Part shown: positions 1 to 64,000 of the stretch, one piece after another
Numbering within the stretch: position 1 is the stretch's first letter
How the letters are laid out: every line of letters starts with the position of its first letter
DNA from: Xanthomonas cissicola
GTDB lineage: Bacteria; Pseudomonadota; Gammaproteobacteria; Xanthomonadales; Xanthomonadaceae
Reading direction: 5' to 3'
DNA: 64,000 nt
NCBI RefSeq assembly: GCF_008801575.1
Contig: NZ_VZPL01000009.1
Span: 1 to 64,000 of the forward strand
Position numbers and translations under genes: made by a program
The notes under the pieces: generated by a model
What the model was told of the DNA's origin: nothing
Database searches by the model: none
What the model saw: only the letters and a program-made list of their open reading frames with translations

Positions 1-76
1 AGCTCTGGCCTCGTCGCGTTTCAATCTGGAGAACTGCGCGTTCTTCTGCGCTGAGGTGAACGTAGCTCTTTGACAT
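1..76 (-). CDS. IS30-family transposase, N-terminal fragment running off the window edge
   Basis: Reading leftward from the ATG at 76-74, the frame is open to the window edge and encodes about 25 residues beginning MSKSYVHLSAEERAVLQIE. The HLSxEERxxIxxE pattern is the usual start of IS30-family transposases, just before their first helix-turn-helix. Upstream (77-120) lies the presumed IS end, GTGTTGCGCTTGGAAG, which butts against the IS481 remnant. Only the N-terminus is visible, so activity cannot be judged. The family is inferred from this short stretch. Confidence 0.6.
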   Translation of the reverse strand, partial: MSKSYVHLSAEERAVLQIETRRGQS

Positions 77-100
77 GCATACACCCTACTTGCTGAGAGG

Positions 101-867
101 GTGTTGCGCTTGGAAGTTGAGTCTAAGCTGTCCAAGCGCTACGGGATCAATCAGAAGACGGTGGCGAAGTGGAAGAAGCGTAGCTCGGTTGCCGATTTGC
201 CAACCGGGCCGACGCAGCCGTGTTCCACCGTGTTGTCCGTTACGGATGAGGCGGCGATCGTCGCTTTCCGCAAGCACACGTTGCTGCCGCTGGACGACTG
301 TCTCTACGCACTACAGCCGAGCATGCCGCGTCTGACGCGCTCATCGCTGCACCGCTGCCTGCAACGCCATGGCATCTCGCGGCTCCCCGAGATTAAAGGC
401 GAAAAAGCCGCCAAGAAGCGTTTCAAGAGTTATCCGATTGGCTACTTCATATCGACATCGCACAGGTGCAGACGGCCGAGGGCAAGCGCTCTCTGTTCGT
501 GGCCATCGACAGGACGTCCAAGTTTGCGTTCACCGAACTCCATGCCTCGGCCAACAAGATGGTTGCAGCGCAGTTCCTGCGCAATGTGATCCAGGCAGTG
601 CCCTACACCCTGCATACGGTTCTGACGGATGACGGCATCCAGTTCACCCACCGCAGCACCGACCAATATGCCTTCCCCCATATTTTCAGTCCAGTCTGCG
701 AGGAGCACGGCATCGAACACCGCTTGACCAAGGTCAAGCATCCCTGGACCAACGGGCAGGTCGAGCGGATGAATCGGACGATCAAGGAAGCCACTGTCAA
801 ACGCTTCCATTACGACGATCACGCACAACTGCAACAGCATCTGACCAACTTCATCGACGCCTTGATA
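101..867 (+). pseudogene. IS481-type transposase remnant: 5'-truncated, frameshifted, 3'-truncated
   Basis: Two frames together make an integrase-core transposase. The first (from about 120 to about 450) carries the helix-turn-helix stretch KRYGINQKTVAKWKKR. The second (about 450 to 867) carries the DDE-core stretch with FVAIDRTSKFAF, the LTDDGIQFTH motif and HPWTNGQVERMN. The frames switch in the stretch GGCTACTTCATATCGAC near 445-460, where one base (probably a C) seems to be missing. The 5' end is cut by the IS30 end and the 3' end by the IS3-family element at 868, removing the last part of the protein. This copy is almost certainly inactive. Confidence 0.8.
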
Positions 868-930
868 TGATACGCCCAGGGTTTCCTAGACATCTCAAGG
901 CCATGGAAAATGGTCGATTCGGAGGTGTCT

Positions 931-1203
931 ATGAGCAGCAAGCGGTATACGGATGAGTTCAAGATCGAGGCGGTCCGGCAAGTGACTGATCGTGGGTTCA
1001 AGGTGGCAGAAGTCGCCGAGCGGCTGGGTGTCACGACGCACAGCCTGTACGCCTGGCTGCGCACGTTCGGCAAGTCTGGCGTGGTGCAGCGCGCCGAGGT
1101 GGACCAGAGCGCCGAGGTTCGGCGGCTGAAGGCAGAGTTGCGTCGAGTGACCGAGGAGCGCGACATCCTAAAAAAGGCCGCCGCGTACTTTGCCAAGGGG
1201 TAA
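931..1203 (+). CDS. IS3-family transposase OrfA (helix-turn-helix and leucine-zipper part)
   Basis: This 90-residue protein begins at the ATG at 931, preceded by GGAGGTGTCT, a good ribosome-binding site. It contains an HTH_Tnp_1-type helix-turn-helix (YTDEFKIEAVRQV to LGVTTHSLYAWLR) and a C-terminal heptad stretch (VRRLKAELRRVTEERDILKKA) that in the family mediates multimerisation. The run CCTAAAAAAGG at about 1167 lies near its end and is a typical A6G slippery site for the -1 frameshift that makes the OrfAB transposase. OrfA binds the ends and regulates; the fusion is the active enzyme. Confidence 0.88.
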   Translation: MSSKRYTDEFKIEAVRQVTDRGFKVAEVAERLGVTTHSLYAWLRTFGKSGVVQRAEVDQSAEVRRLKAELRRVTEERDILKKAAAYFAKG

Positions 1204-1220
1204 AGGCAAAGTACGCCTTC

Positions 1221-2075
1221 ATGCAAGCCCACCGCGGGGAATTCAGGGTGTGTGCGATGTGCCGGGTGTTGCGGGTCAACCGGGCGGGTTATTACGCCTG
1301 GTTACGCTCGCCCGACAGTGAGCGCGCCAAGGAAGATGAGCGCTTGCTTGGACTAATCAAGCACCACTGGCTGGCCAGCGGCAGTGTCTATGGGCATCGC
1401 AAGATCACCACGGATCTGCGCGATCTGGGTGAGCGTTGTAGTCGCCATCGGGTGCATCGGCTGATGCGCACCGAGGGACTGCGTGCCCAGGTGGGCTATG
1501 GTCGCAAACCGCGCTTCCATGGAGGAATGCAGTGCAAGGCGGCTGCCAACCTGCTTGACCGACAGTTCGACGTGACGGAGCCGGACACGGCCTGGGCGAG
1601 CGATTTCACCTTCATCCGCACGCATGAAGGCTGGATGTATTTGGCTGTTGTGATCGATCTGTTTTCCAGGCAGGTCGTCGGCTGGGCGATGCGCGATCGG
1701 GCCGACACCGAGTTGGTCGTGCAGGCCTTGTTGTCTGCGGTGTGGCGGCGCAAACCCAACGCTGGTTGCTTGGTTCACTCGGACCAAGGGTCTGTCTACA
1801 CCAGCGATGACTGGCGCAGTTTCCTGGCGTCCCATGGCTTGGTGTGCCGCATGAGTCGGCGTGGCAACTGCCACGACAACGCACCCGTGGAGAGCTTCTT
1901 CGGCCTGCTCAAACGCGAGCGGATCAGGCGGCGGATCTATCCCACCAAGGACGCCGCACGCGCCGAGGTATTCGACTACATCGAGATGTTCTACAACCCC
2001 AACCGCCGCCACGGTTCAACTGGCGACCTGTCCCCTGTAGAGTTTGAACGGCGCTACGCGCAACGAGGGTCCTGA
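1221..2075 (+). CDS. IS3-family transposase OrfB (DDE catalytic part)
   Basis: This is the catalytic half of the transposase, about 284 residues from the first in-frame ATG; in practice it is read as an extension of OrfA by -1 frameshifting. An N-terminal HTH_21-like region (YAWLRSPDSERAKEDERLL) precedes the rve integrase core. The DDE residues are visible: D in WASDFTFIRT, D in VHSDQGSVYTS, and E in NAPVESFFGLLKRE. The frame is intact and the terminal repeats are present, so the element may still be mobile. Confidence 0.88.
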   Translation: MQAHRGEFRVCAMCRVLRVNRAGYYAWLRSPDSERAKEDERLLGLIKHHWLASGSVYGHRKITTDLRDLGERCSRHRVHRLMRTEGLRAQVGYGRKPRFHGGMQCKAAANLLDRQFDVTEPDTAWASDFTFIRTHEGWMYLAVVIDLFSRQVVGWAMRDRADTELVVQALLSAVWRRKPNAGCLVHSDQGSVYTSDDWRSFLASHGLVCRMSRRGNCHDNAPVESFFGLLKRERIRRRIYPTKDAARAEVFDYIEMFYNPNRRHGSTGDLSPVEFERRYAQRGS

Positions 2076-2098
2076 GTGTCTACGGAACCCTGGGCGTA

Positions 2099-2371
2099 TC
2101 ATACGCCATTTTCCTTTAACTGTTCTACATCCCACTTGGTGGATTCGTTGACCGCCCGGACACAAACATCGTACAGCCCATCGTTTATTCCAAGAAGCGG
2201 GACTATTATTCCCTGGCGCACCACCTCATCACCTTTTTCTGTATTGGTGAAGTCGGCCCAGAGATTACGCCCTACCTCAAGCCCCCCATAATGATCAGAC
2301 AAACGGCTTAGATCAAAAAGGACCAACCCATTAAAATCAACAGATAATTTAAAACAATTCATTGAGCACAC
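2099..2371 (-). pseudogene. 3'-truncated small gene, possible immunity-type protein
   Basis: Read leftward, this frame encodes up to 90 residues and runs into the right end of the IS3-family element, where an IS-derived TGA ends it; the native C-terminus is lost. Before the IS5 insertion an in-frame TAA preceded the GTG at 2371, so translation began at this GTG or at the ATG at 2362, behind a GGAGG now found beyond the IS5 at 3245-3249. The residues are acidic and soluble, without a signal peptide. Its place downstream of an Rhs-SUKH cassette fits a secondary immunity gene, but I recognise no family. GC content is lower than in the flanking IS. Confidence 0.5.
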
Positions 2372-2374
2372 TTA

Positions 2375-3240
2375 GAGCGGCTAACAAAACCCCTTGAATA
2401 TTGTCTCGCTGTCGGCAAAATTATGGACATGACACGTCGCAAAGAGATCCCCATTGCGCTGTGGAAGCGCATTGAGCCGCTGATTCCCCAAGTGAAGCGT
2501 TCGCCCAAAGGTGGACGGCCGCGTATCAGTGATCAGCAAGCCCTCAACGGCATCGTCTATGTCTTGCGCACGGGCATGCCATGGGAAGACCTGCCTGTGG
2601 AACTGGGCTATGGCAGCGGCATGACCTGCTGGCGCCGGTTGCGTGATTGGCAAGCCGCCGGTGTGTGGCATCGTCTGCATCAGGTGTTGCTGACCGAGCT
2701 GCGTCGCGCCCAGACGCTGGATCTGAGCCGAGCCAGTCTGGATGCCGCCAGTGTGGCCTCCCCCCGGGGGGCGCCTACACCGGGCCAAACCCGACCGATC
2801 GCGGCAAACTCGGCAGCAAACGGCATCTGATCGTGGACCGCAACGGCGTGCCCTTGGCAGTGTGCGTCACCGGCGCCAATCGGCACGACTCGGTCGTGTT
2901 CGAGGAGTTAATCGATGCCTTGCCGCCAATTGGCGGCAAACCAGGGCGCCCGCGACGTTGGCCAGACAAATTGCACGCCGACAAGGCTTACGACATCGAG
3001 CGCTGTCGCGCCTTCCTCAAGCAGCGCGGCATCATTGCGCGGATCGCACGCAAGGGAATCGAGCGCAACGACCGGTTGGGCCGTCATCGCTGGGTCGTCG
3101 AGCGCACGCATGCCTGGTTCGCAGGCATGGGCAAACTGCGCATCCGCTTTGAACGCCGCATCGATCTCCACTTGGCGCTGCTCTCGCTTGCATGCTCCAT
3201 CGTCTGCTTACGGCTTCTTCCTGGGTTTTGTTAGTCGCTC
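2375..3240 (+). mobile_element. Complete IS5-family insertion sequence, 866 bp, with TTA target duplication
   Basis: The ends are near-perfect inverted repeats: GAGCGGCTAACAAAACCC on the left and, reverse complemented, GAGCGACTAACAAAACCC on the right. The trinucleotide TTA flanks both ends (2372-2374 and 3241-3243), a clear target-site duplication. The size and two-frame transposase match IS5-family (IS427-like) elements. The intact duplication shows a simple insertion into the broken gene string downstream of the Rhs cassette. Confidence 0.88.
2423..3234 (+). CDS. IS5-family transposase made by -1 frameshift (two frames)
   Basis: The first frame (2423 to about 2770) gives the DUF4096-type N-terminal domain, including GGRPRISDQQALNGIVYVLR and GMPWEDLP. 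The second (about 2765 to 3234) gives the DDE_Tnp_1 core with GSKRHLIVDRNG, DKAYD and RHRWVVERTHAW (the catalytic E region). The frames join at the run CCCCCCGGGGGG (2761-2772): re-reading one G gives a continuous protein through SVASPRG and GAYTGPNP, as expected for programmed -1 frameshifting in this group. All expected motifs are present, so the element looks functional. Confidence 0.85.
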
Positions 3241-3516
3241 TTAGCCTCCATTTCTAGCCTTATTAAACCATTCTTTGAGCCTTTCAAATGCCTGAGATGG
3301 TGTGACATCATGCGCCAAAATAATGAAGACGGCCAGCACAGGGTGCGAATCATCGGCAAAACTCCCAGGAATCAGATTCTGATATGACGATTGTGAGGAT
3401 TGGATGCCGTGCTGTACCGCCGCAACCCAGTGTTCATGCGAGTCGGCGGTGTTTTGCAGGGGCGAATTTTTACTTGCCTCTCGCTTCTTTCGGGCGCGTA
3501 AACAGCTACGTCAGAT
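3241..3516 (-). pseudogene. Open frame lacking an ATG start; C-terminal remnant of an unknown gene
   Basis: Read leftward, an open frame of about 90 codons ends in a TAA at 3243-3241, which is also the IS5 target duplication. The residues look like protein, not noise: it includes HEHWVAAVQHGIQSS, GSFADDSHPVLAVFIILAH and a C-terminal AFERLKEWFNKARNGG. There is no ATG in the frame before the stop at about 3516, and the only near starts are rare codons. It directly follows the 157-residue membrane gene (stop 3511) and once preceded the gene now at 2099-2371. It may be a decayed 3' end left by recombination. Family not recognised. Confidence 0.45.
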
Positions 3517-3984
3517 TGTTGGATACACCAGTTTCTCGTTGTTCTCCGCGTGATCGTCGGACCAGTGAAGTTTGATGACTTGTTTGCTATTGGTCTCCAT
3601 ATGCACCGCGGCAATGAGTTCAACGAACTGGTGTGGGTCCATTCGCTCTAAGGGGAACTTGGCTTCGATATCACAATCGATGAGGCAATCGTTTCCTTCC
3701 GGGAACTCAATGGACACATTGCGAGCAACAGACTTGCCTTTGTTGAATATTTTTAGCCGATATTGATTGCTACCAAGCTTGATGAAGTTTGCGCCCAAGT
3801 CGGCTCTTTTGGTATTACTTGCCTCGCCGGCCTCTTTTTCGAGAAGAAGTTTATTCAATCGCTCCTGACTCTCTATCAGGCCTTTCTGTTTCTCGTTAAA
3901 TTGGTAGGTCTTCCAAGTGGCGTAGGCGGACAGAAGGAAAGCAGCCACTGCGATGACATCGCCCGTGCTAAAAGAGGCCATCAT
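3511..3984 (-). CDS. Membrane-anchored coiled-coil protein of unknown function
   Basis: This 157-residue protein has one predicted transmembrane helix near the N-terminus (residues about 8-27, VIAVAAFLLSAYATW), then a charged heptad-rich segment (residues about 28-58, EKQKGLIESQERLNKLLLEKE) and a C-terminal beta-rich domain with YRLKIFNKGKSVARNVSIEF. The tail therefore probably lies in the cytoplasm or periplasm on a short stalk. Its ATG overlaps the TGA of the upstream zinc-ribbon gene (ATGA at 3984-3981), which implies translational coupling. It belongs to the string of genes behind the Rhs effector. I recognise no named family. Confidence 0.75.
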   Translation of the reverse strand: MMASFSTGDVIAVAAFLLSAYATWKTYQFNEKQKGLIESQERLNKLLLEKEAGEASNTKRADLGANFIKLGSNQYRLKIFNKGKSVARNVSIEFPEGNDCLIDCDIEAKFPLERMDPHQFVELIAAVHMETNSKQVIKLHWSDDHAENNEKLVYPTI

Positions 3985-4268
3985 TTAATCCTGAAGTACT
4001 TGCTTCCGCCGAACGCTTTTCGGAGCGAATCGTTCAGCTGCTTCTGGATATCTTTGGCGACCTCCTGTTTAATCTCTTTGACGTGCTCGTCGATATTTTC
4101 AGAGTTGGCTCGGTTGAGCTCGTCTTTTGGAATCTCAAGGCCACAGCTGGCACATGTGAAGAGAGCAGTTGCGGAGGCATCGGAGTCGTCACTAGAAAAC
4201 TGCGTCCCTCCGCAAGTTGGACAGAAGAGAGTGATCGAGCGGTCGTATTTTCCGGCTTCAATTGGCAT
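3981..4268 (-). CDS. Small zinc-ribbon protein (similar to the ECs_2282-type family)
   Basis: This 95-residue protein has a zinc ribbon built from CPTC (C16, C19) and CASC (C39, C42), followed by a helical, charged tail with ENIDEHVKEIKQEVAKDIQKQ and a basic C-terminus. The layout resembles small putative zinc-binding proteins of the ECs_2282 type; that match is from memory. GGTGG stands just before the ATG. It follows the SUKH immunity gene by 65 bp and overlaps the next gene by ATGA, so the two form a unit. A role in immunity, regulation or a separate defence function is open. Confidence 0.72.
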   Translation of the reverse strand: MPIEAGKYDRSITLFCPTCGGTQFSSDDSDASATALFTCASCGLEIPKDELNRANSENIDEHVKEIKQEVAKDIQKQLNDSLRKAFGGSKYFRIK

Positions 4269-4333
4269 AGCCCACCTCAGATGATGTTGGTTTCAGGACA
4301 ACACTTAAGCTTCCTTTAAAATCCCCCGCATTA

Positions 4334-4816
4334 TCAATCATCATAAGCGTCGCCATAAGACTGGAATCCGTCCGCCAACCAATAATAGCGCTGCCCGGCA
4401 CACTCAACAGATTTACGGAGAAACTCCGAGAAACTTCGAGCTATCACGGGACAGGAACCGGCAACGCCATGGCGATCCCAGAAGCTGTCGTAACACCACC
4501 CCAGCCTTTCAGCTCCGGTGTCCAACGACACATATTCATCGGAACGCCCTGTAGCGATTATAACCCAAGAGTCAGTTATATCCCCCAAATTAATTTCTCC
4601 AACTATAACCTCATTGGATAGATGCAGTTCATTAGGTGCAGACACAGCCAGTGGGTATTCAGCATGAGTGAAAAGTTCCACACCACCGCATACTTCATAA
4701 AAAGATTTAAGGTCGGCTGGAAGATGACTTGAGATCTCAGCCTCGCGCGCGACAGGACGCACGATGCAGTCGCGCCTGGAGCTGATTAACTCGATTAGAT
4801 CGGAAATTTCGCTCAT
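4334..4816 (-). CDS. SUKH (SMI1/KNR4) family immunity protein for the Rhs toxin
   Basis: This 160-residue soluble protein has the SUKH fold signature: an N-terminal helix, then LPADLKSFYEVCGGVELF (the ...LP..l..fy...nG pattern), a central W in DSWVIIATGRSDEYVSLD, and a C-terminal SFSEFLRKSVE. SUKH proteins are a well-known superfamily of immunity proteins that neutralise polymorphic toxins, often HNH-type nucleases. Its ATG (4816-4814) overlaps the stop codon of the Rhs gene, so effector and immunity are translationally coupled. It most likely binds the toxin tip in the cytoplasm and protects the producer and its sisters. Confidence 0.88.
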   Translation of the reverse strand: MSEISDLIELISSRRDCIVRPVAREAEISSHLPADLKSFYEVCGGVELFTHAEYPLAVSAPNELHLSNEVIVGEINLGDITDSWVIIATGRSDEYVSLDTGAERLGWCYDSFWDRHGVAGSCPVIARSFSEFLRKSVECAGQRYYWLADGFQSYGDAYDD

Positions 4817-7800
4817 TTCCTGCAGCCCCTCTTCAAATACTTGTTAAATTCTCGATAGTAATTTTTTCGAGCGGCTTTCGGAACACCGGCTTCGTTGAAC
4901 ATCTTTTCACTTATCCTATAGATCTCAGGCTTAGAAATAGTGCTCCAGTCGACCTTACCCCCGACACGCCTGCCAGTTCTACCTTCCAACCAGTCACGAT
5001 ACGCTTTCTTTGTTGCGTCGTGATCGGCTTTTGTAAGAGCTATAGTTGGGTTATGAGATGCCCTTGATATATAACCAGGAACATTGTTCGCTGCCCAGAC
5101 ATCCAATATCCCATGATGCATCTCCAATCCAGGCTGCTTTACTCCGTATCCAACTATGTCATACGCAGCAACCGGGCTTAACCCAAAAGGGTCAATGTAC
5201 GATATAGGGTTAACACCATACGCATACAAAGATGTTCCGCCATCCAAACGGATAGGATCGAGACAAACGTACGACCCAAGCACACCATCATAATACCTAT
5301 ATCTATTGTAAATTAATCCAGTTTCGACATCATGGTACTGCCCCTGAAAGCTTATAGAGCTTTCAAATCCACCAGTACTTTTAAATCCAGCCCAACATGA
5401 TGACTTCCAGTCACGACGCCACACTAATTCTCCGGCGCTCGAAATTAAGCGCTGCGGGTACCCATTAGGATCGACCTGATAATGAAAGACAGTCCTCAAT
5501 CGTTCGTTAACTACAATCCCTGCAAGTCTTTGTTTGTCTACCGCCATGGAGGCGTCATGCTTTTCCACCCCATATACTGAGGCATCCTGAGGCGAAACAG
5601 CTTCCGCCGCATCATTTCCAAGGTCCGTCTCAACATTGTCCTTCAGCAAACTCGCTTCCGGATTTTCACTTCTCCGTCCACCTGCTCCGCCAGAACTTTC
5701 ACCCTTTTCTGAAGGCACCCCGCCCGCACCACCGAGAATCGTTCCGCCCAGCGAGCCTAATACATTGCCGCCTGAGCCCTCGCGTGGCCCGTCAAGGGCC
5801 TCGCTCGTTTCAGATGGCCTTAGGTTTAGAAAAGGCGACCGAGTGGCACCAATAGTCCCCTCTAGATTCTTTAGACTTCCCGAGCCATCCGATAGCGCCC
5901 GCGAAACATCAATCGGCATTTCGCGAAGATACCCACGTGAGACGGGAGCTTCCGCGTCGACCAAAGCTAACGGTACAAACGTACCCGGGTAATACACGTA
6001 TTCCCGCGTGCGCTCGTGCAGCTTCGCGAGCTTCTCCTTGCGACGTTTGGCCTCGATCAAGTCAGCCACATTCCCCACCCACACCGGCGCCGCCTCCGGT
6101 TCGTCGTGGGCCTGCTTCACTTCGCCCAGCAGCGCGTCGCCGTCCCAGTAGAACCAGGTGGTGTGGGTCGGGTTGCGCTTGAACACGCGCCGGCCCAGCG
6201 GGTCGTAGCCGTAGTGGGTGGTTTGGCCCGCCTTGCGGCTTTCGGCCAGGCGGTGGTTGGCGTCCCAGATCAGTTCCAGGTCGTCCGGTTCCGGGCCGGT
6301 CGGGCTGCCCTTGCGGATCAGGTCGCCGGCGCGGTCGAACACGTAGTGCACGCCGTCGTAGCTGCCCTCGCGGGTCCACTGCACCTGTTGGTCGTCGTCG
6401 CCGCCGGCCACCTTGCGCAGTTGCACCTGCTGCACGCGCGTGGCCAGCCGGTCGCCGGCCGGGTCGTTGAAGAAGCGCTCGATGCGGCCCTTCGGGTCGG
6501 TGTGCTGCAGCAGCCGGCCCAGCACGTCGTAGCGGTATTCGTCCACGCCCTGTGCGCTGTCGCGGCGGTGGGTCAGGTTGCCGGCACGGTCGTAGTCGTA
6601 GGTGGTCTCGAACAACGGCGCGGCATCGCGCAACACGGTCTGCGCGGTCAGCAGGCTGCGGCCGTCGTACTGGAACTGGCGCTGGACCTGCGCGCTGAGC
6701 TGTTCGCGGGTGGTGCGGCCCAGCGCGTCGCGCTCGATGGCGATGGGCGCGTCGTCGTTGATCGCCACTTCGACCACCTGGTCGCGCAGGTCGTAGCCGA
6801 ACGCGATCCGGTTGCCGGCGGAGGTCTCGCGCAGCACGCGGTTGCCCACTTCGTCATAGCCGTAGCCGACGCGGAAGCCGTCCTGCACTTCCTCCAGCAA
6901 CTGTCCCAGCGCGTCGAACCTGCGCGTGGCGGTGCGATGCCGGTTGCGCAGCTCCACCAGCTGCCCGCGCGCGTCGTAGGCGAACTGCTCCTGCACCTGC
7001 TGGCCCGGCGTGCGTATGTCCGGCAAGGTCTTCTTGACGATGCGCCCGAGCGGGTCGGTGGCGAAGGCAATGCGCTGGCCCAGCGGGTCGATCGTCGCGG
7101 TCAGCCGCCCGCAGGCGTCGTACTGGTAGTGCCGCGACTGACCCCAGTAGTCGGTCTCCTCGACGATGCGGCCCAGCGGATCGCGGCGCAGCCGGTACAC
7201 CTCGCCGCGCTGGTTGATCACCGCCACCAGCTGCTCTTCGCTGTCGTAGCGGTATTCCACCGTGTGCCCGTCCGGCTGCACGCGCTTGCCGATCTGGCCG
7301 ATGCCCACGTAGTACAGCCGCGTCTGCGCGCCGGCTTCGTCCACGTAGCGCACCAGCTGGTCCTCGGCGTCGTAATCGCACTGCACCTGCCCGCCGTCGG
7401 CCGAGCGCACGCGCAGCAGCCGGCCCTTGGCGTCGTAGTCGTAGTGCGTGGCCTGGCCCAGCGGATCGACCTGCCTGTGCAGCCGCCCGAGCGCGTCGTG
7501 CTCGTAGCGGCTCTCGTGGCCCAATGCGTCGCGCAGCCAGGCCAACAGGCCGTAGCGGTCGTAGCCCAGCTGGGTCTGCGCGCCGCGCGGGTTGCGTTGC
7601 GCGACCAGCAGGCCATGCGCGTCGTAGTCGTAATGCGTGGCGGCGCCCAGCGGATCGGTCTGCGTCTGCAGCAGCCCGCGCGCGTCGTGCGCCTGATGCC
7701 AGGCGTGGCCGCCCGGGTCGGTGACCGACAGCAGCCGGTCGTCCTCGTCGTAGACCTGGTGCAGCGTGCTGCCGTCGGGGCGGCGCAGGCGCAACAGGTT

Positions 7801-9405
7801 GCCGCGCGCGTCGTAGTCGAACGCGGTGCGCAGGCCCTCGGCGTCGGTGACCGCCACGGTGCGGCCAACCGCGTCGTACTCGAACACGGTGACCCCGTCC
7901 AGCGCGTCGATCTCGCACAGCGGCAGGCGGTTCTCGTCGAACTTGACCAGCGACACGTGGCCGAGCGAATCGGTCACCTGGGTCTCGCGCAGCAGGTCGT
8001 CGTAGGCGAAGCGATAGTCGTACAGGCCACCGTCGCCCCAGGCGTGCACCACCCGCCACTGCGCGTCGTAGGCGTAGTGGAACGACAGGCCCACGCGGTC
8101 GGTATGCCGGACCATGCGGTGCTGGCGGTACTCGAACGTGCGCGGCACGCCCAGCGCGTCCTCGGCGGCGACCAGATCGCTTTCCACATAGCGATAGGCC
8201 ACCAGCGGATGGGTCAGGCCGGTGGCCGGATCGTGCAGTTGCAGGCGGTCGATGCGGCCGTGCCGCGACTGCACCTCGATGAAGCGGCCCTGCAAGCCGT
8301 CCACGCCCCGTTCGACGATGCGCACCAGGTGGCCACCGCCGCGCTCGAAGCGCCAATGGTTGCCGCAGGCGTCCTCGACCTGCGCGATCGGCAAGGTTTG
8401 CGCGCGTGGCAGCACCCCGACGCCGGCCGCCGGCGCATAGGCGAAGCGGTAGCGCAGGTCGGACTTGGTCCGCACCAGCAGGTCGGTGCCCTCGCGCAGC
8501 AGCCGCGCGCCGTCGACGAACTCGACGACCGGGACGCCGTCGGCGTCCGGCAGCTGCGGGAACACGGCCACGCTGTGGCCGTCGTGGAACAGCACCACGC
8601 CGTCGGCGTCGATCTCCAGGCGGATGTCGGCCGGCGTCTGCCAGCCGTGGCCGCAGGCGCCGGCCTCCTCGCCGCGCCCGGAACCGTAGCCGCGCGACCA
8701 TGCCAGCGGCAGCCGCCCGGGGATCGCGAAGTCCTCGTGCTGCACCGACACGCTGCCGTCGCGGATGTCCACCGGCTCGGCGCGCAGCACCTTGCACTTG
8801 AGGAAGCCGGGTTGCATGTTGCCGAACACCTTCCTGCGCAGCCCACGGAACGCATCGGCCGCGCGCGCGCCCAGCTTGGAGCGGCGCAGCGCGCCCAGCG
8901 CGGCGAAGCCGGCATGCAACCCCAGCGTCATCCACGACACGGTCAGTGGCCCGCCGACTTGCACGTTGGTCGGGATGGCGACATTGATGCCGGTCGGCAG
9001 CCACAGCGAACGCAGCGGCTTCTTGGGCTTCTTGAACCGGAACGGCGGGATCAGCCCGGCGAGATTGCAATCCAGCACCGGCACCGCCAGCCGCGAGAAC
9101 GGGGCGCCATCGGCGGTGACCGTCTTGCTGCCCATGAAGATCTCTTCGCCATCGAACTGCGGCCCCATCGGCAGGCTCAGCTGCGGCGCCCACGCGCCCA
9201 GCGGAATATGGATGTCCAGCCCGCCGGTGCCGGCGGTGGCGCGTTTGACCCCGTTGACGGTGACCGTGGCGCCGAGGAACGGCAGGTAGTCGAACGGGTC
9301 CAGCACGATGCCGATATGCGGCGTAGGCAGCGGAAACGGCGGCACCTGATACATGTGGATGTCGATGCCCAACTGCGGATCGAAATGCTTGGCGGCGGTG
9401 CTCAT
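4813..9405 (-). CDS. PAAR-Rhs type VI secretion effector with C-terminal HNH-like nuclease tip
   Basis: This 1530-residue protein starts with a PAAR-like spike domain (about 10-120, including PTPHIGIVLDPFDYLPFLGA and FMGSKTV), followed by a DUF6531-type segment (about 210-240) and a long array of RHS/YD repeats (YDxxGRL..., about 430-1120). A Gly/Ser/Glu-rich linker (about 1190-1280) precedes the conserved core end with RYRYYD and the boundary DPFGL (about 1405-1409). The last 121 residues are variable and include LEMHHGILDVW (H1430, H1431), NPTIALT and DHDATKK, like HNH/endonuclease VII toxins. Rhs shells enclose the toxin and release it by self-cleavage after delivery on VgrG. Base composition drops sharply at about 5950, where the variable 3' end begins. 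GAAGGAG precedes the ATG. Confidence 0.9.
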   Translation of the reverse strand: MSTAAKHFDPQLGIDIHMYQVPPFPLPTPHIGIVLDPFDYLPFLGATVTVNGVKRATAGTGGLDIHIPLGAWAPQLSLPMGPQFDGEEIFMGSKTVTADGAPFSRLAVPVLDCNLAGLIPPFRFKKPKKPLRSLWLPTGINVAIPTNVQVGGPLTVSWMTLGLHAGFAALGALRRSKLGARAADAFRGLRRKVFGNMQPGFLKCKVLRAEPVDIRDGSVSVQHEDFAIPGRLPLAWSRGYGSGRGEEAGACGHGWQTPADIRLEIDADGVVLFHDGHSVAVFPQLPDADGVPVVEFVDGARLLREGTDLLVRTKSDLRYRFAYAPAAGVGVLPRAQTLPIAQVEDACGNHWRFERGGGHLVRIVERGVDGLQGRFIEVQSRHGRIDRLQLHDPATGLTHPLVAYRYVESDLVAAEDALGVPRTFEYRQHRMVRHTDRVGLSFHYAYDAQWRVVHAWGDGGLYDYRFAYDDLLRETQVTDSLGHVSLVKFDENRLPLCEIDALDGVTVFEYDAVGRTVAVTDAEGLRTAFDYDARGNLLRLRRPDGSTLHQVYDEDDRLLSVTDPGGHAWHQAHDARGLLQTQTDPLGAATHYDYDAHGLLVAQRNPRGAQTQLGYDRYGLLAWLRDALGHESRYEHDALGRLHRQVDPLGQATHYDYDAKGRLLRVRSADGGQVQCDYDAEDQLVRYVDEAGAQTRLYYVGIGQIGKRVQPDGHTVEYRYDSEEQLVAVINQRGEVYRLRRDPLGRIVEETDYWGQSRHYQYDACGRLTATIDPLGQRIAFATDPLGRIVKKTLPDIRTPGQQVQEQFAYDARGQLVELRNRHRTATRRFDALGQLLEEVQDGFRVGYGYDEVGNRVLRETSAGNRIAFGYDLRDQVVEVAINDDAPIAIERDALGRTTREQLSAQVQRQFQYDGRSLLTAQTVLRDAAPLFETTYDYDRAGNLTHRRDSAQGVDEYRYDVLGRLLQHTDPKGRIERFFNDPAGDRLATRVQQVQLRKVAGGDDDQQVQWTREGSYDGVHYVFDRAGDLIRKGSPTGPEPDDLELIWDANHRLAESRKAGQTTHYGYDPLGRRVFKRNPTHTTWFYWDGDALLGEVKQAHDEPEAAPVWVGNVADLIEAKRRKEKLAKLHERTREYVYYPGTFVPLALVDAEAPVSRGYLREMPIDVSRALSDGSGSLKNLEGTIGATRSPFLNLRPSETSEALDGPREGSGGNVLGSLGGTILGGAGGVPSEKGESSGGAGGRRSENPEASLLKDNVETDLGNDAAEAVSPQDASVYGVEKHDASMAVDKQRLAGIVVNERLRTVFHYQVDPNGYPQRLISSAGELVWRRDWKSSCWAGFKSTGGFESSISFQGQYHDVETGLIYNRYRYYDGVLGSYVCLDPIRLDGGTSLYAYGVNPISYIDPFGLSPVAAYDIVGYGVKQPGLEMHHGILDVWAANNVPGYISRASHNPTIALTKADHDATKKAYRDWLEGRTGRRVGGKVDWSTISKPEIYRISEKMFNEAGVPKAARKNYYREFNKYLKRGCRK

Positions 9406-9423
9406 CGCTACGCTCCTTCGTCG

Positions 9424-9552
9424 CTACAGCGCACGGGCCAGCGTGCGCAGGAACGCGCGCACATCGTCGCGATGCTCCACGCCCAGCCACGCCGCCGCGA
9501 CCATGCCGATCACCACGAACACGGCCAGCACGGCCAGTTTACGCGAACTCAT
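9424..9552 (-). CDS. 42-residue single-span membrane microprotein in the vgrG-rhs operon
   Basis: A 42-residue protein, MSSRKLAVLAVFVVIGM and onward, with a hydrophobic span at about residues 6-23 and a charged C-terminal tail (EHRDDVRAFLRTLARA). It is too short for most gene finders. Its ATG overlaps the TGA of the 542-residue gene (GCATGA at 9553-9549), and it ends 18 bp before the rhs start, so the four genes are tightly packed. The inner membrane is the likely location. A role in loading or retaining the Rhs effector is a guess from position. Confidence 0.65.
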   Translation of the reverse strand: MSSRKLAVLAVFVVIGMVAAAWLGVEHRDDVRAFLRTLARAL

Positions 9553-11177
9553 GCGGTGGCCTCGGTCAGTCCGGAACGTCCCGGCGCCTGCGTATCGCGC
9601 GTGGTGGTGGCGGAACCGGTCAGGGCGGACGGATCGGGCAGCGGCTGCGTCGCCGGCGGCTCGGTCCAGGCGGGGATCTCGTTGTCCAGCGGATGGCGGA
9701 TGTCCGGCAGCCCGTTCCAGGTCGGATGCAGGAAGTCGCGCCCCACCGCCACCACCTTGCGGAAGAACGCGTCGCCGCCCTGGATCAGGCGTTCGCGCGC
9801 CTGCGCGACGCGATGGAAGGCCTGTTCGAAACCGGCATGCAGCGCGGCCTCGATGCGATCCAGTTGCGCGCTGTCCGGGCGCGGCCCGAGCTGCGCGGCC
9901 TGCGCCTCGGCCTGCGCGTGCAGCGCGGCCACGGCCTGCAGATACGACGCGGCGCACTGCTCAAGCTTCTGCGCGCGTGGCTTGTCCTGCAGCAGCAGCA
10001 GATCCTGCAGCGTTTGCGGCAAGGTGGTGGTGCGGCGGTCCGCGGGCGGCAACGGCTTGGCCGCACGGATCGCCTCCAGCCCATGCGCGCGCGCGGCCTC
10101 GCGTTGGCCGTCCTGGGCCAGGCAGAACGCGGCCATGCGATAGCCTTCGATCACGAACATCGGGTTGGGGATCTCGGCGGCGGCCTTGGCCGCGGCGACG
10201 TAGGTCTCGGCGGCACGGCCGGGCTGGCCGGCGACGAACCAGGTGCTGGCCTCGCCGTACCAGCTCTGCATCACCAGGTCGCGCGCGGCCGGGTGCTGCA
10301 CGGCCAGGGCTTGCAGGCCGCACTCGCGCGCCTGCCGGTAGCTGGCGATGGCCTGCGGATACTGCTTTTCCTTCAGCCAGCCGCCGGCCAGCATCATGTT
10401 CAGCACCACCTGCTGGTCGGGCCAACCATGCCGCTGGGCCAGCGCCAATGGCCGCTCGACACGCTGCGCCAGCTGCGTCGCACTGCCGCGCTCGAGCACC
10501 GTCATCAGGTCGCTGAGCATCTGCCGGTAGGCCACCGCAGGCCCCGCGCCGCCCGACTGCGCCGCGGTTTCGCGCGCGATGTCGAACATGTCCAGCGGCG
10601 GCTCGATGCGCCGCGCGATCGCCGCGTGCCGCTCCAGCAGCGGCTGCCAGCGCGGATCCTCGTGGGTGTCGACCAGCACCAGGCGCAGCGCAGGCGACGG
10701 CGCCGCCGCCAGCGCCGCGTCCATCCAGCGCGCGAATGCATCGCCGGAGGTGGTCCGCTCCGGTTCCAGCACCACCGCCAGATAGCGCAGATGCACTTGG
10801 TGGTAGGCAGCAAAGGAATCCAGGACCTCGACCACGCCCAGCGCGCTGTCCGGGTGCGAGGGTCCCGGGCCGGGCCAGCCCAGTTCCACGCCCTGCTCGC
10901 GCAGCGCGCTCTGGCTGCCGAGGTAGCTGGCGTGCAGTGCCTGCTTCAGCGCGCGGCTGTAGCCGAAGCCGGTGTCGAACGGCGCATCCAGGCGCAGGAA
11001 GTAATCCGGCGCGTTCCAGTCGCCGGGATGTTTCTGCGCCTCGAAGAAGGCGGCCAACAGGCGCGCGGCGTTGGCCGGCACACGCCACACCAACAGGCGC
11101 AGCGCCGGGTCCTCGCTGGCATGCATCCACGCATCGCCAAGCAGCTCGATACGTTGTTCGACCGGATTCTTGCTCAC
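9549..11177 (-). CDS. TPR-like protein between vgrG and rhs, putative T6SS effector adaptor
   Basis: This 542-residue soluble protein starts at a GTG with GGGAGGG about 10 bp upstream. The first ~200 residues form a mixed domain (ALRLLVWRVPANAARLLAAFF; APSPALRLVLVDTHEDPRW). The middle (about 240-400) is helical and repeat-like, with TPR-type pairs such as YPQAIASYRQARECG and AAETYVAAAKAAAE. The C-terminus (about 470-542) is extended and Pro/Thr-rich. It has no signal peptide or membrane span. Sitting 22 bp after vgrG and overlapping the microprotein before rhs, it is where T6SS effector chaperones are normally found, but it is not one of the small DUF1795/Eag or DUF4123 types I would recognise. 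Confidence 0.7.
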   Translation of the reverse strand: MSKNPVEQRIELLGDAWMHASEDPALRLLVWRVPANAARLLAAFFEAQKHPGDWNAPDYFLRLDAPFDTGFGYSRALKQALHASYLGSQSALREQGVELGWPGPGPSHPDSALGVVEVLDSFAAYHQVHLRYLAVVLEPERTTSGDAFARWMDAALAAAPSPALRLVLVDTHEDPRWQPLLERHAAIARRIEPPLDMFDIARETAAQSGGAGPAVAYRQMLSDLMTVLERGSATQLAQRVERPLALAQRHGWPDQQVVLNMMLAGGWLKEKQYPQAIASYRQARECGLQALAVQHPAARDLVMQSWYGEASTWFVAGQPGRAAETYVAAAKAAAEIPNPMFVIEGYRMAAFCLAQDGQREAARAHGLEAIRAAKPLPPADRRTTTLPQTLQDLLLLQDKPRAQKLEQCAASYLQAVAALHAQAEAQAAQLGPRPDSAQLDRIEAALHAGFEQAFHRVAQARERLIQGGDAFFRKVVAVGRDFLHPTWNGLPDIRHPLDNEIPAWTEPPATQPLPDPSALTGSATTTRDTQAPGRSGLTEATA

Positions 11178-11199
11178 GCTTCGGGTGCCCTCCCAGGTT

Positions 11200-13443
11200 T
11201 CAGCAGTTCAGCTTGATTTCCGAGCCGTTGACCGACACCCCGGAGCCGTCGATGACGATCACCGAACCGCCGGCGGAGATGGTGATCTTCTCGCCGAGGA
11301 TCTCGATCGCCGCGCCGCCCACCGTCGCGGTGAGGTTGCTGCCCGAGGCCAGGGTCATGTTGCCGTTGGCCATCAACGTGTGGGTGCCGGTGATGCCCTG
11401 CTCCATGTCGCCTTGGACGCTGACCGTGCGCGCGCCGACGTTGGTGTCCTCCACTGCGCCCTGCACACTGCGTTTGTCCAGGCCGGTGATGCTGACCTCG
11501 CGCCCGGCGCTCAGCTGCTCGGTGACCTTGCCGATCACCTGGCGCAGCGAGGTCTGGGTGACGGTCTCCTTCCACGCGCCGGTGCGCTGGCTGGTGTAGT
11601 TGCCGGTCAGGGTGGTGACGAAATTGCCAGTGATGGTTTCGGTGTAGCCGGCCGCGGCGATGGTCTTGGTCTCGCCGGCCTGGTAGGTCTCGGTGACCGC
11701 GCCGGTGACGCTGGTGCTGCGCGTGCCAGTGACGCCCAGCGTGTCGTTGCCGGTCACGGTGATGCCGCGGTTGGCGCCGACGCTGATGCTCTGGTTGGAC
11801 CCCACGTCGATGCGGTGGTCGACTGCCACGCTGGTGCTCTTGTTGTTCTTCACCGTCGCGTTCTGGTCGTTGAGCACGGTGGTGACCATGTCGCGCTGCG
11901 CGCGCATGTTCAGCAGCTCGCCGCCGGCGGTATCGTGCATGGTCATTTCGTTGTAGCCGCCGCCTTTGACCGTCTTGGACTTCAGGCCGCTGACCTCCAT
12001 GCCGAACGGCGGCATGTTGTCTTCGTTGAACACGCGGCCGGTGATGATCGGCCGGTCCGGATCGCCATCGAGGAAATCCACCACCACCTCCTGGCCCACA
12101 CGCGGCGGCGACACGCCGCCCATATCGGCGCCGGCCCACGGACTGGCGCTACGGATCCAGCACGAGCTGTTCTCGCGAAACTGGCCCTTGCGGTCCCAGT
12201 GGAACTGCACCTTCACTCGCCCGTAGCGGTCGGCGTACAACTCCTCACCCGGCGGGCCGACCACGGTGGCGGTCTGCGGGCCGGGCATGCGCTGCTGCGG
12301 CGTGTCGCGCAGCGGCCGGTACGGGATCTTGCGCCGCAGCGCGGTGGCGCTGCAGAGATAAGTCGGCGCCTCGGCCTGGCTGTAGTCGCTGGAGAAGTTG
12401 TTGCGGCCTTCGCGATGCAGCTGCACGACGAAGAACTGTCGGTCGTCCTCGCTGCGGCCAATGAAATCTGGATGCCGTTCAAGGGTGAAACACCCTCCGG
12501 CCTGCAGCTCGGTACTATTGCCGGCGCCTTCGAACAACTTGGTGGGCCACACCGCTTCCTCGCTACGGATCGCCGCCAACGCATCGCCGACGCGGCTGTC
12601 GGCGAAACGCGCCGCGCCGTCGTAGTGGTAGCGCTCCAGTTCCGGGAGCGCGCCGACCGGGATCGACCGCGCCTTGCTGGCCGACAGCGCAGTACGCGGC
12701 TGCTTGAAATCGAAGCTACTCACCGCATGCGCGGTGGGACCGACCCGGCGCCGCGCCGACCAGCTGTGCAAGCCGGGCGTCCGCAGCACGCCCTGGTCGG
12801 ACACGAACGCCACAGGCGCCGGCTCGCCCAGTGCCGTGGAGGCGGTGGAATCGTCGGCCAGCAGCATCGTGTGCGCGCCATCGGCGTGCACGAACGTGTA
12901 GTAGATGCCGGCGTCCTCCAACAGGCGGGAGACGAAGGTGAAATCCGATTCGTTGTACTGCACGCAATACGACAGCTTGGGGAAGTTGCCGGCATTCAAC
13001 TCGTACTTGTAGTCGGCCAGCTGGGGGTATTCGCCGAATACCTGCTCGACAATCTCCAGCACGCTCAGATCCTGGAAGATGCGGCAATTGCTGGTGTACT
13101 GCAAAAACGCGAACCACGGGGCGACCTCGGCGCGGTACGCGGCCAATTCGCCTTCGGCACCGATCAGCGCGAACTCCTTGACGTAACCGTGCACGACACG
13201 GTCGTCGAACTCGTCGCCCAGGCTGAGCTGGATCGGCTGGCCGACCAGTTGCTTCAGTTCCAGGCGCCGCTGCGCGGACAGCAGGTCGACGGCGAACGCA
13301 TAGGGCGCCGATACCGTCTCCGTGCCTTCGAAGCGTTTGACGATGAAGGTGCCCGGATCCAGCGCGGTGGTGACCCGGATCAGGCGCCGATCCTGGTTCA
13401 GACGTAGCGCGGCAACTCCACTGGATATCACTTCGGCGTGCAC
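11200..13443 (-). CDS. vgrG: VgrG-type T6SS spike protein
   Basis: 747 residues if started at the GTG at 13443, which has AGGAG seven bases upstream; an in-frame ATG at 13467 lies before that site and is less likely. The N-terminal part is the gp27-like base (LDPGTFIVKRFEGTETVS and SDFTFVSRLLEDAGIYYTF). Then comes the gp5 OB-fold (LYADRYGRVKVQFHWDR, SPWAGADMGGVSPPRVGQEVVVDFLDGDPDRP). The C-terminus is a long beta-helix needle of repeats such as VSITG, MTLASGSNLTATVGG and ISAGGSVIVIDGSGVSVNG. VgrG trimers cap the Hcp tube and carry the PAAR-Rhs protein. No T6SS structural genes are visible here, so this is an orphan vgrG cassette in this window. Confidence 0.93.
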   Translation of the reverse strand: MHAEVISSGVAALRLNQDRRLIRVTTALDPGTFIVKRFEGTETVSAPYAFAVDLLSAQRRLELKQLVGQPIQLSLGDEFDDRVVHGYVKEFALIGAEGELAAYRAEVAPWFAFLQYTSNCRIFQDLSVLEIVEQVFGEYPQLADYKYELNAGNFPKLSYCVQYNESDFTFVSRLLEDAGIYYTFVHADGAHTMLLADDSTASTALGEPAPVAFVSDQGVLRTPGLHSWSARRRVGPTAHAVSSFDFKQPRTALSASKARSIPVGALPELERYHYDGAARFADSRVGDALAAIRSEEAVWPTKLFEGAGNSTELQAGGCFTLERHPDFIGRSEDDRQFFVVQLHREGRNNFSSDYSQAEAPTYLCSATALRRKIPYRPLRDTPQQRMPGPQTATVVGPPGEELYADRYGRVKVQFHWDRKGQFRENSSCWIRSASPWAGADMGGVSPPRVGQEVVVDFLDGDPDRPIITGRVFNEDNMPPFGMEVSGLKSKTVKGGGYNEMTMHDTAGGELLNMRAQRDMVTTVLNDQNATVKNNKSTSVAVDHRIDVGSNQSISVGANRGITVTGNDTLGVTGTRSTSVTGAVTETYQAGETKTIAAAGYTETITGNFVTTLTGNYTSQRTGAWKETVTQTSLRQVIGKVTEQLSAGREVSITGLDKRSVQGAVEDTNVGARTVSVQGDMEQGITGTHTLMANGNMTLASGSNLTATVGGAAIEILGEKITISAGGSVIVIDGSGVSVNGSEIKLNC

Positions 13444-13785
13444 GGCACCTCTCCTGATCCGTTCCATCGCGAACGTAGCCGATACGGCACCGCTCGCCAA
13501 TCTCCATAACTCTCGCTTCACTGACTTGCAGGCTCGTCGATCGCCGCAACATGCAGGCAACGAGCCCCTCGCTGCGAAATGCGTGCGACGGCGGGCGGCG
13601 CGACCAACACCCGGACTTTGCCTGATCGCGCATGCAGGCGCCAGCATTTTTGCCGGAAGAACGCCCGCCGAGCCTCAAAAATGAAAGCATTAAGATTTGT
13701 GCAAGCTCTTTAACGACGTGTCTACGCATCCGTGCAGCGGATGCGCTAAGAGCTTGTTCAAAGTCTGCTCGAATTATCCGATCAT
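13444..13785. other. 342-bp gap upstream of vgrG
   Basis: No gene is supportable here. It presumably contains the promoter of the minus-strand vgrG cassette. The first 24 bp extend vgrG's frame only if the upstream ATG at 13467 is used. The last ~35 bp (from about 13749) belong to the end of an IS remnant, starting AGAGCTTGTTCAAAG. I see no clear operator. Confidence 0.5.
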
Positions 13786-13955
13786 ATGGAGATGAGAGCA
13801 CGCTATTCCAGTGACATCAGCCGTGAGCAGTTCGAGCAGATCCGCGTCTTGCTTGAAGGTGCCCGCAAGAAGACCGCGCCACGCAAAGTCGATTTGTATG
13901 AGGTTTTTTGTGCAGTTCTGTATCTGCTCAAGAGTGGTTGCCAGTGGCGGATTGG
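13749..13955 (+). pseudogene. IS5-type transposase remnant, N-terminal part only
   Basis: From the ATG at 13786 the frame encodes MEMRARYSSDISREQFEQI and PRKVDLYEVFCAVLYLLKSGCQWR, the typical N-terminal domain (DUF4096-like) of a subset of IS5-family transposases. After GCQWR (about 13953) the similarity stops and the frame goes on with unrelated sequence to 14067. No catalytic domain follows. The sequence from 13749, AGAGCTTGTTCAAAGTC, looks like the IS end. This is a deletion remnant, a sign of past transposition at the edge of the T6SS island. Confidence 0.7.
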
Positions 13956-14164
13956 TTGCGGAGAGTTTGCTGATGCTGAGTTCGGCGCAGTCAAACAGAG
14001 GTTGGTTCGGCAGGTCGCGAGGAATTATCAAGTGATCGGAAGCTGTTGGGACTTTCCCGGTGGCTAAGAATGCGTTGCATCGTCCCAGTGAGATTAGCAA
14101 GCCAATGACAGTGAAAAACTTTCAACCAAGGTTTCATTGGCTCTCCTGATAAGCGCTTAACGCG

Positions 14165-14440
14165 TCACACTTCGGCGATGCGACCAGAATGGCGCGATAC
14201 CACTTTAAGTGGGCCAACTGGGCGTGTCGATAACACACCTTTTACCCGCTGCCCCTTGTTGCCCAACCGAATTGAAAACAGGTTGCGGGCCTGAATCTCG
14301 TAAGCAATCCACCGCCGCGATTTGCCCGCGAGCTTGGCATAGTCGGCAACGACCAGGTTGTCTGGCCCTTCAAAAATGTCCAGTACCTCCAATCGCTCTC
14401 GCTGGACTTCAGAGAGCTTCGGTAGAGCGTATTCAGACAT
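14165..14440 (-). CDS. Truncated stand-alone copy of the integrase C-terminal DNA-binding module
   Basis: This 91-residue protein resembles part of the C-terminal extension of the neighbouring integrase: YAKLAGKSRRWIAYEIQARNLFSIRLGNKGQRV here against FGKLAGKSKDQINRELKAGKLLSISLGNRGQRV there. After GQRV the similarity ends and the tail is unrelated, so the ParS-like domain is missing. It looks like a duplicated and then truncated helix-turn-helix module. It lies 100 bp downstream of the integrase in the same direction. Whether it is expressed cannot be told. Confidence 0.55.
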   Translation of the reverse strand: MSEYALPKLSEVQRERLEVLDIFEGPDNLVVADYAKLAGKSRRWIAYEIQARNLFSIRLGNKGQRVKGVLSTRPVGPLKVVSRHSGRIAEV

Positions 14441-14540
14441 TTGTACTGCAGAGAGCGCTGCAGGTCGCCAGAGCTAGAGCACCCTGATCCTATACGACCG
14501 GGGCGGCCCCGCTCCGGTCAACAGGCCGCAGCGTTGGCAA

Positions 14541-16460
14541 TCAAATGCCTTCAAACACCGCCCCTCCATCCACCATCCGGCGAACGCTCTGCCGCACGCT
14601 CTCGGGGATAGCCTGCGGTGAGACGGTCTCGGAGGCATCTGGATGATGCTGGTCGCCCATGATGGTCCGAACGATCGCGACCACGTTGGTCGGCGTGACT
14701 ACATCAATCGCTGCGCGATCACCAAGATCCGTGTGCGGTCGGGTCAGCATTCGGCACAGGTCCCACGAGTCCGCTCCTTGGCACTGATTCATGAGGACCT
14801 GGGTCAGCTTGTGCTTGAGTGGCACCAGTTGCCAATCGGGAACACGCTGCCCTCGATTACCCAGGCTAATGGACAGCAGCTTGCCTGCCTTCAGTTCGCG
14901 GTTGATCTGGTCCTTGGACTTACCGGCCAGCTTGCCGAACAGCGCCACCGGCAGGCAGCTAGGCGACTCGTACATGGCCAGCGTTTCCTCGCGCTCGCGC
15001 TGGATTGCGGACGCTTCCGGTTCCGGCGTTCGAGTGGGGGGCGGAGGCACCTGCGACAGCCGCTGGAAGGTAGTTCCCTCAGTACTTGGCACCACAACGA
15101 TCGGCGTGGGCGACACGGCGGCTTTAGCAGAAACATCGGCGATGGCCGCCGGCCCTTCCGCCATCGCTGGCACCCCTTCGATATGGATGGTTAGATGTGC
15201 ACCGGCAGCTTCCACTTGGCCCTGTTCGAGCAGGTCAAGACGGTCGGCCCAATCCTGCATCATCCGGCGGCGCGGCTCGACATACTTGGCGTGGTTGTAG
15301 GCCGAACTCACCTTGTTCGGATCGGAGTGCGAAAGCTGCGCGTCCACCCAAATCTTGGGATAGCCGATCTCGTTGAGCGCCGTAGAAATCGTTCCCCGAA
15401 TGCCATGGCCGGTCAGTTGGGCGTCGTAGCCCATTCGTTTCAAGGCAGCGTTGAGGGTGTTCTCACTGATGCGCTTCTTGAGTTCGCTGCGGTGCGCCAG
15501 CAGATGCTTCTGGGCAGGCCGCATTACGCCCAGGAGGTAGCGCACTATCTCGACCGCCTGGACAGACAGAGGCACGATGTAAGGCGGTATGTCATGCGGG
15601 CGCCTGCCGGCCTTGCGCATCTCGTCCTGAAGCTGTTTGACGATCTGCGGCGGAATAATCCACAGACCGCGGTCGAGGTCGAACTGTTCCGGCGTAGCCA
15701 GTCGCAGTTCGCCGGTGCGCACCCCGGTCAGGAACAGCAGTCGAATGCCGAGCTGCGTTTGCCAGCCACGCGGGTTGTAGAGCCTGAGCTTCTGGAGGAA
15801 GTCGGGCAGTTCGGGCAGACGCAGGTAGGGGTTGTGGCTCACCGGCGGCTTGGGCTCGGCCACCACGTCGAGGTCTGTGGCCGGATTCGCCTCCATGCCC
15901 TCGACAATGACCAGGGCGTAGCGGAACAACTGGCTCAGCCAAGTGCGGACCTTCTCGGCAGTGGTGAAAGCCTTGCGCCGCTCGATCCGCGCCAGGACGC
16001 CCAGGAGTTGAGGTCGGCGAATGTCGTAGATCGACATCCTCTCAAGGCTGGGCAGCACATCCTTTCCGAAGATTCTCTGGATCTGCGAGAGCGTGCTGTT
16101 TCTGCCTTCCTTGAGTTCCTTCGCGCGATGCTCGACCCAGGCATCGAAGACGGCCTTGAACGTGTAGTCCGAGGCTAGCTTGATAGCGCGTCGCTTCTGT
16201 TTGCGGTCAGTATGGGGATTGATGCCCTTCGCCACGAGCGCTCGGGCTTCATCACGCAAGGTGCGTGCTTCGCGCAGTCCGACCTCGGGGTAGTTGCCCA
16301 AAGAGATGCGCTTTTGCTTGCCGAGCCAGTAGTAGCGCAGATGCCACGATTTGCCGCCGGTGGGGGCGACTACAAGGCCGAGGCCGTCAGTGTCAGGGAT
16401 GCTGTAGGTTTTCTCGGCGGCCTTGGCTTGCCGCACGGTCAGATCAGAGAGTGCCATCAT
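14541..16460 (-). CDS. P4-type tyrosine integrase with an extra antitoxin-like C-terminal domain
   Basis: This 639-residue protein is about 200 residues longer than typical P4-type integrases. The N-terminal arm-binding DUF4102 domain (about 1-90, with LVVAPTGGKSWHLRYYWLGKQKRISLGNYP) is followed by the core-binding domain and the catalytic domain, whose R (TGVRTGEL), HxxR (GHGIRG), H (LSHSD) and Y (SAYNHAKY) are all visible by about residue 400. The C-terminal extension (about 490-620) has an HTH-like stretch (AGKSKDQINRELKAGKLLSISLGNRG) and a segment, DSWDLCRMLTRPHTDLG, that resembles the toxin-binding part of MbcA/ParS/Xre antitoxins. The gene points away from the adjacent tRNA-Gly, the presumed attachment site. 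Confidence 0.88.
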   Translation of the reverse strand: MMALSDLTVRQAKAAEKTYSIPDTDGLGLVVAPTGGKSWHLRYYWLGKQKRISLGNYPEVGLREARTLRDEARALVAKGINPHTDRKQKRRAIKLASDYTFKAVFDAWVEHRAKELKEGRNSTLSQIQRIFGKDVLPSLERMSIYDIRRPQLLGVLARIERRKAFTTAEKVRTWLSQLFRYALVIVEGMEANPATDLDVVAEPKPPVSHNPYLRLPELPDFLQKLRLYNPRGWQTQLGIRLLFLTGVRTGELRLATPEQFDLDRGLWIIPPQIVKQLQDEMRKAGRRPHDIPPYIVPLSVQAVEIVRYLLGVMRPAQKHLLAHRSELKKRISENTLNAALKRMGYDAQLTGHGIRGTISTALNEIGYPKIWVDAQLSHSDPNKVSSAYNHAKYVEPRRRMMQDWADRLDLLEQGQVEAAGAHLTIHIEGVPAMAEGPAAIADVSAKAAVSPTPIVVVPSTEGTTFQRLSQVPPPPTRTPEPEASAIQREREETLAMYESPSCLPVALFGKLAGKSKDQINRELKAGKLLSISLGNRGQRVPDWQLVPLKHKLTQVLMNQCQGADSWDLCRMLTRPHTDLGDRAAIDVVTPTNVVAIVRTIMGDQHHPDASETVSPQAIPESVRQSVRRMVDGGAVFEGI

Positions 16461-16466
16461 TAAACT

Positions 16467-16486
16467 CCTAAGTCATGAGACTTAGG
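16467..16486. promoter_or_regulatory. Perfect palindrome just upstream of the integrase gene
   Basis: CCTAAGTC-ATGA-GACTTAGG is a perfect 8-bp inverted repeat centred about 16 bp upstream of the integrase ATG (16460). Its place over the likely 5' untranslated region or promoter suggests an operator or an RNA hairpin that controls integrase expression. Nothing identifies the binding protein; the integrase's own C-terminal module is one candidate. Confidence 0.45.
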
Positions 16487-16552
16487 CTCAATGCTGCTGG
16501 TCATCCCGATCCAACCCCAGCAACAACCCGGAACCGGCACCACCCACATTCT

Positions 16553-16574
16553 TTGGCCTCAATTTTGGCCTCAA
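16553..16574. repeat. Paired TTGGCCTCAA direct repeats, candidate integrase arm sites
   Basis: TTGGCCTCAA occurs at 16553-16562 and 16565-16574, in phase at 12 bp. The pair lies between the integrase gene and the 3' end of tRNA-Gly, exactly where arm-type binding sites of P4-like integrases lie. The role is inferred from position and from the similar arrangement at the second integrase in this window. Confidence 0.5.
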
Positions 16575-16615
16575 AAACGCTGGCTGTTGGTGGATGTCCG
16601 TGGCGTTTGCCGGAA

Positions 16616-16638
16616 TGAAAAAAGGAGCCGAAGCTCCT
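16616..16638 (-). terminator. Rho-independent terminator behind tRNA-Gly
   Basis: On the minus strand GGAGC-TTCG-GCTCC is followed by six T residues. The stable UUCG tetraloop and the T-tract make a classic intrinsic terminator, 48 bp past the tRNA 3' end. Confidence 0.75.
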
Positions 16639-16685
16639 CTTTTCAACGACCTACAGATGCAAGTGGAAGTCTGTAGATCAATATT

Positions 16686-16761
<76 letters not shown>

Positions 16762-16797
16762 TTGGGAGGCGAAATTCTACAGTGAACGGGATAGCTG

Positions 16798-17430
16798 TCA
16801 ACTGTTGCTTTCGATTTTTTTCGGCTTGTTGCTGATCGCTGCTTTCTCGTCGGCGCGCAGGCTTGGCCACGCGGCCTGCAGATACTGAAACCCTGACCAC
16901 AGCGTCAGCAAGGCCGCAATGGCCAGCGTCCAGTAGCCCGCACGAAAAATCAGGTTGCCCAGCCAGATTTCATGCGTAGGCATCTGCCCTGGGGTGACCG
17001 AATACAACAGGCACAGCAACGCCACCATTTGTGCGGTGGTTTTGATCTTGCCGATGGCCGCCACGCGCACCTTGGCGCGCTGGCCGATCTCGGCCATCCA
17101 TTCGCGGAGTGCAGAGACGGCAATCTCGCGTCCGACGATGACTGCCGCCCAGAACGCCATCCACGGCGTGGGATGGCCCTGCACAATCAGGAACAGCGCC
17201 ACCGCGACCATCAACTTGTCGGCGACCGGGTCCAGAAATGCGCCGAATGCGGAATATTGGTGATAACGCCGCGCGACCCAGCCATCCAGCCAGTCGGTGA
17301 TGGCGGCCAGCGCAAACACGCCGGCGGACGCGAAGTTCGTCCACGTGTAGGGCAGGTAGAACACCACGACCAACACCGGGATCATCACGATCCTCAGCAG
17401 TGTCAGCCACGTGGGGATGGTCAACTTCAT
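16798..17430 (-). CDS. pgsA: CDP-diacylglycerol-glycerol-3-phosphate 3-phosphatidyltransferase
   Basis: This 210-residue inner-membrane enzyme makes phosphatidylglycerol phosphate from CDP-diacylglycerol and glycerol-3-phosphate, the committed step to phosphatidylglycerol and cardiolipin. The CDP-alcohol phosphotransferase motif is complete: DWLDGWVARRYHQYSAFGAFLDPVADK, that is D-G-x2-A-R-x8-G-x3-D-x3-D. Several hydrophobic spans fill the rest. The Lys-rich tail (SNKPKKIESNS) ends the protein. Its start overlaps the uvrC stop by 4 bp, so it is the last gene of that operon before tRNA-Gly. Confidence 0.95.
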   Translation of the reverse strand: MKLTIPTWLTLLRIVMIPVLVVVFYLPYTWTNFASAGVFALAAITDWLDGWVARRYHQYSAFGAFLDPVADKLMVAVALFLIVQGHPTPWMAFWAAVIVGREIAVSALREWMAEIGQRAKVRVAAIGKIKTTAQMVALLCLLYSVTPGQMPTHEIWLGNLIFRAGYWTLAIAALLTLWSGFQYLQAAWPSLRADEKAAISNKPKKIESNS

Positions 17431-19286
17431 TGCGGACTTGCCTCGCCTGCCGCATCGGGAAGCGCCAGCCCGTGCAGGTTAGCGTAGATTCGCGCGGCAA
17501 GTGCGGCATTGACCCCCTCCACCCGTGCAATCTCGGCCTCGCCAGCGGCCTTGAGCCCGACCAGTCCTCCGAAATGCTTGAGCAGGCTCGCGCGGCGCCG
17601 AGGGCCGATGCCGGGGATATCCTCGAGCTTGCTGGTCATGCGCGCCTTCTGGCGGCGCCCGCGGTGGCCGGTGATCGCAAAGCGGTGCGCTTCGTCACGC
17701 ACTTGCTGGATGAATTGCAGCGCAGGCGACGCCGCGCCCGGCCGTAGCTCGCGCCCGTCGGCCATGATCAACGCTTCGTGCCCTGCCCGGCGCTCTTCGC
17801 CCTTGGCCACGCCGACCAGCAACACGTTCTCGACCCCGAGATCGGCCAACGCGGCCTGGGCCTGCGCCAGCTGGCCGGCGCCACCGTCGATCAGCAGCAC
17901 GTCGGGGATCACGCCGTTCTCTTCCACGGCGCGACGGAAGCGGCGCTCGATCGCCTGCCGCATGGCTGCGTAGTCGTCGCCCGGCGTGATGCCGGAAATA
18001 TTGAAGCGCCGGTACTGGCCACGCACCGGGCCGCTGGCGTCGAATACCACGCACGAGGCGACGGTCGCTTCGCCCATGGTGTGACTGATGTCGAAACACT
18101 CCACGCGCTTGACCGGCTCGGCAAGTCCAAGCAGCTCGCGCAAGGCTTCGCTGCGTGCATGCTGCGCGCTCTGGCTGGTGAGCTCGGTGACAAGGGTCAG
18201 CTGCGCATTACGCGTGGCCAGCAACAGATAGCCGGCACGCTCGCCGCGCACGTTCCACTTCAGCGCCACCTTGTGCTCGGCGGCCGTACTGAGCGCGGCT
18301 TCGATCAGCTCGGCTTCCGGAATCTCGCGGTCGAGCAGGATTTCGCGCGGGGGAGAGTGCTCGGCGTAGTACTGCGATACGAACGCGCCAAGAATTTCGT
18401 CGGCACTATCTTCCCCGTTGGTCTTGGGAAAGAACGAGCGCGTGCCGAGATTGCGGCCATCGCGAAAACTCAGCAACAGGACGCACGCCTGGCTGGATTG
18501 CGTGGCGCAGGCCAGCACGTCCAGATCCGCTGCACGGCCGTCGACGTATTGACGGTTCTGCATGCTGCGCAGCGACGAGAGCAAATCGCGCAAACGCGCG
18601 GCGCGCTCGAATTCCAGCGCCTCGCTGGCCTGCTGCATCGAGTGCATGATCTCTTCGCCGAGCTGATCGCTCTTGCCTTCGAGAAACATGGTGGCGCGGC
18701 GTACCGATTCGGCGTAATCCGGAGCCGCCACCAAATCCACGCACGGACCACTGCAACGCCCGATCTGATATTGCAGGCATGGCCGCGAACGGTTGCGGAA
18801 CACGCTGTCCTCGCAACTGCGCAGCTTGAAGAGCTTATGCATCAGGCTCAGCGTTTCGCGTACGCCCGTGACGCCCGTGTAAGGGCCGAAATAACGCCCT
18901 TGCACCGCACGCGGGCCCCGATGCAAGGCAATACGGGGCCATTGTTCGCGCGTCAGCAACACGTATGGGTAGCTTTTGTCGTCGCGCAACGACACGTTGT
19001 AGCGCGGCGACAACGATTTGATCAGCTGGTTTTCCAGCAGTAGCGCTTCGGCTTCGCTGCGGGTGACGGTGACGTCCATGCGCGCGACCTGCGACAGCAT
19101 CGAGGTCAACCGGGCGTTCTTCGGCGTCCCGTTGAAATAGCTTCCCACGCGCTTGCGCAGCGCGCCCGCCTTGCCGACGTACAACAAGGTGTCGTCGCCC
19201 GCATACATGCGATAGACGCCAGGCGCGGTGCTCAGTTGCGCAGCAAACGCTTTTCCATCGAAATCGTTTTGGGGTCTGACGCTCAT
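17427..19286 (-). CDS. uvrC: UvrABC excinuclease subunit C
   Basis: This 619-residue DNA repair nuclease makes both incisions in nucleotide excision repair. The N-terminal GIY-YIG domain (about 18-95, GVYRMYAGDDTLLYVGKAGAL) cuts 3' of the lesion. A Cys-containing segment (SCEDSVFRNRSRPCLQYQIGRCSGPC) and the UVR UvrB-binding helix follow (about 200-235). The RNase H-like C-terminal nuclease (about 380-535, CFDISHTMGEATVASCVVFD and LLIDGGAGQLAQA) cuts 5'. Helix-hairpin-helix motifs end the protein (IPGIGPRRRASLLKHFGGL). It overlaps pgsA by 4 bp and the upstream NHL gene by ATGA. Confidence 0.96.
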   Translation of the reverse strand: MSVRPQNDFDGKAFAAQLSTAPGVYRMYAGDDTLLYVGKAGALRKRVGSYFNGTPKNARLTSMLSQVARMDVTVTRSEAEALLLENQLIKSLSPRYNVSLRDDKSYPYVLLTREQWPRIALHRGPRAVQGRYFGPYTGVTGVRETLSLMHKLFKLRSCEDSVFRNRSRPCLQYQIGRCSGPCVDLVAAPDYAESVRRATMFLEGKSDQLGEEIMHSMQQASEALEFERAARLRDLLSSLRSMQNRQYVDGRAADLDVLACATQSSQACVLLLSFRDGRNLGTRSFFPKTNGEDSADEILGAFVSQYYAEHSPPREILLDREIPEAELIEAALSTAAEHKVALKWNVRGERAGYLLLATRNAQLTLVTELTSQSAQHARSEALRELLGLAEPVKRVECFDISHTMGEATVASCVVFDASGPVRGQYRRFNISGITPGDDYAAMRQAIERRFRRAVEENGVIPDVLLIDGGAGQLAQAQAALADLGVENVLLVGVAKGEERRAGHEALIMADGRELRPGAASPALQFIQQVRDEAHRFAITGHRGRRQKARMTSKLEDIPGIGPRRRASLLKHFGGLVGLKAAGEAEIARVEGVNAALAARIYANLHGLALPDAAGEASPQ

Positions 19287-20701
19287 TCGTCTATCGAAAC
19301 ATCACTCAATGCGCCGCTTGCAAGGTCGTACCGCAAGATGGCATGTGCATCGGTTTCAGCGATCCAGACCGCACCGGCGGCGACCGCCAGACCGGCAGGG
19401 CCATGCAGACGACGCGGCAGCGCGACCGTGGTCAATTCGCCGCCGCCCAGGCGTAGGCAGCGCAGGCGGCCATTACCGGTGTCGGCGATCCACAGCAGCG
19501 GCGAATCGGCCGCCAATGCAATGGCCTGTGGGAACTGCAGACGCGCCGTGCTGCGTGAGCCGTCCTGATCTCCAAATTGCCAGGTGCCCTGCCCGCCCAC
19601 CAAGGTCTGCACCAGATCGCCGCGCAGTTGCATGGTGCGGATCGACGAGCCCAGTCCGTCGCAGACATAGGCCACTTGCTGCACCGACGCCAAGCCGGCC
19701 GGCTGTGCGAAAGCAGCGAGATGGCCGCTGCCGTCGCGAATTTCAAGGGCACCGGTGCCTGCGCGCGCGGTCAGCGCGGCGCGGCCCAGGTGATAACTCC
19801 AGATCCGGTTATCGCCGGCCATGGCGATCAACACCTGGTTGTCGGCGATGGCCAGACCTTGCGGGTAGTTCAGCGCAGAGCCACCGGGCGACGCCAGCGG
19901 GCCTTCGACCGGCTCGCCGGAACGACCGGTGCCGCACAAGGTATCAACCTGCCCGCTGCGCAGGTTGATACGACGCAGCGCATGGTTGCCGGTATCGGCG
20001 ACATACAGTTGATCACGTTCCAACGCCAAACCTTGCGGACGCCGAAATGCCGCCTCGCCGACACCGCCGTCGATGAGATCAGCATTGCCATGCCCGAACT
20101 GGCGCAGCACGCGCCCGCTGTGCGTGCACTCGAGCACGCGGTGGTGGCCGGTATCGGCGACATACAACCGGTCTTCGGTCGCCGCCAAACCAGTAGGAAA
20201 GCGCAACGCCAGATGCGGCTCGGGCTCGCGCTCGGCCACGCCGTGCAGGTCGGCGTCAGACGGCGGCGGCTGGCCTTCGCACAGGGCAGTCAGGGCCTTG
20301 TCCAGATCGCCGGTGACGCCCACCAGGCGCTGCCGCTCGCGGCCGTAGGCATCCAGCAGCACCAGCGTGGGCCAGGATTCGATACCGAAGCGACGCCAGG
20401 TTTCCCAGTCCTTGTCGAGCAGGATCGGCGCACTCACGCCGTGTCCGCGCAGTTGTTTAAGCGAGCGTTGCGGCAGGCGTTCACTGTCGAAACGCGGCAC
20501 CTGCACCACGATCACCTGGAGCCGGCCAGGGCTGCGCGCCTGCCAGTGGGCAAGCTCGGCCAGGCGTTCTGCGCACCACACCGAGCTGGCGTTGACGAAC
20601 GCCAGCACCAGCGCGCGCCCGCGATGCTCCTGCAAGGTGGAGGGCCTGGCATTGAGCCAGGTGGGAAATTCCGGCAGTTCCTGGGTGAGCTGGGCGTTCA
20701 T
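19283..20701 (-). CDS. Thioredoxin-like/NHL-repeat protein (NHLRC2-like)
   Basis: This 472-residue soluble protein starts at the ATG at 20701; a longer frame upstream has no support. The first ~150 residues look like a thioredoxin-fold peroxiredoxin-type domain (GRALVLAFVNASSVWCAERLAELAHW, PILLDKDWETWRRFGIESWPTLVLLD), but the usual CxxC is absent: only one Cys lies in the active-site loop. The rest (about 190-470) is a six-bladed beta-propeller of NHL repeats (YVADTGHHRVLECTHSGRVLRQFG; LYVADTGNHALRRINL; LWIADTGNGRLRCLRL). The layout equals the conserved NHLRC2 family, whose bacterial role is unclear. It lies between the phosphatase and uvrC and overlaps uvrC. Confidence 0.85.
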   Translation of the reverse strand: MNAQLTQELPEFPTWLNARPSTLQEHRGRALVLAFVNASSVWCAERLAELAHWQARSPGRLQVIVVQVPRFDSERLPQRSLKQLRGHGVSAPILLDKDWETWRRFGIESWPTLVLLDAYGRERQRLVGVTGDLDKALTALCEGQPPPSDADLHGVAEREPEPHLALRFPTGLAATEDRLYVADTGHHRVLECTHSGRVLRQFGHGNADLIDGGVGEAAFRRPQGLALERDQLYVADTGNHALRRINLRSGQVDTLCGTGRSGEPVEGPLASPGGSALNYPQGLAIADNQVLIAMAGDNRIWSYHLGRAALTARAGTGALEIRDGSGHLAAFAQPAGLASVQQVAYVCDGLGSSIRTMQLRGDLVQTLVGGQGTWQFGDQDGSRSTARLQFPQAIALAADSPLLWIADTGNGRLRCLRLGGGELTTVALPRRLHGPAGLAVAAGAVWIAETDAHAILRYDLASGALSDVSIDE

Positions 20702-20724
20702 GCGGTGATTATGCCCAAGCGCGA

Positions 20725-21189
20725 TTAGCCGCGGGTGAGTCTGGCAACGGTGAGGCGCGCGGCAGTGTCGACCAGCTGCCATACCTGCTCGAAGTCATCC
20801 ATGCTGCCGGTATACGGGTCGGGGATTTCATCGCGCGCGTCGATGCCGGCCCAGGGCAGCCACAAGGCGAGCTTGTCGCGCTGCGCTGCCGGGGCCAGCC
20901 GCTGCAGATCGCGCAGATTGCTGCCGTCTGCGCATAGCAGCCAATCGAAATGCTCGACATCCGAGTGCTTCATCTGGCGCGCGCGAAGACCCGAAATATC
21001 CACGCCGTGACCGCCCGCGCAGCGGATCGCGCGCGGGTCCGGCGGATCGCCGGCATGCCAATCGCCGGTCCCGGCCGAATCGACCTCGATGCGCCGCGAC
21101 AGCCGTGCCTTGTCCAGTTGCGCACGCAAGGCACCCTCGCCCATCGGTGACCGGCAGATATTGCCCAGGCAGACGATCAGCACCTTCAT
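20725..21189 (-). CDS. Low-molecular-weight protein tyrosine phosphatase
   Basis: This 154-residue cytoplasmic enzyme hydrolyses phosphotyrosine (and perhaps phosphoarginine or sugar phosphates). The P-loop CLGNICRS at residues 7-14 contains the nucleophilic Cys and Arg, and the general-acid Asp is in IPDPYTG (about 127-133). The ATG overlaps the kdsB stop by 4 bp. LMW phosphatases often dephosphorylate the tyrosine kinases of exopolysaccharide export, but this one lies with kdsB, not in a polysaccharide cluster. Confidence 0.93.
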
Positions 21190-21965
21190 GCAGAAGCCAC
21201 CCGCATCTGCGCGCGAACGAGATCGTCCGCGGTATCGATGCCTGGCGGAAACGGCTCAGGCGTCACCGCCACGGCGATGCGATAGCCGGCTTCCATCACG
21301 CGCAATTGTTCCAGCGATTCGGTGCGCTCCAGCATGCCGGGCGGCATGGCTGCGAAGCGTTGCAGGAAGCCTGCGCGATAGGCGTAGATGCCGATGTGAC
21401 GCAGCCACTGACCTTCTGCAGGCACGCTATCGTGCTGGCTGGCGAAGCTATCGCGGTGCCAGGGAATCGGCGCACGGCTGAAATACAGCGCGTCGCCGCC
21501 GGCCGTGCGCACCAGCTTCACCACGTTGGGATCGAACAGGTCGTGCGCGTTGTCCACCGGCGCGGCCAGCGTGGCCATCTGGGCACCGGAGCGCTGCAGC
21601 AGATCTGCAACAGCGCGGATGCCCGCAGCCGGCGCAAACGGCTCGTCCCCTTGCAGATTGACCACGCAGGCCTGGTCGTCCCATCCGGCAATGCGCGCGC
21701 ATTCGGCAAGGCGGTCGGTGCCGGAAAGATGCGCGGTGCCGGTCATCGCCACATGCACTCCGGGCAGATGCTCGATCGCCGCTACGATACGCGCGTCGTC
21801 GGTGGCCACCCACACCTCGCGCGCACCCGCCAGCAATGCACGCTCGGCCACGTGCTGGATCATCGGTCGATCGCCGATCAGTTGCAGCGGTTTACCCGGC
21901 AGCCGCGTGGAAGCGTAACGGGCGGGAATGGCGACAACGAAATCGGCAGGCGTGGTGGGTGTCAT
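21186..21965 (-). CDS. kdsB: 3-deoxy-manno-octulosonate cytidylyltransferase (CMP-KDO synthetase)
   Basis: This 259-residue cytoplasmic enzyme activates KDO with CTP to give CMP-KDO for lipid A-core synthesis. The nucleotide-binding N-terminus [16 protein letters not shown] and the motifs [19 protein letters not shown] and [15 protein letters not shown] are characteristic. Length matches the family. It is the first gene of the kdsB-phosphatase-NHL-uvrC-pgsA run, with short overlaps throughout. Confidence 0.95.
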
Positions 21966-22257
21966 ACGTGCGCGCTCTGGATGCAGTAGGAAGTGGGGGA
22001 AACGAGAGAACCGAATCGCTTGATGCCGATGTGTGATTGAGCGAAGTGGCGGTATTCAGTTGGCGCTGCGCTGCACGACATCAAACCGCGCCGCGCGCCC
22101 TGGTCGCAGCGATGCGCACCAATATTTTCGGGTAGACCTTTACCCGAGTGGTGCGAGATTTCATCCAGCATGGATGACACATCGCAGCCGCAAGAGTGCA
22201 CTCAACGCCTGGCTCGGGATGCTTGGCCAGCAACCGTCCAACTGCAAGCTGACTCGC

Positions 22258-23295
22258 TCACACGCCCTGCCGGCTCGCCAATTTGTTCAATCGGTCCAGC
22301 AGGCTCACCCAGAACGCGGCCGGCAGTTCCGCCTTCAGTGGCACGCTGTACAGCCACTCGTCGGCGAACGGACGGCATTTCACCGCGTCCTTTTCTGTCA
22401 TCAGCACCGGCAGGCGGCTTCCGAAGCTGAAATCCGCGGCGCGATAGACGTGATGATCCGCAAACGCATGCGGCACCACGCCAATGCCGCGCGCGCGCAG
22501 CATGGCGAAGAAACGTTCCGGATGCGCGATGCCCGCCACGGCATGCACGCGCTGTCCGGCAAGCATGCTCAAGGGCTGCGCACGCTTGCCGTCCATTGGC
22601 TGCACGCTGTCGATGCTCAAACGCATCTGCCATTCGCCGAAACCGGCATCATCCGGCGCCTGCGGTGCGGCAGTTGCACTGGCCTGGCCGAGATTGACCA
22701 CGCGAAAATCGCAATCCTGCGCCCGCGCGGCCGGTTCGCGTAGCGGCCCAGCAGGCAACAGGCGTCCGTTGCCGTAGCGCCGCTGGCCATCGACCACTTC
22801 GATTTCGACATCGCGGGCCAGACGGTAATGCTGCAGGCCATCGTCGCAGATCACGATGTCGCAGCCCGCCTCGACCAGCGCCCGCGCAGCAGCGAGCCGG
22901 TCGCTGTCGACGCGCACGCGCGCACCGGTCTTCCAGGCGATCAACACCGGCTCGTCGCCGCCGAGCGCCACCGGCGTGTCCGCTTCGACCCAGCGGGCGG
23001 TACCGGCGTCATCGCGGCCGTAGCCACGGCTGGCGACGCCAGGGGTCCAGCCGGCTTCCTGCAGCTTCGCGACCAAGGCAATCGTCAGCGGCGTCTTGCC
23101 GGTGCCGCCGGCGGTGACATTGCCGACCACGATCACCGGCACCGGCACACCGTGGCGCCTGCGCCAGCCGCGGCGATACAGCGCCCGTCGCAACGCGATC
23201 GCAGCGCCGTAGACCGGCGAAAGGATGCGCGCCGGCAATGGGATCGGCGTGTTGTCGTACCAGTAACCCGGGGTGCGGGTGCCGCGCTTGCTCAT
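22258..23295 (-). CDS. lpxK: Tetraacyldisaccharide 4'-kinase
   Basis: This 345-residue membrane-associated kinase phosphorylates the 4' position of the lipid A precursor disaccharide. The P-loop [16 protein letters not shown] lies at about 58-73 and an N-terminal hydrophobic helix anchors it. [17 protein letters not shown] and the C-terminal MTEKDAVKC are conserved LpxK motifs. The ATG overlaps the msbA stop, as in the classical msbA-lpxK pair. kdsB lies beyond a 292-bp gap. Confidence 0.95.
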
Positions 23296-25061
23296 GCCTG
23301 ACGTTCGCGGAATTGCATGCCGTGCAGGTGCGAATACAAGCCGCCCTGCGCCAGCAATTGGTGATGCGTACCACGCTCGACGATCCGGCCCTGGTCCATC
23401 ACCAGCACCTGATCGGCATGCTCGATGGTGGATAGACGATGCGCGATGACCAGCGTGGTGCGGTCCGGCATCAGCTTGTGCAACGCATCTTGCACAAGTC
23501 GTTCGGACTCGTTGTCCAGCGCTGCGGTGGCCTCGTCCAGAATCAGGACCGGCGCGTCCTTGAGCATGGCGCGTGCGATCGCCAGACGCTGGCGCTGGCC
23601 GCCGGACAGGCGCCCACCCTTGGTGCCGACATGCGACTGCAGACCTTCGGGTAGCTGCGCGACAAACTCCATTGCATTGGCGCCCAGAATCGCGCGCTCC
23701 AACTGGCCGACATCGGCGTTGCGCATTTCGCCGAACGCCACGTTATCGGCGATGCTGCCGTCGAACAGCATCACCTGCTGGCCGACCAGCGCAATTTGCC
23801 GACGCAGATCCGCCAACGCATACGCCTGCACCGGATGCCCGTCGAGCAGGATCTGCCCGGCCTCGGCTTCGTAAAAACGCGGAATCAACTTGATCAGACT
23901 GGATTTGCCGCTCCCGGAACGCCCGACGATGGCGGTGACGGTGCCCGGTTGCGCAACGAAGCTGACATCTGCCAGCGCCGGATTGACCTGGCCGGGGTAG
24001 CGAGCCGTGACATCGCGAAATTCGATCAAGCCCTTGGCACGCGTCAGCGGCACGGTACCTTGATCCGGCTCGTCCGGGCTGTCGAGCACCGAAAACAGAC
24101 GCTCGGCCGATGCCAGGCCGCGCTGCACCATGTTCTGCACATTGGTCAGCTGCTTGAGGCCAGGAATGATCGTCAGCATCGAGGTCATCAGCACGACGAA
24201 ATTGCCGGCCGTCAGTCGCCCGGCCAAGGCCTGCGCACCGGCCACGAACAGCAATGCCGACAAGCCGATCGCGCCGATCATCTGCACGGTGGCAGTGGAA
24301 ATGCCGCGGGTGGATTCGACCTTCATCGCCAGGCGCAGGTTGCGATTGGCCAGCGCGCCATAGCGCTCCATTTCGGTCTGCTGAGCCCCGTAGATCTTGA
24401 CCTCCTGATGGCTGGACAAGGTCTGGTCGGCGGCCTGCAGCAGCTGCGCACCGCTTTCCTGGATGCTGTGGCTGATACGCCGGTAGCGCCGCGCCACCTT
24501 GTCCATCACCCAGGCCAGCACCGGGGCCAGCACCAGGATGGTCAATGTCACCTGCCAGCTATGCCACAGCATCAGCGCCAGCGCACCGATCACCTGCAGC
24601 GATTGCTGGATCATGACCTTGACCGCATCCACTGCGGCCTGCGCAACCTGGTCCGAATCCGAGCCCAGGCGTATCAACATCGACGGCACCGGCTCCGAAT
24701 CAAAGCGTGACCCTGGCAGGCGCAGATACTTGGCCATCACCTTGATGCGCAGATCGCGCGCGATGCTGCGTGCGGATTTGCCCATCGCCATGTCGGTGAT
24801 GTAGCCGGCCACGCCGCGCACCACGAACAGCAGGATGATCTGCACCGGCAGCCAGCGACTGACCTCGGCGTTCTTGTAGATGAAGGTCTCGTCGGTGATT
24901 GGCTTCATCAACGCCAGAAAACCGGTGGTGCCGGCCGCTTCGATCAACGCAGCGATCAGCGCGGCCACCAGCAACAAACGATACGGCTTGGCAAACGCCA
25001 GCAGGCGACGGTACGTGCGCCAGGAAGACACTGGCGCCGGGCGGTCGATGGAGATGGTCAC
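23292..25061 (-). CDS. msbA: Lipid A export ATP-binding/permease protein MsbA
   Basis: This 589-residue half-transporter flips lipid A-core from the inner to the outer leaflet of the inner membrane. The N-terminal half has six predicted spans ([23 protein letters not shown] and others). The ATPase domain has Walker [10 protein letters not shown], signature [14 protein letters not shown], Walker [12 protein letters not shown] and an H-loop in [13 protein letters not shown]. Translation starts at a GTG that overlaps the exbD stop (GTGA), and the stop overlaps lpxK. Confidence 0.95.
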
Positions 25062-25522
25062 TGGCGGGTTCCGTTGGTGCTTGTCTTGCCAGTCGTACCG
25101 GTGGCGCTGGCCGGAGGCGCGGTGGCGATGGCGATACGCCGGAAGCCGAGCTGGCCCAGCGCATCCTGCGCGGTCACCACGGCCTGATACGGGGTCCGCG
25201 CATCGGCGCGCATCAGCACGGTCTGTTCGCGGTCATCGCCGGCGATCTGGGCGATGGTCTGCTTGAGCGAGTCCACGTCCGAACGCAGCACTTCCTGATC
25301 GTTGATGAAATAACGCCCATCGGCATTGACCAGCACGCTCAGCGAACGTGGCGGTGTGCTGCTGTGTTGGTCGCTGGCGGTCGGCAGCTGCAATTGCAGC
25401 GTGGAGCGTGCGTCGAAGGTCGTGGTCACCACGAAAAAGATGATGAGGACGAGGATGACGTCAATCAATGGCACCAGGTCGATATGCGGCTCGTCCTGGC
25501 TTCGGTCGCTGCCGATGCGCAT
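25058..25522 (-). CDS. exbD: ExbD/TolR-family biopolymer transport protein
   Basis: This 154-residue protein has a short cytoplasmic N-terminus, one transmembrane helix (about 17-38) and a periplasmic domain. The motif HIDLVPLIDVILVLIIFF contains the conserved Asp at the membrane entry needed for proton coupling. With ExbB it forms a motor that drives TonB- or TolA-type partners. It is 3 bp downstream of exbB and overlaps msbA. This exbBD pair sits with lipid A genes, so it may serve the envelope rather than iron uptake. Confidence 0.9.
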   Translation of the reverse strand: MRIGSDRSQDEPHIDLVPLIDVILVLIIFFVVTTTFDARSTLQLQLPTASDQHSSTPPRSLSVLVNADGRYFINDQEVLRSDVDSLKQTIAQIAGDDREQTVLMRADARTPYQAVVTAQDALGQLGFRRIAIATAPPASATGTTGKTSTNGTRQ

Positions 25523-25525
25523 CCG

Positions 25526-26188
25526 TCAACCCTTTGCCGTGACAGACTTGCCGCCCGCTGCAGCCGGCGCGAAGGCTGCCGGCACGACTCGGCCATCCAT
25601 GGTGTCCAGCAACAAGATGGCTTCCTGCTCCATCTCGACGATGTAACCGGCGATCCGCCCCTTGAAGAAGCGATGCGCCATCAATGCCGGAACCGCGATG
25701 ATCATGCCGGTGGCAGTGCACACCAGCGCCTTGCCAATGCCGCCGGCGAGCTGATTCACATCGCCTACGCCGTGATCGAGGATGCCCAAGAACATCTGGA
25801 TCATGCCGACCACGGTACCGAGCAAACCCAACAATGGCCCAGCCGATGCGATCGTGCCCAACGCGTTCAGATAGCGCTCCATGCGATGCACCACATGCCG
25901 GCCGGTGTCTTCGATACGTTCGCGGATCACGTCACGCGGGCGGCCACGCACGTCCAGCGCCGCGGCCAGCAAGGCGCCCAACGGCGAATTGCGGCGCAGC
26001 GACTCGATGTGGGTGGGATCCAGATTGCCGCGCGCGGCCCAATTGCGCACCTCTTCACCCAGGCCCGGCGGCGTCACCTCATTGCGGCGCAGGCTCCACA
26101 GACGCTCCAGCACGATCGCCAGGGCGATCACGCCCAGCAACAGCAACGGCACCATCGGCCAACCGCCTGCCTTGACCAGCTCCAACAC
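25526..26188 (-). CDS. exbB: ExbB/TolQ-family proton channel protein
   Basis: This 220-residue inner-membrane protein starts at a GTG at 26188 with GGAGG nine bases upstream; no ATG near it fits. Three hydrophobic segments are visible: VPLLLLGVIALAIVLERLW, TIASAGPLLGLLGTVVGMIQMF and LVCTATGMIIAVPALMAHRFF. The GLLGTVxGM signature is the MotA/TolQ/ExbB channel motif. It pairs with exbD just downstream. The first 110 bp overlap the 3' end of comEC in another frame. Confidence 0.9.
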   Translation of the reverse strand: MLELVKAGGWPMVPLLLLGVIALAIVLERLWSLRRNEVTPPGLGEEVRNWAARGNLDPTHIESLRRNSPLGALLAAALDVRGRPRDVIRERIEDTGRHVVHRMERYLNALGTIASAGPLLGLLGTVVGMIQMFLGILDHGVGDVNQLAGGIGKALVCTATGMIIAVPALMAHRFFKGRIAGYIVEMEQEAILLLDTMDGRVVPAAFAPAAAGGKSVTAKG

Positions 26189-28628
26189 GATTCGATTCCT
26201 CCGGCAACGCGGCCGCCTGTTCGCTGACCGATAGGATAGCAGCCGACCGCCGCCGTTCCGCAGCATCCCATAGCCGCGGCTGCCAGCGCCGTCGCTCGCG
26301 CAGTTGCAGGCCCGCGGCACCGAGCCAAACCCGGATCGCTCCCGCCTGGGCGGTGTCCAACACCTCTGCCCCGCCTGACTTCCAGCGTTGCACGACCTCG
26401 GCGCGCGGATGCCCGAATCTGTTGCCATGACCGGACGACACCAACGCCAGGCGTGCTCCGGTGGCGGCGATGAAACCGGCTTGCGAGCCATCGGCGCTGC
26501 CGTGGTGCGGGACGATCACCAGCTCGGCACGCAGGTCCGCGGCGTGCCCGCGCAGCAGGCGGCGCTCGACGATGTCGCCAATATCGCCCGGCAACAGTGC
26601 GCTCGCATACGCGGTTTCGACCCGCAGCACGCAGCTGGATTGGTTGCGCAGGTAAGGAAAACCCGCGCCGGGATGCAAGAAGCGAAAGCGCACCCCGTCC
26701 CACTCCCACTGCTGCCCGGCGCGGCAGCGTGCGGTGACGTCCAACGGCGCACCCGGTGGCGCAGCCGTGCGTGCCACCGGCAGCCCCGTGCGCACTGCGG
26801 CATAGCCACCAGCATGATCGGCATCGGCATGGCTGAGCACGATGGCGTCCAGCCGGCGCACACCAAGCGCGCGCAACGCCGGCAGCACGACGCGCTCGCC
26901 GGCATCGAAGCCATCGCGCACCGCCGGACCGGTATCGAACAACAGCGCATGGCGTTGCGTGCGCACCAGCACCGCCAAGCCCTGACCCACATCCAGCACC
27001 TGCACTTCCGCCTCGCCTGCGGCCGGTAGCTCGCGATCCGGCCAGAGCAGCGGCAACCACAGCAGCGCCGCCAACGATTTACCCGGCGTCGCGCGCGGCA
27101 GCAACAGCCAGAACGCACCGAGCAAGGCGGCGATCAGGGCAACCCCATCGGACTCGGGCACCCACCACAACGCCACCGCGGTCTGCCCAAGCCAGACGAA
27201 CCCCGGCCAGGTCAGCTCAAAGCACCAGCCCGCAAGCTGCCATGCCCACACGCCGGTCCCCGGGTAGATCGCCTCAAGTGCGGTCCCCAACAGGCACAGC
27301 GGTACCACCACGAAAGTCCACCACGGAATGGCGATCAAATTGGCGAACGGCCCGACCAGCGACGCCTGCCCGAACAAGCTGACCGTCAACGGCAGCAGGC
27401 CAACGGTGGCCACGGTCTGCGCAGACAGGAAGCCGCGCACGATGGCGCGATCGTCAGACGGCAGGCACCAGACCAGCCATGCCACGCCGGCGAAGCTGAG
27501 CCAGAAGCCAGCAACCAGCACGCTGAGCGGATCCCACAGCAACACCGCCAACAAGGCGAGCGAAAGCACATGCGCGGTCGAGGCGCGTCGCCGCAGCACC
27601 CTGGCGAGGGCCACCACCGCAATCATCAATACGGTGCGTACCGTCGGCAGCGCCAGGCCAGCCAGTAGCGCGTAGGCCGCAGCGCCGAGTAGCGCGGCAA
27701 TCGATGCCGCATGCAGACGCGGCATGAATGTGCCCAGTCGCGGCTGCCAGCGCCATATGCCAGCGATCAGCAGCGCGAAGAATGCCCCGACCAGCCCGAC
27801 ATGAAATCCAGAGATGGCGATCAGATGGCTGAGCCCGGTCGCGCGCAACGTTGCCCATGCCGTATCGTCCAGCCCCCGGGTATCTCCGAGCGCGAGCGCC
27901 CGCAGGTACGGCGCAGAGGGGCCGCCGACACGCTCGGCGATGCGTTGCGACATCCGTTCGCGCCAGGCATCCACGCCTTGCGGCGGTACGGTCTGGTGTG
28001 CGGTTGCAGGGATGCGCACATAGCCCGTCGCAGCGATGCGCTGCGCCAGTGCCTGGCGCTCGGCATCGAAGCCTCCGGGATTGCGCAAGCCGCGTGGCGC
28101 ACGCAGCTTGAGCCGCAGCTGCCAGCGCGCACCTGCATGTAGCGCCGCGCGCGGGCCGATGCGCTCGGCATCAAAGTCGTCGTACCAGGCCACCTGCAGG
28201 AGCTTGCCACGCAGTGCCGCCGGCTGGGCCGGAGCCTCGTCCACGCGCAGCTGAAATCGGGTACGGCGTTGCTCGGCGATCGGTAGCCCGACAATCTGCC
28301 CGCGCACGGTGGCATCGCGTGTTTCATCCTGCGGAAGCAACTGCGCCTGCAGCGCACCAGTCACCTGCCATCCCATCGCTCCGAATCCAAGAAGTGCCGC
28401 AGCGCCGGCCAGCAATAGCGCACTCCAGCACGGGCGCAGCCACACCGTCGCGCCGCTGCCCAGCAACGCAACGCACATGCAGCCGACGTAAACCATGCGC
28501 GGCAGCAGTATGGGCGACCAGGCGCACGCCACCACGCCCAGCAATAACGCGGCCGCGATGACCACCGCCGATCCCATCTGCGGCGGTGCCGTGTGCGCTG
28601 ACACCTCCATGCTGTCGGTCGCCATCAT
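26079..28628 (-). CDS. comEC: ComEC/Rec2 DNA-uptake channel protein
   Basis: This 849-residue protein carries single-stranded DNA across the inner membrane in natural transformation. N-terminal membrane helices and a DUF4131/OB region (about 1-220) are followed by the multi-span Competence domain (about 230-520). The C-terminal metallo-beta-lactamase fold (about 550-770) shows LDVGQGLAVLVR, LSHADADHAGGY and VPHHGSADGSQAGF, so the metal ligands are present. Translation begins at one of two adjacent ATGs (28628 or 28625). The last ~37 codons overlap exbB and look like low-complexity read-through, so the functional protein may end before them. Confidence 0.9.
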   Translation of the reverse strand: MMATDSMEVSAHTAPPQMGSAVVIAAALLLGVVACAWSPILLPRMVYVGCMCVALLGSGATVWLRPCWSALLLAGAAALLGFGAMGWQVTGALQAQLLPQDETRDATVRGQIVGLPIAEQRRTRFQLRVDEAPAQPAALRGKLLQVAWYDDFDAERIGPRAALHAGARWQLRLKLRAPRGLRNPGGFDAERQALAQRIAATGYVRIPATAHQTVPPQGVDAWRERMSQRIAERVGGPSAPYLRALALGDTRGLDDTAWATLRATGLSHLIAISGFHVGLVGAFFALLIAGIWRWQPRLGTFMPRLHAASIAALLGAAAYALLAGLALPTVRTVLMIAVVALARVLRRRASTAHVLSLALLAVLLWDPLSVLVAGFWLSFAGVAWLVWCLPSDDRAIVRGFLSAQTVATVGLLPLTVSLFGQASLVGPFANLIAIPWWTFVVVPLCLLGTALEAIYPGTGVWAWQLAGWCFELTWPGFVWLGQTAVALWWVPESDGVALIAALLGAFWLLLPRATPGKSLAALLWLPLLWPDRELPAAGEAEVQVLDVGQGLAVLVRTQRHALLFDTGPAVRDGFDAGERVVLPALRALGVRRLDAIVLSHADADHAGGYAAVRTGLPVARTAAPPGAPLDVTARCRAGQQWEWDGVRFRFLHPGAGFPYLRNQSSCVLRVETAYASALLPGDIGDIVERRLLRGHAADLRAELVIVPHHGSADGSQAGFIAATGARLALVSSGHGNRFGHPRAEVVQRWKSGGAEVLDTAQAGAIRVWLGAAGLQLRERRRWQPRLWDAAERRRSAAILSVSEQAAALPEESNRVGAGQGRRLADGAVAVAGRDRPGDRAGASVEPAPQ

Positions 28629-28925
28629 GGACCCTATCGATCAACGTCTTCACCTTAGATCGCGAAACCTTCCACGCACAGCGGAGATCTACCCAAGCCT
28701 GGGTAGGAAGAACACTGCTGCGGCGGTCGCTGATTATGAATACGAACGACGTCCTGCGGCACGTCGCAATCACTTGATGCGGTGCGTAGCACAGTGCACA
28801 CGTGAAGATGCATGCCGCAGCAGATCGAGCGCTCAACGGCGCAAGCACGCCCTCTGGCCCAGCGTTCGCCCCGATTTCATGGTGTCACCGCTATGGTGAG
28901 ATTCGTTTTTTCAGGAGCCTCCCCC
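28629..28925. promoter_or_regulatory. Divergent intergenic region between comEC and the PRISE-like gene
   Basis: About 297 bp without a supportable gene. It must hold the start signals for comEC (minus) and the reductase (plus). TCAGGAGCC lies 5-6 bases before the plus-strand ATG as its ribosome-binding site. No clear operator is visible. Confidence 0.5.
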
Positions 28926-29990
28926 ATGCGTAAAGGCATTGCATTGATCGTCGGTGTGACCGGCATCTCCGGTTACAACCTTGCCAACGTGCTGCTCGCC
29001 GACGGCTGGACCGTGTACGGCCTTGCACGTCGGCCACTGCCCCACGACGGTGTCATTCCGGTGGCGGCCGATCTGCTGGACGCCGACAGCACGAACAATG
29101 CGTTGCGTGGTCTACCGATTACCCACGTGTTCTTCTGCACCTGGACGCGTCGCGATACCGAGCGCGAAAACGTCCAGGCCAACGGCGCGATGATGCGGCA
29201 CCTGTGCGATGCGCTCAGCGATGCGCCGCTGCAGCACATGGCGCTGGTCACCGGCACCAAGCACTACCTGGGCGCGTTCGAAAATTACGGCAGCGGCAAG
29301 GCCGAGACGCCGTTTCGCGAAAGCGAGCCGCGCCAGCCGGGCGAAAATTTCTACTACACGTTGGAAGACCTGCTGTTCGCGCATGCCGAGCAGCATGGTT
29401 TCGGCTGGAGCGTACATCGCTCGCACACCATGATCGGCATGGCCAACGGCAGTAATGCCATGAACATGGGCGTGACGCTGGCGGTATATGCATCGCTATG
29501 CAAGCACACCGGGCAACCGTTCGTGTTTCCAGGGTCGCAAGCGCAATGGAACAGCCTCACCGACCTTACCGATGCCGGGCTGCTTGGCCGCCAACTGGCC
29601 TGGGCCGGGCTTAGCCCCGCGGCGCGCAATCAGGCCTTCAACACCGTCAATGGCGATGTATTCCGCTGGCGCTGGATGTGGGGTGAGATTGCGAAGTTCT
29701 TCGAGCTCGACGCTGCGCCCTGCCCCGCTGTGCCGGAACCGCTGGAAGCACGCATGAGCCAGACCGCACCTGCCCTGTGGGCAGAGGTGGCCGCGCAACA
29801 CACGTTGGTAGAGTCCGACGTCAACCGGCTTGCATCGTGGTGGCATACCGATGCCGACCTGGGCCGCGAGATCGAGTGCGTCAACGACATGACCAAGAGC
29901 CGTGAATTGGGCTTCCTCGACTTCTACGACAGCCGCGCCTCGTTCTTCGAACTGTTTACCCGCCTGCGGGCACTGCGCATCATTCCTTGA
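28926..29990 (+). CDS. PRISE-like short-chain dehydrogenase/reductase
   Basis: This 354-residue protein starts at 28926 behind AGGAG. It has a Rossmann fold with VGVTGISGYNLA (the GxxGxxG of atypical extended SDRs, residues 10-16), CTWTRRDTERENVQAN, the GTKHYLG stretch, and the ENFYYTLEDLLF segment, in which PRISE enzymes carry the catalytic Tyr. PRISE (progesterone 5-beta-reductase/iridoid synthase-like) enzymes reduce enones with NADPH; the natural substrate in bacteria is unknown. It stands alone, convergent with lolD. Confidence 0.85.
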   Translation: MRKGIALIVGVTGISGYNLANVLLADGWTVYGLARRPLPHDGVIPVAADLLDADSTNNALRGLPITHVFFCTWTRRDTERENVQANGAMMRHLCDALSDAPLQHMALVTGTKHYLGAFENYGSGKAETPFRESEPRQPGENFYYTLEDLLFAHAEQHGFGWSVHRSHTMIGMANGSNAMNMGVTLAVYASLCKHTGQPFVFPGSQAQWNSLTDLTDAGLLGRQLAWAGLSPAARNQAFNTVNGDVFRWRWMWGEIAKFFELDAAPCPAVPEPLEARMSQTAPALWAEVAAQHTLVESDVNRLASWWHTDADLGREIECVNDMTKSRELGFLDFYDSRASFFELFTRLRALRIIP

Positions 29991-30007
29991 CCGATGCTGT
30001 GGCATCC

Positions 30008-30030
30008 CCGCAGGCCGCACTGGCCTGCGG
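30008..30030. terminator. Hairpin between the convergent PRISE-like gene and lolD
   Basis: CCGCAGGCC-GCACT-GGCCTGCGG is a perfect 9-bp stem 18 bp after the reductase stop codon. There is no strong T-tract, so it may be a weak terminator or a 3'-end stabiliser. Confidence 0.4.
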
Positions 30031-30200
30031 AGATCGTGCGGCATGTGCCCTGGCAGTCGCGCTGCATGCGATCGTTCGCTGCCACTGCACTTCAAAATGC
30101 GCCACCATTTCGGCTACCGGGCACGGCACCAGTGTCCACTGCAAATGCCACGCTCATCCGCAACGCGATCGGTCTGCCGATCGAGCGCGTCGCCATGTGC

Positions 30201-30935
30201 TTACACCGCAGACGGCGCCAATTCGCGCAGCTTGCCCTGGTGCAGCTCCAGCACGCGGTCCAGGCGCCGTGCCAAGCCACGGTCGTGCGTCACCAGTACC
30301 AGGCTGGTGCGCTGGGCGCGGTTGAGTTCCAGCATCAGCTCGAACACGGTACCCGCGGTCTTGTCGTCAAGATTGCCGGTGGGCTCGTCGCCCAACACGC
30401 AGCCCGGCTTGTTGACCAGTGCACGCGCCACCGCACAGCGCTGACGCTCGCCGCCGGAGAGTTCGCTGGGCTTGTGTTCGACGCGATGCCCAAGCCCGAC
30501 CGATTCCAGCAATTGCAGCGCCTGGCTTTTGGCAACGGCCACATCCTTGCCGGACAACAGCACCGGCATCATCACGTTCTCCAACGCTGTGAATTCCGGC
30601 AACAAGTGGTGGAACTGGTAGACGAAGCCGAGCGCCTGGTTACGCAGCTTGCCGCGCTGCGCGTCGGACAGCGCCGACATGCGCTCGCCGGCCACATACA
30701 CTTCGCCGGAGGTGGGAATATCCAGCCCGCCGAGCAGATGCAGCAAGGTGCTCTTGCCGGCACCGGAGGCGCCGACGATCGCCACGGTTTCGCCGGTGGC
30801 CACCGAGAGATCCAGGCCATCGAATACCGGCGTGCGCATCTTGCCTTCGGCGTAGGTCTTGGCCAGCGCTTCGGCGCGGATCACCGCAGTTGCCTGTTTT
30901 GGTGTTTGCACGAACGTTTCCCGGATCTCATTCAT
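30201..30935 (-). CDS. lolD: Lipoprotein-releasing ABC transporter ATP-binding protein LolD
   Basis: 244 residues from the ATG at 30935. It powers extraction of outer-membrane lipoproteins from the inner membrane with LolC/E. Walker [12 protein letters not shown], the LolD-typical [18 protein letters not shown], signature [15 protein letters not shown] and Walker [13 protein letters not shown] are all present. The start overlaps the lolC stop by 8 bp (ATGAATGA). An upstream frame extension is inside lolC and is not used. Confidence 0.95.
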
Positions 30936-32169
30936 AACGCAGCGCCTCCGCCGGCTGGGTGCGCGAAGCGCGCCACGCCGGGTACAAAGTCGCAAGGAAA
31001 CTCATCACCAATGCCACCACGGTGATCACCACCACGTCCTGGGTTTGCATATCGGTCGGCAGGCCGGTGATGTAGTACACGTCTTCGGGTAGCAACTTGA
31101 CGCTGAAAATCGTTTCGATCACGCCGAGGATGCGTTCAAGATTGAGCGTTAGCACGATGCCGCCGATCACGCCCATGAAGGTACCCATGAAGCCGATCAA
31201 CGAGCCCTGCACCATGAATACCTGCATCACCCCGGCCGGCGACAGCCCGAGGGTGCGCAAGATGGCGATATCGGCCTGTTTATCGGTCACCAGCATCACC
31301 TGCGACGACACCAGGTTGAACGCGCCCATCGCCACGATCAGCGACAGCAGGATGCCCATCACCGTCTTTTCCATCTTCAACGAGTGGTACAGGTTGGCGT
31401 TTTCCTGGGTCCAGTCGCTGACCCGATACGGGCCGTGCAACCTCACCGCCAGATCGCGCGCCACCGGCCAGGCCTGATCCATGTCATGCAGGCGCAGGCG
31501 CACGCCGGTGACGCCATCCATGCGCAGCACGCGCGCCAGGTCCTGCATGTTCACCACGGCGAGGCCGCGGTCGATTTCGTTGTATCCGGCCTCGAAAATA
31601 CCGCTCACGGTAAAGCGCTTGAGCCGCGGCATCGCGCCCAGCGGCGTCGCCTGGGTGTCGCTGAGCAACACGACGATGCTGTCGCCAACATCCACGCCAA
31701 GCCACAACGCCAGCTCCTTGCCGATGACGATGTTGTACGACCCAGGCGTCAGGCTGTCGACCGAACCCTGCTGCATCTTCTTGGCCAGCACCGACACCTT
31801 GCCTTCTTCGGCAGGAATCACGCCGCGCACGATGGCCGGCTGCTTGCGCGGGCCCTGCAATAAGGATTCGGTTTCGATGTAGGGCGCAGCACCGGCCACG
31901 CGCGGATCGGACATGGCGACCTCGACTGCATGCTGCCAATCGCGCATCGGCGCGCCTTCTGCACTGACGGTCGCGTGGGCAGCCATCTGCAGCAGGCGGT
32001 CGCGGATCTCCTTCTGGAAACCGCTCATCACTGCAAGCGTGGTGATCAGCACGGTTACGCCCAGGGCGATGCCCAGGATCGACGCCATCGAAATAAACGA
32101 GATGAAGCCATTGCGCCGCTTGGCACGCAGATAGCGCAAGCCGATGGCAACCGGAATAGGTTTGAACAT
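30928..32169 (-). CDS. lolC: Lipoprotein-releasing system transmembrane protein LolC/LolE
   Basis: 413 residues from the ATG at 32169; a TTG nine bases upstream gives three more residues and is less likely. The topology is one N-terminal span ([39 protein letters not shown]), a large periplasmic domain (about 50-260), and three C-terminal spans of the FtsX type. MacB_PCD and FtsX domains are implied. Only one such gene precedes lolD here, as in species with a single LolC/E-like (LolF) homodimer. The gene follows the sdh operon by 23 bp. Confidence 0.93.
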
Positions 32170-32192
32170 GCGGTTCAACCGGGAAAGGGACG

Positions 32193-32940
<748 letters not shown>

Positions 32941-32954
32941 TCAATGCCGTGCGA

Positions 32955-33737
32955 TCAGGCGCGACGCGCCATCATCAACTTCTTGATTTCGGCGATCGCC
33001 AGCGCTGGATTCAAGCCCTTCGGGCAGGTCCGTGCACAGTTCATGATGGTGTGGCAGCGATACAGCTTGAACGGGTCTTCCAGATCGTCCAGACGCGCAC
33101 CGGTGTCTTCGTCGCGCGAATCGATAATCCAGCGGTAGGCCTGCAGCAGGATGGCCGGGCCAAGATACCGCTCGCCATTCCACCAGTAGCTCGGGCAGCT
33201 GGTCGAGCAGCAGGCGCACAGGATGCACTCGTACAAGCCATCCAGCTTGCGGCGGTCTTCCGGCGACTGCAGGCGCTCGCGATCCGGCGGCGGCGGCGTC
33301 TGGGTGCGGATCCACGGCTTGATCGACGCGTACTGCGCATAGAAGTGCGTCAGGTCCGGCACCAGGTCCTTGATCACGCTCATGTGCGGCAGCGGATAGA
33401 TCGGCACCTCGGACTTGCCGCACGCGGCAATCGCCTTGGTGCAGGCCAGCGTATTGGTGCCGTCGATGTTCATCGCGCACGAGCCGCAAATGCCCTCGCG
33501 GCAGGAGCGACGGAACGCCAGCGTCGGGTCGATCTCGTTCTTGATCTTGATCAGCGCGTCCAGGACCATCGGGCCGCATTTATCCAGATCGATCTCGTAA
33601 CTGTCGGTGCGCGGGTTGGCGTCGACGTCCGGATCCCAGCGGTAGACCTTGAAGGTGCGCGTGTTCTTGGCGCCCTTTGCAGGGTAATGCTTGCCCTTGC
33701 CGATCTTTGAATTCTTGGGGAGGGTGAACTCTGCCAT
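32955..33737 (-). CDS. sdhB: Succinate dehydrogenase iron-sulfur subunit
   Basis: This 260-residue subunit carries electrons from the SdhA flavin to ubiquinone. The [2Fe-2S] ligands are in [16 protein letters not shown], and [4Fe-4S] and [3Fe-4S] ligands in [16 protein letters not shown] and [17 protein letters not shown]. Its length is typical. It follows sdhA, with a 69-residue open frame in between, and belongs to the sdhC-D-A-B order read on the minus strand. Confidence 0.96.
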
Positions 33738-33753
33738 AGCTGCTCTCGTTGGC

Positions 33754-33963
33754 TCAGGCGATGCGCGGTGCGGACGACAACCGCACCGTGCGCATGAAGG
33801 TAAAGATGACGGATGCCACTGCCGAAACAGTCGCGCAGCGGCCGGCCATCTGCCGGCGCTGCTCCAGGGTCATGCGACGACCAAACTGCTGTACCGGCTC
33901 GCTGCCACGCGCAGAGGCGATGGCGAGCCATGACAAGGCAACGGTGGGTCGCTGCATGCGCAT
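33754..33963 (-). CDS. Possible 69-residue protein between sdhA and sdhB
   Basis: The frame begins at an ATG just 3 bp past the sdhA stop and ends 16 bp before sdhB. It encodes a basic protein with one possible membrane helix ([15 protein letters not shown]). The fit to the gap suggests a real gene, but the composition (many Arg, Ser and Ala) is also what an unused frame gives. Nothing recognisable is present. Confidence 0.42.
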
Positions 33964-33966
33964 CGA

Positions 33967-35757
33967 TCAGTAAACGCGCGGCTTCGGCGGGACCACGTCC
34001 ACATCCTTGCTCAGCGTGTACATGTGCACAGGGCGGTAGTCGAACTCGCACTTGCCCTTGTCGTCGACGGTCACCAACGTGTGCTTCTGCCATTTGACGT
34101 CGTCGCGGTCCGGGAAGTCTTCGTGCGAATGCGCGCCGCGGCTTTCCTTGCGCTGTTCGGCCGAATTGATCGTCGCCACCGCGTTGAGCAGCAGGTTGTT
34201 CAATTCATAGGTCTCGATCAGGTCCGAATTCCACACCAGCGAGCGGTCCGACACCTTGACGTCCTCGAAGGTGGCGAAGATCTCGGCCATCTTGTCCACG
34301 CCTTCTTTCAGCGTCTTGCTGGTGCGGAACACGGCGGCGTCCGACTGCATGGTGCGCTGCATGTTGTCGCGGATCACGGCCGTCGGCGTGGAGCCGTTGG
34401 CGTGACGCAGCTTGTCCAGCAGGCCCAAGGCCTTGTCGCAGGCATCGGACGGCAAGGTCTTGTGCGGCTGATTGGGCTTGACCGTTTCGGCACAGCGGTT
34501 GGCGACCGCGCGGCCGAACACCACCAGGTCCAGCAATGAGTTCGAGCCCAGACGGTTTGCACCATGGACCGAGACGCACGCCGCCTCGCCGATGGCATAC
34601 AGGCCCGGCACCACGGCATCCGCATCGTCGCCCTGCTTGCGCACGACCTCTCCGTAGAAGTTGGTCGGAATACCGCCCATGTTGTAGTGCACCGTCGGCA
34701 GCACCGGGATCGGCTGCTTGGTCACGTCCACACCGGCGAAGATGTGTGCGCTTTCGGCGATGCCGGGCAACTTTTCGTTGATCACTTCCGGCCCAAGGTG
34801 GGTCAGGTCGAGCAGGATGTGATCCTTGTGCTCGCCTACACCGCGGCCTTCGCGAATTTCCACCGTCATCGAACGCGACACCACGTCGCGCGAAGCCAAG
34901 TCCTTGTAATGCGGTGCGTAGCGCTCCATGAAGCGCTCGCCATTGCTGTTACGCAGGATGCCGCCTTCGCCGCGCACGCCTTCGGTGATCAGGCAGCCCG
35001 CACCGTAGATGCCAGTGGGATGGAACTGCACGAATTCCATGTCCTGCACAGGCAGGCCCGCACGCATCACCAGGCCGCCGCCATCACCGGTACAGGTGTG
35101 TGCGGAGGTGGCGCTGAAGTAGGCACGTCCGTAACCGCCGGTCGCCAGCACCACGCCGTGGGCGCGGAACAGATGCAGCGAACCTTCGGCCATGTCCAGT
35201 GCGAGCACACCACGGCAAACACCTTCTTCGTCGAAGATCAGATCGAGCGCGAAGTACTCGATCATGAAGCGTGCGTTGTGCGCCAACGACTGCTGATACA
35301 AGGTATGCAGCATGGCATGGCCGGTACGATCGGCTGCGGCGCAGGTACGCTGCGCGGACGGGCCTTCACCATACTTGGTGGTCATGCCGCCGAACGGGCG
35401 CTGGTAGATCTTGCCCTCTTCGGTCCGCGAGAACGGCACGCCGTAGTGTTCGAGTTCGATGATGGCCGGAATCGCCTCGCGACACATGTACTCGATCGCG
35501 TCCTGGTCGCCCAGCCAATCGGAGCCCTTGATGGTGTCGTAAAAGTGATAACGCCAATCGTCTTCGCCCATGTTGCCCAGCGCTGCGGAAATACCGCCCT
35601 GCGCTGCCACGGTGTGCGAACGGGTCGGGAAGACCTTGGTCAGGCAGACCGTCTGCAGGCACTTCTGGGCCAGGCCGAACGTGGCGCGCAGGCCGGCGCC
35701 ACCGGCGCCCACCACGACCATGTCGTACTTGTGTTCTGTGATCTTGTAAGCGGACAT
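33967..35757 (-). CDS. sdhA: Succinate dehydrogenase flavoprotein subunit
   Basis: This 596-residue subunit oxidises succinate to fumarate with covalently bound FAD. The dinucleotide fold [17 protein letters not shown] lies at about residues 14-30, and [16 protein letters not shown] includes the His that bears FAD. The substrate/capping part has [10 protein letters not shown] and [10 protein letters not shown], and the C-terminus contains [18 protein letters not shown]. The gene sits between sdhD and the small frame before sdhB. Confidence 0.97.
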
Positions 35758-35790
35758 CGAATTATGGGTTCCTGTTTGGTCGCTGACGAC

Positions 35791-36177
35791 TCAGCTCATG
35801 CCCAGCGCGATACGCGCCACGGCAAACACGCTGACGATGGCGCCCAGCACGGCAACAAAACGCACGAGGGTCTGCGCAATCAGCGCGAGCAACGAGTCGT
35901 GCACGTAGTCTTCCAGTACCACCTGCATGCCCAGCTGCGCATGCCAGAACGAGGCGATGAGGAAGGCGACAAGCAGAATCGCATTCCACGGCTTGGCCAC
36001 TGCCGCGCTGGCGGCAGCGTGATCGGCACCGATCAGGCTCAGCACGAAGATCAGGAACCAGATCGACAGCGGCACCAATGCGGCCGCGGTCAAGCGCTGG
36101 ATCACGAAATGTTCGGTACCGGTCTTGGCGGCACCCAGGCCGCGCACATTCTTCAGCGGGGTACGGTAGCGGCTCAT
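35791..36177 (-). CDS. sdhD: Succinate dehydrogenase membrane anchor subunit D
   Basis: 128 residues from the ATG at 36177, which overlaps the sdhC stop (ATGA). Three transmembrane helices are seen (about 30-50, 67-88, 102-124). WHAQLGMQVVLEDY contains the His expected to ligate heme b and the DY typical of the quinone site. It anchors SdhA/B to the inner membrane with SdhC. Confidence 0.92.
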   Translation of the reverse strand: MSRYRTPLKNVRGLGAAKTGTEHFVIQRLTAAALVPLSIWFLIFVLSLIGADHAAASAAVAKPWNAILLVAFLIASFWHAQLGMQVVLEDYVHDSLLALIAQTLVRFVAVLGAIVSVFAVARIALGMS

Positions 36178-36569
36178 ACGGCACCTCCGGACAGCAGTAC
36201 GTAAGCCCAGATGGCAGCGGTGAGCACAAGGCTCAGAACCACCGACAACCAACCCATGCTGATGAACGAGCGCACGGCGTAGCCTTGCCCGAAGTCCTGC
36301 AGCATGTGGCGCAGGCCACCGAACAGGTGGAAGGCGAACGACCAGGTCCAGCCGAACAGGAAGACCTGCCCATACCAGGTTGCCGCCTGATCGCGGAAAC
36401 AATTCCAATGGTCGGGGCCAAGCATCAATGTGAGCAAGGCAGCGGCAATTCCCAGTGCGCCGACAGACAGTACGATGCCGGTGGCTCGATTGAGAATCGA
36501 GGTCACCATCTGTATCTGCCAACGGTATACCTGGAGATGCGGGGAGAGAGGACGTTCGCGGATCGCCAT
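36174..36569 (-). CDS. sdhC: Succinate dehydrogenase cytochrome b556 subunit
   Basis: This 131-residue membrane protein starts RPLSPHLQVYRWQIQMVTSILNRATG, the SdhC signature: RPLSPHL..Y and the Ser/Arg of the quinone site. Three spans follow. The motif AFHLFGGLRHMLQD carries the heme b His. It is the first gene of sdhCDAB and overlaps sdhD by 4 bp. Confidence 0.95.
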   Translation of the reverse strand: MAIRERPLSPHLQVYRWQIQMVTSILNRATGIVLSVGALGIAAALLTLMLGPDHWNCFRDQAATWYGQVFLFGWTWSFAFHLFGGLRHMLQDFGQGYAVRSFISMGWLSVVLSLVLTAAIWAYVLLSGGAV

Positions 36570-36625
36570 TCGCTGGGCTCGTTTTCTCGGCTGGGCGGCG
36601 CTAGGCCGCTGTGGCTAAAAGCTGC

Positions 36626-36796
36626 TCAAAAATCGATGCAGCGTCCATTTTTTTCCCAGTCGCCGTAGCGCGTTGGCTCGGGGCCGTCGCGCCCACCAAT
36701 CTCCTTCGGCAGTGGCTTTTTCTCGGGAATATGCTCCTGAGAAGAAGGCTGCGTCTCGGAATCCTGCGCTGGGGTGGGGGTTGGATGGCCTATCAT
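36626..36796 (-). CDS. DUF1674/SDHAF4-like protein upstream of sdhC
   Basis: This 56-residue protein ends KEIGGRDGPEPTRYGDWEKN, the hallmark of DUF1674, the family of eukaryotic succinate dehydrogenase assembly factor 4. The N-terminal part is Pro/Glu-rich and disordered. ATG at 36796. The placement 56 bp before sdhC in the same direction supports a role in SdhA maturation. In mitochondria SDHAF4 binds flavinylated SdhA; the bacterial role is inferred. The gene is divergent from ygfZ, with only 39 bp between the start codons. Confidence 0.85.
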   Translation of the reverse strand: MIGHPTPTPAQDSETQPSSQEHIPEKKPLPKEIGGRDGPEPTRYGDWEKNGRCIDF

Positions 36797-36835
36797 AGTG
36801 CTCTCACAACTTGGCGATTTTAGTCCTCCCCTTCC

Positions 36836-37708
36836 GTGGCTGACAACCTGAATCTTATTCCGCAGGGTTTTGGCTCCCTGCACGACATGCAATACGTCCG
36901 ACTGGCCGGTACGGATGCAGTGGCGTTTGCGCATGCCCAATTTGCCAACGACGTACAGGCGCTGGCGGTTGGGCAGTGGCAGTGGAACGCGTGGCTGACG
37001 GCGAAGGGGCGCGTGATTGCCATCTTCGCACTCCTGCGTGAGGACGACGCACACTTACTGATGCTGTTGCCGGACGGCAACGCGGCCGAGATCGCCACGC
37101 AACTCAGCCGTTTCGTGTTCCGCCGCAAGCTGAAAATCGGTATTGCAACGCTGTTTGCTTACGGCGGCTTCGCAGCGCCTGAGCATGCGCATGCTGCGCA
37201 AGCCGATATCGGAACGCAGCGTATCGAGTTGGATCTGGGCAGCGTCGCGCTGCCGCGCACGTTATTGCTCTACAGCGCGGATGCATTGGCGACGCCTATC
37301 GAACTGCCGAGTGCAGATGCGCAGTGGCGGACGACCGATCTGCAACTGGGGCTCGCCCGGCTGGTCGAGGGCCAGCGCGAACAATGGACGCCGCAGCAGT
37401 TGGCACTGGACCGCCTGCAGGCGTACAGCGTCAAGAAAGGCTGCTACCCGGGCCAGGAAATCGTGGCGCGGACGCACTTCCTGGGCAAGGCCAAGCGCGC
37501 GTTGCAGTTGCTGGAAACCGATGCTGCCGTGGATGCAGGCGATGCCGTCGCGTTGGACGGTAGCGCGATCGGCACAGTGGTGAGCGTGGCCGGGAACCTT
37601 GCGCTGGCGGTATTGCCGTTGGAGCTGACGCTGGACGCCGGTACCGCGTTGCAGGCGGGCAGGCATGGCGCCCGGCCGCGCGCACTTACGACGGGGCTGG
37701 AGCGTTAG
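36836..37708 (+). CDS. ygfZ: YgfZ/GcvT-type folate-binding protein (Fe-S cluster repair/assembly)
   Basis: This 290-residue protein has the GcvT-like fold. The family signature KGCYPGQEIVARTH is at about residues 200-213, and the Cys is the conserved one. YgfZ acts with tetrahydrofolate to maintain some Fe-S proteins. Translation starts at a GTG (36836); no strong ribosome-binding site is visible, and the next in-frame ATG is about 17 codons later. The position beside sdh genes fits an Fe-S supporting role. Confidence 0.9.
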   Translation: MADNLNLIPQGFGSLHDMQYVRLAGTDAVAFAHAQFANDVQALAVGQWQWNAWLTAKGRVIAIFALLREDDAHLLMLLPDGNAAEIATQLSRFVFRRKLKIGIATLFAYGGFAAPEHAHAAQADIGTQRIELDLGSVALPRTLLLYSADALATPIELPSADAQWRTTDLQLGLARLVEGQREQWTPQQLALDRLQAYSVKKGCYPGQEIVARTHFLGKAKRALQLLETDAAVDAGDAVALDGSAIGTVVSVAGNLALAVLPLELTLDAGTALQAGRHGARPRALTTGLER

Positions 37709-37838
37709 CAGCGAAAACCGTCGCGAGCCGTGCCAGGCGGGCGTCGACGTCATGCAGCACCTCAGTGACAAAGCGACACCCACCGATTCCGAACGCCCGC
37801 CGTGCCCGTCTGGCGGCGTCGCTGTTTGACCAGTCGGC

Positions 37839-38927
37839 CTACGCGGCCTCCAGCCGCTGCCCGGTGGCTGGATCGAAAAAGTGCAAGGCCTGGCTGCGCA
37901 ATGCCAGGCGCAACGGCTGGCCCACCGCCGGCAAGCTCTGCGGCGGGACACGGATCACCAGCGGCTGACCGCCACGGTCGAGATTGAGGAAGATCTCGTT
38001 GCCGACCGGCTCGATCACATCGACACGCGCATCGAAGCCCAGCACCGCATCGTCGGACGGCTGCAAGTGCTCCGGGCGTACGCCGACGATCACGTCTTGG
38101 CCGAACCAACCCACATCGACCCGCGCCGCGCCCAGCGGGACGCGCCAACCATCGGCCATGACCAGGTGCAGGCCGTCGTGCGGGTCCAAACGCCCCAGCA
38201 GCACGTTCATCGCCGGGCTGCCGAGGAAACCGGCGACGAACAGATTGGCCGGACGGTCGTACAGTGCCATCGGGCTGTCGATCTGCTGGATCACGCCATC
38301 CTTGAGCACCACGATGCGCTGGCCAAGCGTCATCGCTTCGACCTGATCGTGGGTGACGTAGATCATGGTGGTGCCAAGCTTGCGGTGCAGCTGCGCAATC
38401 TCGGTGCGCACGCTGTGGCGCAACTTGGCGTCCAGGTTGGACAGCGGCTCGTCGAGCAGGAACACCGAGGATTCACGCACCATCGCCCGGCCCAGCGCCA
38501 CGCGCTGACGCTGACCGCCGGACATCGCCTTGGGCAGCTTGTCCAGCATCGGGGTCAGGCCCAACAACTCTGCGGCGTTGTTGACGCGCTCGGCGATGAC
38601 CTGCTTCGGATGCCCACGCAGCTTGAGCCCGAACGCCAGGTTCTCGGCCACGGTCATGTGCGGATACAGCGCGTAGCTCTGGAACACCATGGCGATGTCG
38701 CGATCCTTTGGCGCCACGTCGTTGACCACGCGCTCGCCGATCTTCAGCGTGCCGGCGCTGATGTCTTCAAGCCCGGCGATCATGCGCAACAGGGTCGATT
38801 TGCCGCAGCCGGACGGCCCCACCAGCACCATCAGCTCGCCATCGGCCACTTCGAAACTCGCGCCCTGCACCGCCACCTGGCCATTGTCGTAGACCTTGCG
38901 GACACCTTCCAACTGCACTTTCGCCAT
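37839..38927 (-). CDS. ugpC: Carbohydrate ABC transporter ATP-binding protein (UgpC/MalK type)
   Basis: This 362-residue ATPase energises a sugar or glycerol-3-phosphate importer whose membrane genes are not here. Walker A GPSGCGKSTLL (about 37-47), signature SGGQRQRVALGRAM, Walker B VFLLDEPLSNLDAKLR and the H-loop YVTHDQVEAMT are present. The C-terminal TOBE/OB regulatory domain (about 240-355) is typical of the MalK/UgpC/MsmK group; these ATPases can serve several importers. It is divergent from zwf across a 393-bp region with a LacI-type operator-like site. Confidence 0.9.
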   Translation of the reverse strand: MAKVQLEGVRKVYDNGQVAVQGASFEVADGELMVLVGPSGCGKSTLLRMIAGLEDISAGTLKIGERVVNDVAPKDRDIAMVFQSYALYPHMTVAENLAFGLKLRGHPKQVIAERVNNAAELLGLTPMLDKLPKAMSGGQRQRVALGRAMVRESSVFLLDEPLSNLDAKLRHSVRTEIAQLHRKLGTTMIYVTHDQVEAMTLGQRIVVLKDGVIQQIDSPMALYDRPANLFVAGFLGSPAMNVLLGRLDPHDGLHLVMADGWRVPLGAARVDVGWFGQDVIVGVRPEHLQPSDDAVLGFDARVDVIEPVGNEIFLNLDRGGQPLVIRVPPQSLPAVGQPLRLALRSQALHFFDPATGQRLEAA

Positions 38928-39320
38928 CGTTCGGCCTCAACGTAAGTTGTGCGCCCTGCCCTCGGCCCTCCCGATGGCGGTGACGCCGCATGCGCTTGCA
39001 AGGAACTTCCTGCAAACGAATGCATTGGTTTATTCTGACATGTAATCGTTTTCACATGGCAACATCGATCGCCGGAGGAGCATGCCACCACTCAGTCATG
39101 ACGCCATTGCCTGCAGTGCAGCTCGCCGCACGCAGCATGGCATGCCATCACGCAGGTGCAGCTATGCCGCCATGGCGCTAACCGCTGATCGCCAGTTGCT
39201 GCAACAATCCGGGATTGGGTGTCAGCGTCCATCCCCCGCTGCGCGCACGCAAGTGTCGCTCAGGAACAGATATACCGACCGCCGGCCGACCGGCGCCTTT
39301 CCGCCAAGCTGCTGATAACG
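38928..39320. other. 393-bp divergent regulatory region between ugpC and zwf
   Basis: No gene is supported here; short open frames lack family features. It contains the start signals for both genes and the palindrome at 39041-39054. The closeness of a sugar ATPase gene and the Entner-Doudoroff operon suggests shared control by sugar availability. Confidence 0.6.
39041..39054. promoter_or_regulatory. LacI-family operator-like palindrome
   Basis: TGTAATCGTTTTCA fits the classic LacI/GalR/CcpA operator pattern TGnAAnCGnTTnCA at all fixed positions, with the central CG. It lies about 114 bp upstream of the ugpC start and about 267 bp upstream of the zwf start, so it could control either or both. 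The regulator is unknown. Confidence 0.6.
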
Positions 39321-40778
39321 ATGTCTCCAGAATCTGAAACGCGGTCCATGCACAACACCCTGATCCTGTTCGGCGCCACCGGCGATCTTGCCCAGCGCTA
39401 TCTCTTTCCCTCCCTGCTGCGTCTGTTCATCGACGGTCTGTTGCCGGAGGACTTCCGCATCCGTGCGCTGGCGCTGTCGCCGCACGACACCGATGCATTT
39501 CGCGACGTGCTGCGGCCGCGCCTGACCGAAGCGCTGCCGATCGCGACCGCCGAACAGATCGACACGCTGCTACAACGGGTCGACTATCGCTCGGTGGATC
39601 TGCGCAATGCCGATTCGGTGGCCGACGCGGTCCGCGAACTGGCCAGCCGTCGGTGTGTGAGCTATCTGGCGATCCCGCCGGGCCTGTACATCAGCACCTG
39701 CCAGGGCCTGGCGTTGGGTGGCGCGCTGGCGGCACCGCATCGCTTGATGCTGGAAAAACCGATCGGCCACGACTCGGACAGCGCCCGCGACATCCTGCAG
39801 TCGATCGGCGCGCTGATCGACGAAGACCGCGTGTTCCGCCTGGACCATTACTTGGGCAAGGCGGCGGTGCAGAACCTGATCGCGCTGCGCTTCGGCAACA
39901 CGCTGCTGGAGGCGGTCTGGAACCGGACCTACATCGAGTCGGTGCAGATCCTGGTCGCCGAAAGCGAAGGCGTCGACGGGCGCGATGCCTACTACGCCCG
40001 CTCCGGCGCCCTGCGCGACATGGTGCAGAGCCATATCCTGCAGCTGTTGTGCCTGGTGGCAATGGAGCCGCCGGCCTCGCTGGAAGCCGACCGCATCCGC
40101 GATGAGAAGGTCAAGGTGCTGCGCGCTCTGCGCCCGATGACCGCCGAGCACGCCGCGCACGACTGCGTGCGCGGTCGCTACACCGCCGGCAGCATCAACG
40201 GCCAACCGGCGCAGGCCTACCACCCGCCGGAAGGCAGCGACGTGGAAACCTTTGTCGCCGTCACCGCGCATATCGATAACTGGCGCTGGGCCGGCGTGCC
40301 GTTCCACCTGTGCACCGGCAAGCGTCTGGCCGAGCGCTCCACCCGCATCGTGGTGACGCTCAAGCCGGTGACGCACTGGCTGTTCGAACGCCCCGACCGC
40401 CAGAACGCGGTGCCGAACCGCCTGACCTTCCAGTTGCAGCCGCAGGAAAACATCGAGCTCGGCCTGATGAGCAGCCTGGCTGGCCCGGAATGGGGCGCGA
40501 TCGAACTGCAGCCGCTGGAACTGGAACTGTCGGTGCCGACTGGCCTGCACCGTCGTATCGCCTACGAACGTCTGTTCGTCGACGCCTTCAACGGTAACCC
40601 CGCGCTGTTCGTGCGCGACGACGAGGTCAAGGCGGCGTGGTCCTGGATCGACAGCGTGAGCGACGCCTGGAAAGACGCCGCGCTGCCGCTGCAGCCCTAC
40701 CCGGCCGGCAGCTGGGGTCCCGAATCGGCCGCCCACTTCCTGCCCCCGGCCACCGACGCACAGGGAAACAACGCATGA
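39321..40778 (+). CDS. zwf: Glucose-6-phosphate 1-dehydrogenase
   Basis: This 485-residue enzyme oxidises glucose-6-phosphate to 6-phosphogluconolactone with NADP(+). The cofactor site LILFGATGDLAQRYLFPSL is at residues 14-32 counting from the ATG at 39321; a second in-frame ATG at 39348 would also keep it. Substrate and active-site motifs RVFRLDHYLGKAAVQN, LEKPIGHDS and the C-terminal AYERLFVDAFNGN match the family. It starts the zwf-glk-pgl-edd-eda operon and its TGA overlaps the glk ATG. Confidence 0.95.
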   Translation: MSPESETRSMHNTLILFGATGDLAQRYLFPSLLRLFIDGLLPEDFRIRALALSPHDTDAFRDVLRPRLTEALPIATAEQIDTLLQRVDYRSVDLRNADSVADAVRELASRRCVSYLAIPPGLYISTCQGLALGGALAAPHRLMLEKPIGHDSDSARDILQSIGALIDEDRVFRLDHYLGKAAVQNLIALRFGNTLLEAVWNRTYIESVQILVAESEGVDGRDAYYARSGALRDMVQSHILQLLCLVAMEPPASLEADRIRDEKVKVLRALRPMTAEHAAHDCVRGRYTAGSINGQPAQAYHPPEGSDVETFVAVTAHIDNWRWAGVPFHLCTGKRLAERSTRIVVTLKPVTHWLFERPDRQNAVPNRLTFQLQPQENIELGLMSSLAGPEWGAIELQPLELELSVPTGLHRRIAYERLFVDAFNGNPALFVRDDEVKAAWSWIDSVSDAWKDAALPLQPYPAGSWGPESAAHFLPPATDAQGNNA

Positions 40779-41782
40779 CCGCTCCTTCCAAGCCGGTGCT
40801 GGTTGCCGATATCGGCGGTACCAATGCGCGTTTCGCGCTGGCCGATGTCGACGCCTCGGTGCCGTTGCTGGATGACACCTCGCGCGAATTTGCGGTGGTG
40901 GACTTCGGTTCGCTGGGCGAAGCGGCGCGCTACTACCTGGACCAGATCGGCGTGCAGGCCACCCAGGGCGTGTTCGCCGTGGCGGGCCGCGTGGACGGCG
41001 ACGAGGCACGCATCACCAACCATCCCTGGGTGATCTCGCGCTCGCGCACCGCCACCATGCTGGGTTTCAGTACCTTGCATCTGATCAACGACTTTGCCGC
41101 GCAGGCGATGGCGATCAGCCTGCTGCGTCCACAGGACGTGGTGCAGGTAGGCGGCGCCAGCTGGCGTCCGGCACCGATCGATCAAGCGCGCAACTATGGC
41201 GTGATCGGCCCGGGCACCGGCCTGGGCGTGGGCGGCCTGATCATCCGCAACGGGCGCTGCTTTCCGCTGGAAACCGAAGGCGGCCATGTCAGCTTCCCGC
41301 CCGGCACGCCGGAAGAAATCCGCATCCTGGAAATCCTGTCCGAGCAGTTCGGCCGGGTCTCCAACGAGCGGCTGATCTGCGGTCCGGGCCTGGTCAATAT
41401 CCATCGCGCGTTGAGCGAGATCGCGGGGGTCGATCCGGGCCCGCTGCAACCCAAGGACATCACCGCACGCGCGGCTGCGGGCGACCCGCGGTCCTCGCGC
41501 ACCATCGATCTGTTCTGCGCCATCTTCGGTGCGATCGCCGGCGACATGGTGCTGATGCAGGGCGCCTGGGACGGCGTGTTCCTCACCGGCGGGCTGGTGC
41601 CCAAGGTGCTGGATTCGCTGCAGCATTCCGGCTTTCGCCAGCGCTTCGAACACAAGGGCCGTTTCTCCGCGATCATGTCGAAGGTGCCATCGCTGGCGGT
41701 CATGCACCCGCATGCCGGCCTGCTGGGCGCCGCCGCCTACGCGGTGGATGCACAACGTCAGCACCCCGGGGAGCAGCGATGA
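40775..41782 (+). CDS. glk: Glucokinase
   Basis: This 335-residue enzyme phosphorylates glucose at the entry to the Entner-Doudoroff path. The ATP-binding signature VADIGGTNARFAL (phosphate 1 motif) is at about 9-21, INDFAAQAMAI carries the catalytic Asp, and GPGTGLGVGG and LTGGLVPKV follow. The ATG at 40775 overlaps zwf by 4 bp (ATGA); its TGA overlaps pgl in the same way. Confidence 0.94.
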   Translation: MTAPSKPVLVADIGGTNARFALADVDASVPLLDDTSREFAVVDFGSLGEAARYYLDQIGVQATQGVFAVAGRVDGDEARITNHPWVISRSRTATMLGFSTLHLINDFAAQAMAISLLRPQDVVQVGGASWRPAPIDQARNYGVIGPGTGLGVGGLIIRNGRCFPLETEGGHVSFPPGTPEEIRILEILSEQFGRVSNERLICGPGLVNIHRALSEIAGVDPGPLQPKDITARAAAGDPRSSRTIDLFCAIFGAIAGDMVLMQGAWDGVFLTGGLVPKVLDSLQHSGFRQRFEHKGRFSAIMSKVPSLAVMHPHAGLLGAAAYAVDAQRQHPGEQR

Positions 41783-42498
41783 ATCTGCAGGACAACCCGC
41801 GCATCACCCTGGTGCGCTACGACGACCCGGCCGAATGGACCGAGGCGGTGGCCAGCGAAATGGCCGACCTGCTGGAACAGGAGATCTCCCGGCGTGGCCA
41901 AGCACGCATGCTGTTGTCCGGCGGTACTACGCCGGCGCCGGTATACGAGTCCCTCGCCCACCGGCCGCTGGACTGGTCGCGGGTAGAAGTGGGCCTGGTC
42001 GATGAACGCTGGTTGTCGCCGCAGGATCAGGACAGCAATGCCTGGCTGGTCAATCACAGCTTCCTGACCCACGCATCGGCCGCGACCTTCATTCCGCTGG
42101 TCCGTCCGGGCAAGCAACTGCCCGAATGCGTGCACACCGCCAACCTGCAGGCCAGGCATGCCGAACCCGCCTGCCTGGCAGTGCTGGGCATGGGCGGCGA
42201 CGGACACACCGCGTCGTTGTTCCCGGGTGCCACCGACCTGCCCAAGGCGCTCGCCAGCCCGCAGCCGTATGCATCGCTGGATGCCACCGGCTGCCCGGGC
42301 TCGAACCAATGGCCGTTGCGCATCACCCTGACGCCCGCAGGGCTTGCCAGCATTCCAACGCGCCTGCTGCTGTTGCGTGGCAAGCAGAAGCTGGACGTGC
42401 TGCAGGCCGCGTTGGCCGGCGACGACATCAATGAGTATCCGATCCGCGTGGCGCTGCAGCAGCCCGGTCCGCGGTTGCGGGTGCATTGGTGCGCTTGA
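41779..42498 (+). CDS. pgl: 6-phosphogluconolactonase
   Basis: This 239-residue enzyme hydrolyses 6-phosphogluconolactone to 6-phosphogluconate. Motifs SGGTTPAPVYESLA, VGLVDERWL and LGMGGDGHTASLFPG match the DevB/NagB-like Pgl family. The start overlaps glk (ATGA). It fills the step between Zwf and Edd. Confidence 0.95.
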   Translation: MNLQDNPRITLVRYDDPAEWTEAVASEMADLLEQEISRRGQARMLLSGGTTPAPVYESLAHRPLDWSRVEVGLVDERWLSPQDQDSNAWLVNHSFLTHASAATFIPLVRPGKQLPECVHTANLQARHAEPACLAVLGMGGDGHTASLFPGATDLPKALASPQPYASLDATGCPGSNQWPLRITLTPAGLASIPTRLLLLRGKQKLDVLQAALAGDDINEYPIRVALQQPGPRLRVHWCA

Positions 42499-42518
42499 GT
42501 GCGAGTCCCTCGCAAGAG

Positions 42519-42538
42519 CCCGCACATCCTTGTGCGGG
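42519..42538. terminator. Hairpin in the pgl-edd gap
   Basis: CCCGCACA-TCCT-TGTGCGGG is a perfect 8-bp stem followed by GATTTAAG. It is a weak intrinsic terminator or processing site, 20 bp after pgl. Beyond it (42544-42560) is AAGAAA-AACGC-TTTCTT, an inverted repeat with a central CG that partly fits a LacI-type operator, so edd-eda may have extra control. Confidence 0.45.
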
Positions 42539-42586
42539 GATTTAAGAAAAACGCTTTCTTCCCCCGTTTCTCATAGCCGGTAGCCA

Positions 42587-44503
42587 ATGAGCCTGCATCC
42601 GAATATCCAAGCCGTCACCGACCGTATCCGCAAGCGCAGCGCTCCCTCGCGCGCGGCGTATCTGGCCGGTCTCGATGCCGCCCTGCGTGAGGGCCCGTTC
42701 CGTAGCCGGTTGAGCTGCGGCAATCTTGCGCACGGCTTCGCTGCGTCCGAGCCGGGCGACAAATCGCGCCTGCGCGGTGCGGCCACGCCCAACCTGGGCA
42801 TCATCACTGCCTATAACGACATGTTGTCGGCGCATCAGCCGTTCGAGCACTACCCGCAGCTGATTCGCGAGACTGCCCGCACGCTCGGTGCTACCGCACA
42901 GGTGGCGGGTGGCGTGCCGGCGATGTGCGACGGCGTGACCCAGGGCCGCGCCGGCATGGAGCTGTCGCTGTTTTCGCGCGACAACATCGCCCAGGCGACA
43001 GCCATCGGCCTGAGCCACGACATGTTCGACAGCGTGGTGTACCTGGGCGTATGCGACAAGATCGTGCCGGGCCTGCTGATCGGTGCGCTGGCGTTCGGCC
43101 ATTTGCCGGCGATCTTCATGCCGGCCGGCCCGATGACGCCGGGCATCCCGAACAAGCAGAAGGCCGAAGTGCGCGAACGCTACGCCGCTGGCGAAGCCAC
43201 CCGCGCCGAGCTGCTCGAAGCCGAAGCCTCGTCCTACCACTCGCCCGGCACCTGCACCTTCTACGGCACGGCCAACTCCAACCAGGTATTGCTCGAAGCG
43301 ATGGGCGTGCAGCTGCCCGGTGCCTCGTTCGTCAATCCGGAGCTGCCGTTGCGTGATGCATTGACCCGGGAAGGCACCGCGCGCGCGTTGGCGATCTCCG
43401 CGCTGGGCGAGGACTTCCGTCCGTTCGGCCGCCTGATCGACGAGCGCGCCATCGTTAATGCCGTGGTCGCGTTGATGGCGACCGGTGGCTCGACCAACCA
43501 CACCATCCACTGGATCGCAGTGGCGCGTGCGGCCGGCATCGTACTGACCTGGGACGACATGGACCTGATCTCGCAGACGGTGCCCCTGCTGACCCGCATC
43601 TACCCGAACGGCGAAGCCGACGTGAATCGCTTCCAGGCCGCGGGCGGCACGGCATTCGTGTTCCGCGAACTGATGGACGCCGGCTACATGCACGACGACC
43701 TGCCGACCGTGGTGGAAGGCGGCATGCGCGCCTACATCAATGAGCCGCGCCTGCAGGACGGCAAGGTGACCTACGTGCCGGGCACCGCCACCACCGCCGA
43801 CGACAGCGTGGCGCGTCCGGTCGGCGATGCCTTCGAATCGCAAGGCGGGCTGCGCCTGCTGCGCGGCAACCTCGGCCGCTCGTTGATCAAGCTGTCGGCA
43901 GTCAAGCCGCAGCACCGCAGCATCCAGGCACCTGCGGTGGTGATCGATACGCCGCAGGTGCTCAACAAACTGCACGCCGCCGGCGTGTTGCCGCACGATT
44001 TCGTGGTGGTGCTGCGCTACCAGGGCCCGCGCGCAAACGGCATGCCGGAGCTGCATTCGATGGCGCCGCTGCTGGGCCTGCTGCAGAACCAGGGCCGGCG
44101 CGTGGCATTGGTCACCGACGGTCGCCTGTCCGGTGCCTCGGGCAAGTTCCCGGCCGCAATCCACCTGACGCCCGAAGCGGCGCGCGGCGGCCCGATCGGC
44201 CGCGTACGCGAAGGCGACATCGTGCGCCTGGACGGCGAAGCCGGCACCCTGGAAGTGCTGGTCTCGGCCGAAGAATGGGCATCGCGCGAGGTTGCACCCA
44301 ATACGTCCGTTGCCGGCAACGACCTGGGCCGCAATCTGTTCGCCATCAACCGCCAGGTCGTCGGCCCCGCCGACCAGGGCGCGATCTCGATTTCATGCGG
44401 CCCGACGCATCCGGACGGTGCGCTGTGGAGCTACGACGCCGAGTACGAACTCGGTGCCGATGCCGCAGCCGCCGCGGCACCGCACGAGTCCAAGGACGCC
44501 TGA
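42587..44503 (+). CDS. edd: 6-phosphogluconate dehydratase
   Basis: This 638-residue Fe-S enzyme makes 2-keto-3-deoxy-6-phosphogluconate. Motifs TAYNDMLSAHQPFEHYP, GVPAMCDGVTQGRAGMELSL, YLGVCDKIVPGLL and SPGTCTFYGTANSNQ include the Cys residues expected to hold the cluster. GRLSGASGKFPAAIHL is the C-terminal IlvD/Edd motif. The ATG at 42587 follows an 88-bp gap after pgl that contains a hairpin. Confidence 0.95.
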   Translation: MSLHPNIQAVTDRIRKRSAPSRAAYLAGLDAALREGPFRSRLSCGNLAHGFAASEPGDKSRLRGAATPNLGIITAYNDMLSAHQPFEHYPQLIRETARTLGATAQVAGGVPAMCDGVTQGRAGMELSLFSRDNIAQATAIGLSHDMFDSVVYLGVCDKIVPGLLIGALAFGHLPAIFMPAGPMTPGIPNKQKAEVRERYAAGEATRAELLEAEASSYHSPGTCTFYGTANSNQVLLEAMGVQLPGASFVNPELPLRDALTREGTARALAISALGEDFRPFGRLIDERAIVNAVVALMATGGSTNHTIHWIAVARAAGIVLTWDDMDLISQTVPLLTRIYPNGEADVNRFQAAGGTAFVFRELMDAGYMHDDLPTVVEGGMRAYINEPRLQDGKVTYVPGTATTADDSVARPVGDAFESQGGLRLLRGNLGRSLIKLSAVKPQHRSIQAPAVVIDTPQVLNKLHAAGVLPHDFVVVLRYQGPRANGMPELHSMAPLLGLLQNQGRRVALVTDGRLSGASGKFPAAIHLTPEAARGGPIGRVREGDIVRLDGEAGTLEVLVSAEEWASREVAPNTSVAGNDLGRNLFAINRQVVGPADQGAISISCGPTHPDGALWSYDAEYELGADAAAAAAPHESKDA

Positions 44504-44556
44504 CCCCCCTTCCCTCTCTGCGACCGCTCCGTTGGTCGCCGTCACCCGGAGTTGCA

Positions 44557-45216
44557 ATGACGATTGCCCAGACCCAGAACACCGCCGAACAGTTGCTGCG
44601 CGATGCCGGCATCCTGCCGGTGGTCACCGTGGACACATTGGACCAGGCGCGCCGCGTCGCCGATGCGCTGCTCGAAGGCGGCCTGCCCGCGATCGAGCTG
44701 ACCCTGCGCACGCCGGTTGCGATCGACGCGCTGGCGATGCTCAAGCGCGAGTTGCCCAACATCGTGATCGGCGCGGGCACCGTGCTGAGCGAATTGCAGC
44801 TGCGTCAGTCGGTGGATGCCGGTGCAGACTTCCTTGTGACCCCGGGCACGCCCTCGCCGCTGGCGCGCTTGCTGGCGGATGCGCCGATCCCGGCGGTTCC
44901 TGGCGCAGCCACCCCGACCGAGCTACTGACGTTGATGGGCCTGGGATTCCGCGTCTGCAAGCTGTTCCCGGCCACCGCCGTGGGCGGTCTGCAGATGCTC
45001 AAGGGCCTGGCTGGCCCGTTGTCCGAGCTCAAACTGTGCCCCACCGGCGGCATCAGCGAGTCCAACGCCGCCGAGTTCCTGTCGCAGCCGAATGTGCTGT
45101 GCATCGGCGGTTCGTGGATGGTCCCCAAGGACTGGCTGGCGCAGGGCCAATGGGACAAGGTCAAGGAAAGTTCGGCCAAGGCGGCGGCGATCGTGCGGCA
45201 GGTGCGGGCGGGCTGA
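44557..45216 (+). CDS. eda: KDPG/KHG aldolase (2-keto-3-deoxy-6-phosphogluconate aldolase)
   Basis: This 219-residue enzyme splits KDPG to pyruvate and glyceraldehyde-3-phosphate, the last Entner-Doudoroff step. GGLPAIELTLRTP, IGAGTVLSELQL, LVTPGTPSPLA, and FRVCKLFPATAVGG (containing the Schiff-base Lys) are present, as is LCPTGGISESNA. The start at 44557 has CGGAG seven bases upstream; longer frames upstream run into edd. It ends the operon. Confidence 0.95.
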   Translation: MTIAQTQNTAEQLLRDAGILPVVTVDTLDQARRVADALLEGGLPAIELTLRTPVAIDALAMLKRELPNIVIGAGTVLSELQLRQSVDAGADFLVTPGTPSPLARLLADAPIPAVPGAATPTELLTLMGLGFRVCKLFPATAVGGLQMLKGLAGPLSELKLCPTGGISESNAAEFLSQPNVLCIGGSWMVPKDWLAQGQWDKVKESSAKAAAIVRQVRAG

Positions 45217-45695
45217 TTGGCTGGGCGCCATATCCGGCAGGTCGATCGTTGGATGGCTTCGAATCTGCATGTCGATACAGATATGCTGATTCGCCGATGA
45301 CGGCATGAAGATCGAGTAATCCTGCACGACGGCGATCACTGCAGTGTTCGCTCGTAGGCCCGAGAAAAAATCTTTCCAGGCATCTTGGCCACGCAGCTTT
45401 TCTGCTCGAGGCCAAGGCGATGGCATACCGATCTACTCGAAGCCACGGCGATGACATACCGAAGCGGCAGCGTGGCCGGGGATCGGCGGAAAGCGGCACA
45501 CGGATGTGCCGCGACGGCGAGTCAGACAGGATGTCTGTCGAGCCGAAGAGCCGATCCCCGGCCGCGCTGTCGCCCCTTACCGGGGCCGCTGATTGGCGGT
45601 TAGGTGCTTTGGTCGTCGTACGAGCCGAAGGAAGGAACCGTACCCTCACCCCAACCGCTCTCCCAGGGGGAGAGGGGCTTAACGCCTTACCTCGT
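45217..45695. other. 479-bp convergent gap between eda and the RND pump gene
   Basis: No gene is supported. It contains the branched inverted-repeat element at 45468-45569 and, at 45649-45690, a Xanthomonas-like repeat fragment of the type CCTCACCCCAACC...CTCTCCCAGGGGGAGAGGGG. The gap ends at the 3' end of the minus-strand RND gene, so transcription from both sides ends here. Confidence 0.5.
45468..45569. repeat. Branched inverted-repeat element (outer stem enclosing two hairpins)
   Basis: An outer stem of about 20 bp pairs 45468-45487 (CAGCGTGGCCGGGGATCGGC) with 45550-45569 (GCCGATCCCCGGCCGCGCTG). Inside are two hairpins: GCGGCACA-CGGA-TGTGCCGC (45493-45512) and CAGACA-GGA-TGTCTG (45523-45537). 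The layout is a three-way junction in RNA or a cruciform in DNA. It lies between convergent genes, so it may act as a two-way transcription stop or be a REP-type repeat. Confidence 0.55.
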
Positions 45696-48600
45696 TCACG
45701 ATTCCAACGCAGCGCTCGACGGCCTCGTCTTCGGCACACCGCGCGCGCGCCGCACCAGGGCAGCTGCACCACTGCTCATGTCGTCGAGGATCGCGTAGAT
45801 CGTCGGCAGGAATAGCAGGCTCACCACCGTCGAAAACGCCAGGCCACCGGCGATGGCGCGCGCCATCGGGAAGTACGGCGGGCCATCGCTGAACATCGTG
45901 GTGCTGGTCAGCGAAATCGGCACCATCGCCAGGATCGCGGTGCCCATCGTCATCATGATGGGCCGCAAACGCTCGCGTGAGCCTTCGACCAGGGCCTGCG
46001 TGCGCCCCATCCCGCGGCGGCGCAGATTGTTGATGTGCTCGATCATCACGATGCCGTTGTTCACCACCACGCCCATCAGCACCAGGATGCCGATGAAGGA
46101 CATGATGCCGAACGAGGTCCCGGTGATCCAGAACAGCCAGAACACCCCGAAGATCGAGAACAGCACCCCGCTCATGATCGCCGCCGGGAACAGCAGCGAC
46201 TCGAACACCGCCGCCATCACCACGTAGATCATCACCAACGCGATCACCAGATTGAACACCATCTGGCCCATCGCCTCGCCGTCGTTCTGATAATCGCCGC
46301 CGTCGAAGGTGTAGCTGTAGCCGGCCGGGAAACGCATCGCATTGAGTGGTGCCTCCATCGCCGCACGCGCCTCCGGCACGGTGACCTTCTCGGCGAGATT
46401 GGCCTTGATGGTCAACGTGGTCTGCCGATTGGTGCGCCCGATCTGCGTGGCGGCCGGACGGATCTGCACCTCCACCAGACTCAGCAACGGTACGCTGCGG
46501 CCATCCTTGGTGCGCACGGTGAAGCTGGCCAGATCTTCAGGCTTGCTCTGCTCGGCGCCGGCAAACCGCACCCACACCGGCACCTCGTTGTCGCCGCGGC
46601 GGAACTCGCGCAGCGGCGTACCGCGCAATGCCAACCCGACGAAGCTGGCCACTTGCTCGGCACTGAACCCGAATGCAGCTGCGCGCTCGCGGTCGACGCG
46701 AATCGCCAGCTCGCTGGTGCGGTCGCCCGTATCGACATGCACATCCCGCAACTCCTTGCGCCGCGCCAGCAGCGGAATCACATCGTCGGCCAGCGCTTTC
46801 AGTGCATCGGTCGAATCGCCGACCAACTGCACTTGCACGCCTTGGTTGCCATTGCCGCCATCGCCCTGGTTGCCGATGCTGTAATCGGTACGCGCAGAGC
46901 GCGGCAGCTCCTTGCGGATTTTTTCCAGCAGCGGCGGCAGGTCCTTGACCTTGCTCGCATCGAAGGTCACCACCGTATTGCTGCCTTCCACCTCGCTGAA
47001 CCATGAGTAGATCTGCGTGATGTGGTACTTGGCGCGATTGGCTTCCAGATAGTTTTCGACACGGCCGATCTCTTCGCCCAGCTGCTCGCGCGTGTACGAG
47101 CCTTTCCACTGGTATTGGATGAAGGCCTCGTTGCCGCCGTCGCCACCGAACATGTCGATCTTGGTCAGCTTCATCGGTACCAGGCTGATCGCACTGACCA
47201 GAATGATGCCGGCCACGCTCCAGCCGCGATGCGCCAACGTCCATGCCAGCAACTTGGCGTAACGACGCTGCAGCCGCGCGATCACGCCGTGCTCGGAGGT
47301 CACCATCGGCGGCGTTTTCATGCGTGCCGACAACATCGGAATCAAGCTGATTGCCACCAGCCACGACGCCAGCAACGACACCGAGATGGTGATGGCGATC
47401 TGCGCCATGAAAATGCTGATGTTGTTGGTCTCGCCGAACAGGTTCGGCACGAACACGATGCAGTGGCACAAGGTGCCGGCGCTGAGCGCAATGGCCACGC
47501 TGCGCGTTCCCAGCAGCGCGGCACGCTGCGGTTGGTCGGGCATGCGCTCGCGTTCCTGGTAGATGCTTTCTACCACCACCACGGCGTTGTCCACCAACAT
47601 ACCCACTGCCAGCAGCAACCCCATCATCGTCAGGATGTTGAGCGTGACCCCGACGAAATACATGAAACCCAAGGTGATGGCGAAGCAGATCGGGATCGCC
47701 AAGGTCACCATCAACGTCGATGGCCAATGCCGCAGGAAGAAGAACAACACCGTGATCGATAACAGCAGACCCACCGCGCCGGCTTCGGCCAGTTCGGCCA
47801 GCGACGAGGTCACCGCCTTGCCCTGGTTGTCGATCACCTTGACCTGCACGTCGCGCAGCGCCGGTTGGGCGCGGATGTCTTCAACCTCTTTCAACGCCGC
47901 CTTCGACACCTCCACCAGATTGGCGCTTCGCTCCTTGTAGACATCCAGGCCGATGGCCGGGCGCCCATCCAGGCGCCGCCCGTAATTCATGCGCGTCGGC
48001 TTGAGCCGCACCTCGGCAATGTCGCCCAGCCGCACGCCTTTGGCGTTGAGCACCAGCTCGCGCAATTCCTGCAGGTCGCGCAGTTCACCGATTGGCTGCA
48101 CCCGGATGCGCTGGCCGTTGTCGTCGATCTGGCCTGCAGACACCGAGAAATTGAGCTTGCCCAAGCGCTCGCTCAGGTCGTTGAGGCTGAGGTCGTGCGC
48201 GGTGAGCCGATCCGGCGCGATCGCGATTTCGACCTCGTTCGGCGGCGCACCGGAAATTTCCACCTTGGCCACGCCCGGGATGCGCTCGATGCGCCGCTTG
48301 AACTCGCGATCGAGCATGTCGTAGGCGCCGGTCAGATCGGTCTGGCTGGCCAGGCGCACCTTGAGCACCGGCTCGTCGCTGCTGGACCATTTGAAGACCT
48401 GGAAGCGCTGCAGATCCTCCGGGAAATCGTCGCGTACCGCGTCCAATCGCTCGCGCGCATCGGATGCGGCGATGGCGATATCGCGGTCCCAGTCGGAGAA
48501 TTCGATGAAGATGTTCGCGCCGTCGGCGGTGGCGGTCGAGCGCATGCGCTTGATGCCGGTCATCGTCGCCAGCGCTTCCTCGGCCGGCCGCACCAGGTTG

Positions 48601-48782
48601 CGTTCCACCTCGTCCGGCGTGGAGCCGGTGTAGGGCAATTGCACGAACAGGAATGGCGCGGAAATATCCGGCAGCGCCTCCAAAGGCAGCCGGAACGCCG
48701 CGATCAAGCCCACCACCACCAGCGACACGAAGCACATGATGGTGGTGACCGGGCGACGGATGCTGAAGGCGGCAACGCTCAT
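45696..48782 (-). CDS. RND-family efflux transporter permease (AcrB-like), second of the pair
   Basis: This 1028-residue inner-membrane pump has the RND layout: N-terminal span (RRPVTTIMCFVSLVVVGLIAAF), a porter domain, spans 2-6 with the GMLVDNAVVVVESIYQERE motif, a second porter domain and spans 7-12 (GILVLMGVVVNNGIVMIEHINNLRRRG). The conserved Asp of the proton relay is present in LLLAVGMLVDNA. The start overlaps the stop of the upstream RND gene. Substrates cannot be read from sequence. It ends the operon of a membrane-fusion protein and two permeases. Confidence 0.9.
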   Translation of the reverse strand: MSVAAFSIRRPVTTIMCFVSLVVVGLIAAFRLPLEALPDISAPFLFVQLPYTGSTPDEVERNLVRPAEEALATMTGIKRMRSTATADGANIFIEFSDWDRDIAIAASDARERLDAVRDDFPEDLQRFQVFKWSSSDEPVLKVRLASQTDLTGAYDMLDREFKRRIERIPGVAKVEISGAPPNEVEIAIAPDRLTAHDLSLNDLSERLGKLNFSVSAGQIDDNGQRIRVQPIGELRDLQELRELVLNAKGVRLGDIAEVRLKPTRMNYGRRLDGRPAIGLDVYKERSANLVEVSKAALKEVEDIRAQPALRDVQVKVIDNQGKAVTSSLAELAEAGAVGLLLSITVLFFFLRHWPSTLMVTLAIPICFAITLGFMYFVGVTLNILTMMGLLLAVGMLVDNAVVVVESIYQERERMPDQPQRAALLGTRSVAIALSAGTLCHCIVFVPNLFGETNNISIFMAQIAITISVSLLASWLVAISLIPMLSARMKTPPMVTSEHGVIARLQRRYAKLLAWTLAHRGWSVAGIILVSAISLVPMKLTKIDMFGGDGGNEAFIQYQWKGSYTREQLGEEIGRVENYLEANRAKYHITQIYSWFSEVEGSNTVVTFDASKVKDLPPLLEKIRKELPRSARTDYSIGNQGDGGNGNQGVQVQLVGDSTDALKALADDVIPLLARRKELRDVHVDTGDRTSELAIRVDRERAAAFGFSAEQVASFVGLALRGTPLREFRRGDNEVPVWVRFAGAEQSKPEDLASFTVRTKDGRSVPLLSLVEVQIRPAATQIGRTNRQTTLTIKANLAEKVTVPEARAAMEAPLNAMRFPAGYSYTFDGGDYQNDGEAMGQMVFNLVIALVMIYVVMAAVFESLLFPAAIMSGVLFSIFGVFWLFWITGTSFGIMSFIGILVLMGVVVNNGIVMIEHINNLRRRGMGRTQALVEGSRERLRPIMMTMGTAILAMVPISLTSTTMFSDGPPYFPMARAIAGGLAFSTVVSLLFLPTIYAILDDMSSGAAALVRRARGVPKTRPSSAALES

Positions 48783-51700
48783 AGCGCCTCCAGCCCGTCG
48801 GCGTTGCCTGCCGCCTGCGCGCGTTGCCCGGCCATGCGCCGGCCACGCTCTAGGTAATACGCATCGGCGCGGCGATCCAGCAGGTCGTACACCACCGGTA
48901 TCACCAGCAGGGTCAGCAAGGTCGAGACCAGCAATCCACCGATCACGGTAATGGCCATCGGCGCGCGCACTTCAGCGCCCTCGCCCATCGCCACCGCCAG
49001 CGGCAGGAAGCCGAACAAAGTGCACAAGGTGGTCATGATGATCGGCCGCAGGCGCGAGCGCGCACCTTCGATCAGCGCCTCGCGCTTGGGCACGCCGTCT
49101 TCGCGCAGCTGATTGACCTTGTCGATCAGGATGATCGCGTTCTTGGTCACCAGGCCCACCAGCAAAATCAGGCCGATGAACACCACCACCGAGATCGGCT
49201 TGCCGGTCATCAGCAGGGCCAGCACCGCACCGACCATTGCCAGCGGAATGGTGAACAGAATGACGAACGGATGCAGCAGCGACTCGAACTGCGAAGCCAT
49301 CACCAGATAGACCAGGAAGATCGCCAGCCCGAACGCGAACAACAGCGACTTCACCGATTGCGCCAGTTCCTCGCCCTGCCCACCGATGTGCATGCCTACG
49401 CCGGCTGCAAGCGGGTCCTTGCGCACCATCGTCTCCACTTCGCGCACCGCACCGCCCAGGTCGATGTCCTTCAGGCTGGCCGACACGATTGCCACGCGGG
49501 TCTGGTCGGCGCGATGGATCTCGCTCGGCCCCGTCGTCGCCAGTACCTCGGCAACCGCCGCCAGGCGCACCGGCCGGCTGCTCCCCGGGTTGACGATCAG
49601 CTGACGGATCGCGTCCACACTGGCGCGGTCGCTGTGCTGCGCACGCACCAGCACATCGATCTTGCGATCGCGGAAGCTGTAGCGTGTGGCCACATCGCCG
49701 CGCACCTTCTTGACGATGACATCGGCGATCTGGCGCGTGGTCAGCCCCAAAGCGCCAGCGCGCTCCTGATCGAAACGGATCTGGATCTCCGGGAAGCCCT
49801 CTTCCACCGTCGATTTGACGTCGGCGTAGTGGCCGTTGGCGCGCAACATCGCCGCCAATTTCTGCCCGGCGCGTTCCAGCTCGCCCAGGTCCTGGCCGCG
49901 CAGTTCCACTTCCAGCGGCGTCGAAAAACTGAACAACGCCGGTCGCGCGAAATCCACCTGCGCGCCTGGGTGCCCGACCATGCTGCTGCGCAGCCGCTCG
50001 GTCGCTGCCGCTTCCACCGCCGGGCTACCGCCGCCGGCCATCACCACGGTGAGCTTGCCAATGTTCTCGCCGCTCTCGGTGGGGTTGGCGTCCAACCGCG
50101 TGCCGCTGCCGCTGACGCCGTACAGCGACGCGATGCCCGGGTCCTTGTCGTGCGCCAGCTGCAACTCGCGCACCACTGCATCGGTCTGCGCCAGCGGCGT
50201 GCCGGAAGGCAGTTTGACGGTCATTTCGAAGCGATCCTGCGCCAGCTGCGGAATCAGATCCGCGCCCAGCATCGGCACCAGCAACGCCGTCCCGATGAAC
50301 GCCGCCGCGGCCAGTCCCAGCACCAACCAGGGACGCCGCAGCGCCGCCGGCAAGATCCCCAGATAGCCACGCTCGGCACGAGCATACGGCGCCATCGCCA
50401 AGTCGCTGGCCTTGCGCATCACCGGCCCCACCACGCGGCTCAACCCGCGCCACACCTTCACTACGGCCCATGCCGCTCCGAAAAAGCCATAGCGCATGCT
50501 CGCACCTGCACCACGCCGGCCGGCCGCCACCGGCTTGAGCCAGCGCTGCTCGGGCTGCCACTGCGGATGGCTCGGCTCGTCCGGGAACGCCATCGGCGGT
50601 GCGCCCTTGAGCGAGCTCAGCATCGGAATCAGCGTCATCGACACCACCAGCGAGATGGCGATCGCGATCGCCACTGTCAATGCCTGATCGCGGAACAACT
50701 GCCCGGCGATGCCCTCGACGAACACCAGCGGCAGGAACACCGCAATGGTGGTCAACGTGGACGCCATCACCGCCATGCTCACTTCGCGGGTGCCGGCAAT
50801 GGCCGCGTCCAGCACGCTCAAGCCGCGTTCGCGCGCCTTGGCAATGCTTTCCAGTACCACGATCGAATCGTCCACCACCAGGCCGGTGGCCAACGCCAGA
50901 CCGCCCAGCGACATCACGTTGAGGCTCAGTCCGAGCTGGCCCATGAAGAAGAACGTGGTGATGATCGACACCGGCAACGACAGGCTGATGACGAACGTGC
51001 TCCAGCCATCGCGCAGGAACAGGAAGATGATCAGGATCGCCAGCACACCGCCGATTACCGCATCTTTTTTGACATCGCTGATCGCATGCTCGATGAAGTG
51101 CGATTGGTCCTCGATGGTGGTGATTTCCACATCGCCCGGCACGGTCGCCTTGAGCTGCTCCAGGCGCTTGCGCAGCGCCGCCGCCGTGGACACGGTGTTG
51201 GCATCGCCTTCCTTGTAGATCGCCAGCTCCACCGCTTCCTTGCCGCCCAGGCGGATGATCGCCTCGCGCTCCTTGTAGCCCTGGCGCACCTGCGCCACAT
51301 CCTTCAGCCGCACCGGCATGCCGCCGGCGATGCTGCTGCTGGACGACGAGGAGGTGCTCTGTACTTCAGCCGCTGCCGCCAGGGCCGCCTGCGAACCAGT
51401 GGACGCCGCAATGGCATACATCTGCTGCATCGCCGCTTCGGCCGCGCTGCCGCTGCTGCTCTGCGTGGTCACCAGCATGTTGCGGATCTCGTCCAGATCC
51501 ACGAACTGGTTCACCGTGCGCACCAGGTAGCGCTGCGAACCTTCTTCCAGCCGGCCGCCGGAGATGTTGACGTTCTCCTCCTTGAGCCGGGTGATCACGT
51601 TGTCGATCGGCAGGTTGAGCTGGGCCAGCTTCTGTTGATCGATGTCGACCTGAATCTCGTCTTCCAGCCCGCCGCCGACCTTCACCGCCGCCACGCCGGC

Positions 51701-52288
51701 CACCGGTTCGAGCTTCTTTTTCAGGTCTTCGTCGGCATAGCGGCGCAAGCCGGTGAGCTGGCGGATCGCATCGGTATCGGAGGCCGGCGCCTGCTTGGGG
51801 GACAACGCCAGCCGCATGATCGGCTCGGTAGAGGGATTGAAACGCAGCAACACCGGCGGCTTGGTTTCCAGCGGCAGCGACAAGGCTTCCATCTTGTCGC
51901 GCACCTCCAGGCTGGCCTGGTCCATATTGGTGCCCCAGGCGAACTCCAGCACCACATCGCTCTGCCCTGTGCGCGAGATCGACTTGAGCTTGCGCAGGTT
52001 CTTGACCACGCCGACGGCTTCTTCCACCGGCTCGGTCACCAGCGTTTCGATTTCCGCCGGCGCCGCGCCGGTGTATTCGGTGCGTACCGTGAGCGTGGGA
52101 TAGCTCAAATCGGGCAGCAGATTGACCTTGAGGCTGCGTAACGCGATCAGCCCGAACAGCAGCATGGTCACGGTGATCATGGCGATGGTCACACGCCGCC
52201 GCGTGGCGAAGGCCACCAGACCACCGCCGCCAGGCAGCGGCGCGTGCGGATCATGCACGGGTCCATGCGGATTGCCGTTCTGGCTCAT
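48779..52288 (-). CDS. RND-family efflux transporter permease (AcrB-like), first of the pair
   Basis: This 1169-residue RND permease is about 140 residues longer than usual. The N-terminal span (RRRVTIAMITVTMLLFGLIALRSL), a porter region with a Ser-rich insert (about 305-325, with VQSTSSSSSSSIAGGMP), the motif ALATGLVVDDSIVVLESIAKARERG, a further insert (about 570-620) and C-terminal spans with LVGLVTKNAIILIDKVNQLRE are visible. The extra length comes from these inserts. It overlaps both neighbours by 4 bp and may form a heteromeric pump, as with MdtB/MdtC-type pairs, but that is inference. Confidence 0.9.
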   Translation of the reverse strand: MSQNGNPHGPVHDPHAPLPGGGGLVAFATRRRVTIAMITVTMLLFGLIALRSLKVNLLPDLSYPTLTVRTEYTGAAPAEIETLVTEPVEEAVGVVKNLRKLKSISRTGQSDVVLEFAWGTNMDQASLEVRDKMEALSLPLETKPPVLLRFNPSTEPIMRLALSPKQAPASDTDAIRQLTGLRRYADEDLKKKLEPVAGVAAVKVGGGLEDEIQVDIDQQKLAQLNLPIDNVITRLKEENVNISGGRLEEGSQRYLVRTVNQFVDLDEIRNMLVTTQSSSGSAAEAAMQQMYAIAASTGSQAALAAAAEVQSTSSSSSSSIAGGMPVRLKDVAQVRQGYKEREAIIRLGGKEAVELAIYKEGDANTVSTAAALRKRLEQLKATVPGDVEITTIEDQSHFIEHAISDVKKDAVIGGVLAILIIFLFLRDGWSTFVISLSLPVSIITTFFFMGQLGLSLNVMSLGGLALATGLVVDDSIVVLESIAKARERGLSVLDAAIAGTREVSMAVMASTLTTIAVFLPLVFVEGIAGQLFRDQALTVAIAIAISLVVSMTLIPMLSSLKGAPPMAFPDEPSHPQWQPEQRWLKPVAAGRRGAGASMRYGFFGAAWAVVKVWRGLSRVVGPVMRKASDLAMAPYARAERGYLGILPAALRRPWLVLGLAAAAFIGTALLVPMLGADLIPQLAQDRFEMTVKLPSGTPLAQTDAVVRELQLAHDKDPGIASLYGVSGSGTRLDANPTESGENIGKLTVVMAGGGSPAVEAAATERLRSSMVGHPGAQVDFARPALFSFSTPLEVELRGQDLGELERAGQKLAAMLRANGHYADVKSTVEEGFPEIQIRFDQERAGALGLTTRQIADVIVKKVRGDVATRYSFRDRKIDVLVRAQHSDRASVDAIRQLIVNPGSSRPVRLAAVAEVLATTGPSEIHRADQTRVAIVSASLKDIDLGGAVREVETMVRKDPLAAGVGMHIGGQGEELAQSVKSLLFAFGLAIFLVYLVMASQFESLLHPFVILFTIPLAMVGAVLALLMTGKPISVVVFIGLILLVGLVTKNAIILIDKVNQLREDGVPKREALIEGARSRLRPIIMTTLCTLFGFLPLAVAMGEGAEVRAPMAITVIGGLLVSTLLTLLVIPVVYDLLDRRADAYYLERGRRMAGQRAQAAGNADGLEAL

Positions 52289-53418
52289 GCGTGCGTCTCA
52301 GCATGTGCGGGCGCAGCGGCCTTGGCCGCGACCGGCTTGCGATCGGGTTGGCCGATCACTTGCACCGCAGTGCCGTCGCGCAGCGCCACCTTGCCGGCAG
52401 TCACCACCTGATCGCCTTCCTTCAGGCCCTGCCGCACTTCCAGCCACGGCCCTTCGGCATAGCCCAGCTTCACCGGCACGCGGCTGACCTTGCCGTTGCG
52501 CACCACGAAGACTGCCGGTTCGCCATCGTCCAACAACGCCAGGCGCGGAATCACCAACGCGTCCTTGCGTTGGTCGTAATCGATGCGGATGCGCCCGAAC
52601 ATGCCCGGCTGCAACGCTTCGGCCCCCTGGCCGAACGCGCAGACCACACGAAACGTGCCACTGCCTGAATCCACCACCGGCGCGATGCGGTCCACCTTGC
52701 CGACGAATTGCTGGCCAGGCAGCGCATCGGCCAGCAAGGTCACCGGCTGGCCCGACTTGAGCGTGGCCAGTTCGCGTTCGGGCACGTTGAGCGTGGCCTC
52801 GAGCTGCGAATCGTCGACGATGCGGAAGATCGGCGTGTTGATCTGCACGAAGTTGCCGGTCTTGATCGAGCGCGATGCGATCACGCCGGAGATTGGCGCC
52901 TGCACCGTGGTGTAAGAGAGCTCCAACGCTGCAAGCCGGTGCTGCGCACGGCTGTTTTCGACATCGAATTTGAGCTGGTCCACATCTGCGGCGCTGACCA
53001 ACTGCTGCCCCACCAACTGCGTGGCGCGGCGATAGCTGTTTTCCAGCTTGCGCAGCTGCGCTTCGCTCTGTGCCACCGCCAGATGCGCGCGATCCGGATC
53101 CAGGCGCACCAGCGCCTGGCCCGCCGACACCTTCTGCCCCTCTTCCACCATCACCGACAGCGCAACGCCCGAGGTCTTGGCCACCACTTGCGCCTCGGCG
53201 CGCGGCTCCAGCGCAGCGGTGCCGGTGTAACTGGCGGCTACCGCACGGCGCGCGGCCTTGGCGATTTCCACCGGCACGGCATCCACCGCCTTCTTTTCCT
53301 CGGCCGCCTTGGCCTTCCCCTCTCCTGCCTTGCAACCGCCCAGCAGCAGGCTCGTGGTGATCAACAACGCAGCGGCGCAGGTTCCGCTGCGACCCGGCAA
53401 GAAGGAGAATGGCGACAT
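52285..53418 (-). CDS. RND efflux membrane-fusion (periplasmic adaptor) lipoprotein
   Basis: This 377-residue HlyD/AcrA-type adaptor has a lipoprotein signal ending LLLGGC, so it is expected to be lipid-anchored with its body in the periplasm. Biotinyl-lipoyl-like halves (AEAQVVAKTSGVALSVMVEEGQKVSAGQALVRL and VQAPISGVIASRSIKTGNFVQINTPIF) flank a helical hairpin (QLRKLENSYRRATQLVGQQL). A beta-barrel and a membrane-proximal domain follow. It leads the operon with two RND permeases, whose outer-membrane partner is not here. Confidence 0.9.
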   Translation of the reverse strand: MSPFSFLPGRSGTCAAALLITTSLLLGGCKAGEGKAKAAEEKKAVDAVPVEIAKAARRAVAASYTGTAALEPRAEAQVVAKTSGVALSVMVEEGQKVSAGQALVRLDPDRAHLAVAQSEAQLRKLENSYRRATQLVGQQLVSAADVDQLKFDVENSRAQHRLAALELSYTTVQAPISGVIASRSIKTGNFVQINTPIFRIVDDSQLEATLNVPERELATLKSGQPVTLLADALPGQQFVGKVDRIAPVVDSGSGTFRVVCAFGQGAEALQPGMFGRIRIDYDQRKDALVIPRLALLDDGEPAVFVVRNGKVSRVPVKLGYAEGPWLEVRQGLKEGDQVVTAGKVALRDGTAVQVIGQPDRKPVAAKAAAPAHAETHA

Positions 53419-53622
53419 CGTCGTGTCCTAGTGGATGCGTGAACAGGTGTTGTATGCAAGTAGACCACCCAAATGCACATGCCGCCAATGCGCCAAAGGT
53501 CATGGTCTATTCAAGTTGGCCTATTCACCCGGTTTGCGCCGCGCCAAATCGCAGGCATACTCGGTCCGGTTCCGCCACGCCCCCACGTGCGGACGCTCAA
53601 TCAGTCTTCCGGATACGAAACC

Positions 53623-54015
53623 ATGCGCCCGCAGCCGCTCGCCGCTTGTCTCGCTCTGGTCGTCTTCCTGCCGTTTGGGGGCGCATCAGCAACACCGCAA
53701 GCCACACCCGCAGCTCCGGCCACCCCGGTGCCTGCCGCCGCGGCGGCAACCCCTGCCGCGCCGACCGGCAATCCGTCAAATGGGCGCTTGCTCGCCTATA
53801 CCTGCCAGGGCTGCCACGGCGTCACCGGCTATAAGAACGCCTACCCCAGTTATCGCGTGCCCAAGATTGGCGGCCAGACCAGCCAGTATCTGACCCAGGC
53901 GTTGACCGAATATCGCCAGGGCAAGCGCAAACATCCAACCATGCAGGCACAGGCGCAGAGCTTCTCCGAGCAGGACATCGCCGACATCTCCGCCTTTCTG
54001 TCCACCCTCAAGTAA
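53623..54015 (+). CDS. Periplasmic c-type cytochrome (small, signal peptide)
   Basis: 130 residues from the ATG at 53623; longer open frames upstream are unlikely. A signal peptide (about 1-24, LAACLALVVFLPFGGASA) is followed by an Ala/Pro-rich linker (about 25-50). The heme-binding motif CQGCH is at residues 61-65 and a likely axial Met lies in HPTMQAQA. It resembles small class I cytochromes (c553/c4-like). It is followed 8 bp later by a second cytochrome gene, so the two probably act together in electron transfer. Confidence 0.88.
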   Translation: MRPQPLAACLALVVFLPFGGASATPQATPAAPATPVPAAAAATPAAPTGNPSNGRLLAYTCQGCHGVTGYKNAYPSYRVPKIGGQTSQYLTQALTEYRQGKRKHPTMQAQAQSFSEQDIADISAFLSTLK

Positions 54016-54023
54016 GCGCCCAC

Positions 54024-54485
54024 ATGCCGAACGCCCTGCACGCTCCGCGTCTAGCCATCGCCCTGGTCGCTGCCCTGATGATGGCGGCCTGCTCCCAATC
54101 CCAGGTTGAGTCCACCGATCACTCCGCTGGCGATCCCGGTCACGCCAGCGGCGAACACGGCTCCGGCTCGTCGGCAGGTCTGCCTACCGGCCGCGCCGAC
54201 GCCGGCGACAAACTCGCCCATGCCAAGGGCAAGGCGACCGGCCAGAGCTGCGTGGACTGCCACGGTGCCGATGGCAATGCGCCGATCGATCCCAGCTATC
54301 CCAAACTGGGCGGCCAATACGGCGACTACCTTGCGCATGCGCTGCAGGCCTACCGTAGCGGCGACCGTCAGCATCCGTTGATGACCGCCCAGGCCACCGC
54401 GCTGAGCGATCAGGACATCGCCGACCTGGCAGCGTACTTCGGCGCGCGGCAAACCCAGTTGCGCGATCTGCACGGCGTCAACTGA
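54024..54485 (+). CDS. Lipoprotein c-type cytochrome
   Basis: This 153-residue protein has a lipoprotein signal ending in MMAAC (Cys23), a Ser/Gly/His-rich linker (about 25-60) and one heme motif CVDCH (C76, C79, H80). The axial Met is likely in HPLMTAQA. It repeats the pattern of the upstream gene: YPKLGGQYGDYLAHALQAYRSGDRQHPLM against YRVPKIGGQTSQYLTQALTEYRQGKRKHPTM, so the pair probably arose by duplication, with one anchored and one free. Confidence 0.88.
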   Translation: MPNALHAPRLAIALVAALMMAACSQSQVESTDHSAGDPGHASGEHGSGSSAGLPTGRADAGDKLAHAKGKATGQSCVDCHGADGNAPIDPSYPKLGGQYGDYLAHALQAYRSGDRQHPLMTAQATALSDQDIADLAAYFGARQTQLRDLHGVN

Positions 54486-54575
54486 GTCAGAGGCGACGCC
54501 ACACCGTCTCATTCGGAATGAAAAAGCGCTTGCGCGAACATTAACAGGCCGCTATCATTTCGTTCTCAGTTTCGT

Positions 54576-54651
54576 GGGGCCATAGCTCAGCTGGGAGAGC
54601 GCCTGCATGGCATGCAGGAGGTCGGCGGTTCGATCCCGCCTGGCTCCACCA
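54576..54651 (+). tRNA. tRNA-Ala(GGC), first copy
   Basis: 76 nt with acceptor stem GGGGCCA/TGGCTCC, discriminator A and encoded CCA. The anticodon loop ATGGCAT gives anticodon GGC. D and T arms are intact. It is followed by tRNA-Glu with the same spacing as in the second module at 55531. Confidence 0.95.
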
Positions 54652-54698
54652 CTTCAGACATTAGGCCGTCTGAAATGACAACTCAGGTTTTGATATGC

Positions 54699-54774
54699 GT
54701 CCCCATCGTCTAGAGGCCTAGGACACCACCCTTTCACGGTGGACACCGGGGTTCGAATCCCCGTGGGGACGCCA
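54699..54774 (+). tRNA. tRNA-Glu(TTC), first copy
   Basis: 76 nt with acceptor stem GTCCCCA/TGGGGAC, discriminator G and encoded CCA. The anticodon loop CTTTCAC gives TTC. All arms fold. It is followed by an intrinsic terminator at 54783-54811. Confidence 0.95.
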
Positions 54775-54782
54775 ATCATCTG

Positions 54783-54811
54783 AAAGCCCCGGCACTGCCG
54801 GGGCTTTTTTT
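54783..54811 (+). terminator. Intrinsic terminator after the first tRNA-Ala-Glu module
   Basis: AGCCCCGGC-ACT-GCCGGGGCT is a perfect stem followed by seven T residues, a strong rho-independent terminator. A near copy follows the second tRNA-Glu gene. Confidence 0.9.
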
Positions 54812-55530
54812 GCCTGTCAGCGGGCCGAATCCAGTTGTGCGCAACGTTGGGCATGCCCTGGCTCATTGGCATCATGCAGCGGATAGAAGAGCTGAATCCA
54901 TGCCGCGGCGAGCGTAGCGCCTGGTGCACGCATCGGTACGCGCGCACGGCCATTCGGCGGACCATTACCGCCCTGCCAACGCCTGCTCGATCCCAGCGCT
55001 TGACGAGTTGCAGTGTTACTCAAACCGATGAGCGTTCGCACGCGGATTTTTTTGCTACCGGAGATGTCTCTGCCCGCCATCGCGGTTGCCACGTCGCGAC
55101 GTTGCCAGCGGCATCGTTAAGGATCGCCACGCCGAAAGCGTAGTGTGCGTGATGATCGCGCTCACGCATGCCGTCGATGACGACGAGCGAGGGACGCAAG
55201 ATCGGGTGTTGCTTGTAAACCAGATGCAGCGAACCTGACGCCCGGCCCGACAGAGCCGTTGCTCGCAAATCGACAGCTGTCGAATCACGCGCACACTGGC
55301 ATCGACGCATCCAGTGCGCCGATATCGCTGTCACAGCGATTCATTGCGCCGCGAACACCAAAGACTGACGGCTTGAAGCGTTCCGGGTGCGCGCCACTGC
55401 CGTTCAATCGCCGCACCCGACGCGGGCGGCCTTGCAGTTGCCCTGGCAGATGCGCTCTTGCTGCAAATTTTTGCCCAGCCACTTCCCATCGCGTGGCGAT
55501 GTCGCTATGATTGCCGGCTCGCAGCAACGC
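54812..55530. other. Gap of about 720 bp between the two tRNA modules; no supported gene
   Basis: I find no convincing coding frame. Two minus-strand open frames (54817-55092 and 55020-55334) overlap one another, are Arg/Ala/Thr-rich and lack any motif. The spacer may be the remains of an older sequence between two recombining tRNA modules. It also holds the promoter for the second module. Confidence 0.45.
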
Positions 55531-55606
55531 GGGGCCATAGCTCAGCTGGGAGAGCGCCTGCATGGCATGCAGGAGGTCGGCGGTTCGATCCCGCCTGGCT
55601 CCACCA
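55531..55606 (+). tRNA. tRNA-Ala(GGC), second copy
   Basis: 76 nt, identical by eye to the copy at 54576-54651, including CCA and the anticodon GGC. Confidence 0.95.
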
Positions 55607-55653
55607 TTTCAGACATTAGGCCGTCTCAAGTGGATAACGAGGTTTTGATACGC

Positions 55654-55729
55654 GTCCCCATCGTCTAGAGGCCTAGGACACCACCCTTTCACGGTGGACA
55701 CCGGGGTTCGAATCCCCGTGGGGACGCCA
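55654..55729 (+). tRNA. tRNA-Glu(TTC), second copy
   Basis: 76 nt, identical by eye to the copy at 54699-54774. The Ala-Glu spacer keeps the stretch TTTTGAT-A-GCGTCCCC, with a few changes from the first copy. Confidence 0.95.
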
Positions 55730-55737
55730 ATCATCTA

Positions 55738-55763
55738 AAGCCCCGGCACTGCCGGGGTTTTTT
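55738..55763 (+). terminator. Intrinsic terminator after the second tRNA-Ala-Glu module
   Basis: CCCCGGC-ACT-GCCGGGG is followed by six T residues. It differs from the first copy only by loss of the two outer stem bases and by one C in the T-tract. Confidence 0.88.
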
Positions 55764-56027
55764 CTTGCCTGTCCCTAACCTGCGTCTACGACGTATGTCG
55801 CGGCCATTGCGAAGTGGGATCAGTGGTCGTGCGAGTGCTTCTCGCTGATGCAGCCCGCATGCAACACTTCATCTACGCACTCGCAAGCCGCTACATCGCT
55901 AGCCAATCATCGCCACCTCGCAATCCGTTCAGAGTGCACAGGGCCCCATCGCACGCTATTGCGATGAGATGAGTAGAGTCTCTGTTCGATTTCGAAGCCA
56001 GCCATGCAGTGCACTCCGCCGAACACC

Positions 56028-56204
56028 TCAGGTCTGCCCGCTATCCAGCGCCTTGCGGCCCTCGTGCGTCAGGTCGATGTCGCCATCTTCGGCTTGCGTG
56101 GCATAGCCGGCGCGTACCGCCCAGTTTCCCTCTTCGTCGGCTACCGGCTTGGTGTCGTGGATGTCGCGCAGGATGCGTAGCTGTTGCGAAGCATCGAAGT
56201 CCAT
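56028..56204 (-). CDS. Small 58-residue protein of unknown function
   Basis: A 58-codon frame reads MDFDASQQLRILRDIHDTK and ends in HEGRKALDSGQT. AGGTGG lies five bases before the ATG, so translation is plausible. It is acidic, with no membrane span. The phrases VADEEGNWAVRAGYAT and DGDIDLTHEGRKAL look like a small winged-helix tail (as in HTH_34-type hypothetical proteins). It is too short for standard cut-offs. It lies outside the satellite element, between the tRNA-Glu terminator and the probable left attachment site. Confidence 0.6.
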   Translation of the reverse strand: MDFDASQQLRILRDIHDTKPVADEEGNWAVRAGYATQAEDGDIDLTHEGRKALDSGQT

Positions 56205-56786
56205 GGGGCCACCTGTTCAAAAGAAACTCCCAAGGTACGCAAGCGGCGTGATGGTCGCGTGCCTGCAACGTCATCCGTGACCTGCGCACCGCATGGCGCA
56301 CGGCAGTTGTGTGCCTGATGCGTGGGCGTGCGGGCAATCAGGCATCTGGGCCACGCAGGCGCACTTGCAAGCGAATCGCCCCCCCCCCCGGCGCCAGCCA
56401 ATCCTGCACCGCGCGCCGATCACGCCCCGCCTTGGCGCTCAGCTGGACCGCACTGACGGTCGCCAGCCTCGCTGTCCGCGCGCCGCGATCAACCAAGCCC
56501 CATACCCTGCCGAAACGCCACATAGCAAAAAGCCCCACCGGACTTCTCCAGAAGGGCTTTCGCTGGTGCTGCAACAACTTGGTGCGAAGGTGGGCAACGA
56601 AAACCCATTGATATCAACCATTCTGCGCAGGATGCCCGAAAGATACCGCCAAAGTTACCGCCACGAGGTGGCCGCTTGGGCCATCTGCAGGCAGCCGTTC
56701 CCGCCTGCAGATGGCCCCCCGCTTCCCGGAAGAAAGTTGGGATTGACCCTCTTTAGCCGACCAGACGTTGCTGGGCGATGGGCTAT
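56205..56786. other. Junction region of 582 bp at the left end of the satellite element
   Basis: No intact gene is seen. It holds a run of eleven C at 56379-56389, inside a minus-strand frame (ending 56338) whose tail WLAPGGGAIRLQVRLRGPDA could be the remains of a host gene. It also holds a tRNA-Leu-like stretch at 56580-56605 and a pair of TACCGCCA repeats at 56644-56663. Confidence 0.5.
56644..56663. repeat. Paired TACCGCCA repeats near the left end of the satellite
   Basis: TACCGCCA at 56644-56651 and 56656-56663, in phase at 12 bp, embedded in TACCGCCAAAGTTACCGCCA. The same layout with one base changed lies at 61832-61851 near the other end. They are candidate integrase arm sites. Confidence 0.55.
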
Positions 56787-57284
56787 TCAGCGCTTGCTGC
56801 AAAGCGTGTCCAGTTCGATTTCTTGCACGGTTCCGGGGACGACAGGCAATGCAGCAGGGCGTAATGGGGCAGAAGACGTGCCATTCGAGTTGCCCAGTGC
56901 GTACTCAACGCTCATAAGCAGCTTTGCCGTGCGCTTTGCGCAGTCAAACTCAATGCGTGACACAACTCGCTGCAGAGTCCCTTGCCCAGTTCTTGCGATG
57001 AGGTGAACACCCCACTGCTGAATCCAGGCAGTCGTGATGCCTGGTGATCTGGATATCGTCTTCGAGTCGACTTGGACGGGATCTCCATCTGCGGTTTCCG
57101 CAATTTTGATCCATCTTGGATCATTCACAATGATCGCCCGGCAACTCCAGCCGGGTGGGAGGGGCTTTGTACTGTAGGTGACTGGCTCGCCTTCCTTCTT
57201 GCAATTGAATACTGCCGTTTGAGCCTCGGCAACGCCGGATGCCAGCAGCCAACCAGCAATGATGAGAAAAACCGCCTTCCACAT
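56787..57284 (-). CDS. Exported Adhesin_E-like protein carried by the satellite
   Basis: 165 residues from the ATG at 57284 (an upstream ATG adds 4 residues). A signal peptide (about 1-21, MWKAVFLIIAGWLLASGVAEA) directs export. The mature part has DPRWIKIAETADGDPVQVD, TAWIQQWGVHL and ISRIEFDCAKRTAKLL-like segments that fit the surface-adhesin E (Adhesin_E) family, known from Haemophilus protein E. Cys residues could form disulfides. It is cargo at the left end of the element and last in its gene string. Confidence 0.65.
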   Translation of the reverse strand: MWKAVFLIIAGWLLASGVAEAQTAVFNCKKEGEPVTYSTKPLPPGWSCRAIIVNDPRWIKIAETADGDPVQVDSKTISRSPGITTAWIQQWGVHLIARTGQGTLQRVVSRIEFDCAKRTAKLLMSVEYALGNSNGTSSAPLRPAALPVVPGTVQEIELDTLCSKR

Positions 57285-57380
57285 TGCCGCCCCCATATCC
57301 GCGATGATCCGCGATGATCCGCCATTCCGAGCAGGCCAACAGGCTCCGCGAATCCATATTAGCGACTTTCGCCTCCCCGG

Positions 57381-57950
57381 CTAGCCCTTGTACTGCTTCA
57401 AGTTCGAAAGTGCTTTCGCCTTGCCCTCATCGGTTCTCGGGCCAGTGGATCGCCCACCATGGAAGCGGCAGCGGAGCTTGCCTGGCTCTGGCTTCGCCTG
57501 GCATGGCTGGCCGTCGCGGTGGCGAGTTGCCCCGCACTTGTTGGCCCGCTGGTACGGCCTTGCGGTGATCTTCTGGTTTCCCGCTCGCCCGGAGTCATAC
57601 GCATGCGCGCACGCCCGCGATGGGAGCATTAATTCCGGCAGTGGCGCCGAAGTCAAACGCGCCCGCGCGAAATGGTCAGTTAATTCCGGCGTTGGGGCCG
57701 TAGCTTTGGGCTGGCCTACTTGGCTGTACTTTACTCCGGTCAGCTCGGCCCACTCGATCAAGATGGCGTCCAGTACCGCGCTATTGGTTGCCTCAATGCT
57801 GCGGGGCCGCTCCTGCGCCTGCCGCGCCTCGAACACCGCCAGCGCCCTCCGGCCGGGCATGTAGTCGATGCGGCGCATTGTGGCCCGCCGCTCCCTTTGC
57901 AGTTTGGCCAGATGAAGCTTGTCGCCGCTCAGGTATCGGTCGTGCATCAC
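57381..57950 (-). CDS. HGGxSTG-domain protein of phage/satellite type
   Basis: This 189-residue protein ends with CGATRHRDGQPCQAKPEPG, CRFHGGRSTGPRTDEG and AKALSNLKQYKG, the HGGxSTG signature found in many phage-related proteins, with two Cys-containing pairs that could bind a metal. The N-terminal part is helical and basic (RERRATMRRIDYMPGRRALAVFEARQ). Starts at 57950 and 57947 are adjacent. The function is unknown. Confidence 0.75.
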   Translation of the reverse strand: MMHDRYLSGDKLHLAKLQRERRATMRRIDYMPGRRALAVFEARQAQERPRSIEATNSAVLDAILIEWAELTGVKYSQVGQPKATAPTPELTDHFARARLTSAPLPELMLPSRACAHAYDSGRAGNQKITARPYQRANKCGATRHRDGQPCQAKPEPGKLRCRFHGGRSTGPRTDEGKAKALSNLKQYKG

Positions 57951-57995
57951 CCACCTCCATGCAAGGGGCGCGCTGTAATTGGTCCGTGGTGGCCC

Positions 57996-58170
57996 ATAGA
58001 TCTAGCTACCGCTTGGTAGATATCTAGAAGGTGCCCGATAGCCGGGGCACCGAAGCGAGTGAAAGCTGCCCTGTAGGACCGACCACCGGGCCACACTGCC
58101 CCGATAGTCGTACCTACTGGCGCGCTCCTTGACCCGATAGCCGGGGCGCACTGCCCCAATGACCGGGGCG
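57996..58170. repeat. Iteron-like repeat cluster in the satellite
   Basis: CCCGATAGCCGGGGC occurs at 58034-58048 and 58133-58147; CACTGCCCCnAT occurs near 58094 and 58150. A palindrome at about 58003-58018 (CTACC-GCTT-GGTAG inside AGATCTAG...CTAG) lies at one end. The cluster is just downstream of a winged-helix-type gene. Repeats of this sort mark replication origins of P4-like elements or a centromere-like site; the role is inferred. Confidence 0.5.
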
Positions 58171-58182
58171 AGCATCGCGTTT

Positions 58183-58602
58183 TCATGCCACCACGCGCAG
58201 CAGTCGCACGCACTTTCGCCACATGTTTGACGGGACCACGTTGGGCTTTACATCCAGCTTGCCGCCGCATTCCTCAATGCCCATCCAGGTGAAAGCAAAA
58301 AGTGAACACCAGTGCAGGCCACCTTGCCGGGTCTGCTCAATCAATCCAGCGGCCAGCAGCTCCAACAACGCCTTGCGCAGCGTGTCCTTGGACTTCCAGC
58401 CACGCTTGTGCATGACAGACCACGCCGCGCTCTGATCTCCGTTGTTGTAGCCATTGAATTGAGCGCCCAGATCCAGCAGAAGCGCACGCGCCTTCATGGA
58501 GAGGCCGCAGAACGCTGGACTTTCCAGCACTTCGACACTAACCCGGAAAAATGCACCGCCGGACTTGCGGCCTTTGAAGCGTTCCCGTTTCCTGGCGCTC
58601 AT
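58183..58602 (-). CDS. Winged-helix-type DNA-binding protein of the satellite
   Basis: 139 residues from the ATG at 58602. The N-terminus is basic (SARKRERFKGRKSG). The central part has a helix-turn-helix pattern: LSMKARALLLDLGAQFNGYNNGD, then MHKRGWKSKDTLRKALLELLAAGLIEQTRQGGL, which reads as a winged-helix with a wing at GLIEQTRQGG. Such proteins are common in prophages and plasmids, as replication or regulatory proteins. Its place beside the repeat cluster suggests that it binds there. Confidence 0.7.
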   Translation of the reverse strand: MSARKRERFKGRKSGGAFFRVSVEVLESPAFCGLSMKARALLLDLGAQFNGYNNGDQSAAWSVMHKRGWKSKDTLRKALLELLAAGLIEQTRQGGLHWCSLFAFTWMGIEECGGKLDVKPNVVPSNMWRKCVRLLRVVA

Positions 58603-58669
58603 CGCGTGCCTCCCCGTATGGCGCCAAGCGCGCGGTGGACGCTCCCAACACCGTCGAAACAAGGCCGGC

Positions 58670-58912
58670 TCACCGGGAACCCTCCAGCGCAGCGCGTGCT
58701 GCATCCAACAGATCGGCCGCATCCACGACGGCCCAGTGTGGCTCGTCGGTCAAGCGCGCCCATGCTTCAAGCTGGGCCTGCGCCGCTTCCATGGCCACCG
58801 CCGCCAGATACAAGGCCGCCTCCATCGTGTAGTCTCGACTCGCACCCAGCCTGCCAGCGTGTGCGCCGTGGCCCACCTCGTGCGGGCTGCGTTGTTTATC
58901 AGGGAAGCGCAT
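58670..58912 (-). CDS. Small unknown protein of the satellite
   Basis: 80 residues, mostly alpha-helical and Ala-rich (AALYLAAVAMEAAQAQLEAW, DAADLLDAARAALEG). Its start overlaps the 3' end of the upstream gene by 14 bp, and it ends 68 bp before the winged-helix gene. No known family is recognised. Confidence 0.6.
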   Translation of the reverse strand: MRFPDKQRSPHEVGHGAHAGRLGASRDYTMEAALYLAAVAMEAAQAQLEAWARLTDEPHWAVVDAADLLDAARAALEGSR

Positions 58913-59201
58913 CAGCCACCTCCCCCTGCATCGCGTACTGCGCTACGCGGCTATGTGGCCGCCCTTGGTCGTCCAGCAACCGAATCAGGCGAGTCACGAT
59001 GGGGTGCCCCTCCTGCCGCAACTCGAATACGCGGACGCCGGGCACGAACACGTTCAAGTCTCGCCGGGCGTCCAGCGTCGTCACTGGCCCCTTTCGCAAC
59101 GCGGCCAACAGGCGCGCGCGCTGGGCAGATGCGGAAGTATCAACGATGTTCGCCTCAGGCCCGTTTTCAGCCGCCGGAGCATGCGTGTTGTTCTGGCTCA
59201 T
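58899..59201 (-). CDS. HTH_39-like small DNA-binding protein
   Basis: 100 residues from the ATG at 59201, behind GGAGGTGG. The centre, ARLLAALRKGPVTTLDARRDLNVFVPGVRVFELRQEGHPI, reads as a helix-turn-helix with a wing and fits the HTH_39 type often found in phage genomes. The start overlaps the AlpA-type gene stop by 4 bp, so the two are coupled. Confidence 0.75.
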   Translation of the reverse strand: MSQNNTHAPAAENGPEANIVDTSASAQRARLLAALRKGPVTTLDARRDLNVFVPGVRVFELRQEGHPIVTRLIRLLDDQGRPHSRVAQYAMQGEVADALP

Positions 59202-59461
59202 GGAGCCACCTCCTTGCCGGTGGCCTCGATCAACGCGCGAATGTCCTCGACCCGCCAGGCGGTGCAGCGCTCGCCCAGTTTGACCGGCTGCGGATAGCGG
59301 CCGGACCTCACGCCGGCCCACCAAGTGGACCGGGAGACCGGGATCAGGGCCGGGATGGCCGTGGTGTTGGTCTTGGTGTCGGCAGCACGGCCGACGATTT
59401 GGGGAAGTCGCAGGAAGCCCGTTGCGGGCAGTGGTGCAAGCTGCATATCTATATCCTTCAC
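59198..59461 (-). CDS. AlpA-type transcriptional regulator
   Basis: 87 residues. FLRLPQIVGRAADT, IPVSRSTWWAGVRSGRYPQPVKLGERCTAWRVEDIRALIE is the Phage_AlpA/MerR-like helix-turn-helix pattern: helix, recognition helix at STWWAGVRSGRYP, then wing. AlpA proteins of P4-like elements activate the integrase or replication genes. It lies between the unknown 302-residue gene and the HTH_39-like gene, the usual position in such elements. The start may be the ATG at 59461 or the one at 59446. Confidence 0.85.
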   Translation of the reverse strand: MKDIDMQLAPLPATGFLRLPQIVGRAADTKTNTTAIPALIPVSRSTWWAGVRSGRYPQPVKLGERCTAWRVEDIRALIEATGKEVAP

Positions 59462-59556
59462 CGCTCCGGGATGGGCGACGTTGGACTCGAAAACTATGCT
59501 TTGAACCTACCTGCTAGTTGCAATTGCAGTCTTCAGCAGTGCAATTGCAGTTGCTT

Positions 59557-60465
59557 TTATTTCGTTCGCTTTTCCATGGCTTCTCCGACCTTTTTCAGAT
59601 GCTCGCCAATGGTTCGGCCGGTCAGCTGCAACTCCGGCACAATGGCGGCTATCGTGTCGCCAGCCTTCATGTGCTGCGACAAATCCAAGTTCGCATGCCT
59701 TGCAAGCGCACCGATGACGCATAGCAACGTCGTGCGCTCGCGCTCATCAAGCGGTTTGTTTGCCTTGGGGGCGATCTCCGGCACAGGCACAATAGCAGCG
59801 AGATCGGCATCGTTGGAGCGAGCACGCTCCCGCACAGCCGCGAGCAGCGAAGCAGGAAAGGTGTCGAACTGCTGGGCTGCCCATTCTGCGGCAACGCTGG
59901 GAACGAAATGCCTAGCAGTGCCATACATCCGCGCCGCTGAGTCGGCGTCATCTCTTGGCACGAATGCGAGCCTCTGAGAAAGAGTGCCTCTGCGGATATC
60001 GTCCCCTGCACGCAATATCGCTATCGCTTGCTGGTCGCTTCCATTGACCCGTCCGGGATCGTTCGGCATACCGCGTTCATCGGGCACGAAGCCGCAGCAC
60101 AGTGCCGCCAACTCTGCCTCGCTCCACAGGTCCTTTTTTGCCCAGTGAGGCCAGCGCTTTTCGCGTGATAGCTTGGCTTCCTCGACAAGCTGCTTGGCCT
60201 TTTCCAAGTCGTTCGATTTCGCAGCTTCAACCTGCACATTAAGCTCTGCCAAACTCATCGCCTCATAGCGTGCGCGCTGCTTTTCCATCGGCGTAGCTTC
60301 GTTGGATCGGCCTGCCATCGCTAGATCGCGCTTCCAGCTTGCTTTATCAAGCATGGCATCCACGCGCATGCCAGATAACGTGGGCACCGGGGGCGGGGCG
60401 AGCGATCCGAACTGGCGGCGCAACAGGTAGTCGATCAGTTTCTTTCGGTCGTGAATTTCCGGCAT
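59557..60465 (-). CDS. Unknown 302-residue protein of the satellite
   Basis: From the ATG at 60465 (an earlier ATG would add 11 residues). The N-terminal half is helical and charged (NVQVEAAKSNDLEKAKQLVEEAKLSREKRW), the middle has HWAKKDLWSEAELAALCCGFVPDERG, and the C-terminal ~60 residues contain LDERERTTLLCVIGALARHANLDLS and TIGEHLKKVGEAMEKR. That last block occurs in proteins of mobile elements. No function is assigned. It lies between integrase and AlpA. Confidence 0.75.
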   Translation of the reverse strand: MPEIHDRKKLIDYLLRRQFGSLAPPPVPTLSGMRVDAMLDKASWKRDLAMAGRSNEATPMEKQRARYEAMSLAELNVQVEAAKSNDLEKAKQLVEEAKLSREKRWPHWAKKDLWSEAELAALCCGFVPDERGMPNDPGRVNGSDQQAIAILRAGDDIRRGTLSQRLAFVPRDDADSAARMYGTARHFVPSVAAEWAAQQFDTFPASLLAAVRERARSNDADLAAIVPVPEIAPKANKPLDERERTTLLCVIGALARHANLDLSQHMKAGDTIAAIVPELQLTGRTIGEHLKKVGEAMEKRTK

Positions 60466-60562
60466 GGCGCACCCTTGCGCCCCTGAAATAGTCCCCACAC
60501 CAGGCCGGCAGGGTGTCCGGCTTTTCGCCCCGTCGGGCTAGGTGCGGGTGTTCGGTGAAAGC

Positions 60563-61789
60563 TCAGCCCGCTTTGGCCCACAGCGGTACGACGTTGCCAA
60601 CCGAGCGCAGGCCGTCCAGATAGTCGGCCCAAGCCTGCATCATGCGGACACGCTCGTGCAGGTACTGCGCTGCATGCGTGTACGCCTCGCGCACCTTGTT
60701 GGTTTCGGCGTGCGCCAGTTGCCGTTCAATGGCATCGGCGTTCCAGCCCATTTCGTTGAGCCTTGTTGCTGCCATGCTGCGGAAACCGTGGCCGGTCATC
60801 TCGTCGCCGGAATAGCCCAGCGCGCGCAGGGCTGCATTGACAGTGTTTTCCGACATGGGCCTATTGGGGCGCAGCCCAGGGAACACGTGGTGGCCGCCAC
60901 CGGTCAGGGCATGCAGATCGCGCAGGATCGCCACGGCTTGGCTTGACAGGGGCACCAGGTGCGCCGCCTTCATCTTCATGCGCTCGGGCCGAATGCGCCA
61001 CATGGCGGCATCCAGGTCGATTTCCGCCCACTCGGCCGCGCGCAGTTCGCCGGGGCGCACGAACACCAGCGGGGCCAACTTCAACGCGGCATGGGTCACT
61101 GGTTGTCCGCTGAAACCTTCGATGGCGCGCAGTAGCTGGCCGATCTTGGCCGGCTCGGTGACAGCGGCATGATGGCGGGCCTTGGCGGCTTTGAGCGCGC
61201 CGCGCAGGCTGGCGGTGGGATCGATCTCCGCCTTGCCTTCCAGCATGGCGTAACGGAACACCTGCCCGGCCTTGATCTTGGCGCGGGCGGCGGTTTCCAG
61301 CTTGCCGGTGGCTTCGATCTTGCGCAGGGCGTCCAGCAGCTCGCGGGGCGTGATCTCGCCAATGCTACGGCTGCCGATCTCGGGAAACAGGAAGGTTTCC
61401 AGCAGCCAGCGATTCTTCTCCGCCGTGACGCGCGCGACGGTCTGGCGGGCCATCCACTCGCGGGCCATGACCTCGAACGTCTCGCCAGCAGCCATCACCA
61501 CTGCCGCCCGCTCCTGCTTGGCCTGCTTCCGTTGCTCGCCGGGGTCCACCCCAGCAGCCAGCAGCTTGCGCGCGGCGTCGCGCTTCTCCCGCGCATCGGC
61601 AAGGCCGGTATCCGGGTAAGTGCCCAGGCTCAGGGTGTTGCGCTTGCCCGTCACCGGGCGCCGGTAGTCCCACCGCCACCAGCGGGCGCCATCCGGCCGC
61701 ATCAGCAGGTAGAGGCCGCCGCCATCACGCAGTTTGAGCGGGACAGCTCCGGGCTTGGTCTTGCGGATGGCGGTATCTGTCAGCGGCAT
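60563..61789 (-). CDS. P4-type tyrosine integrase of the satellite element
   Basis: This 408-residue recombinase has an arm-binding DUF4102 domain (GGLYLLMRPDGARWWRWDYRRP, LSLGTYPDTGLADAR), a core-binding domain, and a catalytic domain with R (VFVRPGELR), HxxR (GHGFRS), H (LAHAETN) and the nucleophile Y (REAYTHAAQY). The gene reads away from tRNA-Leu(CAA), 184 bp from the tRNA 3' end. TACCGCCA repeats lie between it and the tRNA, and an inverted copy, TGGCGGTAA, overlaps the start codon, so the integrase may repress itself. Confidence 0.94.
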   Translation of the reverse strand: MPLTDTAIRKTKPGAVPLKLRDGGGLYLLMRPDGARWWRWDYRRPVTGKRNTLSLGTYPDTGLADAREKRDAARKLLAAGVDPGEQRKQAKQERAAVVMAAGETFEVMAREWMARQTVARVTAEKNRWLLETFLFPEIGSRSIGEITPRELLDALRKIEATGKLETAARAKIKAGQVFRYAMLEGKAEIDPTASLRGALKAAKARHHAAVTEPAKIGQLLRAIEGFSGQPVTHAALKLAPLVFVRPGELRAAEWAEIDLDAAMWRIRPERMKMKAAHLVPLSSQAVAILRDLHALTGGGHHVFPGLRPNRPMSENTVNAALRALGYSGDEMTGHGFRSMAATRLNEMGWNADAIERQLAHAETNKVREAYTHAAQYLHERVRMMQAWADYLDGLRSVGNVVPLWAKAG

Positions 61790-61860
61790 GGCGGTAACTT
61801 TCGGCCTTGGCGAGCGGCAACCACCGCTGTTACCGCCAAAGCTACCGCCACCTACCGCCG
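61789..61860. repeat. TACCGCCA repeat cluster before the integrase gene
   Basis: TACCGCCA at 61832-61839 and 61844-61851, a shorter TACCGCC at 61854-61860 and inverted TGGCGGTAA at 61789-61797. They lie between integrase and tRNA-Leu. A matching pair stands at the left end of the element. Candidate arm-type and autoregulatory sites. Confidence 0.55.
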
Positions 61861-61973
61861 GATTTCAACGCATGTCGCTGGACGCAGTTGGACCAACAGG
61901 CACAAAAAAACCCGCCAAGTTGCGGGTTTTATTGAAGTTTCTGGACGCTACTGGACATCCTGAAACAATGCAC

Positions 61974-62060
61974 TGGTGCCGAAGGTGGGACTCGAACCCA
62001 CACGCTTTTAAGGGCGGCGGATTTTGAGTCCGCTGCGTCTACCGATTCCGCCACTTCGGC
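61974..62060 (-). tRNA. tRNA-Leu(CAA)
   Basis: 87 nt on the minus strand with the long variable arm of tRNA-Leu. Acceptor stem GCCGAAG/CTTCGGC, discriminator A and encoded CCA. Anticodon loop CTCAAAA gives CAA (reads UUG). Its 3' end faces the P4-type integrase, so it is the attachment gene of the satellite. Confidence 0.93.
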
Positions 62061-62198
62061 GTGGCCGCGCAGTATAGCGATTTGTTGTTGAAACGAACAG
62101 TGTCAATTTGCGCCTGACGAATTCAGGTGCAAGCGGGGTCTGCAGCGCTGTGTCCAGGCAGTCCCGATATACTGGCCGACTTAGTGAAGGAGTAAGCA

Positions 62199-62579
62199 AT
62201 GTCGGTGTTGCGTGGAGTTCGGGTACTCGTGGTCGAAAACGATGACATGAATGCCATGCTGCTCGATCTGCAGCTTGTTCAGGCGGGTGCCGTCGTCATG
62301 GGCCCGGTCGGCGAGGTGCGCGATGCTTTGCAACTGATCGACGACGACGCACCGGATATCGCAGTGCTGGACTATCGCTTGGGCAATGGCGAAACCAGCG
62401 AACCGGTCGCACGCCTGTTGTCGGAGCGCGGTATCCCGTTCGTACTGGCGACCGGCGTTGCCATCGGCAGCATCCCGAGCGGTTTCGAACGTGGCGTCAT
62501 CCTGATCAAGCCGTATCTGTCCGAAGAACTGGTTGGCGCATTGTCCAAAGCGCGCGAGTCGCGCGGCGCTGAGGGCTGA
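62199..62579 (+). CDS. Single-domain response regulator (CheY-like receiver)
   Basis: 126 residues, one receiver domain. The acidic pocket is in VVENDD (E13, D15), the phospho-acceptor Asp58 in VLDYRLG, and Lys104 in ILIKPY. The T/A at VLATGV is conserved. There is no output domain, so it acts by protein contacts or in a phosphorelay. It lies 197 bp upstream of a GAF-PAS sensor in the same direction. Confidence 0.9.
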   Translation: MSVLRGVRVLVVENDDMNAMLLDLQLVQAGAVVMGPVGEVRDALQLIDDDAPDIAVLDYRLGNGETSEPVARLLSERGIPFVLATGVAIGSIPSGFERGVILIKPYLSEELVGALSKARESRGAEG

Positions 62580-62776
62580 GCAGCAGCACGGGCGCACCTG
62601 CCAGCCCGCCCCGGTGCGGCACGCATGCCGTCTCTAACACCCCCTCATCCTGCCACCGACGCGCTGTTTTGGGTGTACGGGCAGCGATTAGCTGAATCGC
62701 CGTTTGCGCGGTATCAGCGGCGCCGGGCCGGTTGCTACTAGAATTTGCCATCGAAGAATGACGGGCGGGTCGCTGG

Positions 62777-64000
62777 ATGGATATCGCCGTGTCGCCGTTG
62801 GCCGGCTTGCTGCCGGAGACGAGCGAAACCGCAGCATTGCTAGCCGCGTTAGTGCATCCTGCGGACGCGCTGCTGGGCGATAGCCCTGCGCTACGCACAG
62901 CACTATCGATCTGCCTGCATGCGCAAGTTCCGATGCTGCTCGTATGGGGCCGCGACGACCGCTGCATCTACAACGATGCCTGCATTGCACGACTGGGGCC
63001 ACGCCATCCGGCGGCCTTCGGGCAGCCGCTTGCGGCGCTGACCTGTGCATCCGATGGCGATGGCGAGCCAGCAGCGACAATCGCCCTGGATCTGGCGAGC
63101 TGGTCATGCAGCCCAGTGCTGCAAACGGGCGAGCAGTTGGGCGCGCTCTACATCGGCGTTGCTGTTTCAACGGCTGATGTCGACGAACAACGCCGCAGCG
63201 ATGGCCGCGACAGTTTTTTATTGATGCTCGAAGACGCACTGCAGCACGTGTCCGATCCGCGGCAGATCATCGACACCAGCGTGCGCTTGCTCGGCGAGCA
63301 TCTGCAGGCGAACCGTTGCGCATTCGGCCTGGTCGCTGCCGATGGCAGCACCATGCATGTCATCAGCGACCATGTGCAGGACATGCCGAGCCTGCAAGGC
63401 GATTTCCCACTGGAGGCGGCACGGGGCCTGCGCGATGCGCTGCTGGAAAACCGCCCCTGGTTCACGACCGATGCGCTGGCGCCGGGTGCGCCGGACTATG
63501 TGGCCGAGCAGTACCGCCGCTCCGGCTTGCGCGCCTCGCTGGCCATTCCGTTGCACAAGCACGACCGATTGGTGGCAGCGATCGGCGTCCATCAACGCGC
63601 ACCGCGGCGCTGGCTGTCGGCGGAGATCGAACTGGTGCGATTGGTTGTGGCACACTGCTGGGAATCGATGCAACGGGCCAAGGCGCAGCAGCAACTCGCG
63701 GCCAACGAAGCGCGCCTGCGCCGCCTCGCCAATACGCTCCCGCAGATCATCTTCATCGCCGATCCGGACGGACGGCCGCACTACTTCAATCAGCGCTGGT
63801 ACGAGTACACCGGCCTGGATCCTTCCAACAACGAAGATGCCGCCTGGCATCTCGCGCACACTGCCGATGGTCTGCGCCTGTCCGAGCAGGCCTGGAGCCT
63901 GGCACTGAAGGGCCAGCGCGCTCTCGAGGTGGAGTGCGAACTGCTGCGTCACGATCGGCAATCGCGCTGGCACCTGGTGCGCGCGCTACCGGTGCGCGGC
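62777..64000 (+). CDS. GAF-PAS sensor protein, probably a histidine kinase (3' end outside the window)
   Basis: The frame starts at the ATG at 62777 and is open for 408 codons to the window edge. The first ~155 residues resemble a PAS-like region (VPMLLVWGRDDRCIYNDACIARLG). A GAF domain spans about 165-305 (DTSVRLLGEHLQANRCAFGLVAADGS, RASLAIPLHKHDRLVAAIGVHQ). A PAS domain starts at about 313 (LRRLANTLPQIIFIADPDGRPHYFNQRWYEYTGL). This GAF-PAS order and the neighbouring receiver gene suggest a PAS/GAF histidine kinase or hybrid, but kinase motifs are not yet visible. Confidence 0.85.
   Translation, partial: MDIAVSPLAGLLPETSETAALLAALVHPADALLGDSPALRTALSICLHAQVPMLLVWGRDDRCIYNDACIARLGPRHPAAFGQPLAALTCASDGDGEPAATIALDLASWSCSPVLQTGEQLGALYIGVAVSTADVDEQRRSDGRDSFLLMLEDALQHVSDPRQIIDTSVRLLGEHLQANRCAFGLVAADGSTMHVISDHVQDMPSLQGDFPLEAARGLRDALLENRPWFTTDALAPGAPDYVAEQYRRSGLRASLAIPLHKHDRLVAAIGVHQRAPRRWLSAEIELVRLVVAHCWESMQRAKAQQQLAANEARLRRLANTLPQIIFIADPDGRPHYFNQRWYEYTGLDPSNNEDAAWHLAHTADGLRLSEQAWSLALKGQRALEVECELLRHDRQSRWHLVRALPVRG

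Follow-up and report, generated by a model that had tools for sequence, protein, structure and literature searches.

The question raised by this locus is how a PAAR-Rhs effector is loaded onto its VgrG. In the 64,000-nucleotide stretch of Xanthomonas cissicola DNA analyzed in this study (the window), a 542-aa TPR-type protein is encoded between VgrG and an Rhs effector. Of 130,825 vgrG loci, 28.09% are reported to have neither a known adaptor domain nor MIX nor any of the newly described domains (PMC10673891). The adaptor idea is already in print for a Yersinia TPR protein (PMC4524185) and as the label given to Tap6 (PMC13340143); the TPR family, its survey and the microprotein encoded beside it are added here. 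Our analysis suggests that the 542-aa protein is quite probably the cognate T6SS loader (chaperone or adaptor) for one class of PAAR-Rhs effectors. A family of TPR loaders that serves a constant client N-terminus, with exchangeable toxins by the dozen, would help to explain Rhs loading and would serve as a marker for unknown antibacterial toxins. The features of the cassette and its surroundings are as follows.

11200..13443, minus strand: vgrG, T6SS spike protein; 747 aa, 80.8 kDa counted from the GTG at 13443; the ORF is open to 13647
9549..11177, minus strand: 542-aa TPR-type protein, putative loader/chaperone of the Rhs effector; GTG start; 59.2 kDa
9424..9552, minus strand: predicted 42-aa single-pass membrane microprotein, from hydropathy, relatives and pN/pS
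4813..9405, minus strand: Rhs effector, 1530 aa, 170.0 kDa; PAAR-like N-terminus, Rhs cage and C-terminal Tox-SHH (HNH/Endo VII)
8701..9405, minus strand: Rhs N-terminal region, proposed to be where docking occurs; AAKHFDPQLGIDIH motif plus PAAR-like domain, from profile A4 and invariant positions
4334..4816, minus strand: SUKH-1 immunity protein, 160 aa; SMI1_KNR4 3.9e-8, above its cut-off
14541..16460, minus strand: tyrosine integrase upstream of the cassette; Arm-DNA-bind_3 5.5e-24, Phage_integrase 4.5e-16
16686-16761: tRNA-Gly near the integrase

Coordinates and Pfam matches confirmed the order read in the first-pass annotation, namely vgrG, the 542-aa gene, the 42-aa gene, rhs and an overlapping SUKH gene, all on the minus strand. 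The GTG of vgrG is preceded by AGGAGAGG, a good Shine-Dalgarno sequence, and VgrG matches Phage_GPD (Pfam, 2.8e-85) and TIGR03361 (1.8e-168). A gap of 22 nt separates vgrG from the 542-aa gene, whose stop overlaps the ATG of the micro-ORF (ATGA); 18 nt lie between the micro-ORF and rhs, and the rhs stop and the SUKH gene overlap by 4 nt. The Rhs protein matches RHS_repeat (5.4e-73) and Tox-SHH (5.9e-24, residues 1427-1524), and an SMI1/KNR4 domain adjoining a nuclease toxin is the arrangement on which the SUKH-1 assignment is based. The low end given in the annotation, 3981, also covers a 95-aa zinc-ribbon ORF downstream of the SUKH gene. The integrase and the nearby tRNA-Gly on the upstream side of the cassette hint at a genomic island; no second attachment repeat was reported within positions 1-16800.

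The 542-aa protein matched no family in Pfam, and none in NCBIfam reached its cut-off. The family alignment (A2, 38 rows) showed a weak TPR resemblance in the middle part: TPR_2 occurs in 23 rows at E<=1 (best 0.0026) and TPR_12 in 12 (best 7.3e-6), and a PDB search with the family profile found consensus TPR chains at 7e-4. Profile searches assigned no fold to the first 200 residues. Neither a toxin domain nor a known adaptor family is present among the 25 Pfam families listed for the 38 rows, and no enzyme family was found in the Pfam and NCBIfam searches or the family rows.

The 542-aa protein had been described as different from Eag/DUF1795, DUF4123 and DUF2169, and none of the three is among the families listed for the 38 rows. 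Likeness to Eag (DUF1795, DcrB) lies in a gene placed beside the effector whose N-terminus the chaperone serves. PF08786 (Eag) gave no match in the genome itself and 24 relatives (0/25), and Xanthomonadales genomes are reported to be without DUF1795 genes (PMC6653060). The genes of DUF2169 (Tvp, including TvpA) and DUF4123 (Tap/Tec) proteins are likewise neighbours of vgrG and of a gene for a PAAR protein or an effector, and these proteins aid loading onto VgrG. Homology to DUF4123 was rejected (hhalign probability of 0.24% against ten DUF4123 proteins); the genome carries two DUF4123 proteins elsewhere. No DUF2169 match was found in this genome, and hence none at the TPR gene. The SycD/LcrH family, which binds membrane-spanning translocators, shows a weak TPR resemblance in 5 of the 38 rows (best 0.0017). 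However, the window protein scores 11.6 bits, far below the family cut-off of 104.8, and is much larger, and SycD/LcrH proteins belong to another secretion system, type III.

A total of 38 named relatives were fetched using the 542-aa sequence alone. The TPR gene has vgrG upstream in 37 of the 38, and rhs downstream in 37 of the 37 with a readable flank. These counts, together with the kept length and near-constant position of the 42-aa ORF across genera, point to a gene order beyond chance. The first-pass annotation had proposed a new type of loader, to be abandoned if the protein belonged to a known unrelated enzyme family or did not co-occur with vgrG and rhs elsewhere, and had asked for a Pfam search and a genome-neighbourhood survey. 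Both were run, and the protein proved to be unclassified, weakly TPR-like and accompanied by both genes in other genomes. The proposal is partly supported; the adaptor idea itself had already been published. Two loci (L010 and L042) retain TPR-rhs with no vgrG beside, and from L042 the link to rhs looks tighter.

The same association was seen in samples of 398 genomes. The TPR search matched five genomes, four of them strongly (G000, G205, G209 and G363), and the Rhs N-terminus profile (A4) was matched at full length in the same four. Among weaker matches, that of the TPR search in G235 (3.9e-4) was judged to be chance and is antisense to a biotin-synthase-like ORF, and the Rhs search matched two stand-alone PAAR proteins (1.7e-8 and 4.2e-5). 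Both PAAR proteins carry PF05488 (PAAR_motif) and the same AAKxxDx7H start as the Rhs N-termini. A second TPR search matched 10 of 369, of which G000, G731 and G485 were accepted. The match in G035 was rejected as a kinase-TPR protein, and six others (L056-L061, E 9e-5 to 9e-4) were set aside as chance; L056 and L058 read as aminotransferase-like ORFs, and L059 and L060 begin in the same way as these two. The G485 protein is a distant TPR relative with neither vgrG nor rhs nearby. A T6SS sheath gene is present in eight of the nine genomes carrying a TPR family member, and G731 (96% complete) has the cassette with no sheath gene found. No relative of the TPR protein was found in viral contigs and phage records.

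Comparison of identities revealed which part of the effector the TPR protein follows. Matrices were built for 38 of 43 loci, five being dropped with one full part missing. The identity of the TPR protein correlates with that of VgrG (r 0.934) and of the Rhs N-terminus (r 0.911), and not with that of the last 90 Rhs residues, the toxin (r 0.143), which fall into 30 clusters among these loci. The window and L015, for example, share 93% identity in the TPR protein, 94% in VgrG and 92% in the Rhs N-terminus, and 13% in the toxin. A protein encoded beside its client and VgrG, and tied to the client's delivery end rather than to its toxin, is what is expected of a loader, although r values between operon neighbours are in part due to shared inheritance in one operon, without any contact.

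The Rhs N-terminus, the putative client, has the motif HxxPxxGxDxH in all 26 aligned sequences. Unlike Eag clients, none of the 26 carries the prePAAR motif, whether written AARxxDxxxH or AA[RK]xxDxxxH. Pfam PAAR was not called in these N-termini at E<=0.1, and there was no PDB match either. They have less membrane character than the microprotein, although some remains: hydropathy over 19 residues is 1.25 in the window and 1.10-1.83 in the 26 rows, and 10 of the 26 exceed 1.6, the customary limit. The 38-locus identity pattern agrees with a loader serving PAAR-like Rhs N-termini, which differ from Eag clients in lacking the prePAAR motif. Binding, the order of assembly, the fate of the loader, whether release or firing, and the part played by the microprotein are inferred. 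The TPR middle and the unclassified N-terminal part would most likely hold the PAAR-like N-terminus (AAKHxDPxxGxDxH and PAAR core), maintain its competence and pass it on to the trimer of the VgrG encoded in that operon. Within the Rhs cage, the toxin domain would be free to vary with the loader unaffected.

Two published systems resemble this cassette. In Yersinia pseudotuberculosis, a TPR protein occupies the place of eagR1 before rhs, and one discussion sentence suggests that it replaces Eag with the same function (PMC4524185, 2015). The operon of Stenotrophomonas rhizophila CFBP13503, vgrG6-tap6-paar-rhs-tse6 (PMC13340143, June 2026), is identical in gene order and is likened here by order and masses: Tap6 (WP_181406191.1), a 'hypothetical protein' of 59.5 kDa, compares with 59.2 kDa for the 542-aa protein, VgrG6 of 81.7 kDa with 80.8 kDa, and effector V6 of 172.2 kDa with 170.0 kDa (PMC13340143). 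Downstream of that orphan operon lie Knr4/Smi1, Imm26 or LRR protein genes, and V6 loss reduced killing of one Gram-positive target (PMC13340143). Tap6 is labelled an adaptor and was detected in the cell proteome; the main text describes it without a separate test, without a microprotein and without the word TPR (PMC13340143). The family protein was also found in two genomes (L127 and L128) of one other genus of Xanthomonas' family; L127 has no hns-like ORF within 938 bases upstream.

Predicted effectors include TPR-repeat proteins near orphan VgrGs (PMC6653060), and a discussion of Tvp proteins considers accessory proteins that fill the cavity of the baseplate (PMC13373197). The TPR protein could thus be a secreted co-effector or spike filler fired with VgrG-Rhs instead of a loader that stays behind. 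We consider this unlikely, given the lack of a toxin domain among the listed families and a protein kept alike over the 30 toxin clusters, whereas effectors diversify. The report of Tap6 comes from a whole-cell proteome, and secreted effectors were scarcely seen in that study, so that these data are compatible with Tap6 being fired or not (PMC13340143). TPR or Sel1-like proteins encoded downstream of other rhs genes have been proposed to confer immunity (PMC7216683, PMC11669294), which would favour a protective role, immunity or anti-self, against the Rhs toxin here. Such a role is highly improbable: the TPR gene is upstream, a SUKH gene already overlaps rhs downstream, and the TPR protein is nearly unchanged in L015, where the toxin is unrelated. 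The linkage might also reflect operon hitch-hiking on mobile islands, with the TPR protein serving general T6SS assembly or regulation, as the adjoining integrase and tRNA, the correlation expected of any operon neighbour and the solitary G485 relative would allow. This is distinctly improbable, since L010 and L042 retain TPR-rhs with vgrG not adjoining, and hitch-hiking alone would not readily give full-length Rhs N-termini only in the strong-TPR genomes of the 398-genome samples.

If the 542-aa protein is a loader, the microprotein would be its lineage-specific accessory in the loading step. It has one predicted membrane helix (hydropathy peak 2.59 over 19 residues) and an EVRAFLRALxRAL tail. 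Its length is kept, and its position nearly always, in loci from Xanthomonas, in those of the Lysobacter type and in two enterobacterial ones. Among eight close sequences pN/pS is 0.52 in frame, compared with 1.12 and 1.56 for the two alternative frames; in distant pairs pN is about equal to pS (window-L021, 0.33 and 0.32), so the coding test speaks only within the eight closer sequences. From these signs the 42-aa ORF seems to be a genuine gene, and the role of this conserved membrane microprotein is open to direct testing. Eag-dependent Rhs proteins carry a membrane-crossing segment inside their own N-terminus. By analogy with SycD-type TPR chaperones, whose clients in type III secretion are membrane translocators, it is conceivable, if doubtful, that in Xanthomonas and Lysobacter-type loci this segment is split off onto the 42-aa peptide. 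The TPR protein would then chaperone both the peptide and the PAAR-Rhs tip, and the peptide would be delivered to or used at the membrane, letting the toxin through. The microprotein is missing at Collimonas and Burkholderia loci, and Burkholderia-type Rhs proteins may carry a membrane helix in cis that replaces it: the hydropathy of an insert in these proteins reaches 1.81 in L033, compared with about 1.5 in both L041 and L044, and the other rows peak elsewhere.

The cassette has the layout described in the first-pass annotation. Coordinates and Pfam matches place vgrG, the gene of the 542-residue TPR-type protein (TPR protein), a 42-residue micro-ORF, rhs and a SUKH gene in this order on one strand of a Xanthomonas genome, with the SUKH gene overlapping rhs.

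Features of the cassette and its setting in the window
11200-13443, minus strand: vgrG, supported as VgrG by Pfam
9549-11177, minus strand: 542-aa gene, its stop overlapping the micro-ORF start by 4 bases
9424-9552, minus strand: 42-aa ORF, its start overlapping the 542-aa gene stop
4813-9405, minus strand: rhs, with RHS repeats and a Tox-SHH nuclease end (Pfam)
4334-4816, minus strand: SUKH gene (Pfam), its start overlapping the rhs stop by 4 bases
3981-4268, minus strand: 95-aa zinc-ribbon protein, ECs_2282 family (NF047912, 8.3e-18), downstream of SUKH
3511-3984, minus strand: 157-aa protein (phrog_6723, 3.5e-45), downstream of SUKH
60563-61789, minus strand: second tyrosine integrase, near tRNA-Leu
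61974-62060, minus strand: tRNA-Leu, beside the second tyrosine integrase

The same annotation had suggested that the TPR protein may be a new type of loader for type VI secretion (T6SS), naming a neighbourhood survey and a Pfam HMM search as checks. Relatives were fetched by TPR sequence alone, ignoring neighbours, with peptide patterns of the first alignment against genome_contigs (one genome per species, 84,980 species). The scan was non-exhaustive and gave 103 stretches, 38 of which were upheld by tblastn, so there are at least 38 relatives. Their hosts are Xanthomonas, Lysobacter-type genera, Collimonas, Variovorax, Burkholderia and kin, Mixta, Limnobaculum, Pragia and several MAGs; one MAG with a relative is labelled Nitrospirales. 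The closest named relatives are from X. bromi, Xanthomonas sp. AmX2 and X. maliensis. The survey upheld the proposed linkage: vgrG lies upstream of the TPR gene at 37 of 38 named loci (exception L042) and rhs downstream at all 37 loci with a readable flank, locus L025 ending inside the TPR gene. The TPR protein was found in 17 of 297 genomes of the window's family. Stretches from 14 of these carriers (the window's own genome G000, G010 and G859 were left out) showed an adjoining vgrG in 14/14 and rhs in 13/13 readable cases; the two sets are not independent, since at least six of the 14 genomes are common to both. Within the genus its distribution is patchy, with the gene present in 4 of 25 sampled genomes. 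TPR-rhs pairs without adjoining vgrG occurred at L010 and L042, and genome G485 carries a distant relative with neither vgrG nor rhs nearby. L010 is a decayed cassette on a 1.3-Mb Caballeronia plasmid. Its rhs (10332-15170) has an in-frame stop near the start, and a TPR gene remnant lies further downstream.

Neither Pfam nor PHROGs gave a match to the 542-residue protein, and NCBIfam gave none that reached the family cut-off. Alignment A2, which joins the window protein to 37 of its 38 relatives (L025, cut by a contig end, was omitted), shows weak TPR repeats in the middle part, TPR_2 matching at E<=1 in 23 of the 38 rows and TPR_12 in 12 of 38 (best 7.3e-6). No class was found for the first 200 residues, and Burkholderia-type rows are shorter (414-435 residues), ending about 100 residues earlier. 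The described adaptor families are Eag (DUF1795), DUF4123 and DUF2169; none of these domains stands in the family table for the 38 rows, a table limited to 25 entries, in agreement with the claim that the protein is unlike known adaptors.

Identity comparison used 38 of the 43 loci offered, with the toxin end of Rhs as control within the same gene. TPR identity tracked that of VgrG at r 0.934 and that of the Rhs N-terminus at r 0.911, but for the last 90 residues of Rhs r was 0.143 (30 clusters of those ends); the TPR gene is therefore tied to the effector's delivery end. Shared operon history alone could yield the r values for VgrG and the Rhs N-terminus.

The exact motif HxxPxxGxDxH occurs in 26/26 aligned Rhs N-termini and its loose form in the Rhs at 45 of the 46 plus-strand loci searched; the search missed it only at L010, whose rhs start is separated from the counted ORF by a stop codon. 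A profile of the 26 N-termini finds two stand-alone PAAR proteins (L096 1441-1845; L097 1456-1848), both adjoining spike-like genes of other contractile systems. They share the AAKxxDx7H spacing at their start with the Rhs N-terminus, which is judged on these matches to be PAAR-like. Pfam called PAAR in none of the 26 N-termini, and a PDB search with the Rhs N-terminus gave no match. Evidence on membrane character is mixed: the hydropathy peak is 1.25 in the window's N-terminus and exceeds 1.6, the customary limit, in 10 of 26 (up to 1.83). Eag clients are marked by the prePAAR motif AARxxDxxxH (PMC7773334). This motif is absent from 26/26 N-termini and may be a shortened form of the AAKxxDx7H start. 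In the 398-genome samples, with few candidates scored per genome and weaker matches in both searches, the full-length Rhs N-terminus turned up in G000, G205, G209 and G363, exactly the genomes with strong TPR matches.

In the mechanism we propose, the TPR protein would chaperone the PAAR-like Rhs tip and mount it on VgrG of the same operon, a binding and a timing that we infer; the Rhs cage and toxin would be passengers, and the microprotein a membrane accessory in some lineages. The first-pass finding is real. The putative loader role is well supported by comparison and already partly anticipated in print. A vgrG survey leaves 28.09% of loci without any known adaptor-kind domain (PMC10673891), and one sentence from 2015 suggests a TPR protein of Yersinia pseudotuberculosis as a possible stand-in for Eag (PMC4524185). 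In Stenotrophomonas rhizophila, a paper of June 2026 lists a hypothetical protein of 59.5 kDa, encoded between vgrG6 and paar-rhs, as the adaptor 'Tap6' from the cell proteome (PMC13340143); the VgrG, adaptor and effector masses are near the window's. Our literature search, with preprints and most subscription papers outside its scope, found no experimental description of either a T6SS/Rhs microprotein or a TPR protein acting as adaptor for Rhs effectors. New here are the definition of the TPR family and the conserved microprotein.

Copies of the micro-ORF occur in Xanthomonas, Lysobacter-type genera, Vulcaniibacterium, Mixta, Limnobaculum (L031, 43 aa) and genome G205. They overlap the TPR stop in each of these except Vulcaniibacterium, whose copy begins 72 bases further on. 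None was found in Collimonas, L009, L028-L030, Burkholderia-type loci or L049-L051. All 13 readable family junctions contain it, the L138 copy being read from DNA directly. Each of 10 copies tested has one hydrophobic helix (hydropathy 2.19-2.82) and a conserved tail around RAFLRALxRAL. Pooled pN/pS for eight close sequences was 0.52 in frame, and the other frames gave 1.12 and 1.56; distant pairs often show similar pN and pS. Presence requires two changes on a quick TPR tree, for example a single gain plus a loss in Collimonas. A search of 274 genomes of the class yielded one strong match, in the window's own genome (4.8e-21). Seven other matches (6.6e-4 to 9e-3) sit inside longer ORFs. In genome G1031 (L129 1-10929) the TPR C-terminus, microprotein and rhs form a partial tandem duplication, with identical microproteins in the two copies; the micro-rhs junction may thus be able to move as one unit.

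Two T6SS sheath genes were found in the window's own genome, both on other contigs; genome G731 has the cassette and no detected sheath gene. The cassette is probably part of an island, since a tyrosine integrase and tRNA-Gly lie near it and transposase genes on its far side. The 95-aa and 157-aa proteins are possibly further immunity or island cargo. Another island may lie at the window's far end, where the second tyrosine integrase sits near tRNA-Leu. A tRNA-Ala/tRNA-Glu pair is present in two copies 955 bases apart (54576-55729, plus strand).
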